Positions 1-64,000 of a DNA stretch of 64,000 bases are shown in pieces. A program made the position numbers and the translations under genes. The stretch lies in assembly GCA_947623455.1 (NCBI GenBank), contig OX392538.1:36998001-37062000 (forward strand), read 5' to 3'. Position 1 is the stretch's first letter. Each line of letters begins with the position of its first letter. The notes under the pieces are model-generated. The model did not search any database. It had not been told where the DNA came from and saw nothing but the letters and a program-made list of their open reading frames with translations. Source of the DNA: Mimachlamys varia (taxonomy: Eukaryota; Mollusca; Bivalvia; Pectinida; Pectinidae).

Positions 1-640
1 ATGTTGTACATCCATCGGTCATCTGGCATTAAGTTTTACTTGACAACTTCTCAGTAACAGAAAAGTCTAGGATCATGTTAATTGGCCAATTGCATGCTGA
101 TATAAATAGCTATAAAGTGTGTGAAACTGAATGAAATTTGCCCCTTTTCAAGGTCACAGGGTCAATTTTTTGAAATATTTAAAGGATTTCTGGATAACCA
201 AGAGGCATATGATGGTGATGTTTGACTTGTATCATGCCAAGATGAAGAGCTACCAAATAAGTTCGAATTAATGACTTTAACTTATGTTCAAGGTCGCAGG
301 GGTCAAACATGTTTAGAAATGTTAGATTTAAACAATTTCTTTGTAACCAAAATCTTTAGGATGGTGATACTTAACCAGTAACATGTTGGAATTTAGGTCT
401 ACCAAGTTTTAAATGAAAAAGATTCAGCCATTGTCAAGGTCACAGAGGTCAAAGATGTTAAAATCTTTTATCAAGATCTCTCAATGACTTTTTTCTGATA
501 AACCTAATGGATACAATGATAGGCCATTAGCAAGCTAGGATAAAGGGCTAACATTGAATTCTTCATTCCTTTTCTGATTCTCAAGGTCACGTATGTCATA
601 TAAATAAATCTGTAAATAGATGCTTTTGAATCAAAGACTA
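1..640. repeat. Diverged tandem repeat of about 145 bp carrying AAGGTCA motifs
   Basis: The motif AAGGTCA (or AAGGTCG) followed 2-3 bases later by a second GGTCA recurs at about 150, 290, 436 and 583. The spacing is 140-147 bp, with weakly conserved sequence between. No reading frame is supported. The copies are old, and similar motifs recur singly near 20650-20880. Confidence 0.55.
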
Positions 641-1009
641 ATACTTATTTTGTAACTGTATTTTAGTCCAATTTTAAATGTAAGATTATTACTAGGTGAG
701 AAATTCAGGTCATGCTGACCTGTTATGATCTCTAAATGACACCTCTCTATCCACACACTGTTCAAGGGGCACCACTCTCAATACTTAAATCTTAACTCAA
801 ATAAACACTGTCAAATGATCACTACTCTCTATACTTAAATCATGAATCAAATACACACTGTCAAATGGACACAACCCTCTAAACTATAAAATGGGACCCC
901 CCCCCTCAGTTAAAATATCTGTCAACATGGGGTATAGACAAAGAACTACACGAAGTAATTTGAAAGATGTTGAGAAAAGAATGTGACGCCTTTTCGAAGG
1001 ATGATGATG
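641..1009. other. No gene seen
   Basis: AT-rich sequence with short imperfect repeats (a CACACTGTCAAA-like phrase near 765, 805 and 850), a C9 run at about 898 and a GATGAT run near 1003. I see no coding potential. Confidence 0.4.
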
Positions 1010-1745
1010 ATGATGTTGGTGAAGCACAAAGACTGACGTTGAACATTTGGCTTGTAGATTTAAGTACTAGTCCAGAAAACTCTATACCACCACCTCTATT
1101 CCGGTAAGTGAAGGAACATATTATCGACCTTGTGAATCGTGGTTGGATACAGAAGTCTGCCTCACCCTATTCCAATTCTATGGTATGCGTTAGAAAGAAG
1201 GATACTTCACTACGACTCTGCATTGATTATAGAGCCCTTAACTAGAAATCTGTACCCAGTCGACGACCCATTCTAAGAATTCAAGTTTCCTTGAACAGCC
1301 TAGGAGGGAACACATACAAACCACTAAGGATTTATAGAACCAGAGTGCAGACCCTATACCGCCTTCATAACTCTATGGGGACCTAACATTTGGAAGGTGG
1401 ACGTAACGTGTTAGAGAGGCTCAGGAAGACTGGCATTAAACTCAAGCCGTCCAAATGTCACTTATTCAGAAGAGAGGTAAGGTTCCTTGGATAGTTAGTC
1501 TCAGCGGACGGATGCAGGGTGGATCCTGAGGATATAAAGGCGGTGAGTATGCTGAAAGAGAAGCGACCCAGTACGATCGGTGAGGTTCGACAGTTGTAAG
1601 GACTCGTCGGATATTACCGTAAATATATGCCGGATTTCAGTAAACGTGCTTAAGTGCTGTATGACATGTTGATAGATGCAGAAGATACTACAAACAAGAA
1701 GAAAGCAAGCTTTCAACCAGGTCTTCAATCCACAATATCGGAATA
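1010..1745 (+). pseudogene. Ty3/gypsy-type reverse transcriptase remnant
   Basis: Conceptual translation in shifting frames gives recognisable Ty3/gypsy RT blocks. One block, about 1100-1245, has LVNRGWIQKSASPYSN followed by LRLCIDYRALN. A second, about 1405-1660, has [22 protein letters not shown] and LVGYYRKYMPDFSKRA. The segment between them, which should carry the catalytic YxDD box, is deleted or unrecognisable, and several in-frame stops interrupt both blocks. In this family the polymerase copies element RNA into DNA, so this copy cannot be functional. There are no LTRs, gag or integrase nearby. Family assignment is firm; exact ends are approximate. Confidence 0.8.
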
Positions 1746-1829
1746 TTTTCACTCAAAATCAAAAACTCATACCAACTTTTGGCATCCGAATATCTAATTC
1801 TCTAAAAAAGAGTTAAACATAACATAGCT

Positions 1830-3203
1830 AGGTTTACACTTCCAGATGTACCACCATGGCCTGCAAAAGCACCCGATATTAATTTCACACTGCATGAGTG
1901 GGCAAAAGCTAGCGCATTACTGGAAGAACACAAATCCTCCTTTCGGGAATGCATTGCGGTTTCCCTGATTATGTACAGATATATACTGATGGCTCAAAAG
2001 ATGATGAAAAAGTTGCAGCAGCATGCCGACTTATCAGCATTGTTCTTCAATTCGACTACCAGATGGCGCCTCTATTTTTCCTGTGGAAGCATGTGCCATT
2101 GATCTGGCACTTGACCGTATCGATGAACGCCGCATTGAAAGGGCAATCATCTGTTCTGATTCACTATCAGTGCTTCAAACTGTACAATCACGTGAATCCA
2201 AAACCTTTCTTCTCGAGTATATCGAACTGCCGAGAAATGTCAAATTGTATTTCTATGGATCCAAAGCCACGTGGACATAAAGGAAAATTAAAAAGTGGAC
2301 AAAGCTGCTAAAATGGCTCTAAACCTAGAACAAACAAATTTCTAGCTTCCATATACAGATATAAAGCCAATTATTCAGTCAGCCATCAAACATCAATAGC
2401 AACAAAAATGGATAACAGAGACTACAAACAAACTCTTTAAAACACAACCGACATTTAAACCATATCTGTCAAGTCAAAGAGATCGCAGAGTGGAAGTTGT
2501 CCTCTCGCGACTCCGAACCGGACATACCCCATGTGCGTCTGCTGAAAGGGGGAGATCCACCTTTATGCCACGCATCCGACTCGCCTTTTACAGTGGAGCA
2601 TTTTTTAATTGAATGCGTCAATTTAAACATATTTGTGAGAAGTACTTTCATGTCCCAGACATGAAAACGCTATTCAGCGTCGTAAATGTAGACATGTTTT
2701 TTGTTATATAAAAGAATTTAACAGAGTTTATTTGAGCTATGATTGAAGGACAGAGAGTGATGACCATTTGACAGTGTATATTTGAGCTATGATTGAAGTA
2801 TAGATAGTGGTGTCCATTTGACAGTGTGTATTTGAGTAATGATTGAAGTACAGAGAGTGATGATTTCACAAAATTTAACTGGCAATATTACAATCATCAT
2901 CATCATCATCATCTGACAGAATCATGTTGTTACATTTTTCACCGTTCCATAACCATTAATCGTTTTTGCTATTTTAATCAACCATAATCACCTTTGCATA
3001 GTTTTATACAAACACTTGTTTTATTTCCCCCCAAACATTTAAAGAGTCTTTTGCTAGTTGACTATTTTTTAAAATATAGAAGTCCCATTTTAAAATCTTT
3101 TTCGTCTTTTAATAAAACTACCATCTCGGATATAACAAAATCCGCTTGGCCCTAAATGACCATAGTTGTCGATGGGCCGTAAAACCCAAACAAACAAACA
3201 AAC
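1830..3203 (+). mobile_element. 3' part of an RNase H-bearing non-LTR retrotransposon (LINE), decayed
   Basis: From about 1950 the sequence encodes an RNase H domain: YTDGSKDDEKVAAA, then in another frame EACAIDLALDRI and ICSDSLSVLQTVQSRES. This matches the D...E...D spacing of LINE-encoded RNase H. About 2460-2700 continues with a C-terminal tail (RRVEVVLSRLRTGHT, then VEHFLIECVNF with mutations) typical of such ORF2 proteins. At least two frameshifts and several stops break it. The 3' end is clear: a stretch ending GATGGGCCGTAAAACCC followed by a CAAA tandem tail to about 3203. Upstream RT and endonuclease are missing, as expected of 5' truncation on insertion. An I/Nimb-like clade is plausible but not demonstrated. 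Confidence 0.75.
2730..2870. repeat. 50-bp tandem repeat, about 2.8 copies, in the LINE 3' region
   Basis: The phrase TTTGAGCTATGATTGAAG recurs at about 2730, 2780 and 2831 with similar flanks. A (CAT)n run follows at about 2893-2913. Confidence 0.7.
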
Positions 3204-3609
3204 TGTTCAACTTTTAACCACTTTTAATTTTGCCATACGGTGGGTGGTCCCACACAGGATGGGTATTACTCCAGTTGCAATCTGGCTAAGCGTTTTATTT
3301 GGGCAGTATGGCCATGCCATAGACAATATACCATTTCGTGTCTACTGGGTGTTTGAACTCGTGCTTGCCGATGCAAATGCAACTACATGTAGAGGTTTTG
3401 CATGTTATTTTGTTTTGTTTTGCTTGTTTATTTGTTGTACTTGATATGCTGACTTAAATGAACTTATCTTATTTCTCACAATTTTAATATCCCTTATAAT
3501 AATTGCTACACGAGTCGGAGGACACTGTACATCTCTTAAGTGGTTAAATGTTTGCACGTGTTTAGATTCTAAATGATGGATTGTTTTAGCAAGTATTTAA
3601 GGGCTTCTC
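3204..3609. other. No gene supported
   Basis: A short open frame overlaps the retrotransposon tail here, but it has no recognisable domain and begins inside the CAAA tail. I see nothing else. Confidence 0.4.
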
Positions 3610-4320
3610 CGCAGGATAGGGCAGTCTTCAGAGTTTAGCTGCTTCTCGTGTATCAGAATTAAGTCTAGTCACAATTAAGTCTAGTCACTTCCCGGGAGAT
3701 GTTTTCAATTTAGTTGCTTGTCTCAATACCTCACATCTAGAGTTTAGAGTACTTCTCAACTTTACCCATTATGGGGTCTAGTCGCTTCTTTCGAGACATT
3801 TCTGAGTCTTGCGACTAATTTCTCATCACTATCCACAACCATCGCACACAACGAGAGTCTAGTTGCTTCTCTGGAGACATTTTCAGAGTCTAACCTCTTC
3901 TCTACATATCACATACAACGTTTCTCAAGTATTGTCGCTTCTCTGGAGACATTTCCAGAGTCTAGCCGATTCTCTTTACACAACCCACAACCACCACTTT
4001 TGAGAGTCTAGTGGCTTCTTCGGAGACACTTTCGGAGTCTAGCTGCTTCTCTCAACTACCTTCAGCAAGAGACAAGTCACTTCTCTGGAGATATTTTCAG
4101 AGTCTAGCAACTTCTCGATCTTACACAACCCACAACTACCACCAACGAGTCTAGTTGCTTCTCTGGAGACATTTTCTGAGTCTAGCTGCTTCTCGAACCC
4201 ACAACTAGAGTCCAGTTGCTTCTCTGGAGACATATTCAGGGTCTAGCTGCTTCTCATTACACAATCCACAACCACCACGTAAATGAGAGTCTAGGTGCTT
4301 CTCTGCAGAGTATAGCTCCA
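3610..4320. repeat. Irregular tandem repeat built on GAGTCTAG(T/C)TGCTTCTC
   Basis: The phrases GAGTCTAGTTGCTTCTCTGG and AGACATTTTCAGAGTCTAGC alternate many times, interspersed with CACAACCCACAACCACCAC-like spacers. Unit length varies from about 45 to 110 bp, so this is a degraded composite minisatellite. Open frames inside it are by-products of the repeat. Confidence 0.75.
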
Positions 4321-4342
4321 ACTTCTTAGGATACGCATGTAT

Positions 4343-5280
4343 TAAAGGGTGTGTTTTTTTAGGAATCTTTTTTTTAGAATTTAGCTGTTTCGGTCTATAC
4401 CCCCTAGGTCTATGAATTACGAAGGGTTATTATATAATTAACGCTTGATTTCCATTACTTACTTCATTTCGATTGCAGCTTCTTGTAGCACAGTAGTCTT
4501 ATGTAGCTACTTGGTATTGTCTTGGTTTTTTTTGGAGCTGATCACTGGATTCTAGGATTTATGATATAATCTAGTTGCTTCTCTGGAAACATTTTCAGAG
4601 TCTAGCTGCTTTTCTTTACACTACTTACTACATGTGTCAACCTACGTCTTGGGGGCATCTTCTGAGTCTAGCTGCTTCTTTCTATATTACTCACTGCATA
4701 GTCTAGTACTTTTTTGTAGACATTTTCAGAGCCTAGCTGCTTGCTTTACATCATCCTGAGTCAATTTAGGGAAATTACTCTCAGCTTCTATTAGTTAACT
4801 TGTAGCACAGGAGTCTAACTGACATATTCCTAGCTTTAAAGGGTGTGTTTTTTTAGGAATCTTTTTTTTTTTTTAATTTAGCTGTTTCGGTCTATACCGC
4901 CTAGGTCTATGAATTACGAAGGGTTATTATATAATTAACGCTTGGTTTCCATTACTTACTTCATTTCGATTGCAGCTTCTTGTAGCACAGTAGTCTTATG
5001 TAGCTAGTTGGTATTGCCTTGGTTTTTTTGGAGCTGATCACTGGATTCTAGGATTTATGATATAATCTAGTTGCTTCTCTGGAAGTCTAGCTGCTTTTCT
5101 TTACACTACTTACTACATGTGTCAACCTACGTCTTGGGGGCATCTTCCGAGTCTAGCTGCTTCTTTCTATATACTCAATGCATAGTCTAGTACTTTTTTG
5201 TAGACATTTTCAGGGGCTAGCTGCTTGCTTTACCTCATCCTGGGTCAATTCAGGGAAATTACTCTCAGCTTCAATTAGTT
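4343..5280. repeat. Direct duplication of a segment of about 495 bp
   Basis: The block starting AAAGGGTGTGTTTTTTTAGG at about 4343 recurs at about 4838 with the same following text (CTAGGTCTATGAATTACGAA and onward), including GAGTCTAGC repeats. The copies differ by a few substitutions and small indels, for example in a T run and around the TCTCTGGAA phrase near 5090. Confidence 0.85.
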
Positions 5281-6565
5281 AACTTAGTTTGAATTAAAGT
5301 ATCTCTTGTAGCACAGGAGTCTAGCTGACATATTCCTTGCTTAGCTGACATATTGGCATATTGGCTTTTCCAAAGGTGTTCAATACCGGAGTCTAGTTTT
5401 ATGATATGGTAAGTACTATTTCTACTATTCGGCTTCATATGCTCCTTTACTTAGTAATGGACCTCTTATGAGGATAAGGCTATGAGTTTAAATTTTATAT
5501 TGTCATTCCTTTAGCATTTACGTTGTAACCTTGCTCCTCGGGGGCAGCTGAAGAGTTGATGGTCTTTTCAAGTATTAGGTTAATGGTTACGTATTCGCTA
5601 GCTATATATACACGGACCCTTGAACTCTTCCATCTTTTTATTACCAGTTAAGAACAGGATATTAAATTGAATGCATTGTATTGTATTAATGTATACCTTT
5701 ATTTACGTGATCTTCAAGAATGAAACTTTTTGTATTTATATGTATGGTTAATATAACAATTCCACGTGGTCTACTTCTTGGGGGCTCTCACTCATGCTAC
5801 ATCTTAGTTACAATTTGTATTTGTAACATTCTTTCGATTTGGACTTTTAATTTGGGGATTTATGCCCCCAATTAATTATTTGATTGTTTTGTAATTATAA
5901 CCAGTTTGTTGCGGGCTGGGGAGCACTCCTTAAGTCACGTACTTCTATTATCCTGTTTTGCTTATACTTTGTCACTTGCTTGAGATCGCTCAAGCGGGGC
6001 ATCGCCCCACTCCTTCTTTTTAGTTAAGGAATGTGTGTTTTTTCTTTAGCTTTAATAGATCTGTTGTAATATATATATTATGTTATTATTGTAGAAGGAT
6101 TAAGTAGCAGAGCAGCCCCTAAGAAAGCCAAAAAAATAGATAAATAACCTGAACAAGATACTTTAATCTGACTTAATACATTTTTAAACTTTCAATATTG
6201 TTGGTGTTGCGTTTAAAATTATCTTTACTGGCAATATCTTTTTGAATTACCTGAATTTATACGGTCATTAATTTACCCCAGTTTATTTTCTGTATTTTGG
6301 TTGCTTTATATAAAATGTAAAGGGGCCAATACTTGCTTTTGCTTTATTAGCTAATGGTGTAGTTAAAAAGATAAATTAATAAATTATTTTTACGAAACTA
6401 TGTTTTACTGTCAATTAAGCTTATCAGCTACAATTTCAATGACATCATCAATCTTAATGTACCCTGCCATTGCTAGCTATTTTTGCAGGCCATCCTCATA
6501 TTCGCAAACTCTCCCTCCCTTATCCCAGTAGAATTATTTGTTTCGTCCATCAAAACATTTGATTT
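5281..6565. other. No gene seen
   Basis: AT-rich sequence without a supported reading frame. It holds a TATATATA box-like stretch at about 5603-5610 and a short GC-rich hairpin (GGGGCATCGCCCC, about 5996-6008) in otherwise AT-rich DNA. I could not assign a promoter. Confidence 0.35.
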
Positions 6566-6569
6566 TCCA

Positions 6570-7625
6570 CCCTGAACATTACCATACCACATGCCAAACT
6601 GAAAGAACGTCTTCGGTCTCTCATTATGAGAGCTTTCTTTTCCAAGAAAGGTAAACGACGATACAAATACATGGTTGTGAGCTATCTTGGGGCATACTTT
6701 GTGAAAACACAACAAAAGCTAGATTGAAATATACTAAGGAAGATATAGTACGAATGATTGAATTCCTGGTTGACAATATCTTTGTTGAGTTCGGAGGAAA
6801 GATTTTCCAACAAACTGTTGGCATTCCAATGGACACTAACTATGCACCACTTTTGGCTGACTTGTTTTTGTTTTCATACGAGGCTGAACCTTTCAGGTAT
6901 ATCGATGATGTGTTGTCTATAAACAACAAGAAGTTTGCTGACCTAGTCGATCGTATATACCCTACTGAACTTGAGATTAAAGACAACTGACTCTCCTACA
7001 TCAGCTTCTTACCTCGATCTTTACTTAAACTATGACAAACAAGGGCAACTTCCTACTAAGCTGTATGATAAACGTGACGATTTCGATTTTCTGATCGTGA
7101 ACTTTCCCTTTCTTGATAGTAACATCCCTGCTTCTCCATCCTATGGTGTTTACATGTCGCAGTTGATTCGTTATTCTATGGTTTGCTCTGAATATGGCGA
7201 TTTTTGTGATAGATGTCGACTGCTGACGAAAAAACTTACGGCACAGGGATTCGAGAAATGCAGGTTGATGAAGACTATGGGCAAGTTTTATGGTCGCCAT
7301 CTTGATATCATCGAGAAATATTCTGTATATTTGTGTGATATGAAGATGGACGTTTTTGAGTTTGCTTGTTAGTGTGTTTACTTGTTGTAATGACAATGAT
7401 GACTCGGTTTTCATTTTGAGGATTGATGCTTACTTGGATGTGACCAATATTTACATGGCGGGTGTCGTCGATGAAGCAGAAGACGCTTACTCTTCCGGAA
7501 TATCTGGTCTTATTCTCTTGTGCTTTTACGAGAGTCTCCATGTAAATCTTTCCTTTGTTCCAATTTTGCCCCTAGTTTAATCGATTTTGAGTTCGGATTA
7601 TGGTTTTGTTGACGCTTTGGTATTC
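6570..7625 (+). pseudogene. Penelope-like reverse transcriptase fragment, copy 1
   Basis: The reading, in three frames, runs from ITIPHAKLKERLRS (about 6575) through KRRYKYMVVSYLG, then FGGKIFQQTVGIP (about 6795), LLADLFLFSYEAE, and the polymerase box FRYIDDVLSINN (about 6893). It continues to YLDLYLNYDKQ, DKRDDFDFLIVNFPF, YGVYMSQLIRY and a stop near 7370. The usual MGTNCAP segment is altered (G to D and C to Y), and a stretch between YEAE and FRYIDD is lost. A conserved 3' non-coding tail (GGCGGGTGTCGTCGATGAAG onward) ends at GGTATTCTCTG, about 7625. I assign it to Penelope-like elements from the order of RT blocks; this is tentative, and no GIY-YIG domain was seen. Related copies lie at 12231, 17981, 19537, 46661, 60304 and 63905. 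Confidence 0.7.
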
Positions 7626-10600
7626 TCTGATTTTTTTTGTAGGAGTAGATTCACTGTTTTTGTCCTTTTCTATTACAAGCATTCTATTGTATTCACTTGT
7701 CATTGATTGCATATATTTAATTGTCTCACTTGATTCCTTACATCGTAGTTAATAGCATGTCAATCATTATTAAATGATTAGTCAGTATATGTTTAAATGT
7801 CATTCACAGTCTTGATGCATTTGTAAGTTTTTCTATAGATTATCAATCTAAGGAAGACAATCGGGTTTTCTGCATAATGTCAATATAAGAGAGACGATCG
7901 AGTTTTCTCTGGATTGTCAGTCTAAGGGAGACGACTAGTAATACTGTAGCTTGTCTATGTAAGGGAGGCAATCCATGTTTGAATTAGCTATAATATTATA
8001 CGGTCATTTATTTACATGTACACCAGTTTATTTTCTGTTTTTTGATTGCTTTTATAGCTGATGCAATTAGCAATTAAATGTAGAAGGCCAAAATACATGT
8101 CTTTGTATTATCAGGTACCCGTGTAGTTAATATGCCCGAGTACGAGAAAAGTTGCATGGATACGGGCCTTGCATTTTTTTTTTTTTTTTGTCAATCATGA
8201 AATGTTCAGTGATGCATTTCCAATTAAGTTAAAATTTCTATGGTAAAAAAAAAACGCAATCGATACAATGTCCACAATCATAACCAAAAGCGCTATCATC
8301 CGCGACAGGCGAGAACGGCTGGTGGTATATTGCAAAATTGATTATTCCCTTTACAAATGTTGTGGTTTCAAAATTCCCCGACGTATTTTTTGATACGGTA
8401 TTCAGCTTTGTTTAACTAAGGACAAATGTTGTTGTACCTCTGCGTGATATTTGTATACAAACGTGTAGTATTTTTATTGCTATTAAAAACAAAATTATAA
8501 ATCGTTAAGCTTCTAAAAAATAGAAGTGATGCAATTTTTTTTCAATAAAATTATTTTACTGAAAGAACACATTTTCTCTCTGTGGCCATGTTTCAGACAT
8601 TTATGCTACCTCTTGTATGGAATAAAGACCAACTAATAGTACCTGCCAAATGTGGCTATGATTGATACTAAAAGTAAATATAAACGTATGTCTATGTCTA
8701 AATTCTTATTCCTGACATATAGACAGGATTCATTATGGAGAATTTTTTGTTGGCGCTATTTTTAACCATTAGTATTAAAGCCACGTTCCCAGATGCTTGT
8801 ATAAGTTCAGCGATGCATTTCTGATTAATGACGAAGCCAACTACCATAAAATTCTGTAGGATGAAAGGTATCTCCTATCCCCGTCACGGGGAGTCAACCA
8901 AGCATGGCATCAATATGGTAACAAGTAACGGATGATTTGAATAAACGTTGTTTTTATCATAATGGTAGTTTCACACGAAAGGGTGTATCTCTGTACGCCA
9001 ACATTTTTAATTTGCCTACAGGGTAGTTTGTTGTGATAGGGATTATAGTCTTTTTCTTTAAAGTAGTCTCAGTTCCAACAGGTAAACAGACCTGTAAAAG
9101 TTACCTGTTGGTACTCAGGCACAACTATAACAAAAAGGTTCATCATAAAATTATCTTCACAATACTTTTTTTAATCAGCAATATTTAATTGTGTAATACA
9201 TAATGTAAATATTATAATATTTGTAATTATTAATTAAAATTAAATGCTAAGATCCTTTCTAGGAAAAAAAACACTTTTCAACTCACCATAGAATTATTTT
9301 ATGACTTTTATTCTTAATTTTAAAAGATACTGTTACAAAAATAAAAAATTATATTTTTGTATATAATAGGTGATTAAAAATCTATTAAGTTTTGGTGATT
9401 GATTTTTATAGGTTCTAAATACAAATTAATATCAAAATTACTTTTCCATATGAGGTTTTCTATGGTAAAACGGTTTGATGAAACGTTCTTCATGATAACT
9501 ACATTTTATTATGAAATGGTACGTGCCACTGTCGCAATGCGTACAAACCCTATTAATTCAATGTATTTATTAAACTGTCCCATTTCAATATTCAGTTATG
9601 AGACGACAATCTAATTTTTGCGATTTATTTAAACAAATAGGTTTTTTTAAAATATGGTTTAAGACCAAAATTACCACCGATACATTTTCAAAGTGAACAT
9701 TTTTATGATACGTTTATATAGCCTATACATTGTTGTTGAAAAATATCTGTCATTCTATTTAAAATAATGATTAATGCATTACCTTCATTCCCTGTATTTT
9801 CTGTTTGCTACACATATCCCAAACCTACCGCATTCTGAACAATTCGTTCCTATATTATCTTTCAGTGCCCTTTTCATCCATTTTATTGTAACATGTAGTT
9901 ATCTGAATTTTTAACTTTAAGGAAATATTTGAAAATTCAAAGCTTTCGAATAATATTTCTCTTTATTTCTTCAATATATGGTTATCTCTGGATTGTATAT
10001 GTTATGTACAATTAAGTGCTGATAACACATTTCATTTTTTTTTTATTTCTTTATATCTGTATCCTTGTATTTAAGAAGAAATCAAATTGTACAATTTAAT
10101 GCATATGTAGTGCTGACTGACCACAATTAAATCCCAGGTAAGGCGAGTTCACAGATAAATCACAGGTAAGGTGAAAAGGGCAGTTTATATGAAACAGTAT
10201 ATAATTAACTTCCCATTGTTTCCAAAAACAACACCAACCTATTGTTAAAACAAATGTTGGCGTTCGGAGAACACACCACACGAAAATATCTCCTTTTTAT
10301 AACTTTATATATTTATTACATTTTTACCAGTGAAATATCAGAAAGTATCAGCTTGATAAAACTTATATATCATCACTAGTGATGATATAATTTCGGTCCG
10401 ATATCAATGCGCACTATTGTGTACTATTTATTTCGCTATTCTAGAATCAAATCATATAAAGTAAGGAAATTAATAGATATCTATTATGAATATACTTATA
10501 AAATATATTTTGAACAAAAAAAAAACCTGCATCCTGTGGTATATTAATATTCTATAAGCCTTAGACACTCCGCACCGATCAGTTGGAACCGCAAATTTTA

Positions 10601-10784
10601 AAAATGAAACCAGACTTTTTGGAATTTCGAAAAATTCAATGGTTTCCCAATAAATAATAATAATAATGCACAATATTTGATATAGCGCCCTATCTAGCTA
10701 GCATAAGCCACTCTACCCCTTTACAGTACATATATATACAATTCTTATACAATCAATACAATTAACACATACAGTTCTATCATA
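7626..10784. other. Long AT-rich non-coding stretch of duplication unit 1
   Basis: I find no supported gene. Present are poly(T) runs (about 8177), a short hairpin CCAACAGGTAA / TTACCTGTTGG at about 9075-9112, and a perfect 22-bp palindrome centred on CACTAGTG near 10377. All recur in unit 2. Confidence 0.5.
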
Positions 10785-11148
10785 TACAATCCTGAGGAGT
10801 TCGCAGGAGCTGCCTTATCAGGCGCTAACTACTTGTCGTATACCACCTGGCTATTATCTCCATATGTGTGTGTATGTATGCGTGTGTGCTGGTGATGAAT
10901 TGTGTTCTGTTTGTAGTGGGACCGTGTTTCCAATGGCATCTTTTATAGTGCCACCTCACTTGAATGCTACATCACAGATACTGCAACACCCACCCCAGAC
11001 CATTTTATACTCCACCTGGGTTGTTCGAGTTGTGTGGGCAGGAGAAAAACACTTTCTCAGAATGTTTCATGCCAATGACGATTAAGGGGATCGAACCTCG
11101 GCCGCCTGCATGGAAGGCCGGAATGTTAACCACTCGAACAATCCGCCC
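10785..11148 (-). mobile_element. tRNA-derived SINE, copy in unit 1
   Basis: Read on the minus strand from 11148, the sequence has a tRNA-like head: an A-box-like GTTCGAGTGGTTAAC, then a B box GAGGTTCGATCCCC at 11085-11100. These are the internal RNA polymerase III promoter signals of SINEs. A body of about 290 bp follows with a CACACA-type run. The 3' end is set by eye. Open frames here are not real genes. Confidence 0.7.
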
Positions 11149-11320
11149 AACTATCAAATATATTTTCCCTCGTATGGCAGATTTTAAATATATTTTCACT
11201 CGTGCTACTACGAAGCCGATAAGGACCACTAGAAAAATAAAAATTCTTGTAACAAGAAAATAAATCAATTTCTTTCTCGTAATTACGGTTTTCCTTCTTG
11301 TTATAACGAGATTGTTTCTA

Positions 11321-11473
11321 GGAAGTTTAGAGTAATTTTACATTTTTGAGGGGTTTAGATCAATTTTCGATAAAAAAAACCCCTCAATGGTCATAAAGGC
11401 TACCGTTGAGGGATTTTTTTTTATCGAAACTTGATCTAAACCCCCCAAAAGTGTAAAATTCCTCTAAACACCC
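11321..11473. mobile_element. Palindromic MITE, 153 bp, TA target duplication
   Basis: The left arm GG(A)AGTTTAGAGTAATTTTAC pairs with the right arm GTAAAATTCCTCTAAACACCC. The arms are about 65 bp and enclose a short loop that includes CTCAATGG...ACCGTTGAG. TA flanks both ends (11319-11320 and 11474-11475), fitting a Tc1/mariner-type non-autonomous element. It has no coding capacity. Confidence 0.75.
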
Positions 11474-12230
11474 TAGTTTAGGTCTAAATCTAGCTGTAAC
11501 AAATGCTCAGGCTCCTGTGCCTCAGAGAGCATATTGTCGTTAATGGGGCATTCCGCAATTTCGAAATACTACATACACATATCAAGTGGATATTCTCATT
11601 GACTTTTCTCAAGTGACCTATTCTGATCACTTTCCGTTCGTCGTCATGCATTTTGCTTGAACTGTTTACACCTTCGACTTCTTCTCAAGAACCAGTGGAT
11701 GAAATATTTTCAAACTTAGCCAAAATAATCCTTGCTTAATTCCTGCACCTACCCCAGGGACCAGGCTTGGGCCCCAAGGAAAAAAAAACAATATCTAAAA
11801 AATCTTCTGCTCCAGTACCCCCAGGTCATCCGTTACCCCTCAGGGAGCTTATAGTTTATATAGTGAAATAACACGTTTAGGTATATTTACAGCCCCCCTC
11901 TCAGCAACGAAGTCAAGGTGGTATACTCGAATCATGTTGTCCGTCTGTAGACACAATAATGTACCGGCTACTCATAAACTACGGAGGGAATTTCAATGAA
12001 ACTTTGTTGCAATAATCTGTATTCATTTTAGATGTGCGTAATCTATATCAGGTTGAAATGTTGGTTGCCATAGTAAACAGGTAACTTAACTGCGTTTTCA
12101 GGGGGAAAGTATTGTCCAAAAACTCCTTATAAACCTGCAAACCGATGCAAGTGAAACTACACAGGGATATATGGACCATGTGCAAGCAGAGCAGAGCATT
12201 TTTCTGCAGACATTTTGGTTGCCATGGTAC
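11474..12230. other. No gene seen (unit 1 end)
   Basis: Non-coding sequence shared with 17223-17980. The phrase TTGGTTGCCAT occurs twice (about 12061 and 12213). The open frames in it lack any recognisable domain. Confidence 0.45.
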
Positions 12231-12752
12231 AATTTCTTGATAGTAACATCCCTGCTTCTCCAACCTATGGTGTTTACATGTCGCAGTTGATTCGGTATTC
12301 CAGGGCTTTCTCTAAATATCGGGATTTTCGTGATCGATGTCGACTGCTGACAAACAAACTAACAACACAAGGATTCGAGAGATGCAGGTTGATCAGTACT
12401 ATGGGCAAGTTTTATGGTCGCCATCTTTGTCTCATTGAGAAATATTCTGTATCTTTAAGTGATATGAAGATGGACGTTTTTGAGTATGCTCATTAGTGTG
12501 TTTACTTGTTGTGATTGACAATGATACTCGGTTCTCATTTTGAGAACTTGATGTTTACTTGGATGTGACAAAGATTTACATGGCGGGTGTCGTCGATGAA
12601 GCAGAAGACGCTTACTCTTCCGGAACACCTGGTCTTATTCTCTCGTGCTTTTACGAGAGTCTCCATGTAAATCTTTCCTTTGTTCCTATTTTGCCCATAG
12701 TTTAGTCGATTTTGAGTTCGGATTATGGTTTTGTTGACGCTTTGGTATTCTC
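12231..12752 (+). pseudogene. Penelope-like RT fragment, hybrid copy at the duplication junction
   Basis: Encodes only the C-terminal part of the RT: FLDSNIPASPTYGVYMSQ to MKMDVFEYAH and a stop at about 12496, followed by the family's conserved 3' tail. Up to about 12628 it matches the copy at 17981 essentially perfectly; from about 12647 it matches the copy at 7521 instead. It is therefore a recombinant of the two flanking copies. The polymerase active site is absent, so it is not functional. Confidence 0.85.
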
Positions 12753-14418
12753 TGATTTTTTTTGTAGGAGTAGATTCACTGTTTTTGTCCTTTTCTATTA
12801 CAAGCATTCTATTGTATTCACTTGTCATTGATTGCATATATTTAATTGTCTAACTTGATTCCTTACAACGTAGTTAACAGCATGTCAATCATTATTAAAT
12901 GATTAGTCAGTATATGTTTAAATGTCATTCACAGTCTTGATGCATTTGTAAGTTTTTCTATAGATTATCAATCTAAGGAAGACAATCGGGTTTTCTGCAT
13001 ATTGTCAATATAAGGGAGACGATCGAGTTTTCTCTGGATTGTCAGTCTAAGGGAGACGACTAGTAATATTGTAGCTTGTCTATGTAAGGGAGGCAATCCA
13101 TGTTTGAATTAGCTATTATATTATACGGTCATTTATTTACATGTACACCAGTTTATTTTCTGTTTTTTGATTGCTTTTATAGCTGATGCAATTAGCAATT
13201 AAATGTAGAAGGCCAAAATACATGTCTTTGTATTATCAGGTACCCGTGTAGTTAATATGCCTGAGTACGAGAAATGTTGCATGGATACGGGCCTTGCATT
13301 TTTTTTTTCAATTATGAAATGTTCAGTGATGCATTTCCAATTAAGTTAAAATTTTTATGGTAAAAAAACACGCAATCGGTACAATGTCCACAATCATAAC
13401 CAAAAGCGCTATCATCCGCGACAGGCGAGAACGGCTGGTGGTATATTGCAAAATTGATTATTCCCTTTACAAATGTTGTGGTTTCGAAATTCCCCGACGT
13501 ATTTTTTGATACGGTATTCAGCTTTGTTTAACTAAGGACAAATGGTGTTGTACCTCTGCGTGATATTTGTATACAAACGTGTAGTATTTTTATTGCTATT
13601 AAAAACAAAATTATAAATCGTTAAGCTTCTAAAAAATAGAAGTGATGCAATTTTTTTTCAATAAAATTATTTTTCTGAAAGAACACATTTTCTCTCTGTG
13701 GCCATGTTTCAGACATTTATGCTACCTCTTGTATGGAATAAAGACCAACTAATAGTACCTGCCAAATGTGGCTATGATTGATACTAAAAGTAAATATAAG
13801 CTTATGTCTATGTCTAAATTCTTATTCCTGACATTAAGACAGGATTCATTATGGAGAATTTTTTGTTGGCGCTATGTTTTACCATTAGTGTTAAAGCCAC
13901 GTTCCCAGATGCTTGAATAAGTTCAACGATGCATTTCTGATTAATGACGAAGCCAACTACCATAAAATTCTGTAGGATGAAAGGTATCTCCTATCCCCGT
14001 CACGGGGAGTCAACCAAGCATGGCATCAATATGGTAACAAGTAACGGATGATTTGAATAAACGTTGTTTTTATTATAATGGTAGTTTCACATGAAAGGGT
14101 GTATCTCTGTACGCCAACATTTTTAATTTGCCTACAGGGTAGTTTGTTGTGATAGGGATTATAGTCTTTTTCTTTAAAGTAGTCTCAGTTCCAACAGGTA
14201 AACAGACCTGTAAAAGTTACCTGTTGGTACTCAGGCACAACTATAACAAAAAGGTTCATCATAAAATTATCTTCACAATACTTTTTTTAATCAGCAATAT
14301 TTAAATGTGTAATACATAATGTAAATATTATAATATTTGTAATTATTAATTAAAATTAAATGCTAAGATCCTTTCTAGGAAAAAAAACACTTTTCAACTC
14401 ACCATAGAATTATTTTAT

Positions 14419-15060
14419 CTTAATGGATAAAATATATACCTCAACTATATGATGTGGTATGAAAAAGTATTCCTGAAATATCGATTTGATAAGTAATGTA
14501 TAGATATGACTGGAGGAAGTTTTGGTCGGTAGGGACTGGCCCAACCACTAAAACCACCTCTAGTCATACCTATATATATTAAACGTAATTAATATTACTA
14601 AAGAAAGAACTAAATAACAACATCACTAACTAATACAGTGAGAGTGAAAGGGAATGTAAAAAATGTCCAGATAGAGTGTAAGAATGTTAAAATGTTTGAA
14701 AGAGAATGACTGTTGTATATGAGTTGAGTGTGGATAATTGATGTTAAAACGAAAATCAGATAAATAATGATTAAATATAAGAAAATGAATGAAAAAAACA
14801 ACAAAACAAAAATGTACGATGATGAAATGGCTCGGTGCTAAGCACCAAATAATCTATATATATCATGATAAGATATTAGAGTAAAATACACGTATATGCA
14901 CTTAATAACCACGCATGTACTAATAGATACTAACAGACTAATTATTTTTGTTTGATTTCTTGAAAGTGTACTTGGTAGAAAAGATGTGAAAAATGTAAAA
15001 CTATACAACTATTTACAATATATACATGAGCCAAAACTGAGTAAAAAAAAAAAAAAAAAA
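14419..15060 (+). mobile_element. Poly(A)-tailed retroposed insertion, 642 bp, in unit 2 only
   Basis: The insertion is bounded by a perfect 12-bp direct repeat GAATTATTTTAT (14407-14418 and 15061-15072) and ends in 18 A residues. Unit 1 has a single copy of the target at about 9291, the empty site. These are hallmarks of LINE-mediated retroposition of a plus-sense RNA. No open frame of note. A long hairpin lies at 14499-14574. The source RNA is not recognised (SINE, LINE tail or processed transcript). Confidence 0.85.
14499..14574 (+). ncRNA. Candidate long RNA hairpin within the retroposed insert
   Basis: The arm starting at TATAGATATGACTGGAGG pairs with the arm ending CCTCTAGTCATACCTATA. 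The roughly 32-bp stem continues through GTTTTGGT / ACTAAAAC, with a few mismatches and a short loop around GGGACTGG. It may simply be a structured part of the retroposed RNA; a microRNA-like role is speculation. Confidence 0.4.
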
Positions 15061-16559
15061 GAATTATTTTATGACTTTTATTCTTAATTTTAAAAGATAC
15101 TGTTACAAAAATATAAATATGATAATTTTGTATATAATAGGTGATTAAAAATCTATTAAGTTTTGGTGATTGATTTTTATAGGTTCTAAATACAAATTAA
15201 TATCAAAATTACTTTTCCATATGAGGTTTTCTATGGTAAAACGGTTTGATGAAACGTTCTTCATGATAACTACATTTTATTATGAAATGGTACGTGCCAC
15301 TGTCGCAATGCGTACAAATCCTATTAATTCAATGTATTTATAATTAAACTGTCCCATTTCAATATTCAGTTATGAGACGACAATCTAATTTTTGCGATTT
15401 ATTTAAACAAATAGGTTTTTTTTTAAAATACGGTTTAAGACCAAAAATACCACCGATACATTTTCAAAGTGAACATTTTTATGATACGTTTATATAGCCT
15501 ATACATTGTTGTTGAAAAATATCTGTCATTCTATTTAAAATAATGATTAATGCATTACCTTCAGTCCCTGTATTTTCTGTTTGCTACACATATCCCAAAC
15601 CTACCGCATTCTGAACAATTCGTTCCCTATATTATCTTTCAGTGCCCTTTTCAGCCATTTTATTGTAACATGTAGTTATCTGAATTTTTAACTTTAAGGA
15701 AATATTTGAAAATTCAAAGCTTTCGAATAATATTTCTCTTTATTTCTTCAATATATGGTTATCTCTGGATTGTATATGTTATGTACAATTAAGTGCTGAT
15801 AACACATTTCATATTTTTTTTATTTCTTTATATCTGTATCCTTGTATTTAAGAAGAAATCAGATTGTACAATTTAATGCATATGACTGACCACAATTAAA
15901 TCTCAGGTAAGGCGAGTTCACAGATAAATCACAGGTAAGGTGAAAAGGGCAGTTTATATGAAACAGTATATAAATAACTTCCCATTGTTTCCAAAAACAA
16001 CACCAACCTATTGTTAAAACAAAAGTTGGCGTTCGGAGAACACACCACACGAAAATATCTCCTTTTTATAACTTTATATATTTATTACATTTTTACCAGT
16101 GAAATATCAGAAAGTATCAGCTTGATAAAACTTATATATCATCACTAGTGATGATATAATTTCGGTCCGATATCAATGCGCACTATTGTGTACTATTTAT
16201 TTCGCTATTCTAGAATCAAATCATATAAAGTAAGGAAATTAATAGATATCTATTATGAATATACTTATAAAATATATTTTGAACAAAAAAAAAAAACAAC
16301 TGCATCCTGTGGTATATTAATATTCTATAAGCCTTAGACACTCCGCACCGATCAGTTGGAACCGCAAATTTTAAAAATGAAACCAGACTTTTTGGAATTT
16401 CGAAAAATTCAATGGTTTCCCAATAAATAATAATAATAATGTACAATATTTGATATAACGCCCTATCTAGCTAGCATAAGCCACTCTACCCCTTTACAGT
16501 ACATATATATACAATTCTTATACAATCAATACAAGTAACACATACAGTTCTATCATATA

Positions 16560-16921
16560 CAATCCTGAGGAGTTCGCAGGAGCTGCCTTATCAGGCGCTA
16601 ACTACTTGTCGTATACCACCTGGCTATTATCTCCATATGTGTGTGTATGTATGCGTGTGTGCTGGTGATGAATTGTGTTCTGTTTGTAGTGGGACCGTGT
16701 TTCCAATGGCATCTTTTATAGTGCCACCTCACTTGAATGCTACATCACAGATACTGCAACACCCACCCCAGACCATTTCATACTCCACCTGGGTTGTTCG
16801 AGTTGTGTGGGCAGGAGAAAAACACTTTCTCAGAATGTTTCATGCCTATGACGATTAAGGGGATCGAACCTCGGCCGCCTGCATGGAAGGCCGGAATGTT
16901 AACCACTCGAACAATCCGCCC
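16560..16921 (-). mobile_element. tRNA-derived SINE, duplicate copy in unit 2
   Basis: Same element as at 10785-11148, carried along by the segmental duplication, so not an independent insertion. The B box is at about 16858-16873. Confidence 0.7.
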
Positions 16922-17094
16922 AACTATCAAATATATTTTCCCTCGTATGGCAGATTTTAAATATATTTTCACTCGTGCTACTACGAAGCCGATAAGGACC
17001 ACTAGAAAAAATAAAAATTCTTGTAACAAGAAAATAAATCAATTTCTTTCTCGTAATTACGGTTTTCCTTCTTGTTATAACGAGATTGTTTCTA

Positions 17095-17222
17095 GGAAGT
17101 TTAGAGTAATTTTACACTTTTGAGGGGTTTAGATCAATTTTCGATAAAAAAACCCTCAATGGTCATAAAGGCTACCGTTGAGGGATTTTTTTTTATCGAA
17201 ACTTGAATTCCTCTAAACACCC
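17095..17222. mobile_element. Palindromic MITE, duplicate copy with 25-bp deletion
   Basis: Same MITE as at 11321, now 128 bp, because about 25 bp of its right arm (the GATCTAAACC to GTGTAAAA part) are missing. TA flanks are retained. Confidence 0.75.
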
Positions 17223-17980
17223 TAGTTTAGGTCTAAATCTAGCTGTAACAAATGCTCAGGCTCCTGTGCCTCAGAGAGCATATTGTCGTTAATGGGGCAT
17301 TCCGCAATTTCGAAATACTACATACACATATCAAGTGGATATTCTCATTGACTTTTCTCAAGTGACCTATTCTGATCACTTTCCGTTCGTCGTCATGCAT
17401 TTTGCTTGAACTGTTTACACCTTTGACTTCTTCTCAAGAACCAGTGGATGAAATATTTTCAAACTTAGCCAAAATAATCCTTGCTTAATTCCTGCACCTA
17501 CACCAGGGACCAGGCTTGGGCCCCAAGGAAAAAAAAACCAATATTTAAAAAATCTTCTGCTTCAGTACCCCCAGGTCATCCGTTACCCCTCAGGGAGCTT
17601 ATAGTTTATATAGTGAAATAACACGTTTAGGTATATTTACAGCCCCCCTCTCAGCAACGAAGTCAAGGTGGTATACTCGAATCATGTTGTCCGTCTGTAG
17701 ACACAATGATGTACCGGCTACTCATAAACTACGGAGGGAATTTCAATGAAACTTTGTTGCAATAATCTGTATTCATTTTAGATGTGCGTAATCTATATCA
17801 GGTTGAAATGTTGGTTGCCATAGTAAACAGGTAACTTAACTGCGTTTTCAGGGGGAAAGTATTGTCCAAAAACTCCTTATAAACCTGCAAACCGATGCAA
17901 GTGAAACTACACAGGGATATATGGACCATGTGCAAGCAGAGCAGAGCATTTTTCTGCAGACATTTTGGTTGCCATGGTAC

Positions 17981-18470
17981 AATTTCTTGATAGTAACATC
18001 CCTGCTTCTCCAACCTATGGTGTTTACATGTCGCAGTTGATTCGGTATTCCAGGGCTTTCTCTAAATATCGGGATTTTCGTGATCGATGTCGACTGCTGA
18101 CAAACAAACTAACAACACAAGGATTCGAGAGATGCAGGTTGATCAGTACTATGGGCAAGTTTTATGGTCGCCATCTTTGTCTCATTGAGAAATATTCTGT
18201 ATCTTTAAGTGATATGAAGATGGACGTTTTTGAGTATGCTCATTAGTGTGTTTACTTGTTGTGATTGACAATGATACTCGGTTCTCATTTTGAGAACTTG
18301 ATGTTTACTTGGATGTGACAAAGATTTACATGGCGGGTGTCGTCGATGAAGCAGAAGACGCTTACTCTTCCGGAACACCTGGTCTTATTCTCTTGTACTT
18401 TTGCAAGGGTCTCCATGTAAATCTTTCCTTTGTTCAATTTTTGCCCCTGGTTTATTCGAGTTTTAGTTTG
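17981..18470 (+). pseudogene. Penelope-like RT fragment, copy 3
   Basis: The same C-terminal RT segment as at 12231, identical in protein, with a stop at about 18246. Its 3' tail diverges from the other copies after about 18390 (TGTACTTTTGCAAGGG where the others have TGTGCTTTTACGAGAG) and again after about 18440. It therefore represents the original downstream copy rather than a duplicate. Confidence 0.8.
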
Positions 18471-18609
18471 TGTTATGATTTTGTTATTGTACGTCCTATT
18501 AACAGCTGAGGTCATTTTACGACAGCCTCCTGGTGTATGCTGATCTGGCATTTGGTCTTTTAATACAACGGTTTCCTTCACAATATTTCTTTAAGTTGAT
18601 CATTCGCCT

Positions 18610-18959
18610 CTGTCAGGACATCCTCAATATCCAGTGTTTACGCTCACCTTTGCTCTCTACACCCCTGGAATATGTCATGAAAAACTGAAGGTTCCGTTAG
18701 CGCAACCTTGTTGATAAGGCAAGAAGACTGGATCAACCATTTCATGTACATCAAAAGAATCGCGTGGTCGCATACCGGTAAAATTGACAAGCTTTAAAGT
18801 CGGTTGTTACTCCATTGTAATCTTCAAAGAACAGGCATACAGCCTAGCGATTGGTCAGGTGTTTTTTACCTGAGCGTGCTTTTAGTTTTGTCATGACATA
18901 TTTCAGTGGTGTAGAGAGCGTGGGTGAACGTAACCCCTTGACATCGAGGATGCTGTCAG
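18610..18959. mobile_element. MITE-like element with terminal inverted repeats of about 75 bp, 350 bp
   Basis: The left end CTGTCAGGACATCCTC and onward is the imperfect reverse complement of the right end ...GAGGATGCTGTCAG. Pairing continues through GCTCTCTACACC and ATATGTCATGA. No convincing target-site duplication and no coding capacity. The superfamily is not assigned. Confidence 0.65.
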
Positions 18960-19492
18960 TAAGGCTTTGTGTCCTTTCCTTTTGCCGAGACATACCAAAG
19001 TCTCAAAAATAGTGGTTAAATGACTTTTAGAGAATTATGCATGGCTTCTATTGTTAAAAGGCTAAACGGTTTAAAACCTGTTTTAATAACAGCAGATTTG
19101 TTAGATGTTTGTAAAAATAATATCAAGCAAATGTACAATAGTATCTGTCACTAGTTATATACTGTAAAGTGTTTTAAAGCCAGTTTAATTGTAATACATG
19201 TATAACGAAAAAAAGCATTTAAAGAATACCATCCATCGTTCCTTCTTGTCTCGGTTGATAGCGCCTATTGTGGAATTTTGTATCGATTACATGTGTTGAT
19301 GTTTCATTAGCTAGGCATCACTGAACACTTGATACGTCACAGGGCTAGTGGTGTTCAATTATTTATGTTGTTTGACAGGTGACTGGTGGTAACTCTATAA
19401 TTGCGTTTTAAAAAATAATGCACCTTTAACATTTCAGTCATGTACCATGTTCAAACATCCAAGGAACGGCCCCTTCAGTACTTCCAGACTCA
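18960..19492. other. No gene seen
   Basis: AT-rich non-coding sequence. I recognise nothing in it. Confidence 0.4.
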
Positions 19493-19536
19493 ACAAACTC
19501 TTCTACATCAGCCGCTTACCTCGATCTCTACTTAAA

Positions 19537-20565
19537 ACAAATCAGAGAATACCTAAGCGTCAACAAAACCATAATCCGAACATAAATCTATTAAACTAGG
19601 GGCAAAATAGGAACAAAGGAAAGATTTACATGGAGACTCTCGCAAAAACACAAGCGAATAAGACCAGTTGTTCCGGAAGAGTAAGCGTATTCCGCTTCAT
19701 CGACGACACCCGCCATGCAAATCTTGGTCACATCCAAGTAAGCATCAATTCTCAAAATGAGAACCGAGTTATCATTGTCATCACAATACACTAACAAGCA
19801 AACTCAAAAACGTGCATCTTCATATCGCACAAAGATTCAGAATATTTCTCGATGAGATCAAGATGGCGACCATAAAACTTGCCCATAGTCTTCACCAACC
19901 TGCATCTCTCGAATCCCTGTGCCGTAAGTTTGTTCGTCAGCAGTTGACATCTATCACGAAAATCTCGATATTCAGAGCAAGCCCTAGAATAACGAATCAA
20001 CTGCAACATGTAAACACCATAGGATGGAGAAGCAGGAATGTTACTATCAAGAAAGGGAAAGTTCACGATCGTAAAATCGAAATCGTCACGTTTATCACGT
20101 GGAAAAATCAAATGTTATGAACGACGAAACATTTTTGAGAAAGGAGTTCTCAAGACTGATCAGAAGATCTTTTGAGTTTTTCAAAACCCACATCCCATTA
20201 ATGCCCCTTCTGGAGTATACAGTGTCACAATAAGACTGAAGCCCTGATTGAACGGTACTTAGAATGGTAGTAAGTTTTGATAATGGCTTGGTTGAGCAAT
20301 GGGACGAGCCAGCGATAAAACGTTGCTTATAACTATGACTATGACTAACTATGACTAACATGGGCATGGGAAGTTTTGATAATGGCTTGGTTGAGCAATG
20401 AGACGAGCCAGCGATAAAACGTTGCTTATAACTATGACTATGACTAACTATGACTAACATGGGCATGGGAAGTTTTGATAATGGCTTGGTTGAGCAATGA
20501 GACGAGCCAGCGATAAAACGTTGCTTATAACTATGACTATGACTAACTATGACTAACATGGGCAG
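19537..20565 (-). pseudogene. Penelope-like RT copy 4, rearranged, minus strand
   Basis: The minus strand encodes an upstream RT segment, YKQRFIAGSSHCSTKPLSKL, LQSYCDTVYSRRGING and FITFDFST (about 20365-20110). This jumps directly to RDKRDDFDFTIVNFPF, YGVYMLQLIRY and a stop near 19791, then the family 3' tail down to about 19537. The central part with the YIDD box is deleted, so it is inactive. Its N-terminal segment supplies RT blocks missing from the other copies and supports the Penelope-like assignment. The region encoding YKQRFIAG...SKL is triplicated (see the 99-bp repeat). A short plus-sense piece of the same family (TSAAYLDLYLK, 19493-19538) abuts its 3' end head-on. Confidence 0.75.
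20268..20565 (-). repeat. 99-bp tandem repeat, three copies, in frame with RT
   Basis: The unit starting AAGTTTTGATAATGGCTTGG recurs at about 20270, 20371 and 20470. It corresponds to 33 residues on the minus strand, and the reading frame stays open across all three units. It also contains short ACTATGACTA repeats. Confidence 0.85.
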
Positions 20566-22566
20566 CTTCTGAATTATTTAAGATGTCATGACGAAACTTA
20601 CAATACGCTGGCATCACCTGAAGCCAATGTGCACTGCACTGCCTTATGTCAATGTGACCTTAAACCTAAGATCAGGAGTCAAAGTGCACTCTCGTAAGGT
20701 CATCGTAACATTCACAGAAAGGTCAGTGGTCACATATGTCCGGTTGGTGTACGCAAAGGTGATAATTGCGGTCAACCACTGTCTCTTTAAGCATGTAGCA
20801 ATAATGTACCAATGCTTGGATTAAAAGTTAAGCTTATATTTTACATCTTTTCCTCAAGGTCATCAGAGGTCAAATTGTTTATCTCTACTGCTAAACATTT
20901 TATTATGACATTATGAAGCGGAATTGGTCGGTAAAATCAAGGTGTCATGTTTAACATATTTTTTAAATGTGGATCAGATAACGTGATGTGGTCCTTCCTG
21001 GCATGTCGGCGCTCTAGTTTTGCCTAAAACTTGTATGCAGTACTATTCAGATATCATTTCCAACTAAGGGGTCAGTTTCAAGGACTGCTACAACAGTTCC
21101 CATTACAATTATAACTTGGTGTGTATTATTTTCAGGAAAATCTTGGCCATAAGTTTTAAAGGGGCAATTAAGCGAAGTTTGTTTACTTTTTTATAAAATC
21201 ACCAAATAATTTATAAAATTGTAGTTCGGTAATCCCTGTGAACTACTTCATACCGATATTTTGAAAAAAAACTCTCTTACCTGATTAGTTAGCTTAATAC
21301 TTTCTACACACACATGCCATTTCCTTTGGACTAGTGGCTGATCATACATACATACATTAGTGTACGGTAGTTTATAATGCTAGTTTTGTTTATTATATCA
21401 GTATGAATTATTGTCAGTTTAATATCTAGGTAGGATTAATGTGCAGATGTAGCTCTTCTTAATCTGTATTGGATGTGAAGTAGTATTGTTTCCTTCATTT
21501 GTAAATCTATCGTGATATATTTGTCAAGCTAACAATACTTGGCACTGCTGAACACATGGTTCTATAAAATACACCTGTTATTGGATATATTTCAGAGTAA
21601 GTAACTACTATTTGTAATTGTTTCTTGTATTACACAACTTAAAGTGTCATTTTTTCTGGTCAATTACAAATTTATAAATGATTATAAGTAGTACTTCTAA
21701 GTAATTTGATTCTTATATTAGTATATAGTACTTCATTAAATTCCACTTCATATCACTCATGTTAATTAAAACTTTGCGTATACATGTAAGTATATGAACC
21801 ACGATACTTAAGTATTGTTATAATATACACCTCAAACCTGGGTCACAGAGTAAATGTATCTTGAGTTTAATGCGGCAAGATGTTACTTAACTGTTTACCT
21901 TGTTTATGTCCCTAATATATTTATGTAATCTGGAGGACAATATGTAGTAAATAGATTGGTACAATAAACAATAGCAATTTTCAGTTCTAAAGAAGAAACA
22001 CCATATATACATGTATACAAAGTTTACATTGTTCCTTTTAAGGTCTACACACTATTCAAAGGTTTCTGTACTTTGAGAGAAATCAATCTAAATGTGGAGT
22101 TAAAACCAAATTTTATCATTGAACAATTAACAATGTCTGATCTTTGGCACATTGACTTTGACCTCTTATTAATGGTCAGTTTACACCTTGTGTAATTTAT
22201 TCAAAAGCGTTAGTAATATCTATAAAAATATGCTAAAAATATCCTTACTGAAATGAGACCAGGTTTGATTTTCTTTTGACTCAGTGATCATGACTTTTAA
22301 CCTTGACCTTAACCTACATGTATGTAAACTGAACATCTAGACCAAGTTTCATGTAACTTCCAATATTATCAGTCGAAAAAGCAATATTTTTACAACAGAC
22401 AGTTGAAAATGGGATTACTATGGATTTACTCCTATTTCCAATTTACGAAGCCGATTCTAAAATTAATATAAACCAATCATCAATAAAATATCTAATTAAT
22501 ACTTGTTGAATCTATTCTTCTAATTTGCGCTTCATTGATTTGACTTTTAAGTCAAAGTATTCAATT
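20566..22566. other. No gene seen
   Basis: AT-rich non-coding DNA. AGGTCA-type motifs recur near 20650-20880 and 22145-22310, echoing the repeat at the window start. Nothing else is supported. Confidence 0.4.
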
Positions 22567-22783
22567 TCAAGCTTCAGTTTTTGTTATAGTCGGTTCCTCG
22601 ATAAGTTGCTGATTACTGGTACGCCTGGTCTGTGTTCTACTCTTGCATGGCTGTTTGGCTGACGACTCTCTTGTCGTTGGTGACACGTCCCAAAACAAAT
22701 CAGGCAAAACAAAAACCAATGGCACTGATGACCCGGAGGTTGAAGATGAATTTCCCTCCTCAAGTATGCCTAGTTGATGAGAA
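22567..22783 (-). CDS. Possible 3'-terminal exon of an unrecognised host gene
   Basis: On the minus strand an open frame of about 72 residues follows a good splice acceptor (TTTTATGTTCAG, then TTCTCATC at 22783) and ends at a stop at 22567-22569. The peptide is Ser/Thr-rich (EEGNSSSTSGSSVP), with a PLVFVLPDLFWDVSP stretch and a basic/acidic tail (SRTQTRRTSNQQ, EEPTITKTEA). I recognise no domain. The first ATG-led reading of the same frame would start a few codons inside the putative intron, so a spliced exon is the better reading. No upstream exon was identified, and no canonical AATAAA was noticed close downstream. It may equally be a chance frame. Confidence 0.3.
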
Positions 22784-22879
22784 CTGAACATAAAACCCAA
22801 TTACATGTTTGTTCAGAAAGTAGAAATCAGTTTAACTTAAATGTACATATGTATATGTATGTGAAAAGTGTATGTTTGT

Positions 22880-22930
22880 GCTTACTGGTCCGCCCCTCTA
22901 CCGATTGAGCTAAAGGGAAATTCTCCCTAT
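22880..22930 (-). mobile_element. tRNA-like SINE head fragment
   Basis: On the minus strand TTTAGCTCAATCGGTAGAG is a good tRNA A box in a tRNA-like 5' half, followed by GGCGGACCAGTAAGCAC. No B box follows, so this is a truncated SINE or tRNA pseudogene rather than a working tRNA gene. Confidence 0.5.
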
Positions 22931-23517
22931 ATACAGTATTAACAATTAAAACCGGCCTGCTATAACAAGATTAAAGCAAATACAACTTTATTTTTCCTTT
23001 TTAATAATATGAATAAGTGTTACCATGTTTGAGTCACCTCTTTGAACTTCTACAAAAATGTATCATGTGCAGTCTTTGTTTTGTTTTTTCATTTTAATTA
23101 ATTAATTAATCTATGTTTTGATATAACCAGATATGTGAAATCCTTCTCTGGAAGTACATTGCCATCAACCAAGACAATCTGCTGATGTCACATATAAAAA
23201 TTTAATCTTTATAAGTACTTGTGACATCATAATAGTGCAATATAGTATTACACTTGTGTCTGACAATATTGTATAATAAAATGTATGTTGCTGTATAATC
23301 AGGATAGCAGTACAGTCAACAGACCATTTTTGCAAAAAATGATTTTTTTTAGTAAATTTTACAGATACATGTGCATCTAATATCAGAGTGTTTACTGTAT
23401 TATTTGCATCAAATTGCCCAAGTGAAAACGATCTACATGTACATCCATGTATGTAATCTACAATAGTACCTGTTGATATTGTCATCAGACAGGAGTTGAA
23501 GTAATGAAGAATCGTTC
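22931..23517. other. No gene supported
   Basis: AT-rich, with a TTAATTAATTAATTAA run near 23096. An open frame on the minus strand shows no recognisable domain. Confidence 0.35.
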
Positions 23518-26500
23518 AACTCCCCCATTTACACCATCAATGACAGCATTAGACTCCCCCATTTACAACATCAATGACAGCATTAGACTCCTCCATTTAC
23601 ACCATCAATGACAGCATTAGACTCCCCCATTTACAACATCAATGACAGCATTAGACTCCCCCATTTACACCATCAATGACAACATTAGACTCCCCCATTT
23701 ACAACATCAATGACAGCATAAGACTCCCCCATTTACACCATCAATGACAGCATTAGACTCCCCCATTTACACCATCAATGACAACATTAGACTCCCCTAT
23801 TTACAACATCAATGACAGCATTAGACTCCTCCATTTACACCATCAATGACAGCATTAGACTCCTCCATTTACACCATCAATGACAGCATTAGACTCCCCC
23901 ATTTACACAATCAATGACAGCATTAGACTCCCCCATTTACACCATCAATGACAGCATTAGACTCCCCCTAACACCATCAATGACAGCATTAGACTCCTCC
24001 ATTTACACCATCAATGACAGCATTAGAATCCCCTCCATTTACACCATCAATGACAGCATTAGACTCCCCCATTTACACCATCAATAACAGCATTAGACTC
24101 CTCCATTTACATCATCAATGACAGCATAAGACTTCCCCATTTACATCATCAATGACTGCATTACACTCCCCCATTTACACAATCAATGACAGCATTAGAC
24201 TCCTCCATTTACACCATCAATGACAGCATTACACTCCCCCATTTACACCATCAATGACAGCATTAGACTCCTCCTATCACCATCAATGACAGCATTAGAC
24301 TCCTCCATTTACATCATCAATGACAGCATTAGACTCCCCCATTTACACCATCAATGACAGCATTAGACTCCCCCATTTACACCATCAATGACAGCATTAG
24401 ACTCCTCCTATCACCATCAATGACAGCATTAGACTCCTCCATTTACATCATCAATGACAACATTAGACTCCCCCATTTACACCATCAATGACATCATTAG
24501 ACTCCCCCATTTACAACATCAATGACAGCATTAGACTCCTCCATTTACACCATCAATGACAGCATTAGACTCCCCCATTTACACCATCAATGACAGCATT
24601 AGACTCCTCCATTTACAACATCAATGACAGCATTAGACTTCCCCATTTACACCATCAATGACAGCATTAGACTTCCCCATTTACACCATCAATGACAGCA
24701 TTAGACTTCCCCATTTACACCATCAATGACAGCATTAGACTCCCCCATTTACACCATCAATGACAGCATTAGACTTCCCCATTTACACCATCAATGACAA
24801 CATTAGACTCCTCCTATCACCATCAATGACAGCACTAGACTCCTCCATTTACATCATCAATGACAGCATTAGACTCCCCCATTTACACCATCAATGACAG
24901 CATTAGACCCCTCCATTTACATCATCAATGACAACATTAGACTCCCCCATTTACACCATCAATGACATCATTAGACTCCCCCATTTACAACATCAATGAC
25001 AGCATTAGACTCCTCCATTTACACCATCAATGACAGCATTAGACTCCCCCATTTACACCATCAATGACAGCATTAGACTCCTCCATTTACACCATCAATG
25101 ACAGCATTAGACTCCCCCATTTACACCATCAATGACAGCATTAGACTCCCCCATTTACACCATCAATGACAGCACTAGACTCCTCCATTTACAACATCAA
25201 TGACAGCATTAGACTCCCCCATTTACACCATCAATGACAGCATTAGACTCCCCCATTTACACCATCAATGACAGCATTAGACTCCCCCATTTACACCATC
25301 AATGACAGCATTAGACTCCCCCATTTACACAATCAATGACAGCATTAGACTCCTCCATTTACACCATCAATGACAGCATTAGACTCCCCCATTTACAACA
25401 TCAATGACAGCATTAGACTCCTCCATTTACAACATCAATGACAGCATTAGACTCCTCCATTTACACCATCAATGACAGCATTAGACTCCCCCATTTACAA
25501 CATCAATGACAGCATTAGACTCCCCCATTTACACAATCAATGACAGCATTAGACTCCCCTCCATTTACACCATCAATGACAGCATTAGACTCCCCCATTT
25601 ACACCATCAATGACAGCATTAGACTCCTCCATTTACATCATCAATGACAGCATTAGACTCCCCCATTTACACCATCAATGACAGCATTAGACTCCCCCAT
25701 TTACACCATCAATGACAGCATTAGACTCCCCCATTAACACCATCAATGACAGCATTAGACTCCTCCATTTACACCATCAATGACAGCATTAGACTCCTCC
25801 ATTTACATTATCAATGACAGCATTAGACTCCTCCATTTACACCATCAATGACAGCATTAGACTCCTCCTATCACCATCAATGACAGCATTAGACTCCTCC
25901 ATTTACACCATCAATGACAGCATTAGACTCCCCCATTTACACCATCAATGACAGCATTAGACCCCTCCATTTACATCATCAATGACAACATTAGACTCCC
26001 CAATTTACACCATCAATGACATCATTAGACTCCCCCATTTACACCATCAATGACAGCATTAGACTCCTCCTATCACCATCAATGACAGCATTAGACTCCC
26101 CCATTTACACAATCAATGACAGCATTAGACTCCCCCATTTACACCATCAATGACAGCATTAGACTCCTCCATTTACACCATCAATGACAGCATTAGACTT
26201 CCCCATTTACACCATCAATGACAGCATTAGACTCCTCCATTTACACCATCAATGACAGCATTAGACTCCTCCATTTACACCATCAATGACAGCATTAGAC
26301 TCCCCCATTTACACACCATCAATGACAGCATTAGACTCCTCCTATCACCATCAATGACAGCATTAGACTCCCCCATTTACACCATCAATGACATCATTAG
26401 ACTCCCCCATTTACACCATCAATGACAGCATTAGATTCCCCCATTTACAACATCAATGACAGCATTAGACTCCTCCATTTACACCATCAATGACAGCATT

Positions 26501-29029
26501 AGACTTCCCCATTTACACCATCAATGACAGCATTAGACTCCTCCATTTACACCATCAATGACAGCATTAGACTCCTCCATTTACACCATCAATGACAGCA
26601 TTAGACTCCCCCATTTACACCATCAATGACAGCATTAGACTTCCCCATTTACACCATCAATGACAGCATTAGACTTCCCCATTTACACCATCAATGACAG
26701 CATTAGACTCCTCCTATCACCATCAATGACAGCATTAGACTCCTCCATTTACATCATCAATGACAACATTAGACTCCCCCATTTACACCATCAATGACAT
26801 CATTAGACTCCCCCATTTACAACATCAATGACAGCATTAGACTCCTCCATTTACACCATCAATGACAGCATTAGACTCCCCCATTTACACCATCAATGAC
26901 AGCATTAGACTCCTCCATTTACAACATCAATGACAGCATTAGACTTCCCCATTTACACCATCAATGACAGCATTAGACTTCCCCATTTACACCATCAATG
27001 ACAGCATTAGACTTCCCCATTTACACCATCAATGACAGCATTAGACTCCCCCATTTACACCATCAATGACAGCATTAGACTTCCCCATTTACACCATCAA
27101 TGACAACATTAGACTCCTCCTATCACCATCAATGACAGCACTAGACTCCTCCATTTACATCATCAATGACAGCATTAGACTCCCCCATTTACACCATCAA
27201 TGACAGCATTAGACCCCTCCATTTACATCATCAATGACAACATTAGACTCCCCCATTTACACCATCAATGACATCATTAGACTCCCCCATTTACAACATC
27301 AATGACAGCATTAGACTCCTCCATTTACACCATCAATGACAGCATTAGACTCCCCCATTTACACCATCAATGACAGCATTAGACTCCTCCATTTACACCA
27401 TCAATGACAGCATTAGACTCCCCCATTTACACCATCAATGACAGCATTAGACTCCCCCATTTACACCATCAATGACAGCACTAGACTCCTCCATTTACAA
27501 CATCAATGACAGCATTAGACTCCCCCATTTACACCATCAATGACAGCATTAGACTCCCCCATTTACACCATCAATGACAGCATTAGACTCCCCCATTTAC
27601 ACCATCAATGACAGCATTAGACTCCCCCATTTACACAATCAATGACAGCATTAGACTCCTCCATTTACACCATCAATGACAGCATTAGACTCCCCCATTT
27701 ACAACATCAATGACAGCATTAGACTCCTCCATTTACACCATCAATGACAGCATTAGACTCCTCCATTTACACCATCAATGACAGCATTAGACTCCCCCAT
27801 TTACAACATCAATGACAGCATTAGACTCCCCCATTTACACAATCAATGACAGCATTAGACTCCCCTCCATTTACACCATCAATGACAGCATTAGACTCCC
27901 CCATTTACACCATCAATGACAGCATTAGACTCCTCCATTTACATCATCAATGACAGCATTAGACTCCCCCATTAACACCATCAATGACAGCATTAGACTC
28001 CTCCATTTACACCATCAATGACAGCATTAGACTCCTCCATTTACATTATCAATGACAGCATTAGACTCCTCCATTTACACCATCAATGACAGCATTAGAC
28101 TCCCCCATTTATACCATCAATGACAGCATTAGACTCCTCCTATCACCATCAATGACAGCATTAGACTCCTCCATTTACACCATCAATGACAGCATTAGAC
28201 TCCCCCATTTACACCATCAATGACAGCATTAGACCCCTCCATTTACATCATCAATGACAACATTAGACTCCCCAATTTACACCATCAATGACATCATTAG
28301 ACTCCCCCATTTACACCATCAATGACAGCATTAGACTCCTCCTATCACCATCAATGACAGCATTAGACTCCCCCATTTACACAATCAATGACAGCATTAG
28401 ACTCCCCCATTTACACCATCAATGACAGCATTAGACTCCTCCATTTACACCATCAATGACAGCATTAGACTTCCCCATTTACACCATCAATGACAGCATT
28501 AGACTCCTCCATTTACACCATCAATGACAGCATTAGACTCCTCCATTTACACCATCAATGACAGCATTAGACTCCCCCATTTACACACCATCAATGACAG
28601 CATTAGACTCCTCCTATCACCATCAATGACAGCATTAGACTCCCCCATTTACACCATCAATGACATCATTAGACTCCCCCATTTACACCATCAATGACAG
28701 CATTAGATTCCCCCATTTACAACATCAATGACAGCATTAGACTCCTCCATTTACACCATCAATGACAGCATTAGACTTCCCCATTTACACCATCAATGAC
28801 AGCATTAGACTCCTCCATTTACACCATCAATGACAGCATTAGACTCCTCCATTTACACCATCAATGACAGCATTAGACTCCCCCATTTACACCATCAATG
28901 ACAGCATTAGACTCCTCCTATCACCATCAATGACAGCATTAGATTCCCCCATTTACACCATCAATGACAGCATTAGACTCCCCCATTTACACCATCAATG
29001 ACAGCATTAGACTCCCCCATTTACAACAT
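23518..29029. repeat. 34-bp satellite/minisatellite array, about 160 copies
   Basis: The unit reads ACTCCCCCATTTACACC followed by ATCAATGACAGCATTAG (34 bp). Variants include CTCC for CCCC, a shortened CTCCTATCACC form, TACAACATC and TACATCATC. The unit length is not a multiple of three and stops occur in every frame, so it is not coding. Rare variants recur 2240-2307 bp apart, showing a large internal duplication. The array ends abruptly at the DIRS element. Confidence 0.97.
24430..29000. repeat. Higher-order direct duplication of about 2.3 kb inside the 34-bp array
   Basis: Rare variants appear in the same order twice: the CATCATCAATGACAACATT pair at 24437 and 26743; ACTCCCCTCCATTT at 25552 and 27859; CCCATTAACACC near 25731 and 27968; TACATTATCAATG near 25804 and 28044; TTTACACACCATC near 26310 and 28582. 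The offset falls from 2307 to about 2240 after two units are lost in the second copy near 27960, then rises to about 2272. Confidence 0.85.
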
Positions 29030-29450
29030 CACCTGCAAGGCGGACAAAGTTCGTAAAGCCCCGTTCAGAGCAGAGGTAAGTCTGTCCTGAATGTCGGCCT
29101 TTTCTGTCTCTGATGTCCGACCCTCAGGCAGATCGGAAACCCTATATAGGCATACAGTAAAGTAGTCTATATACGACAGAATTTGGATGGAAAGACGCAG
29201 CAGTCTTTCCATCTTGTGGTGTTCCTTGGAACCGAACACCACCTGATCCACCGATTTACCAGGCCAGGCAGCAAGCTCTCTCGACTCCAGTTTAACTGGC
29301 TGAGGGGCGAGCAAACCATCATGTGTAGCAAAATCAATGGAACGAACTTCTGACAAATCGCTGACACATAGCTGCAACCCAGTAAACCCAGGCGCGCGAG
29401 TTGCAGAAGCATTCTTCTCCAGAACTCGGGACTTGGCAGTGGTCAGTGCT
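29030..29450 (-). repeat. Inverted copy of DIRS gag, left arm (421 bp)
   Basis: Reverse complement of 30831-31251 at about 99% identity. On the minus strand it encodes the same peptide segment (LCVSDLSEVRSIDFATHD and onward to NGALRTLSALQV), with only a couple of substitutions. Homology stops sharply at 29030 and 29450, leaving a 1380-bp spacer between the arms. Confidence 0.97.
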
Positions 29451-31598
29451 GGTTTGGCACGGCCAAGGGTCGAATTGACTGGGAACGCCCGTAAGCTTTC
29501 GAGCTTGCCTCCGGGTAGGGACTACCGGTCGCCGGTCGTTGACTCTGTCAATGATCCCGGCATTCCAAGCGGTATTGTAGGTAGACACGGCATTGAGGCT
29601 GGGCCTGTGCCTTCGGGTTCAGGTCCTAGTGGCTGTACGGACTTTCTTTCGGGATTGTCCGTATCCACTGGGATTAGTGATGCGCAGCTCACTAATTCCA
29701 GCGTCTTTGCTGGTCAAGCTTTCCCTCCCGGTCAATTGCCTGGCCCCGGTCCTATTAGGCCGGGTCCACCTTTGCCAGGGAACCCGGTGGTTTGTCCATC
29801 CGGGTTTGGGTTTGCTGGACAATCAGACGGTTATCGGCCTCCGATTTCCCAAGGCTTCGGGTATACGGGCATCCGCGGGCATCCATCCCTTGGCCACCCT
29901 TTGGGTTGGGTTCCAACAATATCCCGGCAGTTATGGACAGGGTCCATACATGTCTGGGTTTCCGCTTAGAGGGAGTGGTGGTCCACCCTCGCCTTTCGGG
30001 CAGGGTAGCCAGCCCCAGGCTCAGGCAGGCCAGTTTGGCCAATTCTGGGGTCACTCCCAGCCCACGGGACCTGTCCCTTTCCCTCCGGGATATGGGGTTG
30101 ACCCCATGCGGTTTCCTTTTTGGAACCCATGGGGCTTGGTCTCTCCCTCGCGGAGACGGGTTAGCGGCAGCTACGTTGACCCCCCCCCCCCTCCACGTTC
30201 TGCCGCATCGGGGGCCGTTATGGCCGGTCCAAAAAAGGTTTGCCGGACCTTTAGGACTTCTGCCTCCAGGGCAGTCCCTACCGCCTCTGATTCCAAGGAT
30301 AGGGTTGTGGCTTCTAGTCCTAAACCCACGGCGACGGTTGTTAGGCGCTCTGCGCCTAAGCGCCGTTATGTGGAGCCCCCGCTAGAGCGTTCGCTTGAGC
30401 TGGCTCCATTGGCCGACCCTTATCTCCCACATCCTGTCGCTACTTACGGTGGTGACGGAGTGGAGGATATGGATTGCGAGGGCGTGGGTATGGCAGAGGA
30501 TGAGGACGTTGTTCGTCTCTCTCCGGGGTGCTCTGACATTGACGCTGGTCAGTCGGAGTCGTCTGAGGACGATCTTCATGAGGTTCCGGCCTCTGAGGAA
30601 GATACCTTAGGAGAGGGCGACTCTGAGGCTGTTGAGGTCGAGGCCCAACAGGTCCTTTCCGGGATGCGAGGCCTTAGGGCCGATGTATCCCGGATTCTCG
30701 GAGAGCAGGTATGCCCGCCACCTGCCGCGTCCTCTGTTCCCGAGTCCACTACCCTTTTGGGATCCCTAGTGGCTCCTCGGTCATCCGCGCAGGCGGATCG
30801 ATCTCTGCCCGAAGGCACAATCGTGTCTGCAGCACTGACCACTGCCAAGTCCCGAGTTCTGGAGAAGAATGCTTCTGCAACTCGCGCGCCTGGGTTTACT
30901 GGGTTGCAGCTATGTGTCAGCGATTTGTCAGAAGTTCGTTCCATTGACTTTGCTACACATGATGGTTTGCTTGCCCCTCAGCCAGTTAAACTGGAGTCGA
31001 GAGAGCTTGCTGCCTGGCCTGGTAAATCGGTGGATCAGGTGGTGTTCGGTTCCAAGGAACACCACAAGATGGAAAGACTGCTGCGTCTTTCCATCCAAAT
31101 TCTGTCGTATATAGACTACTTTACTGTATGCCTATATAGGGTTTCCGATCTGCCTGAGGGTCGGACATCAGAGACAGAAAAGGCCGACATTCAGGACAGA
31201 CTTACCTCTGCTCTGAACGGGGCTTTACGAACTTTGTCCGCCTTGCAGGTGTCCTCGCTCGTGAACCTCGTGTTGGCCAGGCGTTTTTCAGTTTTGAAAA
31301 ATCGCCCGGTCGATGAACCTTATCGGTCCCGGTTGTTGACTGCCCCCTTTTCGGAGGGTCCCTTCCTTCTGTACAGAAGGATTTGAAGGAGGACTCGGTC
31401 GCCTCTGCACTTTTAGTGAAGAGGATTCAGACTGAGAGGGCCAGCACCTCGCAGGGGTCAGCGCCCCCCAAGAAGAGGGCTAAGACTTCGGTTCCGCAGA
31501 CTCATGCGCAACCTAAGCCTAAGCCTCCCTTCAAGGGCAACAAGGGGAAAGGTAAGAAGGGCAAAAACCCTCCTGGGGGCAAGAAGAAGGGTTCCTGA
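29451..31598 (+). pseudogene. DIRS gag-like gene, frameshifted
   Basis: Three successive frames form one gag-like protein. Frame 3 from 29451 is a Pro/Gly-rich region (QLPGPGPIRPGPPLPG, about 29735). Frame 1 from about 29900 has GFQQYPGSYGQGP, then FGQGSQPQAQAGQFGQF, a basic patch (VVRRSAPKRRYV, about 30340), an acidic Ser-rich stretch (SESSEDDLHEVPASEED), and the conserved LQLCVSDLSEV...VVFGSKEHHKMERLL segment. Frame 3 again from about 31368 gives a very basic C-terminus (KPPFKGNKGKGKKGKN) ending at 31598. The first shift lies at about 29890-29910, the second at about 31368. The native N-terminus is lost where the inverted arm joins at 29450. DIRS gag proteins are presumed to bind RNA; here that rests on the basic tail. 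Confidence 0.8.
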
Positions 31599-33135
31599 CT
31601 CCCTTCTTCCCTCCTTGAGCGTAGACGACGGGCTTGGTCTAGGGGAGTGCAGTTCTCTCGACTCAAGCTCCGGTCCTTCTCCCGCAGAATTAGACTTAGG
31701 GTCAGCAGACGGTTCTCTTGCTTGGCAAGGGCTAGATCTTCCGCGACCAGATCTTCCTGTGGGAGGGCGTCTCTCCTTTTTCCTGCCGGAATGGAAGGAA
31801 ATAACGGAGGATGCATGGGCATTGTCTGTGGTATCGGAGGGATTAGGTATCCCTCTGTTACAGGATCCCCTCTTGTCGGCAGAGCCAATTTTCTTTCCTC
31901 CACCGGGGGATCGGGAAAAGGCTCTGGCTATCCAGGAGGAAGTAAGGACAATGCTAGTCAAGGGCGCGGTCGAGGAGCTACCAGTGTTGGGTTGCACCCC
32001 CGGCTTCTATTCCAGAATGTTTCTGGTGAGGAAGAAGTCCGGGGCATGGCGTCCCATCATCGATCTAAGCGCCTTCAACAGGCACGTAGATTCTCCTCAC
32101 TTCAAGATGGAGACTCCTCGGGGCATCATTGCTTCCGTGAGAGACGGAATGTGGGCAACTTCAGTAGATCTGAAGGACGCTTACTTCCACATCCCCATCA
32201 GGAAGTCGGCACGGAAGTACCTTCGGTTCACATGCAACGGGAAGGTCTTCCAGTTCCGGGCCATGCCATTCGGGCTCACGACTACTTTGGTGTTTACCAA
32301 GCTGCTGCAGGTAGTCGTGGGTTTCCTGCATTCCAGGGGAATAGATGTGCACATCTATTTCGACGATTCCCTCATGCTCCACCTTGTGAGGGAATCTTTG
32401 GTGCAGGATACCCGTCTGGTCCTGAAACTTTTGCTCAGAGTCGGCTTCATTCCGTCCAGAGAAAAGTCGGAGGTTTCCCCTACTCAGGATTTCGTCTTCC
32501 TGGGGAACCGTTTCAATACGGTTCAGGGCATTGCCCTTCCACCGCTGGAGAAGTACGAGAAAGCCAGGGATTTGTCCCTGACCATCATCGGCAGGTCTCG
32601 CGTCCAGGTGCGTTGGTTCCTCAGTTTTCTGGGTTATCTCAACGCCCTGGCAGATGTGGTCCCCTTAGGGAGACTTTACATCAGGCCTCTTCAGATGTTT
32701 CTCCTTGCCAATTGGGTCCCTTCTTCAAGGGATTGGGAAGCCTGGCTTCCTCTCACCAAGTCTGTCAAGGAGTATGCTCGATGGTGGACCATTCAGGGAA
32801 ATGTTCTCCAAGGGGTTCCTCTGTCCAAGCCGGCCCCCACTATGACTCTGTATACGGATGCGTCCATGACAGGGTGGGGGGCTTACCTCGACGGTCATTG
32901 CCGGTCGGGGGAGTGGTCTGGGGAACAGCTCTCAGAGCACATCAATGTGCTCGAGATGAGAGCTGTTCTGTTAGCTCTGCAGTCTCTCCGAGAGATCCTG
33001 CAGTCCAAGGTGGTTTGTGTGGCTACGGACAACTCTACAGTTGTCGCGTATCTGGAGAGAGAGGAGGGACCAGGTCTCACATTCTGTGTGCCCTCGCTAT
33101 TCGTGTTCTTCTTCTGTGTCAGGAGATGCAGCTGA
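31504..33135 (+). pseudogene. DIRS reverse transcriptase-RNase H (frameshifted near its end)
   Basis: A 543-codon open frame overlaps the gag end by 95 bp. RT blocks: RKKSGAWRPIIDLSAFNRH (about residues 178-196), TSVDLKDAYFHIPI with the first catalytic Asp, FRAMPFGLTT, VFTKLLQ, and IYFDDSLM, the YxDD box of this family. RNase H follows: LYTDASMTGWGAYL, INVLEMRAVLLAL and ATDNSTVVAYLE give three of the four acidic residues. The fourth (GKLNVLADTLSRR, about 33160) lies in another frame, because a GAGAGAGAGG run at about 33052-33063 has gained two bases. Frame 3 then continues through RPHVDLFATSLNNQLP to a stop at 33599. The TTTLVF segment differs from the usual TAPLVF. This is the best-preserved gene of the element, but as it stands it lacks a complete RNase H. 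Confidence 0.9.
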
Positions 33136-33599
33136 CGATCCATGTCAAGCATCTTCCCGGCAAGTTGAATGTTCTGGCGGATACTCTTTCCAGGCGCCGC
33201 CAGCCGGTATTGACAGAATGGCAATTGAACAGGCCTCACGTAGACCTTTTCGCCACTTCCCTGAACAATCAACTGCCAACCTTTGTCTCTCCGGTTCCAG
33301 ATCCGAGGGCTTGGGCCGTGGACGCTCTATCTCTGGACTGGGAGGGAATGCATGCATATGCATTTCCTCCCTTCAACCTGGTGGGCAGGGTCCTACAGAA
33401 GTTTCAGGAACATCATTGCTCCCTTATTCTGATAGCACCCATGTGGCCGAGGCAGCCATGGTTTCCAGGGCTGCTGTCGCTCCTGGTAGAAGAACCACTG
33501 GCTGTTCCTGTCAGGTCGAACCTCGGACAGCTATTTCCAGCGTGCTGTCTTTTCATGGCAGAGCAGAGGTGGGCTCATCCCCATCTCTGTCTGCCTTGA
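33136..33599 (+). pseudogene. DIRS RNase H/connection tail, out of frame
   Basis: Continuation of the RT-RNase H protein in frame 3: QLTIHVKHLPGKLNVLADTL, NRPHVDLFATSLNNQ and LILIAPMWPRQPWFPGLL, ending at 33599. It is separated from the upstream part by the 2-bp dinucleotide-run expansion. Confidence 0.8.
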
Positions 33600-34355
33600 T
33601 CAGAGGGTTTGGGCTGGATAGGCCCAGGGTTCGGCAGTTGGCTCCGCAGTGGAATCTTGCGCTGGTGCTCGAGTCTTTGATGCGGGCACCATAAGAGCCA
33701 TTAGACTCTGCTTCCTTAAAGTTTGTCACTTTTAAGGCGGTGTTTCTAATAGCCCTGGCCTCGGGACGTAGGAGGAGTGAGATTCACGCGTTGTCGTCTC
33801 ACCCTTCATGTCTTAGATGGTCTAGGAATTACGCTGCCGTAACTCTCCTCACCGATCCAGCCTTTATGGCTAAGAATCAGGTGCCTGGCTTTTCGCCCGA
33901 TCCTATCAATGTTCCATCATTGACTTCCTTTGTTGGCTCAGAAGAGAGAGATAGGTTACTGTGTCCCTGTAGGGCTCTTAGGTTTTATCTCGATAAAACC
34001 AAGGGGGGGCGGGGTCCTCGATCTCGACTGTTTTTGCATCAAGCAGGGTCAACATGATATCTCCTCTCAGTCAGTGTCAAGGTGGATTTGTCAGGTAATC
34101 AGGTATGCCTATGATCACTCTGACGATCAGGTTCGGGCGCTTTATAAGGTAAGAGCTCACGAGGTAAGGGCCCTTGCGGCGTCATGGGCCCTCCTCAACG
34201 GCTCCTCCTTCCAGGAGGTCATGTCTGCGGCATTTTGGCGGGGACAGACCACATTCACAGACTTTTACCTAAGGTCGTTGTCATCCCATTCTGATGGGCT
34301 ATACTCATTGGGGCCGGTTGTGGTGGCACAGTCTGTTGCTGTGCCTCCTCAGTAG
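33588..34355 (+). pseudogene. DIRS tyrosine recombinase, C-terminal catalytic domain, broken
   Basis: Frame 2 gives GFGLDRPRVRQLAPQWNL, then a stop (TAA at 33692) and SLKFVTFKAVFLIALASGRRRSEIHAL, which holds the first catalytic Arg. A frameshift at about 34045 leads to frame 3, with VRAHEVRALAASWALL (the HxxR pair), AFWRGQTTFTDFYLRSL (Trp and the nucleophilic Tyr) and a stop at 34353-34355. This family inserts circular element DNA by strand exchange rather than with an integrase. The N-terminal core-binding (SAM-like) domain of about 100 residues is missing between the RNase H tail and the catalytic part, so there is an internal deletion as well as the stop and frameshift. The catalytic residues themselves are all visible. 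Confidence 0.85.
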
Positions 34356-34568
34356 TAGGTGATGGTCCGTTTTTAATCAGTATGCTATCAGGCATCACGG
34401 TGGGTTACCTCCCCGTGTCACGTGGAGTTGCTTTTTCACCACTTTTTAATTATGGGGTGTTTTTGGGGGTTTGTCCTTTCTGGCCTTCCATCTCCTAGCT
34501 TGAGCATGTCTCGAGTTCCTCCATCAGCCTGATCTGGATTCGGAGTCACCACTGCGGTAAGACGAATT

Positions 34569-34661
34569 CGCATACTAAAGTTATGGTAATTATTACTGAA
34601 ATGAAATTGAGGTTTTTTAGGTAAAACCAATTTTCATGGTGTAATACTTACCATAACTTTA
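34569..34661. repeat. DIRS right-end inverted repeat, inner copy
   Basis: GAGGTTTTTTAGGTAAAACC followed by AATTTTCATGGTGTAATACTT is the reverse complement of the sequence at 34836-34897. The segment is itself partly palindromic: GCATACTAAAGTTATGGTAA at its left pairs with TTACCATAACTTTA at its right. Confidence 0.8.
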
Positions 34662-34835
34662 TGGAGTCCCACCCTATATTCCTCCCCTTGCCTCCTCATC
34701 TTTGGTTGTCTTTTGGCACCATAAAAGGTTTTTGAGGACGGGAGATCACGCTGCGGCTCTGTCGTAGTTGGGGGAAGGCGGGATATTTGAATCTTTTGTT
34801 TTGGGCTACAAAGATGGGTGTAGGTACTATATATT

Positions 34836-34897
34836 GCATACTAAAGTTATGGTAAGTATTACATCATGAAAATTGGTTTTACCTAAAAAACCTCAAG
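34836..34897. repeat. DIRS right-end inverted repeat, outer copy
   Basis: Begins ACTAAAGTTATGGTAAGTAT and ends CCTAAAAAACCTCAA. It pairs with 34606-34661 and is followed at once by an unrelated tandem repeat, which marks the element boundary. Confidence 0.75.
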
Positions 34898-35125
34898 TCA
34901 GTAAGTTTGGAACGTTAACTGCTGCCTTATTCTGAGCACAGGAACCCGCGAATTGGTCACTGTCTTTAATTTGTGTGCGAGTCTTATAGTCGATCTATAT
35001 ATCCTATTCAGTAAGTTTGGAACGTTAACTACTGCCGTATTCTGAGCACAGGGACCCGCGAATTGGTCACTGTCTTTGTGTGCGAGTCTTATAGTCTATC
35101 TATATATCCTAGTCAGTAAGTTTGG
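34898..35125. repeat. Tandem repeat of about 110 bp, two full units
   Basis: TCAGTAAGTTTGGAACGTTA starts units at 34898 and 35008, and the third unit is cut off at about 35125. Both full units share GACCCGCGAATTGGTCACTG-like text. Confidence 0.85.
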
Positions 35126-35216
35126 AGGGGGATGGGGGTAGTCTTGGGATATATTGAAGTATGCGGACTGTAAACTGTAACTAATTCTCATAGTCTTGTG
35201 AAAGCGAACAATTTGT

Positions 35217-35246
35217 AGGGGGGGTGGGGGTGGGGGGGGGGGGGTT
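35217..35246. other. Guanine-run tract, potential G-quadruplex
   Basis: Three or more G runs of 5-13 bases separated by single T residues. By composition it could fold as a G-quadruplex on the plus strand. Confidence 0.5.
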
Positions 35247-35299
35247 ACTGCGCATCGGCTTCCCTTGGGTAATATTTCAAAAACTTCACAACAGAAATA

Positions 35300-35389
35300 A
35301 AACCGGGTATACGATGACGTAACACATGCTACACCATTTAAATTTTGTAATAGATACAGTATGACGAAAAAATGAATTAAACTGCATCA
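35300..35389 (-). mobile_element. Inverted partial retrozyme copy starting at the ribozyme cleavage site
   Basis: On the minus strand the sequence from 35389, TGATGCAGTTTAATTCATTT and onward, matches the plus-strand sequence immediately 3' of the predicted hammerhead cleavage positions at 35864 and 36204. The match continues to about 35300 (GTAACGTCATC, ACCCGG). Homology stops upstream of TGATGC, where the ribozyme core would begin. Confidence 0.65.
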
Positions 35390-35394
35390 ATTAA

Positions 35395-35785
35395 AACTTA
35401 AAACTGCAATAAATATAAGCATTACATTCATACCTGTTGTAATTGGTCCGTGCACCAGCTTGGGGTCTCAAAAAGGGAGTAAGAAGCCATCTCTGGGTAG
35501 CCACTGTCGCCGAGAAGATGCGTACGTACTGCAGGAATATGATTATTTTCAAAGAGTACACGTACACCACTTTCTGCCAAAATTCTGGAGTCATGTGTTG
35601 ACCCTGGCCACTTTGCAACAATGTCCAACAACTTGTACTGGGCATCAAACACAACTTGGACATTTAAGCTATGGTAGTGATGTCTATTTACATATTCATT
35701 TTCGTTGATGGTCGGTGCTATAATTTGCACATGGGTTCCGTCTATTGCTCCAACTACGCCAGGGAACCTGACCCTTCTGTTTCTA
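35395..35785 (-). pseudogene. Harbinger/PIF-type DDE transposase fragment
   Basis: On the minus strand the frame reads FPGVVGAIDGTHVQI (first catalytic Asp), IIAPTINENEYVNRHHYHS, NVQVVFDAQYKLLDIV, WPGSTHDSRIL and THLLGDSGYPEM (second catalytic Asp), typical of the HARBI1/DDE_Tnp_4 family. It stops near 35428 after LFETPSWCTDQLQQ, so the third acidic residue and the C-terminus are absent. An AACAG/GTATGA junction there could be a splice donor, but no downstream exon was found. No partner Myb-like protein or inverted repeats are seen. Retrozyme-derived sequence flanks both sides in opposite orientations, so this is a fragment captured within a rearranged locus. Confidence 0.85.
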
Positions 35786-35826
35786 CATTAGTTTAGAAAT
35801 TTTGGATTCCTATCTTTTGGCCCCCA

Positions 35827-35870
35827 GCATCACTGACGAGTCCCAGAAGGACGAAACAGTTGTATAATGC
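35827..35870 (+). ncRNA. Type I hammerhead ribozyme, copy 1
   Basis: Order: stem I strand GCATCA, core CTGACGA (35833-35839), stem II GTCC/GGAC with loop CAGAA, core GAAA (35853-35856), very short stem III ACAG/TTGT, cleavage triplet GTA (35862-35864), stem I return TAATGC. All invariant core bases are present. Stem I has one mismatch. Confidence 0.85.
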
Positions 35871-36166
35871 AGTTTAATCAATTTTTTCGGCATACTGTAT
35901 CTATTACTAAATTTAAAAGGTGCAGATCTGTGTGATAGACTCTGCTGGTGGATTTTTTAGTCCCCGAGGTTTGCTGGAGCCTCCATATCCAAAGTTATCT
36001 CATTTGAGTAATGACACGGTACATACTATACACATTTTCGTAGTACACGATTTGAAATTATACAAAACTAGTTAAATTTTACTTCTAAATTCAGAAATTA
36101 ACGGGGTTTAACGCACCTAACCTTTCTGTTTCTACATTAGTTTAGATTCCTATCTTTTGGCCCCTA

Positions 36167-36210
36167 GCATCACTGACGAGTCCCAAAAGGACGAAACAGC
36201 TGTATGATGC
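36167..36210 (+). ncRNA. Type I hammerhead ribozyme, copy 2 (perfect)
   Basis: GCATCA, CTGACGA, GTCC-CAAAA-GGAC, GAAA, palindromic stem III CAGCTG, GTA cleavage triplet ending at 36204, TGATGC. Stem I is a perfect 6-bp pairing. Such minimal stem III hammerheads are known from metazoan repeats and may work best as dimers. Confidence 0.92.
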
Positions 36211-36300
36211 AGTTTAATTCATTTTTTCGGCATGCTGTATCTATTACTAAAATTAGAAGGAGCATCATGTGTGTGTAACGTCATCTTCAACTACCCGAAT

Positions 36301-36700
36301 AAGCTAAAAAATAACTTACATGTTTCGCTTGAGCTTTTATGACGAAAACGAATCATTCAGCGAGATCAAGCATAACCAATATCTACAAACTGCACAGCAT
36401 TTTTATGTTTGATGATAAAAAAAAAAGATTTTTATTTCATCATGTCGCTTTGTCCTCATTTCGGCATTAGAGTTGATCGCATTGTTGACGTCACGCTAAT
36501 GTCGAACCATTGTGACGTCACGATGTGTAAGATAGATAGAGTTTTCTTACATTGCTTTCCTGCATAAGTAACCTCTATACAACATGGCGAGATATGAGTG
36601 AAGGTTTTATCTTTATCGAATTGAACAATATTGGAGAAGAAAACTGATGGTTTACTGGTACATTTATTACACTCAAAGAGAATTTAATGATACAGAAAAG
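36301..36700. other. No gene; paired CRE palindromes
   Basis: Non-coding. Contains two TGACGTCA sites (see the next entry) and a short ACATGGCG context near 36583, with no open frame worth calling. Confidence 0.4.
36486..36520. promoter_or_regulatory. Two CRE-like palindromes TGACGTCA
   Basis: Perfect TGACGTCA at 36486-36493 and 36513-36520. These match the CREB/ATF site. No gene start is evident beside them. Confidence 0.35.
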
Positions 36701-36712
36701 GTCACATACTAC

Positions 36713-37268
36713 GTACATATAGACATGAATGATTGAGAATATCATAAAAACAACAGTATAATGTTCACGTACATATAGACATGAATAATTGAGAATATCA
36801 TAAAAACAACAGTATAATGTTCACGTACATATAGACATGAATGATTGAGGATATCATAAAAACAACAGTATTATGTTTACGTACATATAGACATGAATAA
36901 TTGAGAATATCATAAAAACAACAGTATAATGTTCACGTACATATAGACATGAATGATTGAGAATATCATAAAAAACAACAGTATTATGTTCACGTACATA
37001 TAGACATGAATGATTGAGGATATCATAAAAAACAACAGTATTATGTTCACGTACATATAGACATGAATGATTGAGAATATCATAAAAACAACAGTATTAT
37101 GTTTACGTACATATAGACATGAATAATTGAGAATATCATAAAAACAACAGTATAATGTTCACGTACATATAGACATGAATGATTGAGAATATCATAAAAA
37201 CAACAGTATTATGTTCACGTACATATAGACATGAATGATTTAGAATATCATAAAAACAACAGTATTAT
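36713..37268. repeat. 56-bp minisatellite, array 1, about 10 copies
   Basis: The unit starts CACGTACATATAGACATGAA and ends CAACAGTATAATGTT. It is highly homogeneous, with a few A/G and T/C variants. Confidence 0.95.
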
Positions 37269-37400
37269 GATCATTGAAACAAAAGCTTGTTTGCGATATA
37301 GAAATTGAATTGAAATTTAACAGAGCAAAACCAAAATTAAATAAGCAAGTTTTTGGTTCGAGTGATAGTGATACCATAAACTTGTTTGGAAGAGATCGGT
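37262..37400. repeat. Flank of array 1, duplicated at 38951
   Basis: TATTATGATCATTGAAACAA through GAGTGATAGTGATACCATAA follows array 1 and recurs after array 2 (38951-39075). Array plus flank therefore forms one duplicated block. Confidence 0.85.
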
Positions 37401-37734
37401 TGAAAACTGTAGGAGGGAGATCTTTGCATTTTAAAGTGCATTACCGGGAGGAATTGATGAAAACACATCAAAAAAAGTTCTGACGTATTCTACAAAAACC
37501 TCAAAATTGCATCATATATGAAGTTCCAAAGGCCAATAAATTGGCATAAAAAGCGTTGATTTTCATAAACGTACACGAAAGTTTATCATACAAAACATGC
37601 TGTAACTTACAAAAATCAAATCGTAAACGATTTAACCAATGACAAATAACATAGCTATACCAGCTTCTTCATACAGCACTGTCAAAAACACACATACTGG
37701 TACTACAACAACATAGATTCACTATATTCCTCAT

Positions 37735-38025
37735 ACAGCTATATGTAAGTCCAAAATAAACAAAACCAGTACTTCAATAACATAGTTTTACTAACTTTCT
37801 CATGCAGCTATATGTAAGTCCAAAATAAACAATACCAGTACTTTAACAACATAGTTTTACTAACTTTCTCATGCAGCTATATGTAAGTCCAAAATAAACA
37901 ATACCAGTACTTTAACAACATAGTTTTACTAACTTTCTCATGCAGCTATATGTAAGTCCAAAATAAACAATACCAGTACTTTAACAACATAGTTTTACTA
38001 ACTTTCTCATACAGCTATATCACAG
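37735..38025. repeat. 69-bp tandem repeat, four copies
   Basis: The phrase TATGTAAGTCCAAAATAAAC recurs every 69 bp (about 37742, 37811, 37880, 37949), with TAGTTTTACTAACTTTCTCA between. Confidence 0.9.
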
Positions 38026-38319
38026 CTGCTTGAGTTTCTGTCAGTAAATAATAAGTTTATACGTGTGAAATGAGCCTGCCATTACAGTAATGTAATTGAA
38101 ATATACCAACGTTATTTCTAAACGATTTTTGCGAGTCTGTCGTGCAATTCTCAGACGAAACACCGACATTTCCTATTAAGTTAGATATTAATCCACCACT
38201 ACATGCTAGTTTCGTTTCATCTAACGATAATATCTCGGTCGCATTGATGGGGTTTTTATGACGAGCGTACCGGCAATTTTTTTAAGCAAGCCGTCATGGC
38301 CTGAACATATGTGACGTCC

Positions 38320-38490
38320 TATCGTTATATCGTTATATCGTATCGTTATTTCGTACCGTAATATCGTCCTATCGTCATTTCATTATATCGTATCGTCATA
38401 TCGTTAGATCATATCGTAATATGGTCCTATCGTTATATCATATCGTAATATCGTTCTATCGTATCGTAATATCGTTCTATCGTCATATCG
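38320..38490. repeat. Degenerate (TATCGT)n short-period repeat
   Basis: Irregular runs of ATCGTTATATCGT, ATCGTAATATCGT and ATCGTCCTATCGT fill the sequence between the 69-bp repeats and the second 56-bp array. Confidence 0.8.
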
Positions 38491-38960
38491 TTAAAAACAA
38501 CAGTATAATGTTCACGTACATATAGACATGAATGATTGAGAATATCATAAAAACAACAGTATTCTGTTTACGTACATATAGACATGAATAATTGAGAATA
38601 TCATAAAAACAACAGTATAATGTTCACGTACATATAGACATGAATGATTGAGAATATCATAAAAACAACAGTATTATGTTCACGTACATATAGACATGAA
38701 TGATTGAGAATATCATAAAAACAACAGTATTATGTTCACGTACATATAGACATGAATGATTGAGAATATCATAAAAACAACAGTATAATGTTCACGTACA
38801 TATAGACATGAATAATTGAGGATATCATAAAATCAACAGTATTATGTTCACGTACATATAGACATGAATAATTGAGGATATCATAAAATCAACAGTATTA
38901 TGTTCACGTACATATAGACATGAATGATTGAGAATATCATAAAAACAACAGTATTATGAT
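38491..38960. repeat. 56-bp minisatellite, array 2, about 8 copies
   Basis: Same unit as array 1, about 1.7 kb downstream, followed by the same flanking block. Confidence 0.95.
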
Positions 38961-39231
38961 CATTGAAACAAAAGCTTGTTTGCGATATCGACATTGAATT
39001 GGAATTTAACAGCAAAACCAAAATTAAATAAGCAAATTTTTGGTTCGAGTGATAGTGATACCATGAACTTGTTGGGGGGTACTTTATACTTCCAATATCA
39101 TGGAAAGTTTTATCACTTTTTTTCATCTCGAAGCAAAACGATTGTGGAAATGAAAGGTTCCTATTTACTACCCTAGATAGACGATGCCCTCACGTAGCAA
39201 CTTATCACAATGTTATGTCATTTAATCAGCT

Positions 39232-39237
39232 TTTATT
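39232..39237 (-). terminator. Poly(A) signal AATAAA of the fucosyltransferase-like gene
   Basis: AATAAA on the minus strand about 130 bp beyond the stop codon of the gene at 39368-40501, at the usual place for a 3' UTR end. Confidence 0.6.
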
Positions 39238-39367
39238 CATATAATCCTAGAATTTGCCCAGGAAAAAGAAATTTACATGATGCATGCATTGCTCACACAA
39301 AAACACACGACAAGATATTTTCGTGATACACGCAAAATGAGCCACACTCCCAAACAACAGTGGATAC

Positions 39368-40501
39368 TTAACCTGGTGGTGCAAGTATTTCTCCAGGAAA
39401 TACGTTTTCGATTGTATACCTTGAACAAGGTTTTAGATCTCCTGCTCGTAAACAGTATAACTCCGAATCTGTCTCCCTGAGGTACGCTGCAAGTATGCCA
39501 AAACCACTAAGAGTATTTATCAGGGTATCACAGCTCTTCAACGTGTAGAAATCTAAAAATTGCTTAAGAATTCCTGTATTTTGGTCGCATTTCGATTGCC
39601 TGTCCATATGTGTAATTCTGCCGGGAGTGTCAATTATGTTTGTAGGATAACGGAGTCTAGCCTGTTCCTTCACGCTATTTGTATCAGATGCAATGAAAAT
39701 GTCATATTCATCCCTGTTAAGTTTGTCCAAATAATTCCAAAGAATGTCCAATCTTACTTTTGGTCGAGAATCGTCCCCGGGCATGTTAGGATTCCCTCCA
39801 ATGCGTACGTGAGCACAAGCGAGCTTAGGTCTTCTACGATGGAGATTTTGATCTTTTAATGCATGTTTTAGCAGAGGCGATGGTTTGAAGAGGAAATTAA
39901 AAAGTTGTTTGTACATATCAGGAAAGGTCAATTTTGTTATCCACGGGATTTCAGTACCAATATTTGACCTTTTTCTGAATTCCTCAGTAAAATCCCAGTT
40001 CATGCGAAGAAAACTGACATCATGGTGAAAATAGGTGTCGATGTCCAGGCTACCATTCAAGTACTTCCTTATGTTTCTAGAGTTGTGATTAGAAAGATCC
40101 TGATAGGAACTTGTTCTGTTCAAAAGTATGGATTTATTATAGCGCCAGTCAAAGTTTACAGGGACGAGGTACTTCTCAAGTTCGCATGGCTTGTCATAGT
40201 GGATGAGAAAACGCCGTTTTGTTAAAAGAGATATAGCCACTGTAGAAAGAATACCCGACATCCGGTCGGACCAGCCACCACAACTCCCTCTGTTGGTTTG
40301 GCTGCAATCGTACACAATATACTTTTTTCTTTGATCACCATATGTTGTTGGTATGGATTGTTCGAGAAGTTTTTCAAAAGAGCTCTGTCCTGTACATGTA
40401 TCTAAGAAGCGATGAATTGATCTTGGGATAGAAGTAGTTCCCCAAAGGAGAGTGATACACATAACGCACATAACCAGCGAGAGAAACACCAGGCGGCAGC
40501 A
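39368..40501 (-). CDS. Fucosyltransferase-like type II membrane glycosyltransferase, terminal exon
   Basis: This is the clearest host gene. A 377-codon stretch from Cys35 of the open frame to the stop at 39368. Features, numbered from the upstream Met at 40603: hydrophobic segment CRLVFLSLVMCVMCITLLW (36-54), a probable signal anchor; RGSCGGWSDRMSGIL (105-119), resembling the N-terminal donor-side motif of GT-B fucosyltransferases; HVRIGG (265-270), like the HxRxGD motif; DIFIASD (301-307); and DFYTLKSCDTLINTLSGFG (351-369), typical of FUT8/NodZ-like proteins near the C-terminus. Several N-glycosylation sequons (NKS, NRT, NGS) fit a Golgi lumenal enzyme. I start the exon at 40501 because TTCAATCTCAATTACTATTTACAG-type sequence just before it is a strong splice acceptor; the 34 upstream codons would then be intron. 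The first exon is not found. No stops or shifts are seen. Fucosyl transfer is inferred from motifs, and the acceptor is unknown. Confidence 0.7.
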   Translation of the reverse strand, partial: CCRLVFLSLVMCVMCITLLWGTTSIPRSIHRFLDTCTGQSSFEKLLEQSIPTTYGDQRKKYIVYDCSQTNRGSCGGWSDRMSGILSTVAISLLTKRRFLIHYDKPCELEKYLVPVNFDWRYNKSILLNRTSSYQDLSNHNSRNIRKYLNGSLDIDTYFHHDVSFLRMNWDFTEEFRKRSNIGTEIPWITKLTFPDMYKQLFNFLFKPSPLLKHALKDQNLHRRRPKLACAHVRIGGNPNMPGDDSRPKVRLDILWNYLDKLNRDEYDIFIASDTNSVKEQARLRYPTNIIDTPGRITHMDRQSKCDQNTGILKQFLDFYTLKSCDTLINTLSGFGILAAYLRETDSELYCLRAGDLKPCSRYTIENVFPGEILAPPG

Positions 40502-40525
40502 CTGTAAATAGTAATTGAGATTGAA
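40502..40525 (-). other. Predicted 3' splice acceptor
   Basis: On the minus strand a pyrimidine-rich tract ends ACTATTTACAG directly before codon TGC at 40501. It decides the exon start of the glycosyltransferase over the upstream ATG at 40603. Confidence 0.6.
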
Positions 40526-40603
40526 ATAAGTAAGCATTAAAGACTTCTGAAAAATATGATATTTTTCACTGTGGAAAACATGACACTTTCCTGATTTGAC
40601 CAA

Positions 40604-41703
40604 TCAAGACACTGCTTACAAATGACGCCAAGTACCGGTTAACGTAACGTTATGAAGGCTTAATTTTTCAGATCTTTTGCGTATTAATGTTGAAATATTA
40701 AAATTAATGGGGAAAACACAACGTTTGATTTAACTTTAATTTCAAGGAAGCTGGGGAACGATGCAGTTCTGATGTTAAATAATGCAAAGTGTCAACAGCG
40801 TGATCATAAGTTGTGGTACAAAAATAACATTAATAGGAGAGAGTCAAGCCCATATCATGCAAATAGTGAGAGTGATAAAAGAATTACTCATAGCGATGTT
40901 GATATTTTGAAATATGTATAAGTGGCGATAAAACAACTCTGCAGTTCCCCTACTATCGAACTTTTCTGATTTGTTTGAGACTTGTTGCTAATTTTTTGAT
41001 ATTTTCTTTTTCAAAGAATTGGCCCTTACTCGTGAAATATATTTGGTATTACTGAAGACACTGTAAGATTGTTTACCCTTTGTTTTAGCATATGACATTG
41101 TGGTTGTTTTTGGTTGAAACATCGCATTCCGTTTTTTGAAATCTGAAATCCTCTTTCACAATCTTTAACCAAGTTTGGAAGAACTCTCTTTAACAGCTTT
41201 TGAGAAGAATTCAAGAGTTTACAGAAACATTTGAAGTACGTTGCGATAGAAAAAGACCCATTTACTTACAAAATTATGAATACTATATACGTACAATATT
41301 TCTACGTAATTTAGCCATTATCAGTGTAGATTATGCCACGTCAATTGAAGACAGCCATCCGTTACTTGTTACCATAGAAACCGTCATGCTTGGTAGACAT
41401 TTTCAACAGGCTTCTTTGTGACGTAGTTAGGAGAGGAATTTCATCTTCAATCGAATGTCATGGGAGTTATCTGCGGACGGCGGTCTCGAGATCATCTGAT
41501 CCTCCTCATGCACCATCTGCGCATTTGTAACATATGCATGGTTGAACATATACAAGTGTCCGGTAACCTGATTTATAACTAGTATAAGAAATCATTTGAG
41601 TATGTCCAAATATTAAAACTACAAATGTCTAAAATGTATATGGATTGGGCAGAATTCTTGTTACAGTCATTGAAATCTTACAGGGAAAATATTTTAGGCT
41701 CTA
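40604..41703. other. No gene seen
   Basis: AT-rich. Short open frames on both strands lack recognisable domains. This may be intron or upstream sequence of the glycosyltransferase gene. Confidence 0.35.
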
Positions 41704-41747
41704 GCATCACTGACGAGTCGTAGAACGACAAAGCAGATGTATGGTGT
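41704..41747 (+). ncRNA. Degenerate hammerhead ribozyme, copy 3
   Basis: GCATCA, CTGACGA, stem II GTCG-TAGAA-CGAC with compensatory change, then AAAG instead of GAAA, ATGTA at the cleavage triplet and TGGTGT returning stem I with G-U pairs. The downstream text (CTCAATTCATTATTT) aligns with the retrozyme. The core change should abolish cleavage. Confidence 0.6.
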
Positions 41748-41759
41748 AGCTCAATTCAT

Positions 41760-43330
41760 TATTTATCTCAACTGCTTCTTATATTCTTAATTATAAATCT
41801 GCTATTCTCGTATTTTTGTACAATTTTTTTAATATATTCAAATTTCAATGTCAAGTCAGAATAATTTGGGATATAAAAGCTAACTTACCGGGATTTGTGA
41901 TTTCCATCGTCTTTTCAATATCCAAAGTCACTTGTATTATCCGCCTTGTCTGATTAAATGCTTAACTAACTATTTTTTGCCTTATTATATAAGCACAGAG
42001 TAGATTTCAACTTTGTATCACAATACAATATAAATCACAATTCTGAATGTCGTTGTTTCAACAGAAAACCGTTAGTTCTAACTCACTCACAAAATTCAAA
42101 ATCTTCAAGTTACACATTTATTGAACTCGCATCACCAAAATAATCAAATATTATCCGCATATATATTCCTCCTTGATATAATTTGTCTTTTTTTTTAAAC
42201 ACGTAATGTATGGTTACCCGTTCCGCACTTTACGTGGAACAGATGCTTACCAAATGAATCAACGACACCTCCTGCTGTGTATACATCAATATATTACTTT
42301 CACATACTATAGTCTATTTCATAATGGCTTTTATTGATTGTTGTCTGTATAGTCTCTTTCATATTTGTTCTCGGCACCAGGGTGTGACATGAATGCAGAC
42401 AGATTGTAAAAAGATAATAAAGAAGACAGAGTTTATATCTCTTTTCGTACTATCATTAATATGATTTGATCATAACCAACCGTTTCCAATTTTCCAAAAT
42501 GAATCAATCTTGCAAAAAAAGACGAAATTAGAAAATATTTAAATCATGTTTATCAAGCGCAGTATTGTTTGGCAATTACTTGTTACATATATATCTACGA
42601 ATTGGAATTTAATTGCTTGCGTTGCGTTTAGTGTAAAATAAAACCTGTGCCGCACACCAGAACAGTGCGTGGTACATAATTATGTCTTAAAATTTTAACA
42701 AAGGGAGAAACATTGTCCTTTTGGTTTAAATATTTAAGCGAGAACTTTGCAGGGCTTCATTTTTAAAGAATCTAACGGTTTAAAATCATTTTAATTAGCT
42801 GAAATAATTTACTTTTTGATACTTATACAAAATACAATTATACAATAACGACACTCTCTAACTCCTTGCCCGGGTTTCCACTTGCCCCAAAACTATATCT
42901 GGTTTCCCATACCAGACATCTTTCTGTCAAAAAGGCTAAGTCTGGTGTTAGGGCCAGTGGAAACTCGGGCTAGCAAACTCACATCTCGCTTTAAGGCACA
43001 TAGACTTCCGAATCCACTTCTTAAATTTGATAATTATAACGAGCTAAACATACTTACTCAGTTAAAGTAGCCAGTCCTACCGTCTATCCATTTTTTTTAT
43101 CTTATAACCTGGCAAACACAATGGAAGGAAAATACTCTTTCATGATCAAAGGCGTAAGACAGGTAATTCTACCCTCGATAATTTCAAATTAGGGAAAATT
43201 GACAAAAATCGGTTGTTTGAAACAAATACCTGGGTGGAATTTTCATATCTTTAAAAACTATCTGCCATCAAGTTAACGAACCAATAACAGTCTTTATCCT
43301 TCCACTAGTGAGAATGTAATTATTCGATTG
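41760..43330. other. No gene seen
   Basis: AT-rich non-coding DNA. An open frame at about 42882-43070 shows no domain. Confidence 0.4.
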
Positions 43331-43334
43331 GTTT

Positions 43335-43460
43335 AAAGACGTCACATGACTGCCCCATACATTTCTGTATTATGCCGCTCTCGGTTCCCGTATTGGGCCT
43401 GTGACGTCACGTCACGTCATCATATGCGTCACAGGTTGCAGACGACGTCAAGAACAGCAA
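43335..43460 (+). promoter_or_regulatory. CRE-rich putative promoter of the Crypton-derived gene
   Basis: AAGACGTCACATGAC (about 43336), a perfect TGACGTCA at 43402-43409 directly followed by CGTCACGTCAT, and ACGACGTCAAG (about 43442) lie within 125 bp upstream of the ATG at 43462, which sits in a good start context (AGCAACATGGCG). CREB/ATF regulation is inference. Confidence 0.45.
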
Positions 43461-43461
43461 C

Positions 43462-44425
43462 ATGGCGAAACGGTTTGCGGGGGCAAGCGCGGCCGATATT
43501 CAAGAGAAAAGGGCAAAACTACACTCAAAGAATACTGTGAAAAGTAACAGAAAGGCTGCCAACACTTTAAGAATGTATTTAAAGGAAAAGGGACAAGACG
43601 AAGACATTGAAAGGTACGATTCAATCAATCTAAATGATGTTCTTGCTTACTTGTATTTGGAAGCAAGAAGGCCAGACGGGGAGATGTACAAAAGCTCAAC
43701 ACTTGAACATTTCCGACATTCTTTAAACAGATACATTAACAGTCCACCATATAACCGTGGGATAGACATTATCAAAGATGATGTGTTTCGAGATGCAAAC
43801 ATAAATTTCAGAGCAGCCATGGCAGAGCTAAATCGAGAGTGTATAGGGGTAATAGATCATCAGCCTGTAGTACATGATGCTGACATTGCCAAGTTATACA
43901 TGTCGCCATACCTCAACATCAATACACCAACCGGATTAATGCAAAAAGTTTAATTTGACGTGCGCCTTTATTTCTTTCGTCGTGGTGGAGGGACATGTCG
44001 AGGATGACCAAAGCAACGTTTGTCACAAAAGATGACCTAGATTCAGAACTACGACATGTTTGTAAGCAAATGGATGAGCTCAGTAAGAATAATCGGGGAA
44101 AAGACAAGGAAAACAGCAGCGGTGTTATGCCAGAAATACAGGGAAGTGCCTTCTGTCCGGTGTTGTTATTTGAAAAATATATTCAGAAATGACACCCTGA
44201 ACTTGACCGGCTGTGGCAGAGACCACTGGATAGTTTTACTGATGATGAAACAATTTGGAATTGTAAAACACCAATTGGGGACAAATCACTTTCGAAATTT
44301 ATGAGTGACCTCAGTGTGAAGTGTGAACTGTCGAAGAAATTTACAAATCACAGTATTCGTGCTACAGGTGCAACTGTATGATCAAAGTCACAGTTTTGGG
44401 CAGCACAAATCATGTCGGTGACAGG
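43462..44425 (+). pseudogene. Crypton-derived tyrosine recombinase-like (DUF3504-type) gene, exon 1, broken
   Basis: The N-terminal 163 codons (43462-43953) are intact: a basic start, then SNRKAANTLRMYLKEKG, LNDVLAYLYLEARRPDG, YKSSTLEHFRHSLNRYI and INFRAAMAELNRE, the pattern of the domain shared by Crypton-derived proteins (KCTD1-, QRICH1- and ZMYM-related). Beyond a TAA at 43951 the homology continues: FDVRLYFFRRGGGTCR (the first catalytic Arg region), a frameshift near 43990, then MTKATFVTKDDLDSEL and FCPVLLFEKYIQK. After a TGA at 44190 come HPELDRLWQRPLDSF, NCKTPIGDKSLSKFM and FTNHSIRATGATV (HxxR) with another TGA. It ends QIMSVTG at a GTAAGT donor. Two nonsense changes plus a frameshift and a third stop make it a pseudogene, unless the short N-terminal protein alone is used. 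Confidence 0.75.
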
Positions 44426-44593
44426 TAAGTAATATATCAGGTTTAATTTACTTCTTTAATTTACACAATATCTTGATAGTCTACTTATAATTAATGAATT
44501 TATTTCAAAAACGACACAAATAAGTATCATTTTTCACGAATAACGTTACGTAGCAATCCTTATTTGAATGTTACTTGTTTTATATATTTGCAG

Positions 44594-44645
44594 GACATTA
44601 CAAATCAGAATAACAGGTGTTCGTCAATATTCATAAACAGTGTAT
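44594..44645 (+). pseudogene. Crypton-derived pseudogene, exon 2 remnant
   Basis: After an intron of about 165 bp (GTAAGT at 44426 to TTTGCAG at 44593) the frame resumes as GHYKSE, the expected continuation of the SVTGH motif, then a stop. Retention of a plausible intron argues for decay of a spliced gene rather than a processed copy. Confidence 0.5.
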
Positions 44646-44889
44646 GACAAGGCAGCATAACATACCACCAGCTACATGTACATTGCCTTCTACTGTAGTG
44701 TACAGTTGAGTGTAAGCTAACATTTACACCCTAGTGCACTAGGAGTGCACTACGTTTAAACTAGTAGTGCACTACATTTAAACTACAGGTAAACTAGTAG
44801 TGCACTACGTCCAGTCAGGTGTGACCACAAAAAAAAACTACAGGTAATGGGAGTGTCCTTGCCTATCTGTGTCCTTACCTGTACAGATG

Positions 44890-46308
44890 TTATATGATTT
44901 ATCTGTACTTTTATGTTAATACTATTGAAGACGTCTTTGAAAGTCATAAGTTTGTTACTAATATAAGTACAAAAATGAAAAAAATATGATTTTATGCAGG
45001 ATCATATTTATCATAATAACTTATGTTTTCTCTCTGCATTTCAAGATTTAAAAAAAGATAATTAAAACATACTAACTTATATTTCTTTTTTGTTTTATAA
45101 AAAAAATCAGATATTGGAATAATATATTTTGATCTTGGTATAAAAGTTTCAATCCCAAATTACTTTAATAAATTTGACATTAAGAAGCTGTGGAATAATA
45201 TCTACATGTACGGGGTTGGTATTTGATTTCATTATACATATACACTCATGTACAAAGCCATATGCATTTACTTTTTCTTATCATAATACCAATATACATG
45301 TACATCTATGTACGTGTAATCAAGTTGACTGCAATCCAATGTTATCATCATTAATCAATTAGCAGGGCCCTAGCTTATAACTGGCCAGTGATGGCCGTGG
45401 GGGAGAGGGAGGTGAAAAATTCACACCTGGCTAACTACAGCAAGCCTAGGGGTGTCTCCTTTCCTAACCTCAGTGAGGAAAAGAGGTGGCACACAGGCGG
45501 GTCAGGTACATACTTATGCCTGGAGGGTAAAGGATTCTACCTGTAGATCTAGTATATCTGTCCTTTTCAGTTAGATATTAGATAAGTCATCAGGTTAATT
45601 TAAAAGTACAATAAATGTGACTGATAAAGGCTTAACGTCTTATATAGGGTTATATAAAGGCATATTATTTATTTGCAATATAAACTTAGAATATCAAATT
45701 AATTGGAATGGTTCTACTAAACTGAAAGGGTTCCAAATTGTTTGGGTATTTTTAAAAATAATTATTAATGTTCAAGTTATTCTTATTGCCTTCAATATTT
45801 AGGCCTACATATGGGAAATACATCATTTTATAATTCTATTATTTTAATTATAAGAAAAACCTTCAGTATATAATGAATTTTAATTTAATTTTCTTCAAAA
45901 CTGCAGCAGAGATGTATAAAGCCGTCCCTGACTGCAGTAAGCGACCTAGCGTAACAATATTTCACCTAATATCAACTCATACCTGTATAAGTTTTCATCA
46001 TTAATTCAAGTATATGTACATGTACATGTAAAGATTTAGACATCAAAATGTATCATTTGATTGCATTCATTCAAGTGTTATAAAATACTTTTGTAAGTAC
46101 AATTATTAAAGATAACCAGAATTCGTAAAGGACAAATATTGACTTTTAGTGTTGTGTAATTATTATTTTTCTTAACTTAAATGTTATTTTATGTACTATT
46201 AATGTATTATTGAATGATTAAATGTTTTGAATGAAACTAACAGATTACAGTCCTCAGGTTTTATCTACTATTTAAATGGAAATATGAAAATATTGCATAT
46301 TCTCATTT
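44890..46308. other. Interior of the inverted-repeat element, no gene seen
   Basis: AT-rich. It contains a GC-richer patch (about 45365-45550) with AGGTGAAAAATTCACACCT, a near-perfect palindrome that recurs in similar form near 47470. Short open frames are not supported. Confidence 0.4.
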
Positions 46309-46362
46309 CATCAAAGTGGTTTATAAACATGATATAAACCTGAGCAAAACTTAAAATATGTT
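46309..46362. repeat. Left copy of a direct repeat of about 52 bp flanking a retroelement insertion
   Basis: CATCAAAGTGGTTTATAAAC and onward to AAAATATGTTT. It matches 47353-47405 with one 2-bp indel and a few substitutions. Confidence 0.75.
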
Positions 46363-46660
46363 TGATGAATAGCAACCATGGGTTCTACGCCACCTCCGTC
46401 CCTCCCTCTTTATTTATAGTAAATCCCTCCCTGGCGGGATGGATTGGTGAGGGAGCAGTGACGGACGAGGGACTGACCTAATTCGTGACCTGATCATTTA
46501 TAGGAGAGATTGCCTCCATGACATGTAATTTGTTTAATTTCTTAAATTTATTAGAAGGTACATAGCCGTAGTGAGGGATGAGGGAGTACTTGCGTCAAGT
46601 TTATTTTTAGAGCAACCGGTTCGATCCCCTTCTACACCACTGTTAAAATGAATAAGAAAA

Positions 46661-47350
46661 TACCGAAGCGTTAACATATCATAATCCAAACTCAAAATCG
46701 ATTAAACCAATGGCAAAATATAAACAAAGGAAAAATTAACATGGAGACCCTTGCAAAAGTACAAGAGAATAAGACCAGGTTTCGGGAGAGGAAGCGTCTT
46801 CTGCTTCATCGACGACACCCGCCATGTAAATCTTTATCACATTCAAGTAAACATCAAGTTCTCAAAATGAGAACCGAGTATCATTGTCAATCACAACAAG
46901 TAAACACACTAATGAGCATACTCAAAAACGTCCATCTTCATATCACTTAAAGATACAGAATATTTCTCAATGAGACCAAGATGGCCACCATAAAACTTGC
47001 CCACGGTTCTGATCAAACAACATCTCTCGAATCCTTGTGTTGTAAGTTTGTTTGTCAGCAGTCGACATCGATCACGAAAATCCCGATATTTAGAGCAAGC
47101 CCTGGAATACCGAATCAACTGCGACATGTAAACACCATAGGTTAGAGAAGCAGGGATGTTAGTATCAAGAAATGGAAAGATGACGATCGGAAAATTGAAA
47201 TCATCACGTTTATCGTATAGCTTAGTAGTAAGCTGTTCATGTTGGTCGTAGTTTAAGTAGAGATCGAGGTAAGCAGCTGATGTAGAAGAGTCTGTTGTGT
47301 CCTTTATTTCAAGTTCAGAAGGGTATATACGATCGACGTGGTCAGCAAAC
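46661..47350 (-). pseudogene. Penelope-like RT fragment, copy 5, minus strand
   Basis: The minus-strand reading starts just after the YIDD box (FADHVDRIYPSELEIKD) and runs through SAAYLDLYLNYDQH, DKRDDFNFPIVIFPFLD, YGVYMSQLIRYSRA and MKMDVFEYAH to a stop at 46909. The conserved 3' tail follows, to about 46661. It is 5' truncated and lacks the active site. It lies between the 52-bp direct repeats. Confidence 0.8.
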
Positions 47351-47352
47351 GT

Positions 47353-47405
47353 CATCAAAGTGGTTTATAAACATGATAAACCTGAGCAAAACTTAAGATA
47401 TGTTT
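47353..47405. repeat. Right copy of the direct repeat of about 52 bp
   Basis: Same sequence as 46309-46362. It may be a long target-site duplication or a local tandem duplication. Confidence 0.75.
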
Positions 47406-48120
47406 TATCATATGATTCTGGCCATCTACAGCTGAGCCCTTTAATAAAATTGGTTTTAAATTTGATAGTCAGGTGAGAAATTCACACCTCAATTGTGTTA
47501 CTGACAGGCTTATGTCAGCAAGTGTTCCTAGATAAGGTTGAGACAGGTCAGGTTATTACCTCTGGCCTGATGAGGGTCAAATTCAAATTATTATACCAAC
47601 ATTGTTGCATGATATACATACAAATCTAGATATAGAAAATTAAATAAAAAAGATCAAGATCGACAAAAATCTGTATCGCGATCATGAATATACATATCTG
47701 AGGGATGAATATCTTTCATAAAATGTATATTTAGTTTAATTAAGAAGCTATCAATTCTTCAAGACGAATATATATCCTAAACAAATAATTACCAATAGAT
47801 ATTGCTTCAATTTTTCAATATACTTGAATGCAAATTGGTAAATAGATATAAAAACGTTAATCTTTTATTGTTTATTAAATGAAATATATAAGACAGCAAA
47901 ATTGTCAGCTAAACTATTATTTTTTTTTATCTTATTTATGTCTTGTATGCAAGAAATGTTTAGGAAAACTCTTAAAAGTAATTATCAAGATTACATAATT
48001 TATAGTTTTGAAATGAAAGAAAGAACTTCTTTTCTCTGTTGTTCTTTTTTAAACAACATTAATATATATATTTATAAATTGGAGTTATAAATATTAACTA
48101 GTGATAATGCTAGCTTCTAA
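47406..48120. other. No gene seen
   Basis: Very AT-rich interior of the inverted-repeat element. Confidence 0.4.
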
Positions 48121-48320
48121 TTACAGATGACACAGGTGAAGAACAGGTAAGAATCACAGGAAGATGGGACTGCCCATTTACCTGTAGGGGTATTTGACCA
48201 ATATGGGGTTAAGGGTGTAGTGCACTACTAGTTTACCTGTAGTTTAAATGAGTGGACTACTAGTTTAAACGTAGTGCATTAATAGTGCACTAGTTGTAAA
48301 GGTTAGCTTACACTCAACTG

Positions 48321-49108
48321 AAGGTGTGCGGAGTTCAGGAGAGCGCACGTCTTCTCATATGCCGGTCTACCTATACTAAGAACAGTCTCGCATGCGATAA
48401 ATACGCAAATAATCAAACAAACAATGTTCAAGGTTACTCCATTCCCAATATTTCGTTTTCCTTCATTCTTGTAATTATACAAGTAGTCGTCTGCGCTGAA
48501 GTCAGTGAAGACAAAGTTATAGTCTGTTTCAAAATCGTATCTATAACTTCATGTAAGAGTTATCTTTCTTTACACAGTACATTGTATTTGGGCCCTTGGA
48601 CAAATTAATTAATTCATTGATTCGAACATATTTTATTGCTTTGAAACAATAGGATTGGGCACAAGTTATACCAACTTAAGAAAGCCCGCTCCTCAACATT
48701 TATATAACAAAGTATAGCAATAGCGACATGTACATTATTCATTATAACTATAGTGTAACACAATTTATAAGTAAAGAGAACACATAGTGAGAGAATAAAT
48801 TGAAGATAAGAAGAAAAGAAAAAAGAAAAGGTAGAATGCCATGTGACTATTTTAAAGGTTCGTTCAAAGTATAAATAAATTGAAATATATATATATGTTT
48901 TAGGCTGCATGGTACGCACTAGCTACATAATCCATTCATGTTGTCTGTTCTATTGTCCATTTAATGCACTTTCCTGAAAATCCTTTCTCTGGTCACTCCT
49001 GTTCCTTCAAGGTATCTTATCGATGTACCATGCAGAAAAATGAATGTACAAAATAAATATTGTTTTACTGAACCAGTAGACACTTTAACTATAAACATAA
49101 GACAGTGT
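48321..49108. other. No gene seen
   Basis: AT-rich. It may include the 3' untranslated end of the adjacent minus-strand LINE. Confidence 0.35.
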
Positions 49109-49168
49109 GAGAGGGTGATAGAGAGAGAAAGAGAGAGAGGGGGAGAGGGAGAGAGAGAGAGAGAGAGA
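49109..49168. repeat. (GA)n microsatellite
   Basis: A run of GAGAGA with short interruptions, just beyond the 3' end of the LINE coding region. Confidence 0.9.
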
Positions 49169-49204
49169 AATTAGTTCGATTTACCTGTTTACACGAGAAT
49201 TTTA

Positions 49205-49911
49205 TTTAAAAACGGTCACTGGATCGAATAAAAGTCTGCACAATTTGAAATATCCGCTCATTATCTTCATTTGTTAAGACTATATTGCCAGACAGAAGTA
49301 AATCTAGGTTCACTGGGTGATATGGAATCAAATTGTTAAACATTGTATCTCTTATATTGCTGTAATTTGGACATTGGAAAAAGAAGTGATAAGAGTTTTC
49401 ACAGGGATCACCGCAAGTACAAGAAGGAGATTCTGCTAGGTTTACACGATAAAGATCATAATGAAGTGTACTACAGTTATGTCTAAGTTTGGTGTCAGTA
49501 AAATATTAAGGCGACGCGGTCCGTAATTAAAAAAACACGGAGGCATATGTTTTTCCGGAGTTATGTCAGTTTTAAATCTACCGACTGTTGGCTGATTTCT
49601 AGTAGCTTCGGAGAGGTTGTTCCAGATTTCTGTGGTTGCGGGTAAAAAAGATAATCTAGTATTAGTTAAATTATAGTTTTGGGTAGAATAGTTATTATTA
49701 TTTCTAAGAGGATATGGGAATCTCTCACCTACTAGACTTGGAAGTAATGTATAAAGATAAGACGGAGTTAACTTGTTGTGCATTTTATAAAATAAAGTGA
49801 GATTGCTACGTTCTCCCCTGATTTTTAAAGTATCCCATCCTGTTTCAAGATATAAAGAGATTGAATAGTTGTATATGCTGGTAGCCCAGTTACTACTCTG
49901 GCAGCTTCCAG
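49205..49911 (-). pseudogene. LINE C-terminal region
   Basis: After the stop: LEAARVVTGLPAYT, then in a shifted frame KLTPSYLYTLLPSLVGERF, NTRLSFLPATTEIWNNL, and (after another shift near 49490) SPSCTCGDPCENSYHFFFQC, a Cys/His cluster typical of the C-terminus of CR1-like ORF2. The natural stop is near 49208. Confidence 0.75.
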
Positions 49912-51075
49912 TTATAATTTTTCTAGCAGGTCAATATGGAATTTGGAACAACCACTCCAAAGCTCACATGCATATTCCATTATAGGTTGAATGAAACATG
50001 TATAAATTTTACTCAAAACTTTCCTATTCACCAGAAATTTTAACTGCCTTAAGGCATTTATTCTTTTTGAAGCACTTTTATAGATATTTTCAACATGATC
50101 ACCCCACTTAGCATTTGCGCTAAATGTAACCCCCAGGTGCTTATGGTTTTCAGAGAAATTTAAAATGCTATCGTTAAAAAATAACTCTAAACTATGAGTT
50201 TTTAAAGTATTAGATATAAAAAGAACATCTGTTTTTTTGAAATTGAATGTGACCAACCATTTCTTGGACCATGTGTTTATACATTGAAGATCATGATTCA
50301 TTACCCTTTCAATTTCCACACAAGATTTAGAGCCATATATCATGGAAGTGTCATCTGCAAAAAGTCTAGATACGCTGATTAAATTTTCAGAAATATCGTT
50401 AATAAAAATTAAGAATAACAGTGGACCTAGCACTGAACCCTGTGGTACTCCTGCTTTTAAAAACTGACTATTCGAATATGATTCCCCAATAAAAACTTTC
50501 TTTTCGCGGGCCTGAAGATAATTAGTTATCCATTTCAATAAATTTCCTGTAATACCATACGATTTAAGCTTTTCAATTAAACCCTTATGCCAAACTCTGT
50601 CAAAGGCCTTTGATATGTCACAAAAGATAGCACAAGTATGTTTTTTTTCCTCTAAATTTAAACAGATATGATGATAGATTTCGATAAGTTGGTGAACAGT
50701 CGAATGATTAGGCATAAATCCAGATTGTCTTGAAAAGAAAAGTGAGTTATCTAAAAAATAATTATGAATATGTTTGATAATTACTCGGTCAAAAACTTTT
50801 CCTATAGCTGACAACAAAGAGATTGGTCTATAATTTGAGGGTAAATGCTTATCGTCTTTTTTATACAGTGGCATAACTATCGCCTGTTTCCATAAGGTAG
50901 GGAACGAGCATTTAGACAATGACATATTGAATGATATTTGAAGAGGTTTACATATAGTTTTCGCAGTGTATCGTAACATATGGTGACTAATACTATCTAT
51001 ACCGGGAGCTTTACCTAATTTTAATGTTTCCAAGACGTCTTTGATTTCTGAATATTCTACTTTAATAGATGACAT
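49912..51075 (-). pseudogene. LINE reverse transcriptase domain
   Basis: 387 open codons. KLGKAPGIDSISHHML, LYKKDDKHLPSNYRPISLL, SRQSGFMPNHSTVHQL, AIFCDISKAFDRVWHKGL (first catalytic Asp), AGVPQGSVLGPLLFLIFIND, RLFADDTSM (the YxDD equivalent, catalytic Asp pair), and HLGVTFSANAKWGDHV. The full finger-palm order is present with no internal lesion. A TAA at 49912 interrupts the thumb (LLEKL, then LEAARVV). This is the best-preserved mobile gene on this strand. Confidence 0.92.
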
Positions 51076-51121
51076 GGAAGAATTTGTTCTGGGATCAAGG
51101 GATGGAACTGTAGAATTTGTA

Positions 51122-51532
51122 TCATCTAAGTCTGTAATTGAAAAAAAAATAATTGTTTAAAAGATCAGCCTTTTCAGAATCGTTATATATAGTACTACCA
51201 CTATGTGGATCAACTAGAGGAGGTATGTCATTAGATTTACCATTTGTTTTAATTAATCGCCTCAACAGTTTCCAATAAGATTTCGGATCTGATACTACAA
51301 ACTTATCAATAAGACAGTCTAGATTAGCATAAAAAGATTCACGTACATGTTTTAGCATATTATTTACCCGATTTCTAGCTCTCTTAAAACAACTTATATC
51401 AGTATCACGCTTACTTCTTCTACATTTCTTATGTAATCTATCACGTAGTCTTATACATTTTCGCAGTTCAGACGTCATCCACGGCTTGTCATTAGGTCTT
51501 ATATTAATAACTTTTTTGGGGGATACATGCAC
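51122..51532 (-). pseudogene. LINE linker between endonuclease and RT
   Basis: 136 codons, reached through a frameshift in a CCCCC/AAAAAA run at about 51520. KPWMTSELRKCIRLRDRLHK, ARNRVNNMLKHVRESFY and DPKSYWKLLRRLI are the conserved connector of this LINE group. It ends with a second shift in an A run at about 51140, before the RT frame. Confidence 0.8.
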
Positions 51533-51590
51533 AGATCATAGAATTAAAGGTATCAGTAAAACGTGTACATGCTTCATCAACACTCCCTGA

Positions 51591-52034
51591 TTAAATAAAC
51601 ATTTCATTCCAAGAATAATTCTCAATTAGCCTATTAAATTCGTTAAAGTCAGCTAGTTTATAACACCATATTTCGCGTTTATAAGATAGATTGAGCTTAC
51701 TTACGACTTCTATGTATACTAAGCATGCTTCATGATCACTAATATTCCTATCAATGGGTAAAACTGACGATTCAATATGTTTAATCTTTTCTGAAATTAT
51801 GACCGGATCAAGAAGACTTGCACTAGTATTGGTTATCCTTGTGGGTGAATCAATAACATTTTTTAGATTAAAACTCGTTAAAATATCAGAAAAAACGTGT
51901 TGCCTAGAAACAGTAAGCATGTCTACATTTATATCACCCACTATAACTATATTAGTTGATGAATCAATTGCCTTTTCAATAGACGAACGAAACCCTTCCC
52001 AAAAATAACTATTGGCATTTGGAGGTCTATACAC
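51591..52034 (-). pseudogene. LINE APE endonuclease, second half
   Basis: Continues in the same frame after the nonsense codon: VYRPPNANSYFWE, IVIVGDINVDM (catalytic Asp/Asn), DSPTRITNTSASLLDP, and ISDHEACLVY with the terminal catalytic Asp-His. The frame then reaches a TAA at 51591-51593, with homology continuing beyond (SGSVDEACTRF). Apart from the two stops the nuclease residues look intact. Confidence 0.85.
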
Positions 52035-52037
52035 AGT

Positions 52038-52649
52038 TCACAGTAAAATACAACTACGTGGAAAATCTAGCTGTATCCATATTAACTCGCCATGTGGAAA
52101 TTCTAAATCTATACGTCTAGTAGCCTTTATTTGATTCGATACGAATACCAAAATCCCACCACCAGCAAAGTTCCTGTCGGCCCTAAAATGTTCGCTAAAA
52201 CCATGTAATTCTAAATCACTAGTCAGTATATTTTCATCAAGATGGGTTTCGGTTAGTGAAATAACGTTATAGTCGCTAGCAACATCAGATAAATAATCGA
52301 TTTTGTTTCTAAAACTTCGAATATTTAAATGAAAGATTGATAATTCATGACTATTTGGTCCAGGATTTAGTTCCACATCCATGCATTTAAGTAATAAAAT
52401 CAAAACAAAAATTGTATACATGTTGTTGTTAAAATAACTTTGAAGTGACAATAACCTTAGTACAAGTAGTACGTTACAAGGATTATATATGTCCGCTAGT
52501 TTCTTGCACCCATCTAGTAGTGATGACATTAAATATCGTAATATAAAAAATCCCTTTTTAAAAGAAAGACCGTATACTTTTATATAATATAATCCAATCG
52601 CAGCCCTATAACACATTAAACTACTACCCATTGTCAAAAACATATGCAC
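52038..52649 (-). pseudogene. LINE ORF2 N-terminus: hydrophobic leader, 2A-like motif, start of endonuclease
   Basis: 203 codons. Residues 77-90 are hydrophobic (MYTIFVLILLLKCM) and run straight into DVELNPGP (91-98, nucleotides 52379-52356), a canonical 2A/ribosome-skipping signature. The APE endonuclease begins after it: FHLNIRSFRNK, LTETHLDEN with the catalytic Glu, and GGGILVFVS. The frame ends in a TGA at 52038 within what should be continuous text (CILL, then TVYRPPN). An alternative short frame upstream (52812-52624) is Ser-rich and unrecognised; it may be 5' leader. 2A-like signals at ORF starts are known in some echinoderm and mollusc LINEs. Confidence 0.8.
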
Positions 52650-52812
52650 TACAGGTCACCGAGGCACGATCGGACGAACTCGTACGCGGCATTACCGCAC
52701 GAAGTATTTGCTTTACAGCGCGTGAACAGGTAAATCTAGGTTGAAAAGGTAAAGAGAGCGCAGACGGTAGAGAAGTCAGAGTAAGCAGGAGACAGAATGA
52801 ACAAGAAAACAT

Positions 52813-53239
52813 AATGGCAATAAGTAAGTACTAACAATCATTTGTTTCAAGGTTTTTGAGTGGATTCAACTATAAGAGAGACAGTAAGCTAGACAAAAAA
52901 AAAAACAACAGTATAATATAGGTACATATTTAACTAGCATCTGGTAAAGCTACATACTGTACGAGGATATATATATACAAAGGCAAATTTGTATGGAAAA
53001 AAGATGTTTAAGTTTAAAGGTAAACAAATGTGTATTTACGTAGTTTTGGTTATTTTTATCAGGTTTTTTTTTTAAAAAAAAGAAAAAAAAGGGAGGGGGC
53101 ACTTTTTTAACCAGTCAATTAATTAGTAAAATTATTTCTCTAAGTACATACACAGATGGCTGGTTATACATGTACATGGATATCACACTAGTAAACACAT
53201 ATCGAGGTGGTTTCAATGGAATACGCATCCGCACCAGGT
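52813..53239. other. No gene seen
   Basis: AT-rich spacer between the LINE and the 62-bp array, with an A/G-rich tract at about 53070-53100. Confidence 0.4.
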
Positions 53240-55905
53240 ATGTAAACATCGCATCCGTACACACATAGGGTGATGGTAACATACATAACAAATAAAATAC
53301 CTGTGTTGCGAAATATTTATAAATATGTAATAATACACTTTTTCAAATATTATAAACATCACACGAGTGTACATTGTGATGGTTATGTACCTAAATATGG
53401 TTGTTTACTAACATTTCATATGTGTACAATACAGTGTGGTGGTAATGTACCTGAATATAGTACTTCACTATGTAAACATTTCACATGTACATGTGTACAC
53501 GTTGTGGTGGTAATGTGTCTGGATATAGTACTTCACTGTGTAAACTTGAAATATGTGTACACTCAGTGGGATGCTCATGCACCTGGCTATATATAATTAT
53601 TTATAATGTAAACATTACACATGTGTACACACAGTGTGATATCCATGTATATGGATATATATAAATTGTTAGAGTACTTCACTATGTATACATCACACAC
53701 GTGTACACACAGTGGGATGCTTCTGTATATGAATATATATAATTATTTACAATGTAAAAATCACACATTGTGTGTGTACACACAGTGTGTTGTTTATGTA
53801 TATGGATAAATGTAATTATTTACAGTGTAAACATCACACATGTGTACACACAGTGCAATGGTTATGAACCTGGATATATCACTTCACTATGTAAACATTA
53901 CACGTGTGTACATAGTGTGATGGTTATGTACCTGGATAGAGTATTTCACTTTGTAAACATTACACATGTGTGCTGGTTATGTACCTGGATAGAGTATTTC
54001 ACGTTGTAAACATTACACATGTGTACACTGAGTGGTGGTAATGTACCTGGATAGAGTACTTCACGTTGTAAACATTACACATGTGTACACAGTGTGGTAG
54101 TAGTGTACCTGGATATATTACTTCACTATGTAAACATTACACATGTGTACACAGTGTGGTGGTAATGTATCTGGATAGAGTACTTTACTATGTAAACATT
54201 ACACATGTGTACACGGTGTGGTGGTAGTGTATCTGGATATTTTACTTCACTATGTAAACATTACACGTGTGTACACAGTGTGGTGGTATTGTATCTGGAT
54301 AGAGTACATCACTTTGTAAACATTACACATGTGTACACAGTGTGGTGGTAGTGTACCTGGATATGGTACGTCACTTAGTAAACATCACACATGTGTGCAC
54401 GGTGTGGTGGTAGTGTACCTGGATATATTACTTCACTATGTAAACATTACACATGTGTACACAGTGTGGTGGTAGTGCACCTGGATATATTACTTCACTA
54501 TGTAAACATTACACACATGTTCACAGTGTAGTGGTTATGTACCTGGGTATAGTACTTCACTATGTAAACATTACACATGTGTACACGGTGTGGTGTTAGT
54601 GCACCTGAATATAGTACTTCTTCACTTTGTATACATAACACATGTGTACGCAGTGTGGTGGTAATGTACCTAGATATAGTACTTCTTCAATTTGTAAACA
54701 TTACACATATGTGCACAGTGTGGTGGTAATGTACCTGGCTATTGTACTTCTTCACTTTGTTAACATTTCACATGTGTACACAGTGTGGTGGTAATGTACC
54801 TGGATATAGTACTTCTTCACTTTGTAAACATTACACGTGTGTACACAGTGTGGTGGTGGTGTACCTTTGATATAGTACTTCACTTTGTTAACATTTTCAT
54901 CTACATGTGTACCCTCAGTGTGGTGGTTATGTACCTGAATATAGTACTTTACTCTGTAAACATTACACATGTGCACACAGTGTGGTAGATTTATATGAAC
55001 CTGGATAGAGTACTTCTATATGTAATCATTACACTTGTGTACGTAGTGTGGTGATAATGTATCTGGATAGAGTACTTCACTTTGTAAACATTACACATGT
55101 GTACACAGTGTGGTGGTAGTGTACCTTGATATATTACTTCACTATGTAAACATTACACTTGTGTACACGGTGTGGTGGTAATGAACCTTGATATATTACT
55201 TCACTATGTAAACATTACACATGTGTACACAGTGTGGTGGTAGTGTACCTTGATATATTACTTCACTATGTAAACATTACACATGTGTACACAGTGTGGT
55301 CGTTATGTACCTGGATATAGTACTTCACTTTGTAAACATAACGCATGTGTACACAGTGTGGTGGTAGTGTACCTGGATAAATTACTTCACTATGTAAACA
55401 TTACACATGTGTACACAGTGTGGTGGTAGTGTACCTGGATATAGTACGTCATTATGTAAACATTACACATATGTACACAGTGTGGTGGTAATATACCTGG
55501 ATATAGTACTTCACTATGTAAACATTACACATGTGTACACAGTGTGGTGGTTATGTACCTGGATAGAGTACTTCTCTATGTAAACATTACACATGTGTAC
55601 ACAGTGTGGTGGTAATGTATCTGGATAGAGTACTTCACTTTGTAAACATTACACATGTGTACACAGTGTGGTGGTAGTGTATCTGGATGGAGTACTTCAC
55701 TTTGTAAACATTACACATGTGTACACAGTGTGGTGGTAGTGTACCTGGATATATTACTTCACTATGTAAACATTACACATGTGTACACAGTGTGGTGGTA
55801 GTGTACCTTGATATATTACTTCACTATGTAAACATTACACATGTGTACACAGTGTGGTGGTTATGTACCTGGATATAGTACTTCACTATGTAAACATTAC
55901 ACATT
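53240..55905. repeat. 62-bp satellite array, about 43 copies
   Basis: The unit reads TGTAAACATTACACATGTGT, ACACAGTGTGGTGGTA, ATGTACCTGGATATA, GTACTTCACTA. The 5' third is more diverged than the 3' end, which is nearly homogeneous. Open frames across it are repeat artefacts. Most units hold TGTAAACA and the palindrome-like ACACATGTGT. Confidence 0.95.
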
Positions 55906-58900
55906 AATTAATTCATTCCAATGATGTACATATGCATCATCTCAATTCATTCAATACTAATAAACAAAGATATATGTTATATTACTCAATTTTTAATTAC
56001 ATTTTAGCAACAATTTTCACAAAATACATTTTTTCTGACAAGTACTTTTATGTAAATTATACAAATATGGTGTAATTGGATTATATGAATATATATGTGT
56101 GTGTTTGTGTGTTATGGAGCTTTTAATGATATGCTTTTACAGGAGAAAAACATGCTTAAACATGGTATATTTATACACAAAACCTGCATTTATTCCAACA
56201 GCTGTGAATGTCAATTAAATTAAAAATGTCACTGTTTTAGGATTTGGGAGTTTTTACTTCAAATGGACATAATATTTATATAAAATAATATTAATATCAT
56301 ACATGATATGCTGTGATAATCCTGGATGTGGTCAAAGGCCCACTGGCCCTTCAAAATGAATTTGACCCTTCTATATAACCTATCTTGTTTCCTTTAATGA
56401 CATAAAGAATGTGTGCAACGAAAAATGAAAATTTTATATTTGGTAAAAGTAGTATTGTAAACCATTATAACATACCCTGACTATCGCGCGGGCCTGGTTT
56501 TCTCGCATTGACACGAAATTCGGGTCATACACCTTAGACTTCTCAAGCAAAACTAGAGATAATGAGTTGGTTGGTCACGTGATCGCGTGACGTCATCTTA
56601 GTACAAGGACTCCTCAATCTAACCTTACCCCCTGCTTACATTCTTATATTAGGTCCGCTGATTACCGACCTAAAATATTGTAATTTTGGCAAAATTCAGC
56701 ATGCTAGATACATATAGTGATGTAGTTGGTATTAGAGTTGGCCTTGATATTTTATCCACATTAAAAAAAAACATGTTTATAGAGCTACAGAATTATTTGT
56801 CGCATCAAAGACGGACAAGTAGACATACCAGGGAAAGCGACATAAGCACTGAAGACATTGTCAGCACGCATATGTTTCTACGACTCGACAAAACGGGAAA
56901 TACACTTTAACTATTTAAAAATGTTCTTGTAAATTCTTAATGTATTCGGTTTCAATACCAACAAACGAAATCAGAACCCAGTAAACATACAATTACATTA
57001 TATATAACATCATGTATATATTAACATGGTACAATTATGACAGGGAATTCACAACATGTATAATAATATGTATCATGTCCTATTACAGAATTAAAAAATA
57101 CTAGGTCGGGATCACGGTAGATAAATGTTAATACGAAAGTACTTATTTTCATTTATTTTACGTCAGCTCAGAAATGAAAACAATTTTAAGATGTGAATAT
57201 TTTAGTTGTGGTACGGAACATTAGGTAACTAGCAAATATGAAGTATTTCTGAAATATCTAAAGCTCACGTTAATGATCGTATTAAAAGACTTCTTGCTGT
57301 AACTCGGAAATAGACGCCCTGGACGCCCCCCCCCCCCCCAAAAAAAAAAAAACAAAAAAAAATATAAAGAATTTTCATTTTTCGTTGCACCAATTGTTTA
57401 AATTCTTGAAAATGACAGTTTCTGGGATCAAAATTAATGTACTGCATGAATGGAAGATAGGGATATGATTTGGTACAAATATATAACTGCATAATATTAA
57501 ATTAACTTTTAAAAATCAAACTTTGGAATATGTCATTATTTATTCATTATTTATAGTTATATATTGGTATATCTACTTTGATTTTTTTTTATTAAAGATT
57601 TATTACCAAAACCATGTATTACTTAACTCGACAAATGAGAAACTTCAATTTCAAAAGTCACTGTGTAGATGGGGGGGGGGTGTAGCTTGAGTATACCAGT
57701 CATATACGCACCTTATCTAATTTTAAACTACCAGGTATTCTTAAAAATATTTTTCATTAGAATTGTATTTTAATATTTTTTGAACATACACTAAACATAT
57801 ATATTTGTGTAGTTCTAATTATATCCAACAACAGTGATGGAGAGGGAACCTGAATCAGCTAATTTTTGTCCACGCAATTCATGTTACTCTGGTAAACCTA
57901 TTTTTGTGAAACCTATTTTACAGGAGTATTAAGGAATGTATGTAATGGTGCTTACACTTCGCTTTCAGTTTCAGTTGTCATAGTAACTTGGCCAATATCC
58001 ATATGATTTTGTGTTTTAAGTCCAATTGCTGAACTGCTATTTAATCAAGTGTAAGCAAACTAAGTCAAATGTTGCAACTTAAAAAATCCTATACAGTCAA
58101 ACTCCTGCATCTCAAACTCACATAATTGGCATGGAAGACAATGTTGATTTCAAAGTATTTCTCAGTCCAGTCCCAGCATGGCAGCAATATTAAGTTAACA
58201 CTAAACAGCTGAACTCGCTTAAATCAATACTTGGATAACTGCACTTTTCTCACATTCCCACATGTCGCTTCTTCTTTATATTATCTTTAGTATTTTAAAA
58301 AAATAATGTCAGTCTATGATGAAGATGAGATTTTTAATTATACCCCCTCCCCCCCCCCCCCCCCCCCCCCCATCACATTCCTCTTTATATAATGGTTTTC
58401 CCAAACACTATTTTTCCCTCTATATGAATATAATCTATGTAATTTTGTATCGTTAATATCATTATTTTGAGGTCTATTCTTCTTATTATCATATTTTTTT
58501 AACCAATCACATAAGATATCCAGAAAATGATGTCTTTTCCATTGATTAATAATACAACTTGAAGAAGAAAACAGATTTTTTAATGAAATGCTATCTATAG
58601 ATTGAAACATCTTCATATGTACTTAGGTACACTGAATAGCTTACTTTTGAGTTATTTAGATATATTTACACCTCTCCCTTCTTGAGCTTAGTAAACTCTG
58701 ACTGCGAATAAATTACCGTATACGCAATGAAAAAAAGCTCGGCGGATTGATTTGTGTTCAAATATGGCGTCGTTCCCGCTTCAGAACAATAAATATTCGC
58801 TGACGGTTATTGTTTGGTTCCTTCAAGATTTTGAAACATGGAACATAATATGGAATCCATTCCATCTGATTATACAATAAACTGTTTCTGGCAAAATTTT

Positions 58901-59270
58901 GAATCCAATGCTACACATTCGAAATTCTTTGACGGAAACACAAGCATGGCGGCGCCCTGGAGTTGTGACGTCTGACGTCGGACCGCGTCACAACCAGATC
59001 ACTGTGTCATTGCGTGTACATAACGACTATTATAAATAAAGAAATAAATTCGAAATGCTTGTAATATTATTTAATACCAAATTTACAAATGTTGAAATGA
59101 AGAAAAATAGTGTTGTTCACTATGTATTTTCTAAACTTGCCAATATATTGATGGAATTAAATGGGACTATATTATCTTAGCAACCACGGCCATCATAGTT
59201 ACCATCTTAGCAACCCGTTTCGAATGTTTTTTCTTCTTATAGCACTTGAAAATTAATAATGATATAAATA
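55906..59270. other. No gene supported; homopolymer runs
   Basis: AT-rich. Contains a C-run/A-run tract at 57327-57359, G10 at 57669, a C run at 58346-58371, and one CRE palindrome TGACGTCA at 56588-56595. Open frames at 56686-56910 and 58338-58616 (minus) show no domain; the latter ends in a run-encoded poly-Gly. Confidence 0.4.
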
Positions 59271-59426
59271 TAAGGATCGTACCTCATTTTGACTGCGTAC
59301 GGTAGTATGCCCGCAGTTGGCAACGAACATATTCACTATGGAGCGCTAACGCGCACCATAGAATATGTTCGTTGCCAACTGCGGGCATACTACCGTATAC
59401 GCAGTCAAAATGAGGTACAATCCTTA
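59271..59426. repeat. Near-perfect 156-bp palindrome
   Basis: TAAGGATCGTACCTCATTTT at the left pairs with AAAATGAGGTACAATCCTTA at the right. The arms are about 64 bp with one substitution and one 2-bp indel. The centre CTATGGAGCGCTAACGCGCACCATAG is itself an inverted repeat. Likely a foldback/MITE; no target duplication was identified. Confidence 0.9.
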
Positions 59427-59636
59427 TAGAGATTGGAGATGCACTAGATTAAGTGGAAACACATTTTTAATGTCACATACCTGCTAACATCATGTTTTGT
59501 CTGACAAACGCAACATGATGTACAGTGTAAAAGACGAATGGACTGTTATAACTTGATTTCGTTAGCAAATCTATTAATTGAATTTCATATTTCCTTCATA
59601 ATTAATACACCTCCTTGCCAAATCATTTCATTTCAG

Positions 59637-60303
59637 GTCATTTTTGTCTGAAAAAAATATTTTCACAAAACTTCACAAATGAAACTATAAATGTAATTGA
59701 ATGTGTTGGTAAAAAACTCTCAACTGATTTCAATAGAACTGATATTTGCGAACTTTTGCAAAACTTGCGTTCATTCTTGAAACGGGAAAGTGTATTAAAC
59801 TTTGATTCTCCTATTGTTTTAAGTAATGATGACTATTTCAAATTAACTGGTGTTTACAAAGACCAATTTGAAGCATTGACAAAAACTTTATCTACACTTA
59901 GGTGTACAGACGCTCGGTCTGTAAGAACATGTCTAGCTGTTTTACTTGTAAAACTAAGAACAGGACTTTCCAATGACATTCTTGGAACATCGTTTTCATT
60001 TTTAAAAAGAGGTCAAATACAGCTTGCTGTACATTCTGCACGACAATGGTTACTAAGAGTTTGTAATCAAGCATGTTGGTTGTAACCATATCAGTCATTC
60101 TAACTTTTCTAAAAAGCACATTACTCCTCTAGCTCATAAGTTGTTCCTTTCTGATGCTGAATATCAGTTGGAATCCTGTGCTCTCGTGCTCGATGGAACA
60201 TATATTTACATTCAGAAGAGTGGAGACCATCAACTCCAAAAAAGCATACAGTCTTCATAAACACCGTCCACTTCTTAAACCTATGGTTATTGTTGGGGGG
60301 GGA
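59637..60303 (+). pseudogene. ISL2EU/Harbinger-like DDE transposase fragment
   Basis: A splice acceptor (TTTCATTTCAG) at 59636 precedes GHFCLKKIFSQNF, so the ATG at 59615 is probably intronic. The open frame runs to 60085 with LSNDDYFKLTGVYKDQFEAL (a helix-rich DNA-binding region), then RSVRTCLAVLLVKLRTGLSN and LKRGQIQLAVHSARQ. After a shift the text continues: KHITPLAHKLF, ALVLDGTYIYIQKSG (first catalytic Asp), and in a third frame KAYSLHKHRPLLKPMVIV. It then ends abruptly in a G8 run at 60303, where a Penelope-like 3' end begins. The remaining catalytic residues are lost. Assignment to the ISL2EU branch is from remembered family patterns and less sure than DDE transposase in general. Confidence 0.65.
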
Positions 60304-61025
60304 ATCATAGAATACCAAAGCGTCAACAAAACCATAATCCGAACTCAGAATCGATTAAACTAGGGGCAAAATAGGAACAAAGGAAAGATTTACATGGAGA
60401 CTCTCGTAAAAGCACAAGAGAATAAGACCAGGTGTTCCGGAAGAGTAAGCATCTTCTGGTTCACCGACGACACCCGCCATGTAAATCTTAGTCACATCCA
60501 AGCAAGCATCAATCCTCGATAAAAATGAGAACCGATTCATCATTGTCATCACAACAAGTAAACACACTAACAAGCAAACTCAAAAACGTCCATCTGCATA
60601 TCACACAAAGATACAGAATATTTCTCGATGATATCAAGATGGCGACCATAAAACTTGCCCACAGTCTTCATCAACCTGCATTTCTCAAATCCCTGTGCCG
60701 TAAGTTTGTTCGTCAGCAGTTGACATATATCACGCTATTCAGAGCAAGCCCAGAATAACGAATCAACTGCGACATGTAAACACCATAGGATGGAGAAGCA
60801 GGGATGTTACTATCAAGAAAGGGAAAGTTCACGATCGGAAAATCGAAATCGTCACGTTTATCATACAGCTTAGAAGTAAGTTGCCCGTGTTGGTCATAGT
60901 TTAAGTAAAGATCGAGGTAAGAAGCTGATGCAGGAGAGTCTGTTGTGTTTTTAATCTCAAGTTCAGTAGGGTATATACGATCGACTAGGTCAGCAAACTT
61001 CTTGTTGTTTATAGACAACACATCG
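60304..61025 (-). pseudogene. Penelope-like RT fragment, copy 6, minus strand
   Basis: DVLSINNKKFADLVDRIYPT, then SASYLDLYLNYDQHG, DKRDDFDFPIVNFPFLD and YGVYMSQLIRYSG before a frameshift at about 60745. Conserved residues continue (CRKF, MKMDVFEFAC) to about 60570, and the 3' tail ends at GGTATTCTATG (60304). Its 5' end is fused in frame to Ty3/gypsy sequence at about 61025, losing the first Asp of the YIDD box. Confidence 0.8.
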
Positions 61026-61640
61026 TAGTTTAACTGAGGTGGATACCACTTACAGACACAAGACCCCAACTCAACCAACCAAGACTTAGACGAGGGAAAA
61101 TAATTCCCTTCCTGTAAGCAAGTAACTTGATTTTGGTAGAGATTGTCAAAACCAAGATCTTCCTGGAAGCATTGTCCTATCCATTCTACACGATGATTCA
61201 TGAAAATAAAGGAGAGACAAAAACAATGCAAAACTAATGCTAAAATTCTTACCTCAGTTATATACATAAATCTATCTGTGGTCTGAACTGACCTATTGTT
61301 TTTAGACAAATCATGTGGTCTCGAGCTACGTGTAGGCTCTATGACCTCTATGGTATCTGAGAAACAACCGGAAGTTCGACACTCTATAATTTGTTCTGAT
61401 TGAGCTGGGAACACAATTTTCTTTGCTATTCTTATTCTAGCACAACTACTTGTCAGCTGTTTACATAACTTCACTTTGCCTAATGAGGTCTTAAATGTCT
61501 GTTTACTAATCAAAAGTTCATATCTGTATTTCTCCTGGAAATTCAAACCTAGGATATCAGGTAGACTGTCAAGGGAAGCAACTATAAAATTCTGCTCAAA
61601 GATCAAAGTTCCGACTTCAAAGGAGAAAATTATCTCTTCT
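61026..61640 (-). pseudogene. Ty3/gypsy protease-RT linker region
   Basis: The minus-strand frame begins FEQNFIVASLDSLPDILGLNF, the usual post-active-site part of a retropepsin (ILGLDFL-type), followed by poorly conserved linker (IIECRTSGCFSDTIEVIEPT). It ends where the Penelope-like sequence joins, so RT and integrase are missing. Confidence 0.7.
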
Positions 61641-61645
61641 TGAAT

Positions 61646-61906
61646 CTATAACCCTCTACCATCAGTTGCTGTAAGGTTTGGTGTCAACCCTGAATCTATC
61701 AGAAGGCGACAAAATGATTTGTTAAACTCTACTTCAGCATACAAACACCCACTACTGGGACACAAACTGGCTAATGGGATTCCTACTACCTTGCTTTTCT
61801 GTTCTGAATGGTCTATTACTGACTTTGTAGTTATCTCCCCTTCCCTGTGTTCCTTCTCCTGTTCTGGCCCAACTTTAGCTTTTATACTGGCTGGAGTCTT
61901 GGCCAC
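61646..61906 (-). pseudogene. Ty3/gypsy aspartic protease, N-terminal part
   Basis: 86 codons ending LYAEVEFNKSFCRLLIDSGL, then TPNLTATDGRGL and a stop. The catalytic triplet is DSG. The protease processes Gag-Pol in intact elements; here the frame is broken just after the active site. Confidence 0.75.
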
Positions 61907-61978
61907 GATTTCAGCCCGACCTAGTTTCCCGACCTGCTTTCAGTCTGTTCCTTGGCCTTTGATTGCTTTGCAGCTAAT

Positions 61979-62544
61979 TAAGGGCAATTAGCAATCCAGT
62001 GACCAGGCTTCTTACAGTAGTGGCACCCATCTACAGTGTTGGTACTAGCCACATTCTCTCCCTTAATAGACAACTTACTATCTATTAGCTTAGCTACATC
62101 TTCTAAGGTCATGTTACTGGAGAATTTTTCCTGACTACCACTATCTGTCCCTATAGCACCTACATTCTCTGTATTCTCTACTGGTTTCCTGGGTCTATCT
62201 CCTACTACAGCCTCATAGTCAATGGCAGATGAAATAGCCTGATCAAGTGTCTCAGGGTTAAAACGCTGTTCTAATACACCCTAGTAATCCGACAACTGCC
62301 CTAGGGTAAGATTACTCAGTAATTACTGAGCAGTACCACGCAGACTCATTCCGAGCTGTTGTGCCTTTTCCAGCTCATTCCACCCATTCCAGGAGGCAAC
62401 TTGTTCAAAATGAACAATATAGTCTTGCCATTCACTGGACTTCCCATCAAATGCATCAGGTTGTTTTTCTTTTCTAGGTACTCTGACTAAGAACCATTGA
62501 GGGGTGGTAATCTGACACAGGACTTGGTTAATGGTGGCTTCCAT
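61979..62544 (-). pseudogene. Ty3/gypsy Gag with CCHC zinc knuckle, broken
   Basis: The minus strand starts MEATINQVLCQITTPQW and carries PDAFDGKSSEWQDYIVHFEQ and AQQLGMSLRGTAQ (capsid-like). It then meets TAA at about 62323 and TAG at about 62282, and continues with RFNPETLDQAISSAIDYEA, MTLEDVAKLIDSKL and the zinc knuckle CHYCKKPGHWIANC (61987-62030, CX2CX4HX4C). A further TAA follows. Such proteins form the particle and bind RNA. At least three stops make this copy dead. Confidence 0.8.
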
Positions 62545-62864
62545 AAGCTGACATAAGGGGTGCTAGGTAAATACTAGCCCTACTCAAATCAAATCAAGAC
62601 ATGCTTCACCCCTCAAAGATGGTGTGGGGGAGGGGGGCAATTTCCTACGTGGAGTCTTGACTGATATGCGAGACAAACTATCATATTACATCAATACCGG
62701 ATAAATCTGCATAAGAAAACTGACTCAAGCCTCTACGAGAAGTAGCCACAATGATAAAACTTGTCAAAAATGTGTGAAAATAATAAACTAAGATAGTTAA
62801 CCCAAAATATGTACAAAAATACTATTACTCTGAATCTTATGGATTTAGTTTTCACAATACTGCG

Positions 62865-62884
62865 TCATCCTGGTCATGGCACCA
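62865..62884 (-). other. Candidate primer-binding site
   Basis: TGGTGCCATGACC on the minus strand, directly inside the presumed LTR end (...CTACTACAAACA). It fits a tRNA 3'-end complement at the expected place upstream of gag. The tRNA is not identified. Confidence 0.45.
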
Positions 62885-62886
62885 AA

Positions 62887-63904
62887 TGTTTGTAGTAGGG
62901 TTAAGGGGCATTCATAAGAGGGGGTCGCCACAGTCATATTCGTTCTGATGTTAAACAATTTAAGATTGGCGCCAACCAGTTATGTCAGTGCCTACTACGC
63001 CCAGGTTCGATGAGTGTCAATGGCATAGAGTGAAAAACCACAAAGAGTTATATATAAAGATATTTGGACTAGATAATGTAAAGCATCAGCTCTGTATGAC
63101 TATCTGGCAATATTATGCGAAATTATCCCTGATGAGGGTTAAAATAACCCTTACACATAGTATGACTAGTTATAAAGTAATAATCCCTGACAAATAGCAC
63201 TTCCGTATGGATAAGTACAATAAATACCAATATGGCAACTATGACTAGCAAATCTCAATGTATAAGAGTGATAAATGACAAATGAGTTTCAGTATAAAAT
63301 GAGACTGGTGTGTCCTTGGTAAAATACCCCCCCCCCCCCGTAAAGTTGCTTCCCTACAAATCTATATGAGGGTTACGTGAATACGTAATAACCACTCGTC
63401 CACCCAACTACATGTCGAAAACTAAGCTTTCATTAAGCACTATTCACAATATCCAACCCCTACCACAAAGCTATATCAGACGACCGCATTCCGCTGACGG
63501 AACAAATTGGCATTGGGACTAATAAATATAGGTGGTAAAATTCCGCTAGCGGAATAAATAAGGACTGTAAACAAGTTGTAATTTATACCAAAAACGTACA
63601 ACATTCCATTGACGGAACGAACGTAAACAAACTATACCATGAGTACTACTGCTGATATCCCGCTGTTGGGACAACCTATAGAATAAGGAAAAGAAATGAC
63701 AGCAGCATCCCGCTGACGAGACGACTCTTAGGGAGGCTTACCTCACCTGAAAGAGAGTAGACGTTTATAGTCGGCAGCCGACCAGAAGAAAGAGACCGGA
63801 CACTTCGAACTACCCGGCTAAATACCCGAGAAATAATATCTAACCAGACACTCAACAAAATCCTACGAAACGAACGGCTGGCTGAAGCCGAGACGAACAA
63901 CAAA
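62887..63904 (-). mobile_element. Presumed LTR of the Ty3/gypsy remnant, 5' truncated
   Basis: Placed by the primer site and gag position; no second LTR is in the window to confirm it. It contains five palindrome-like GGAAT/ATTCC motifs (63487-63720) in what would be U3 and a C10 run at 63328. It is cut at about 63904 by another Penelope-like 3' end. Confidence 0.45.
63487..63720. repeat. Five short palindromic motifs spaced 50-65 bp
   Basis: ATTCCGCTGACGGAA (63489), ATTCCGCTAGCGGAAT (63540), ATTCCATTGACGGAA (63603), ATCCCGCTGTTGGGA (63657) and ATCCCGCTGACGAGA (63707). The core is a 5-bp inverted repeat around CTGA/CTAG. The spacer sequence is not otherwise repeated. Confidence 0.7.
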
Positions 63905-64000
63905 TAAAATAAGAGAATACCGGAGCGTCAACATAATCATAATCCAAACTCAAAATCGATTAAACCAGGGGCAAAATTTGAACAAAAAAAAGATTTACAT
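63905..64000 (-). mobile_element. Penelope-like 3' end, copy 7, running off the window
   Basis: The conserved tail (GAATACCGGAGCGTCAAC read on the plus strand, then ATAATCCAAACTCAAAATCG) matches the 3' ends at 60304 and 46661. The rest lies beyond 64000. Confidence 0.8.

Follow-up and report, generated by a model that had tools for sequence, protein, structure and literature searches.

The 64,000-nucleotide stretch analyzed here (the window; Mimachlamys varia, contig OX392538.1, positions 36,998,001 to 37,062,000 of the forward strand) harbors on its plus strand two type I hammerhead ribozyme motifs, hammerhead A (35827..35870) and hammerhead B (36167..36210), which lie within an element extending from 35766 to 36287 (copy A+B). 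Two relatives of this element are found in the same window: copy C, a 77-nt fragment on the minus strand (35313..35389), and copy D, a degenerate retrozyme on the plus strand (41692..41764). Between C and A+B is a decayed Harbinger-type (DDE_Tnp_4) transposase exon on the minus strand (35434..35765; PF13359, E 1.8e-19), which is read in three separate frames.

Hammerhead B scores 38.8 bits against the Rfam covariance model RF00163, above the gathering score of 34 (E 2.9e-6), and all of its core bases and stems are intact, in agreement with the sequence-only reading that had called this copy perfect; the predicted cut follows position 36204. Hammerhead A falls below the gathering score at 29.0 bits (E 0.0051 in the window and 5.5e-5 in 701 bases), and is weakened by one stem I mismatch in a count of pairs. 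A strict type I descriptor matches the window exactly twice, at A and B, and once across 60 simulated windows. A loose hammerhead pattern, weak by itself, gives 10 matches where 4.36 are expected, and 3 of 100 shuffles reach 10 or more. The tandem type I hammerheads proposed from sequence are thus confirmed by RF00163 and the strict descriptor, each with its full complement of invariant core bases. The paired stems I and II and the palindromic stem III claimed for both motifs hold completely for B, but A has one broken stem I pair and a stem III loop that is not palindromic. The predicted scissile bonds lie between 35864 and 35865 (A) and between 36204 and 36205 (B), and bear out the claimed spacing of 340 nt. 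Stem covariation was considered as further support and rejected, as it amounts to one two-sided change in three sequences, a level reached by 156 of 500 shuffles.

The repeats around A and B align from 35766-35934 to 36115-36275 (170 alignment columns, 85.9%), and the element therefore consists of one full unit (35766-36114) and one partial unit (36115-36287), or 1.5 units; copy A+B is matched to a genomic tandem unit in a single alignment (84.5%). The repeated unit that had been placed at 35775..36300 is therefore real, but comprises one full and one partial copy with somewhat different borders. It is also noncoding, as had been claimed: we find no ORF of at least 100 amino acids in the element, the longest stop-free run being 52 codons in six frames of 35766-36297. 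The GC content of the element units is 36-39%. On the plus strand, the stretch between the two cuts (35865..36204) corresponds to an expected linear or circular RNA of 340 nt, and is followed by an 83-nt tail (36205..36287) that runs from the second cut to the 3′ end of the element. This end, set by comparison with other genomic copies, lies at cut+83, within the range of cut+80..87 found for the other copies. An alternative 3′ end at the TACCCG of 36292-36297, with the tail outside of the unit, was discarded, since genomic copies end at 36287 and the tail lies within the unit.

Copy C extends exactly from the cut site to cut+81, and just upstream of its start it matches A and B at only 5-6 of 30 bases. 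A 9-bp direct repeat flanking C, of a quality reached by 0.9% of random pairs, was taken to count neither way, since it rested on an unsupported 3′ end. In copy D, the hammerhead (41704-41747) has a broken core, in which GAAA reads AAAG, and a two-sided change in stem II; its tail resembles that of the array-bearing family described below. Furthermore, window positions 34150-38083 have a segmental duplicate elsewhere on this contig, ≈400 kb distant (locus L017; ≈97% identical, with 34150-37273 in one piece), which includes a hammerhead pair at 340 nt. This duplicate reaches well beyond the element and is thus not independent evidence. It bears directly on the proposal that C, the Harbinger exon, and B are a single DNA transposon with terminal inverted repeats that resemble retrozyme tails. 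The inverted arms are 68 nt long and 87% complementary, a transposase exon lies between them, and the whole block is found again at L017; however, L017 is a duplicate that continues far past the block, such tails occur at many loci that lack the exon, and C, B, and A stand at similar distances from one another (4, 4, and 5 informative sites). We disfavor the single transposon on these grounds and regard it as highly improbable.

We next consider the fold of the RNA. For isolated hammerhead B, the minimum-energy fold is a competing structure. As a separate observation, in the folds of copies C and A the start of the cut product (36205-36240 in B) pairs with a CTGTATC ≈30 nt downstream, in competition with stem I; the minimum-energy fold of B is different. 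When folded as circles, the window unit (35865-36204) is matched or exceeded in stability by 12 of 60 shuffles and a 377-nt tandem unit from locus L062 by 14 of 60, with 56% and 62% of the bases paired, respectively, and energies inside the shuffle range. The high RNA stability expected of retrozymes is thus not seen in either unit, in contrast to the retrozymes of PMC7229834; highly self-paired RNA is given in the retrozyme papers as typical rather than exclusive.

To place the element in its genomic context, we searched the genome (975 Mb, 71 contigs) with RF00163, which returned at least 40 matches at E≤1e-3, with 35 over the cut-off (73 of 133848 candidates scored), and with a 532-bp element query, which returned at least 41 matches (40 of 9109 candidates scored). 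The element belongs to a large, dispersed, multicopy family. No RF00163 match was found in 14 control genomes. Searches of viral and prokaryote genome collections also came back empty. Among the 36 copies selected by DNA similarity (L042-L079 minus two duplicates), the core is intact in 33, and every strict hammerhead criterion holds in 21; the core of the dominant subfamily reads CTGAAGA, with A at the free core position in 32 of the 36. None of L042-L053 and L055-L069 appears among the 40 RF00163 matches listed, and a census made with the model only may therefore undercount the family. The 340-bp periodicity noticed in the window has counterparts elsewhere, and the sequence-only reading is not refuted on this count, since copies are found genome-wide and some exceed one unit: one further locus, L019, carries two hammerheads 350 nt apart, and the L062 tandem unit measures 377 nt. 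Separately, L051 and L052, which lie ≈15 kb apart, are almost identical in both retrozyme and flanking sequence and represent a recent local duplication. An ordinary satellite or a chance hammerhead-like motif, with no ribozyme role, would fit the weakened copy A, the broken copy D, and an RNA that is not unusually stable, but this explanation is hard to reconcile with the near absence of descriptor matches from simulated windows, the many strictly intact dispersed copies, and the clean control genomes; we consider it very unlikely.

The ends of the copies were mapped on the real 377-nt tandem unit from L062, using fetched loci that are top-scoring rather than random. Five array loci and the segmental duplicates L017, L052, and L054 were left out before counting, and neither L001-L008, which duplicate the positions of L009-L016, nor L040-L041, which correspond to the window and to the L017 place, were used; L075 and L076 have a common flank and were both kept. 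In the remaining 87 matched stretches, the 3′ end falls at cut+80..87 in 65, the most common positions among the 59 with a complete end being 84 (16 copies), 83 (11), 86 (11), and 85 (8). Past this point the flanks vary among copies, and multi-unit copies simply read on into the following unit, which makes the 3′ end both fixed and internal to the unit. The 5′ ends, in contrast to this fixed point, are scattered over the unit, and copy length varies from mere fragments up to 949 nt, with the longest at 888-949 nt. No 5′ start falls between -38 and -10 within the hammerhead, which is uninformative in a sample partly chosen for having a hammerhead.

Of 69 copies with a complete 3′ end, three (C, L056, and L060) have their first base right at the cut, where a uniform distribution predicts 0.18 (P 9e-4; P 0.006 using the local rate), and we regard this excess as suggestive. 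It raises the possibility that copy C is an integrated linear RNA released by the hammerhead, which starts at the scissile bond because the template ended there. The abrupt loss of similarity to A and B upstream of C agrees with this, as does the consideration that a structure-induced stop would fall at the foot of stem I and not at the bond. Ordinary stopping could nonetheless produce the same pattern, since +13, +47, and +61 are equally populated with three copies each (two of those at +47 being L032 neighbors) and further ends fall at -9, -8, -4, and -3; moreover, the loci sampled are the top-scoring ones, and the direct repeat of C was read from a 3′ end at odds with those of the other copies. 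We consider this origin of C rather unlikely. Direct-repeat flanks scoring at least 8 are found in 6 of 59 copies vs 0.72 expected, with two of the six being L032 neighbors within one local repeat; L046 is flanked by a 17-bp direct repeat with one mismatch. For A+B and C in the window, no secure target-site duplication was found. Target-site duplications of metazoan retrozymes, when present, are longer than 4 bp.

Taken together, these features lead us to interpret 35766-36287 as a decayed copy of a nonautonomous, ORF-less retrozyme that was probably moved by a trans-acting reverse transcriptase (RT), most likely Penelope-like, a reading to which we assign a probability of roughly 70%. The hammerheads themselves, the existence of many copies, and the contrast between an internal 3′ end that is fixed and a 5′ end that varies are all seen directly; from them we infer a cycle of cleavage, circularization, and copying by such an enzyme. 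Tandem copies would be transcribed, the hammerheads would cut the RNA once per unit, and the unit-length RNA would be circularized by a host ligase, as has been shown by others in other animals. An RT acting in trans, most likely from a Penelope-like element (PLE), would then use this circular RNA, or a multimer, as its template at a nicked target; it would begin copying within the unit, ≈84 nt past the hammerhead cut, and stop after a variable distance. That the 3′ ends are fixed and the 5′ ends vary points to target-primed reverse transcription, and the position of the 3′ end within the tandem unit points to an enzyme that initiates internally on an RNA that is circular or multimeric. In the published retrozyme model, circular RNA is the template and PLEs are strong candidates for the enzyme; how animal retrozymes move, and whether they do so via PLEs, is left open there (PMC7229834).

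The closest comparison is with the anole PLE PAc, the one PLE for which the RT start has been tested in vitro, where the hammerhead cut falls 26 nt inside the ORF and RT starts chiefly at 111-118 nt (PMC11167929). By subtraction, the cut-to-start spacing in PAc is 85-92 nt, which partially overlaps the 80-87 nt (mode 84) found here and comes from a single published PLE; this similarity supports PLE mobilization, but does not prove it. PAc further resembles the scallop family in an internal RT start fixed after the cut and in tandem and partial-tandem copies (PMC11167929). PAc could insert in vitro independently of its hammerhead (PMC11167929), which cautions against treating the cut as essential. 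An AC-rich RNA end like that of PAc was not found in the element (14 of 24 and 11 of 24 bases). The sequence-only reading had tentatively suggested a donor enzyme from the many Penelope-like RT fragments nearby. The position of the 3′ ends, close to the PAc value, lends such a link indirect support, but no sequence common to the retrozyme and the RT fragments of the window, including the 3′ tail, was detected, and none of seven window RT fragments has a Pfam match at E 1.

A LINE-type enzyme might instead have moved the same retrozyme by recognizing the RNA 3′ end, as for a SINE, with the hammerhead along for the ride. A constant 3′ end combined with 5′ truncation of variable extent is the usual mark of target-primed retrotransposition generally and is also compatible with LINE-driven elements; the window contains, at ≈49.4-52.7 kb, a LINE-like RT that includes an endonuclease domain, and 15-bp duplications in Nematostella repeats have been reported as LINE-like (PMC4918200). 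What speaks against a LINE is that the 3′ end lies internal to the tandem unit, that no sequence in the window has a common tail at the sensitivity used, and that the cut-to-end spacing matches a PLE value. We judge LINE mobilization unlikely. Copy ends are a kind of evidence that the published retrozyme model, as set out in the available text of PMC7229834, was without, and whether 3′ ends cluster as far from the cut as in a PLE is a prediction that can be counted in any genome.

The window element is a new member of an already known class, the metazoan retrozymes, known from mussels (PMC7229834), and the match to these drawn from sequence is supported by the tandem type I hammerheads, the ORF-less repeated unit, and the dispersed family. 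It shares with the metazoan non-LTR retrozymes a GC content below 50% and a mollusc host as well, and its unit of 340-377 nt compares with ≈350-390 bp in mussels and lies within the ≈150-450 bp expected of the tandem repeats (PMC7229834); a 3′ end fixed relative to the cut, here 80-87 nt after it, is not mentioned in the available text of that paper. PLEs encode an RT and an endonuclease (a telomerase-like RT, usually with GIY-YIG), whereas the element here could use PLE functions at most in trans. PLE hammerheads are minimal and lack helix III (PMC7761336), whereas the element here has a two-pair helix III. The hammerhead satellites of newt and axolotl are likewise type I with a short palindromic helix III (in hammerhead B, ACAGCTGT), but have one pair in this helix vs two pairs and an invertebrate host here (PMC7229834). 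The palindromic helix III of hammerhead B could allow action as a dimer. The Schistosoma Sm-alpha and W elements also carry a hammerhead within a small, dispersed, noncoding repeat (PMC8490949). A tRNA-derived SINE of the Sm-alpha type has Pol III A and B boxes; in contrast, when both strands of 35700-36320 are scanned with simple patterns for these boxes, nothing resembling a B box turns up, and the A-box-like matches number only two, each on the minus strand. A literature search by sequence terms returned nothing related, and neither did one for hammerheads in scallops.

Finally, 5 of 31 loci selected with RF00163 hold tandem hammerheads at a 45-nt spacing between retrozyme-like flanks. Allowing up to four substitutions, the arrays contain 19 (L011), 11 (L024), 8 (L025), 20 (L026), and 17 (L033) units; L026 has 18 when only up to three are allowed, and Tandem Repeats Finder gives 19.0 copies for L011 (L011:1860-2720). 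Of the array units, 37 of 75 satisfy all strict hammerhead criteria, and many L024 units look dead, judging from a changed cleavage triplet. In L025, L026, and L033, units differ within a locus at 5.3-5.6 of 44 positions and between these loci at 5.45-5.6, with L011 and L024 tighter inside (3.0-3.2 of 44). Since divergence within and between the three loci is the same, expansion of the array seems to be older than dispersal in at least these three. Flanks on both sides are common to L024, L025, L026, and L033; the limit of their 3′ homology is less clear, lying 86-98 nt past the last cut in the three pairs among L024, L025, and L026 but closer to it in several of the alignments that involve L033 or D. 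In the main texts of openly available papers, we found no report of natural 45-nt hammerhead arrays; the one paper that speaks of a “tandem hammerhead” deals, in its available passages, with bacterial pairs (PMC3088659). We tentatively propose, as a possibility that we hold at somewhat less than even, that a PLE-type enzyme starting ≈84 nt past the cut copies scallop retrozymes, and that a sister family spreads as arrays of 8-20 hammerheads at a 45-nt spacing. If so, the RNA of an array would cut itself up into 45-nt pieces that consist of hardly anything but the ribozyme, and the ribozyme itself would be the repeat unit of a mobile element; if transcribed, the arrays would be a natural source of uniform RNAs of very small size and would represent an extreme among retrozymes.

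Several other features of the window were noted. The RT-like fragments that had been described as Penelope-like form one family (6907-7632, 46645-47350, 60303-61024, 19534-20097, and two more) with similar 3′ ends, and one listed relative carries PF26215. An RT element (PF00078) spans 29581-34355 and resembles DIRS-like elements; near 29.0-29.5 and 30.6-31.0 kb, one and the same peptide can be read from either strand. A satellite at 23519-29031 has a 34-bp unit in ≈163 copies, and a large tandem segmental duplication pairs 7109-9302 with 12233-14418 and 9290-12735 with 15060-18485 (96-97% identical). Long hairpins at 11344-11449, 17122-17224, and 59306-59389 match miRNA families below the cut-offs and look like MITE-type palindromes rather than miRNAs. 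A fucosyltransferase-like ORF on the minus strand (39368-40603) has scallop proteins as the best of 49 listed homologues, led by Mizuhopecten (66% at best) and followed by Pecten, Ylistrum, and Argopecten.
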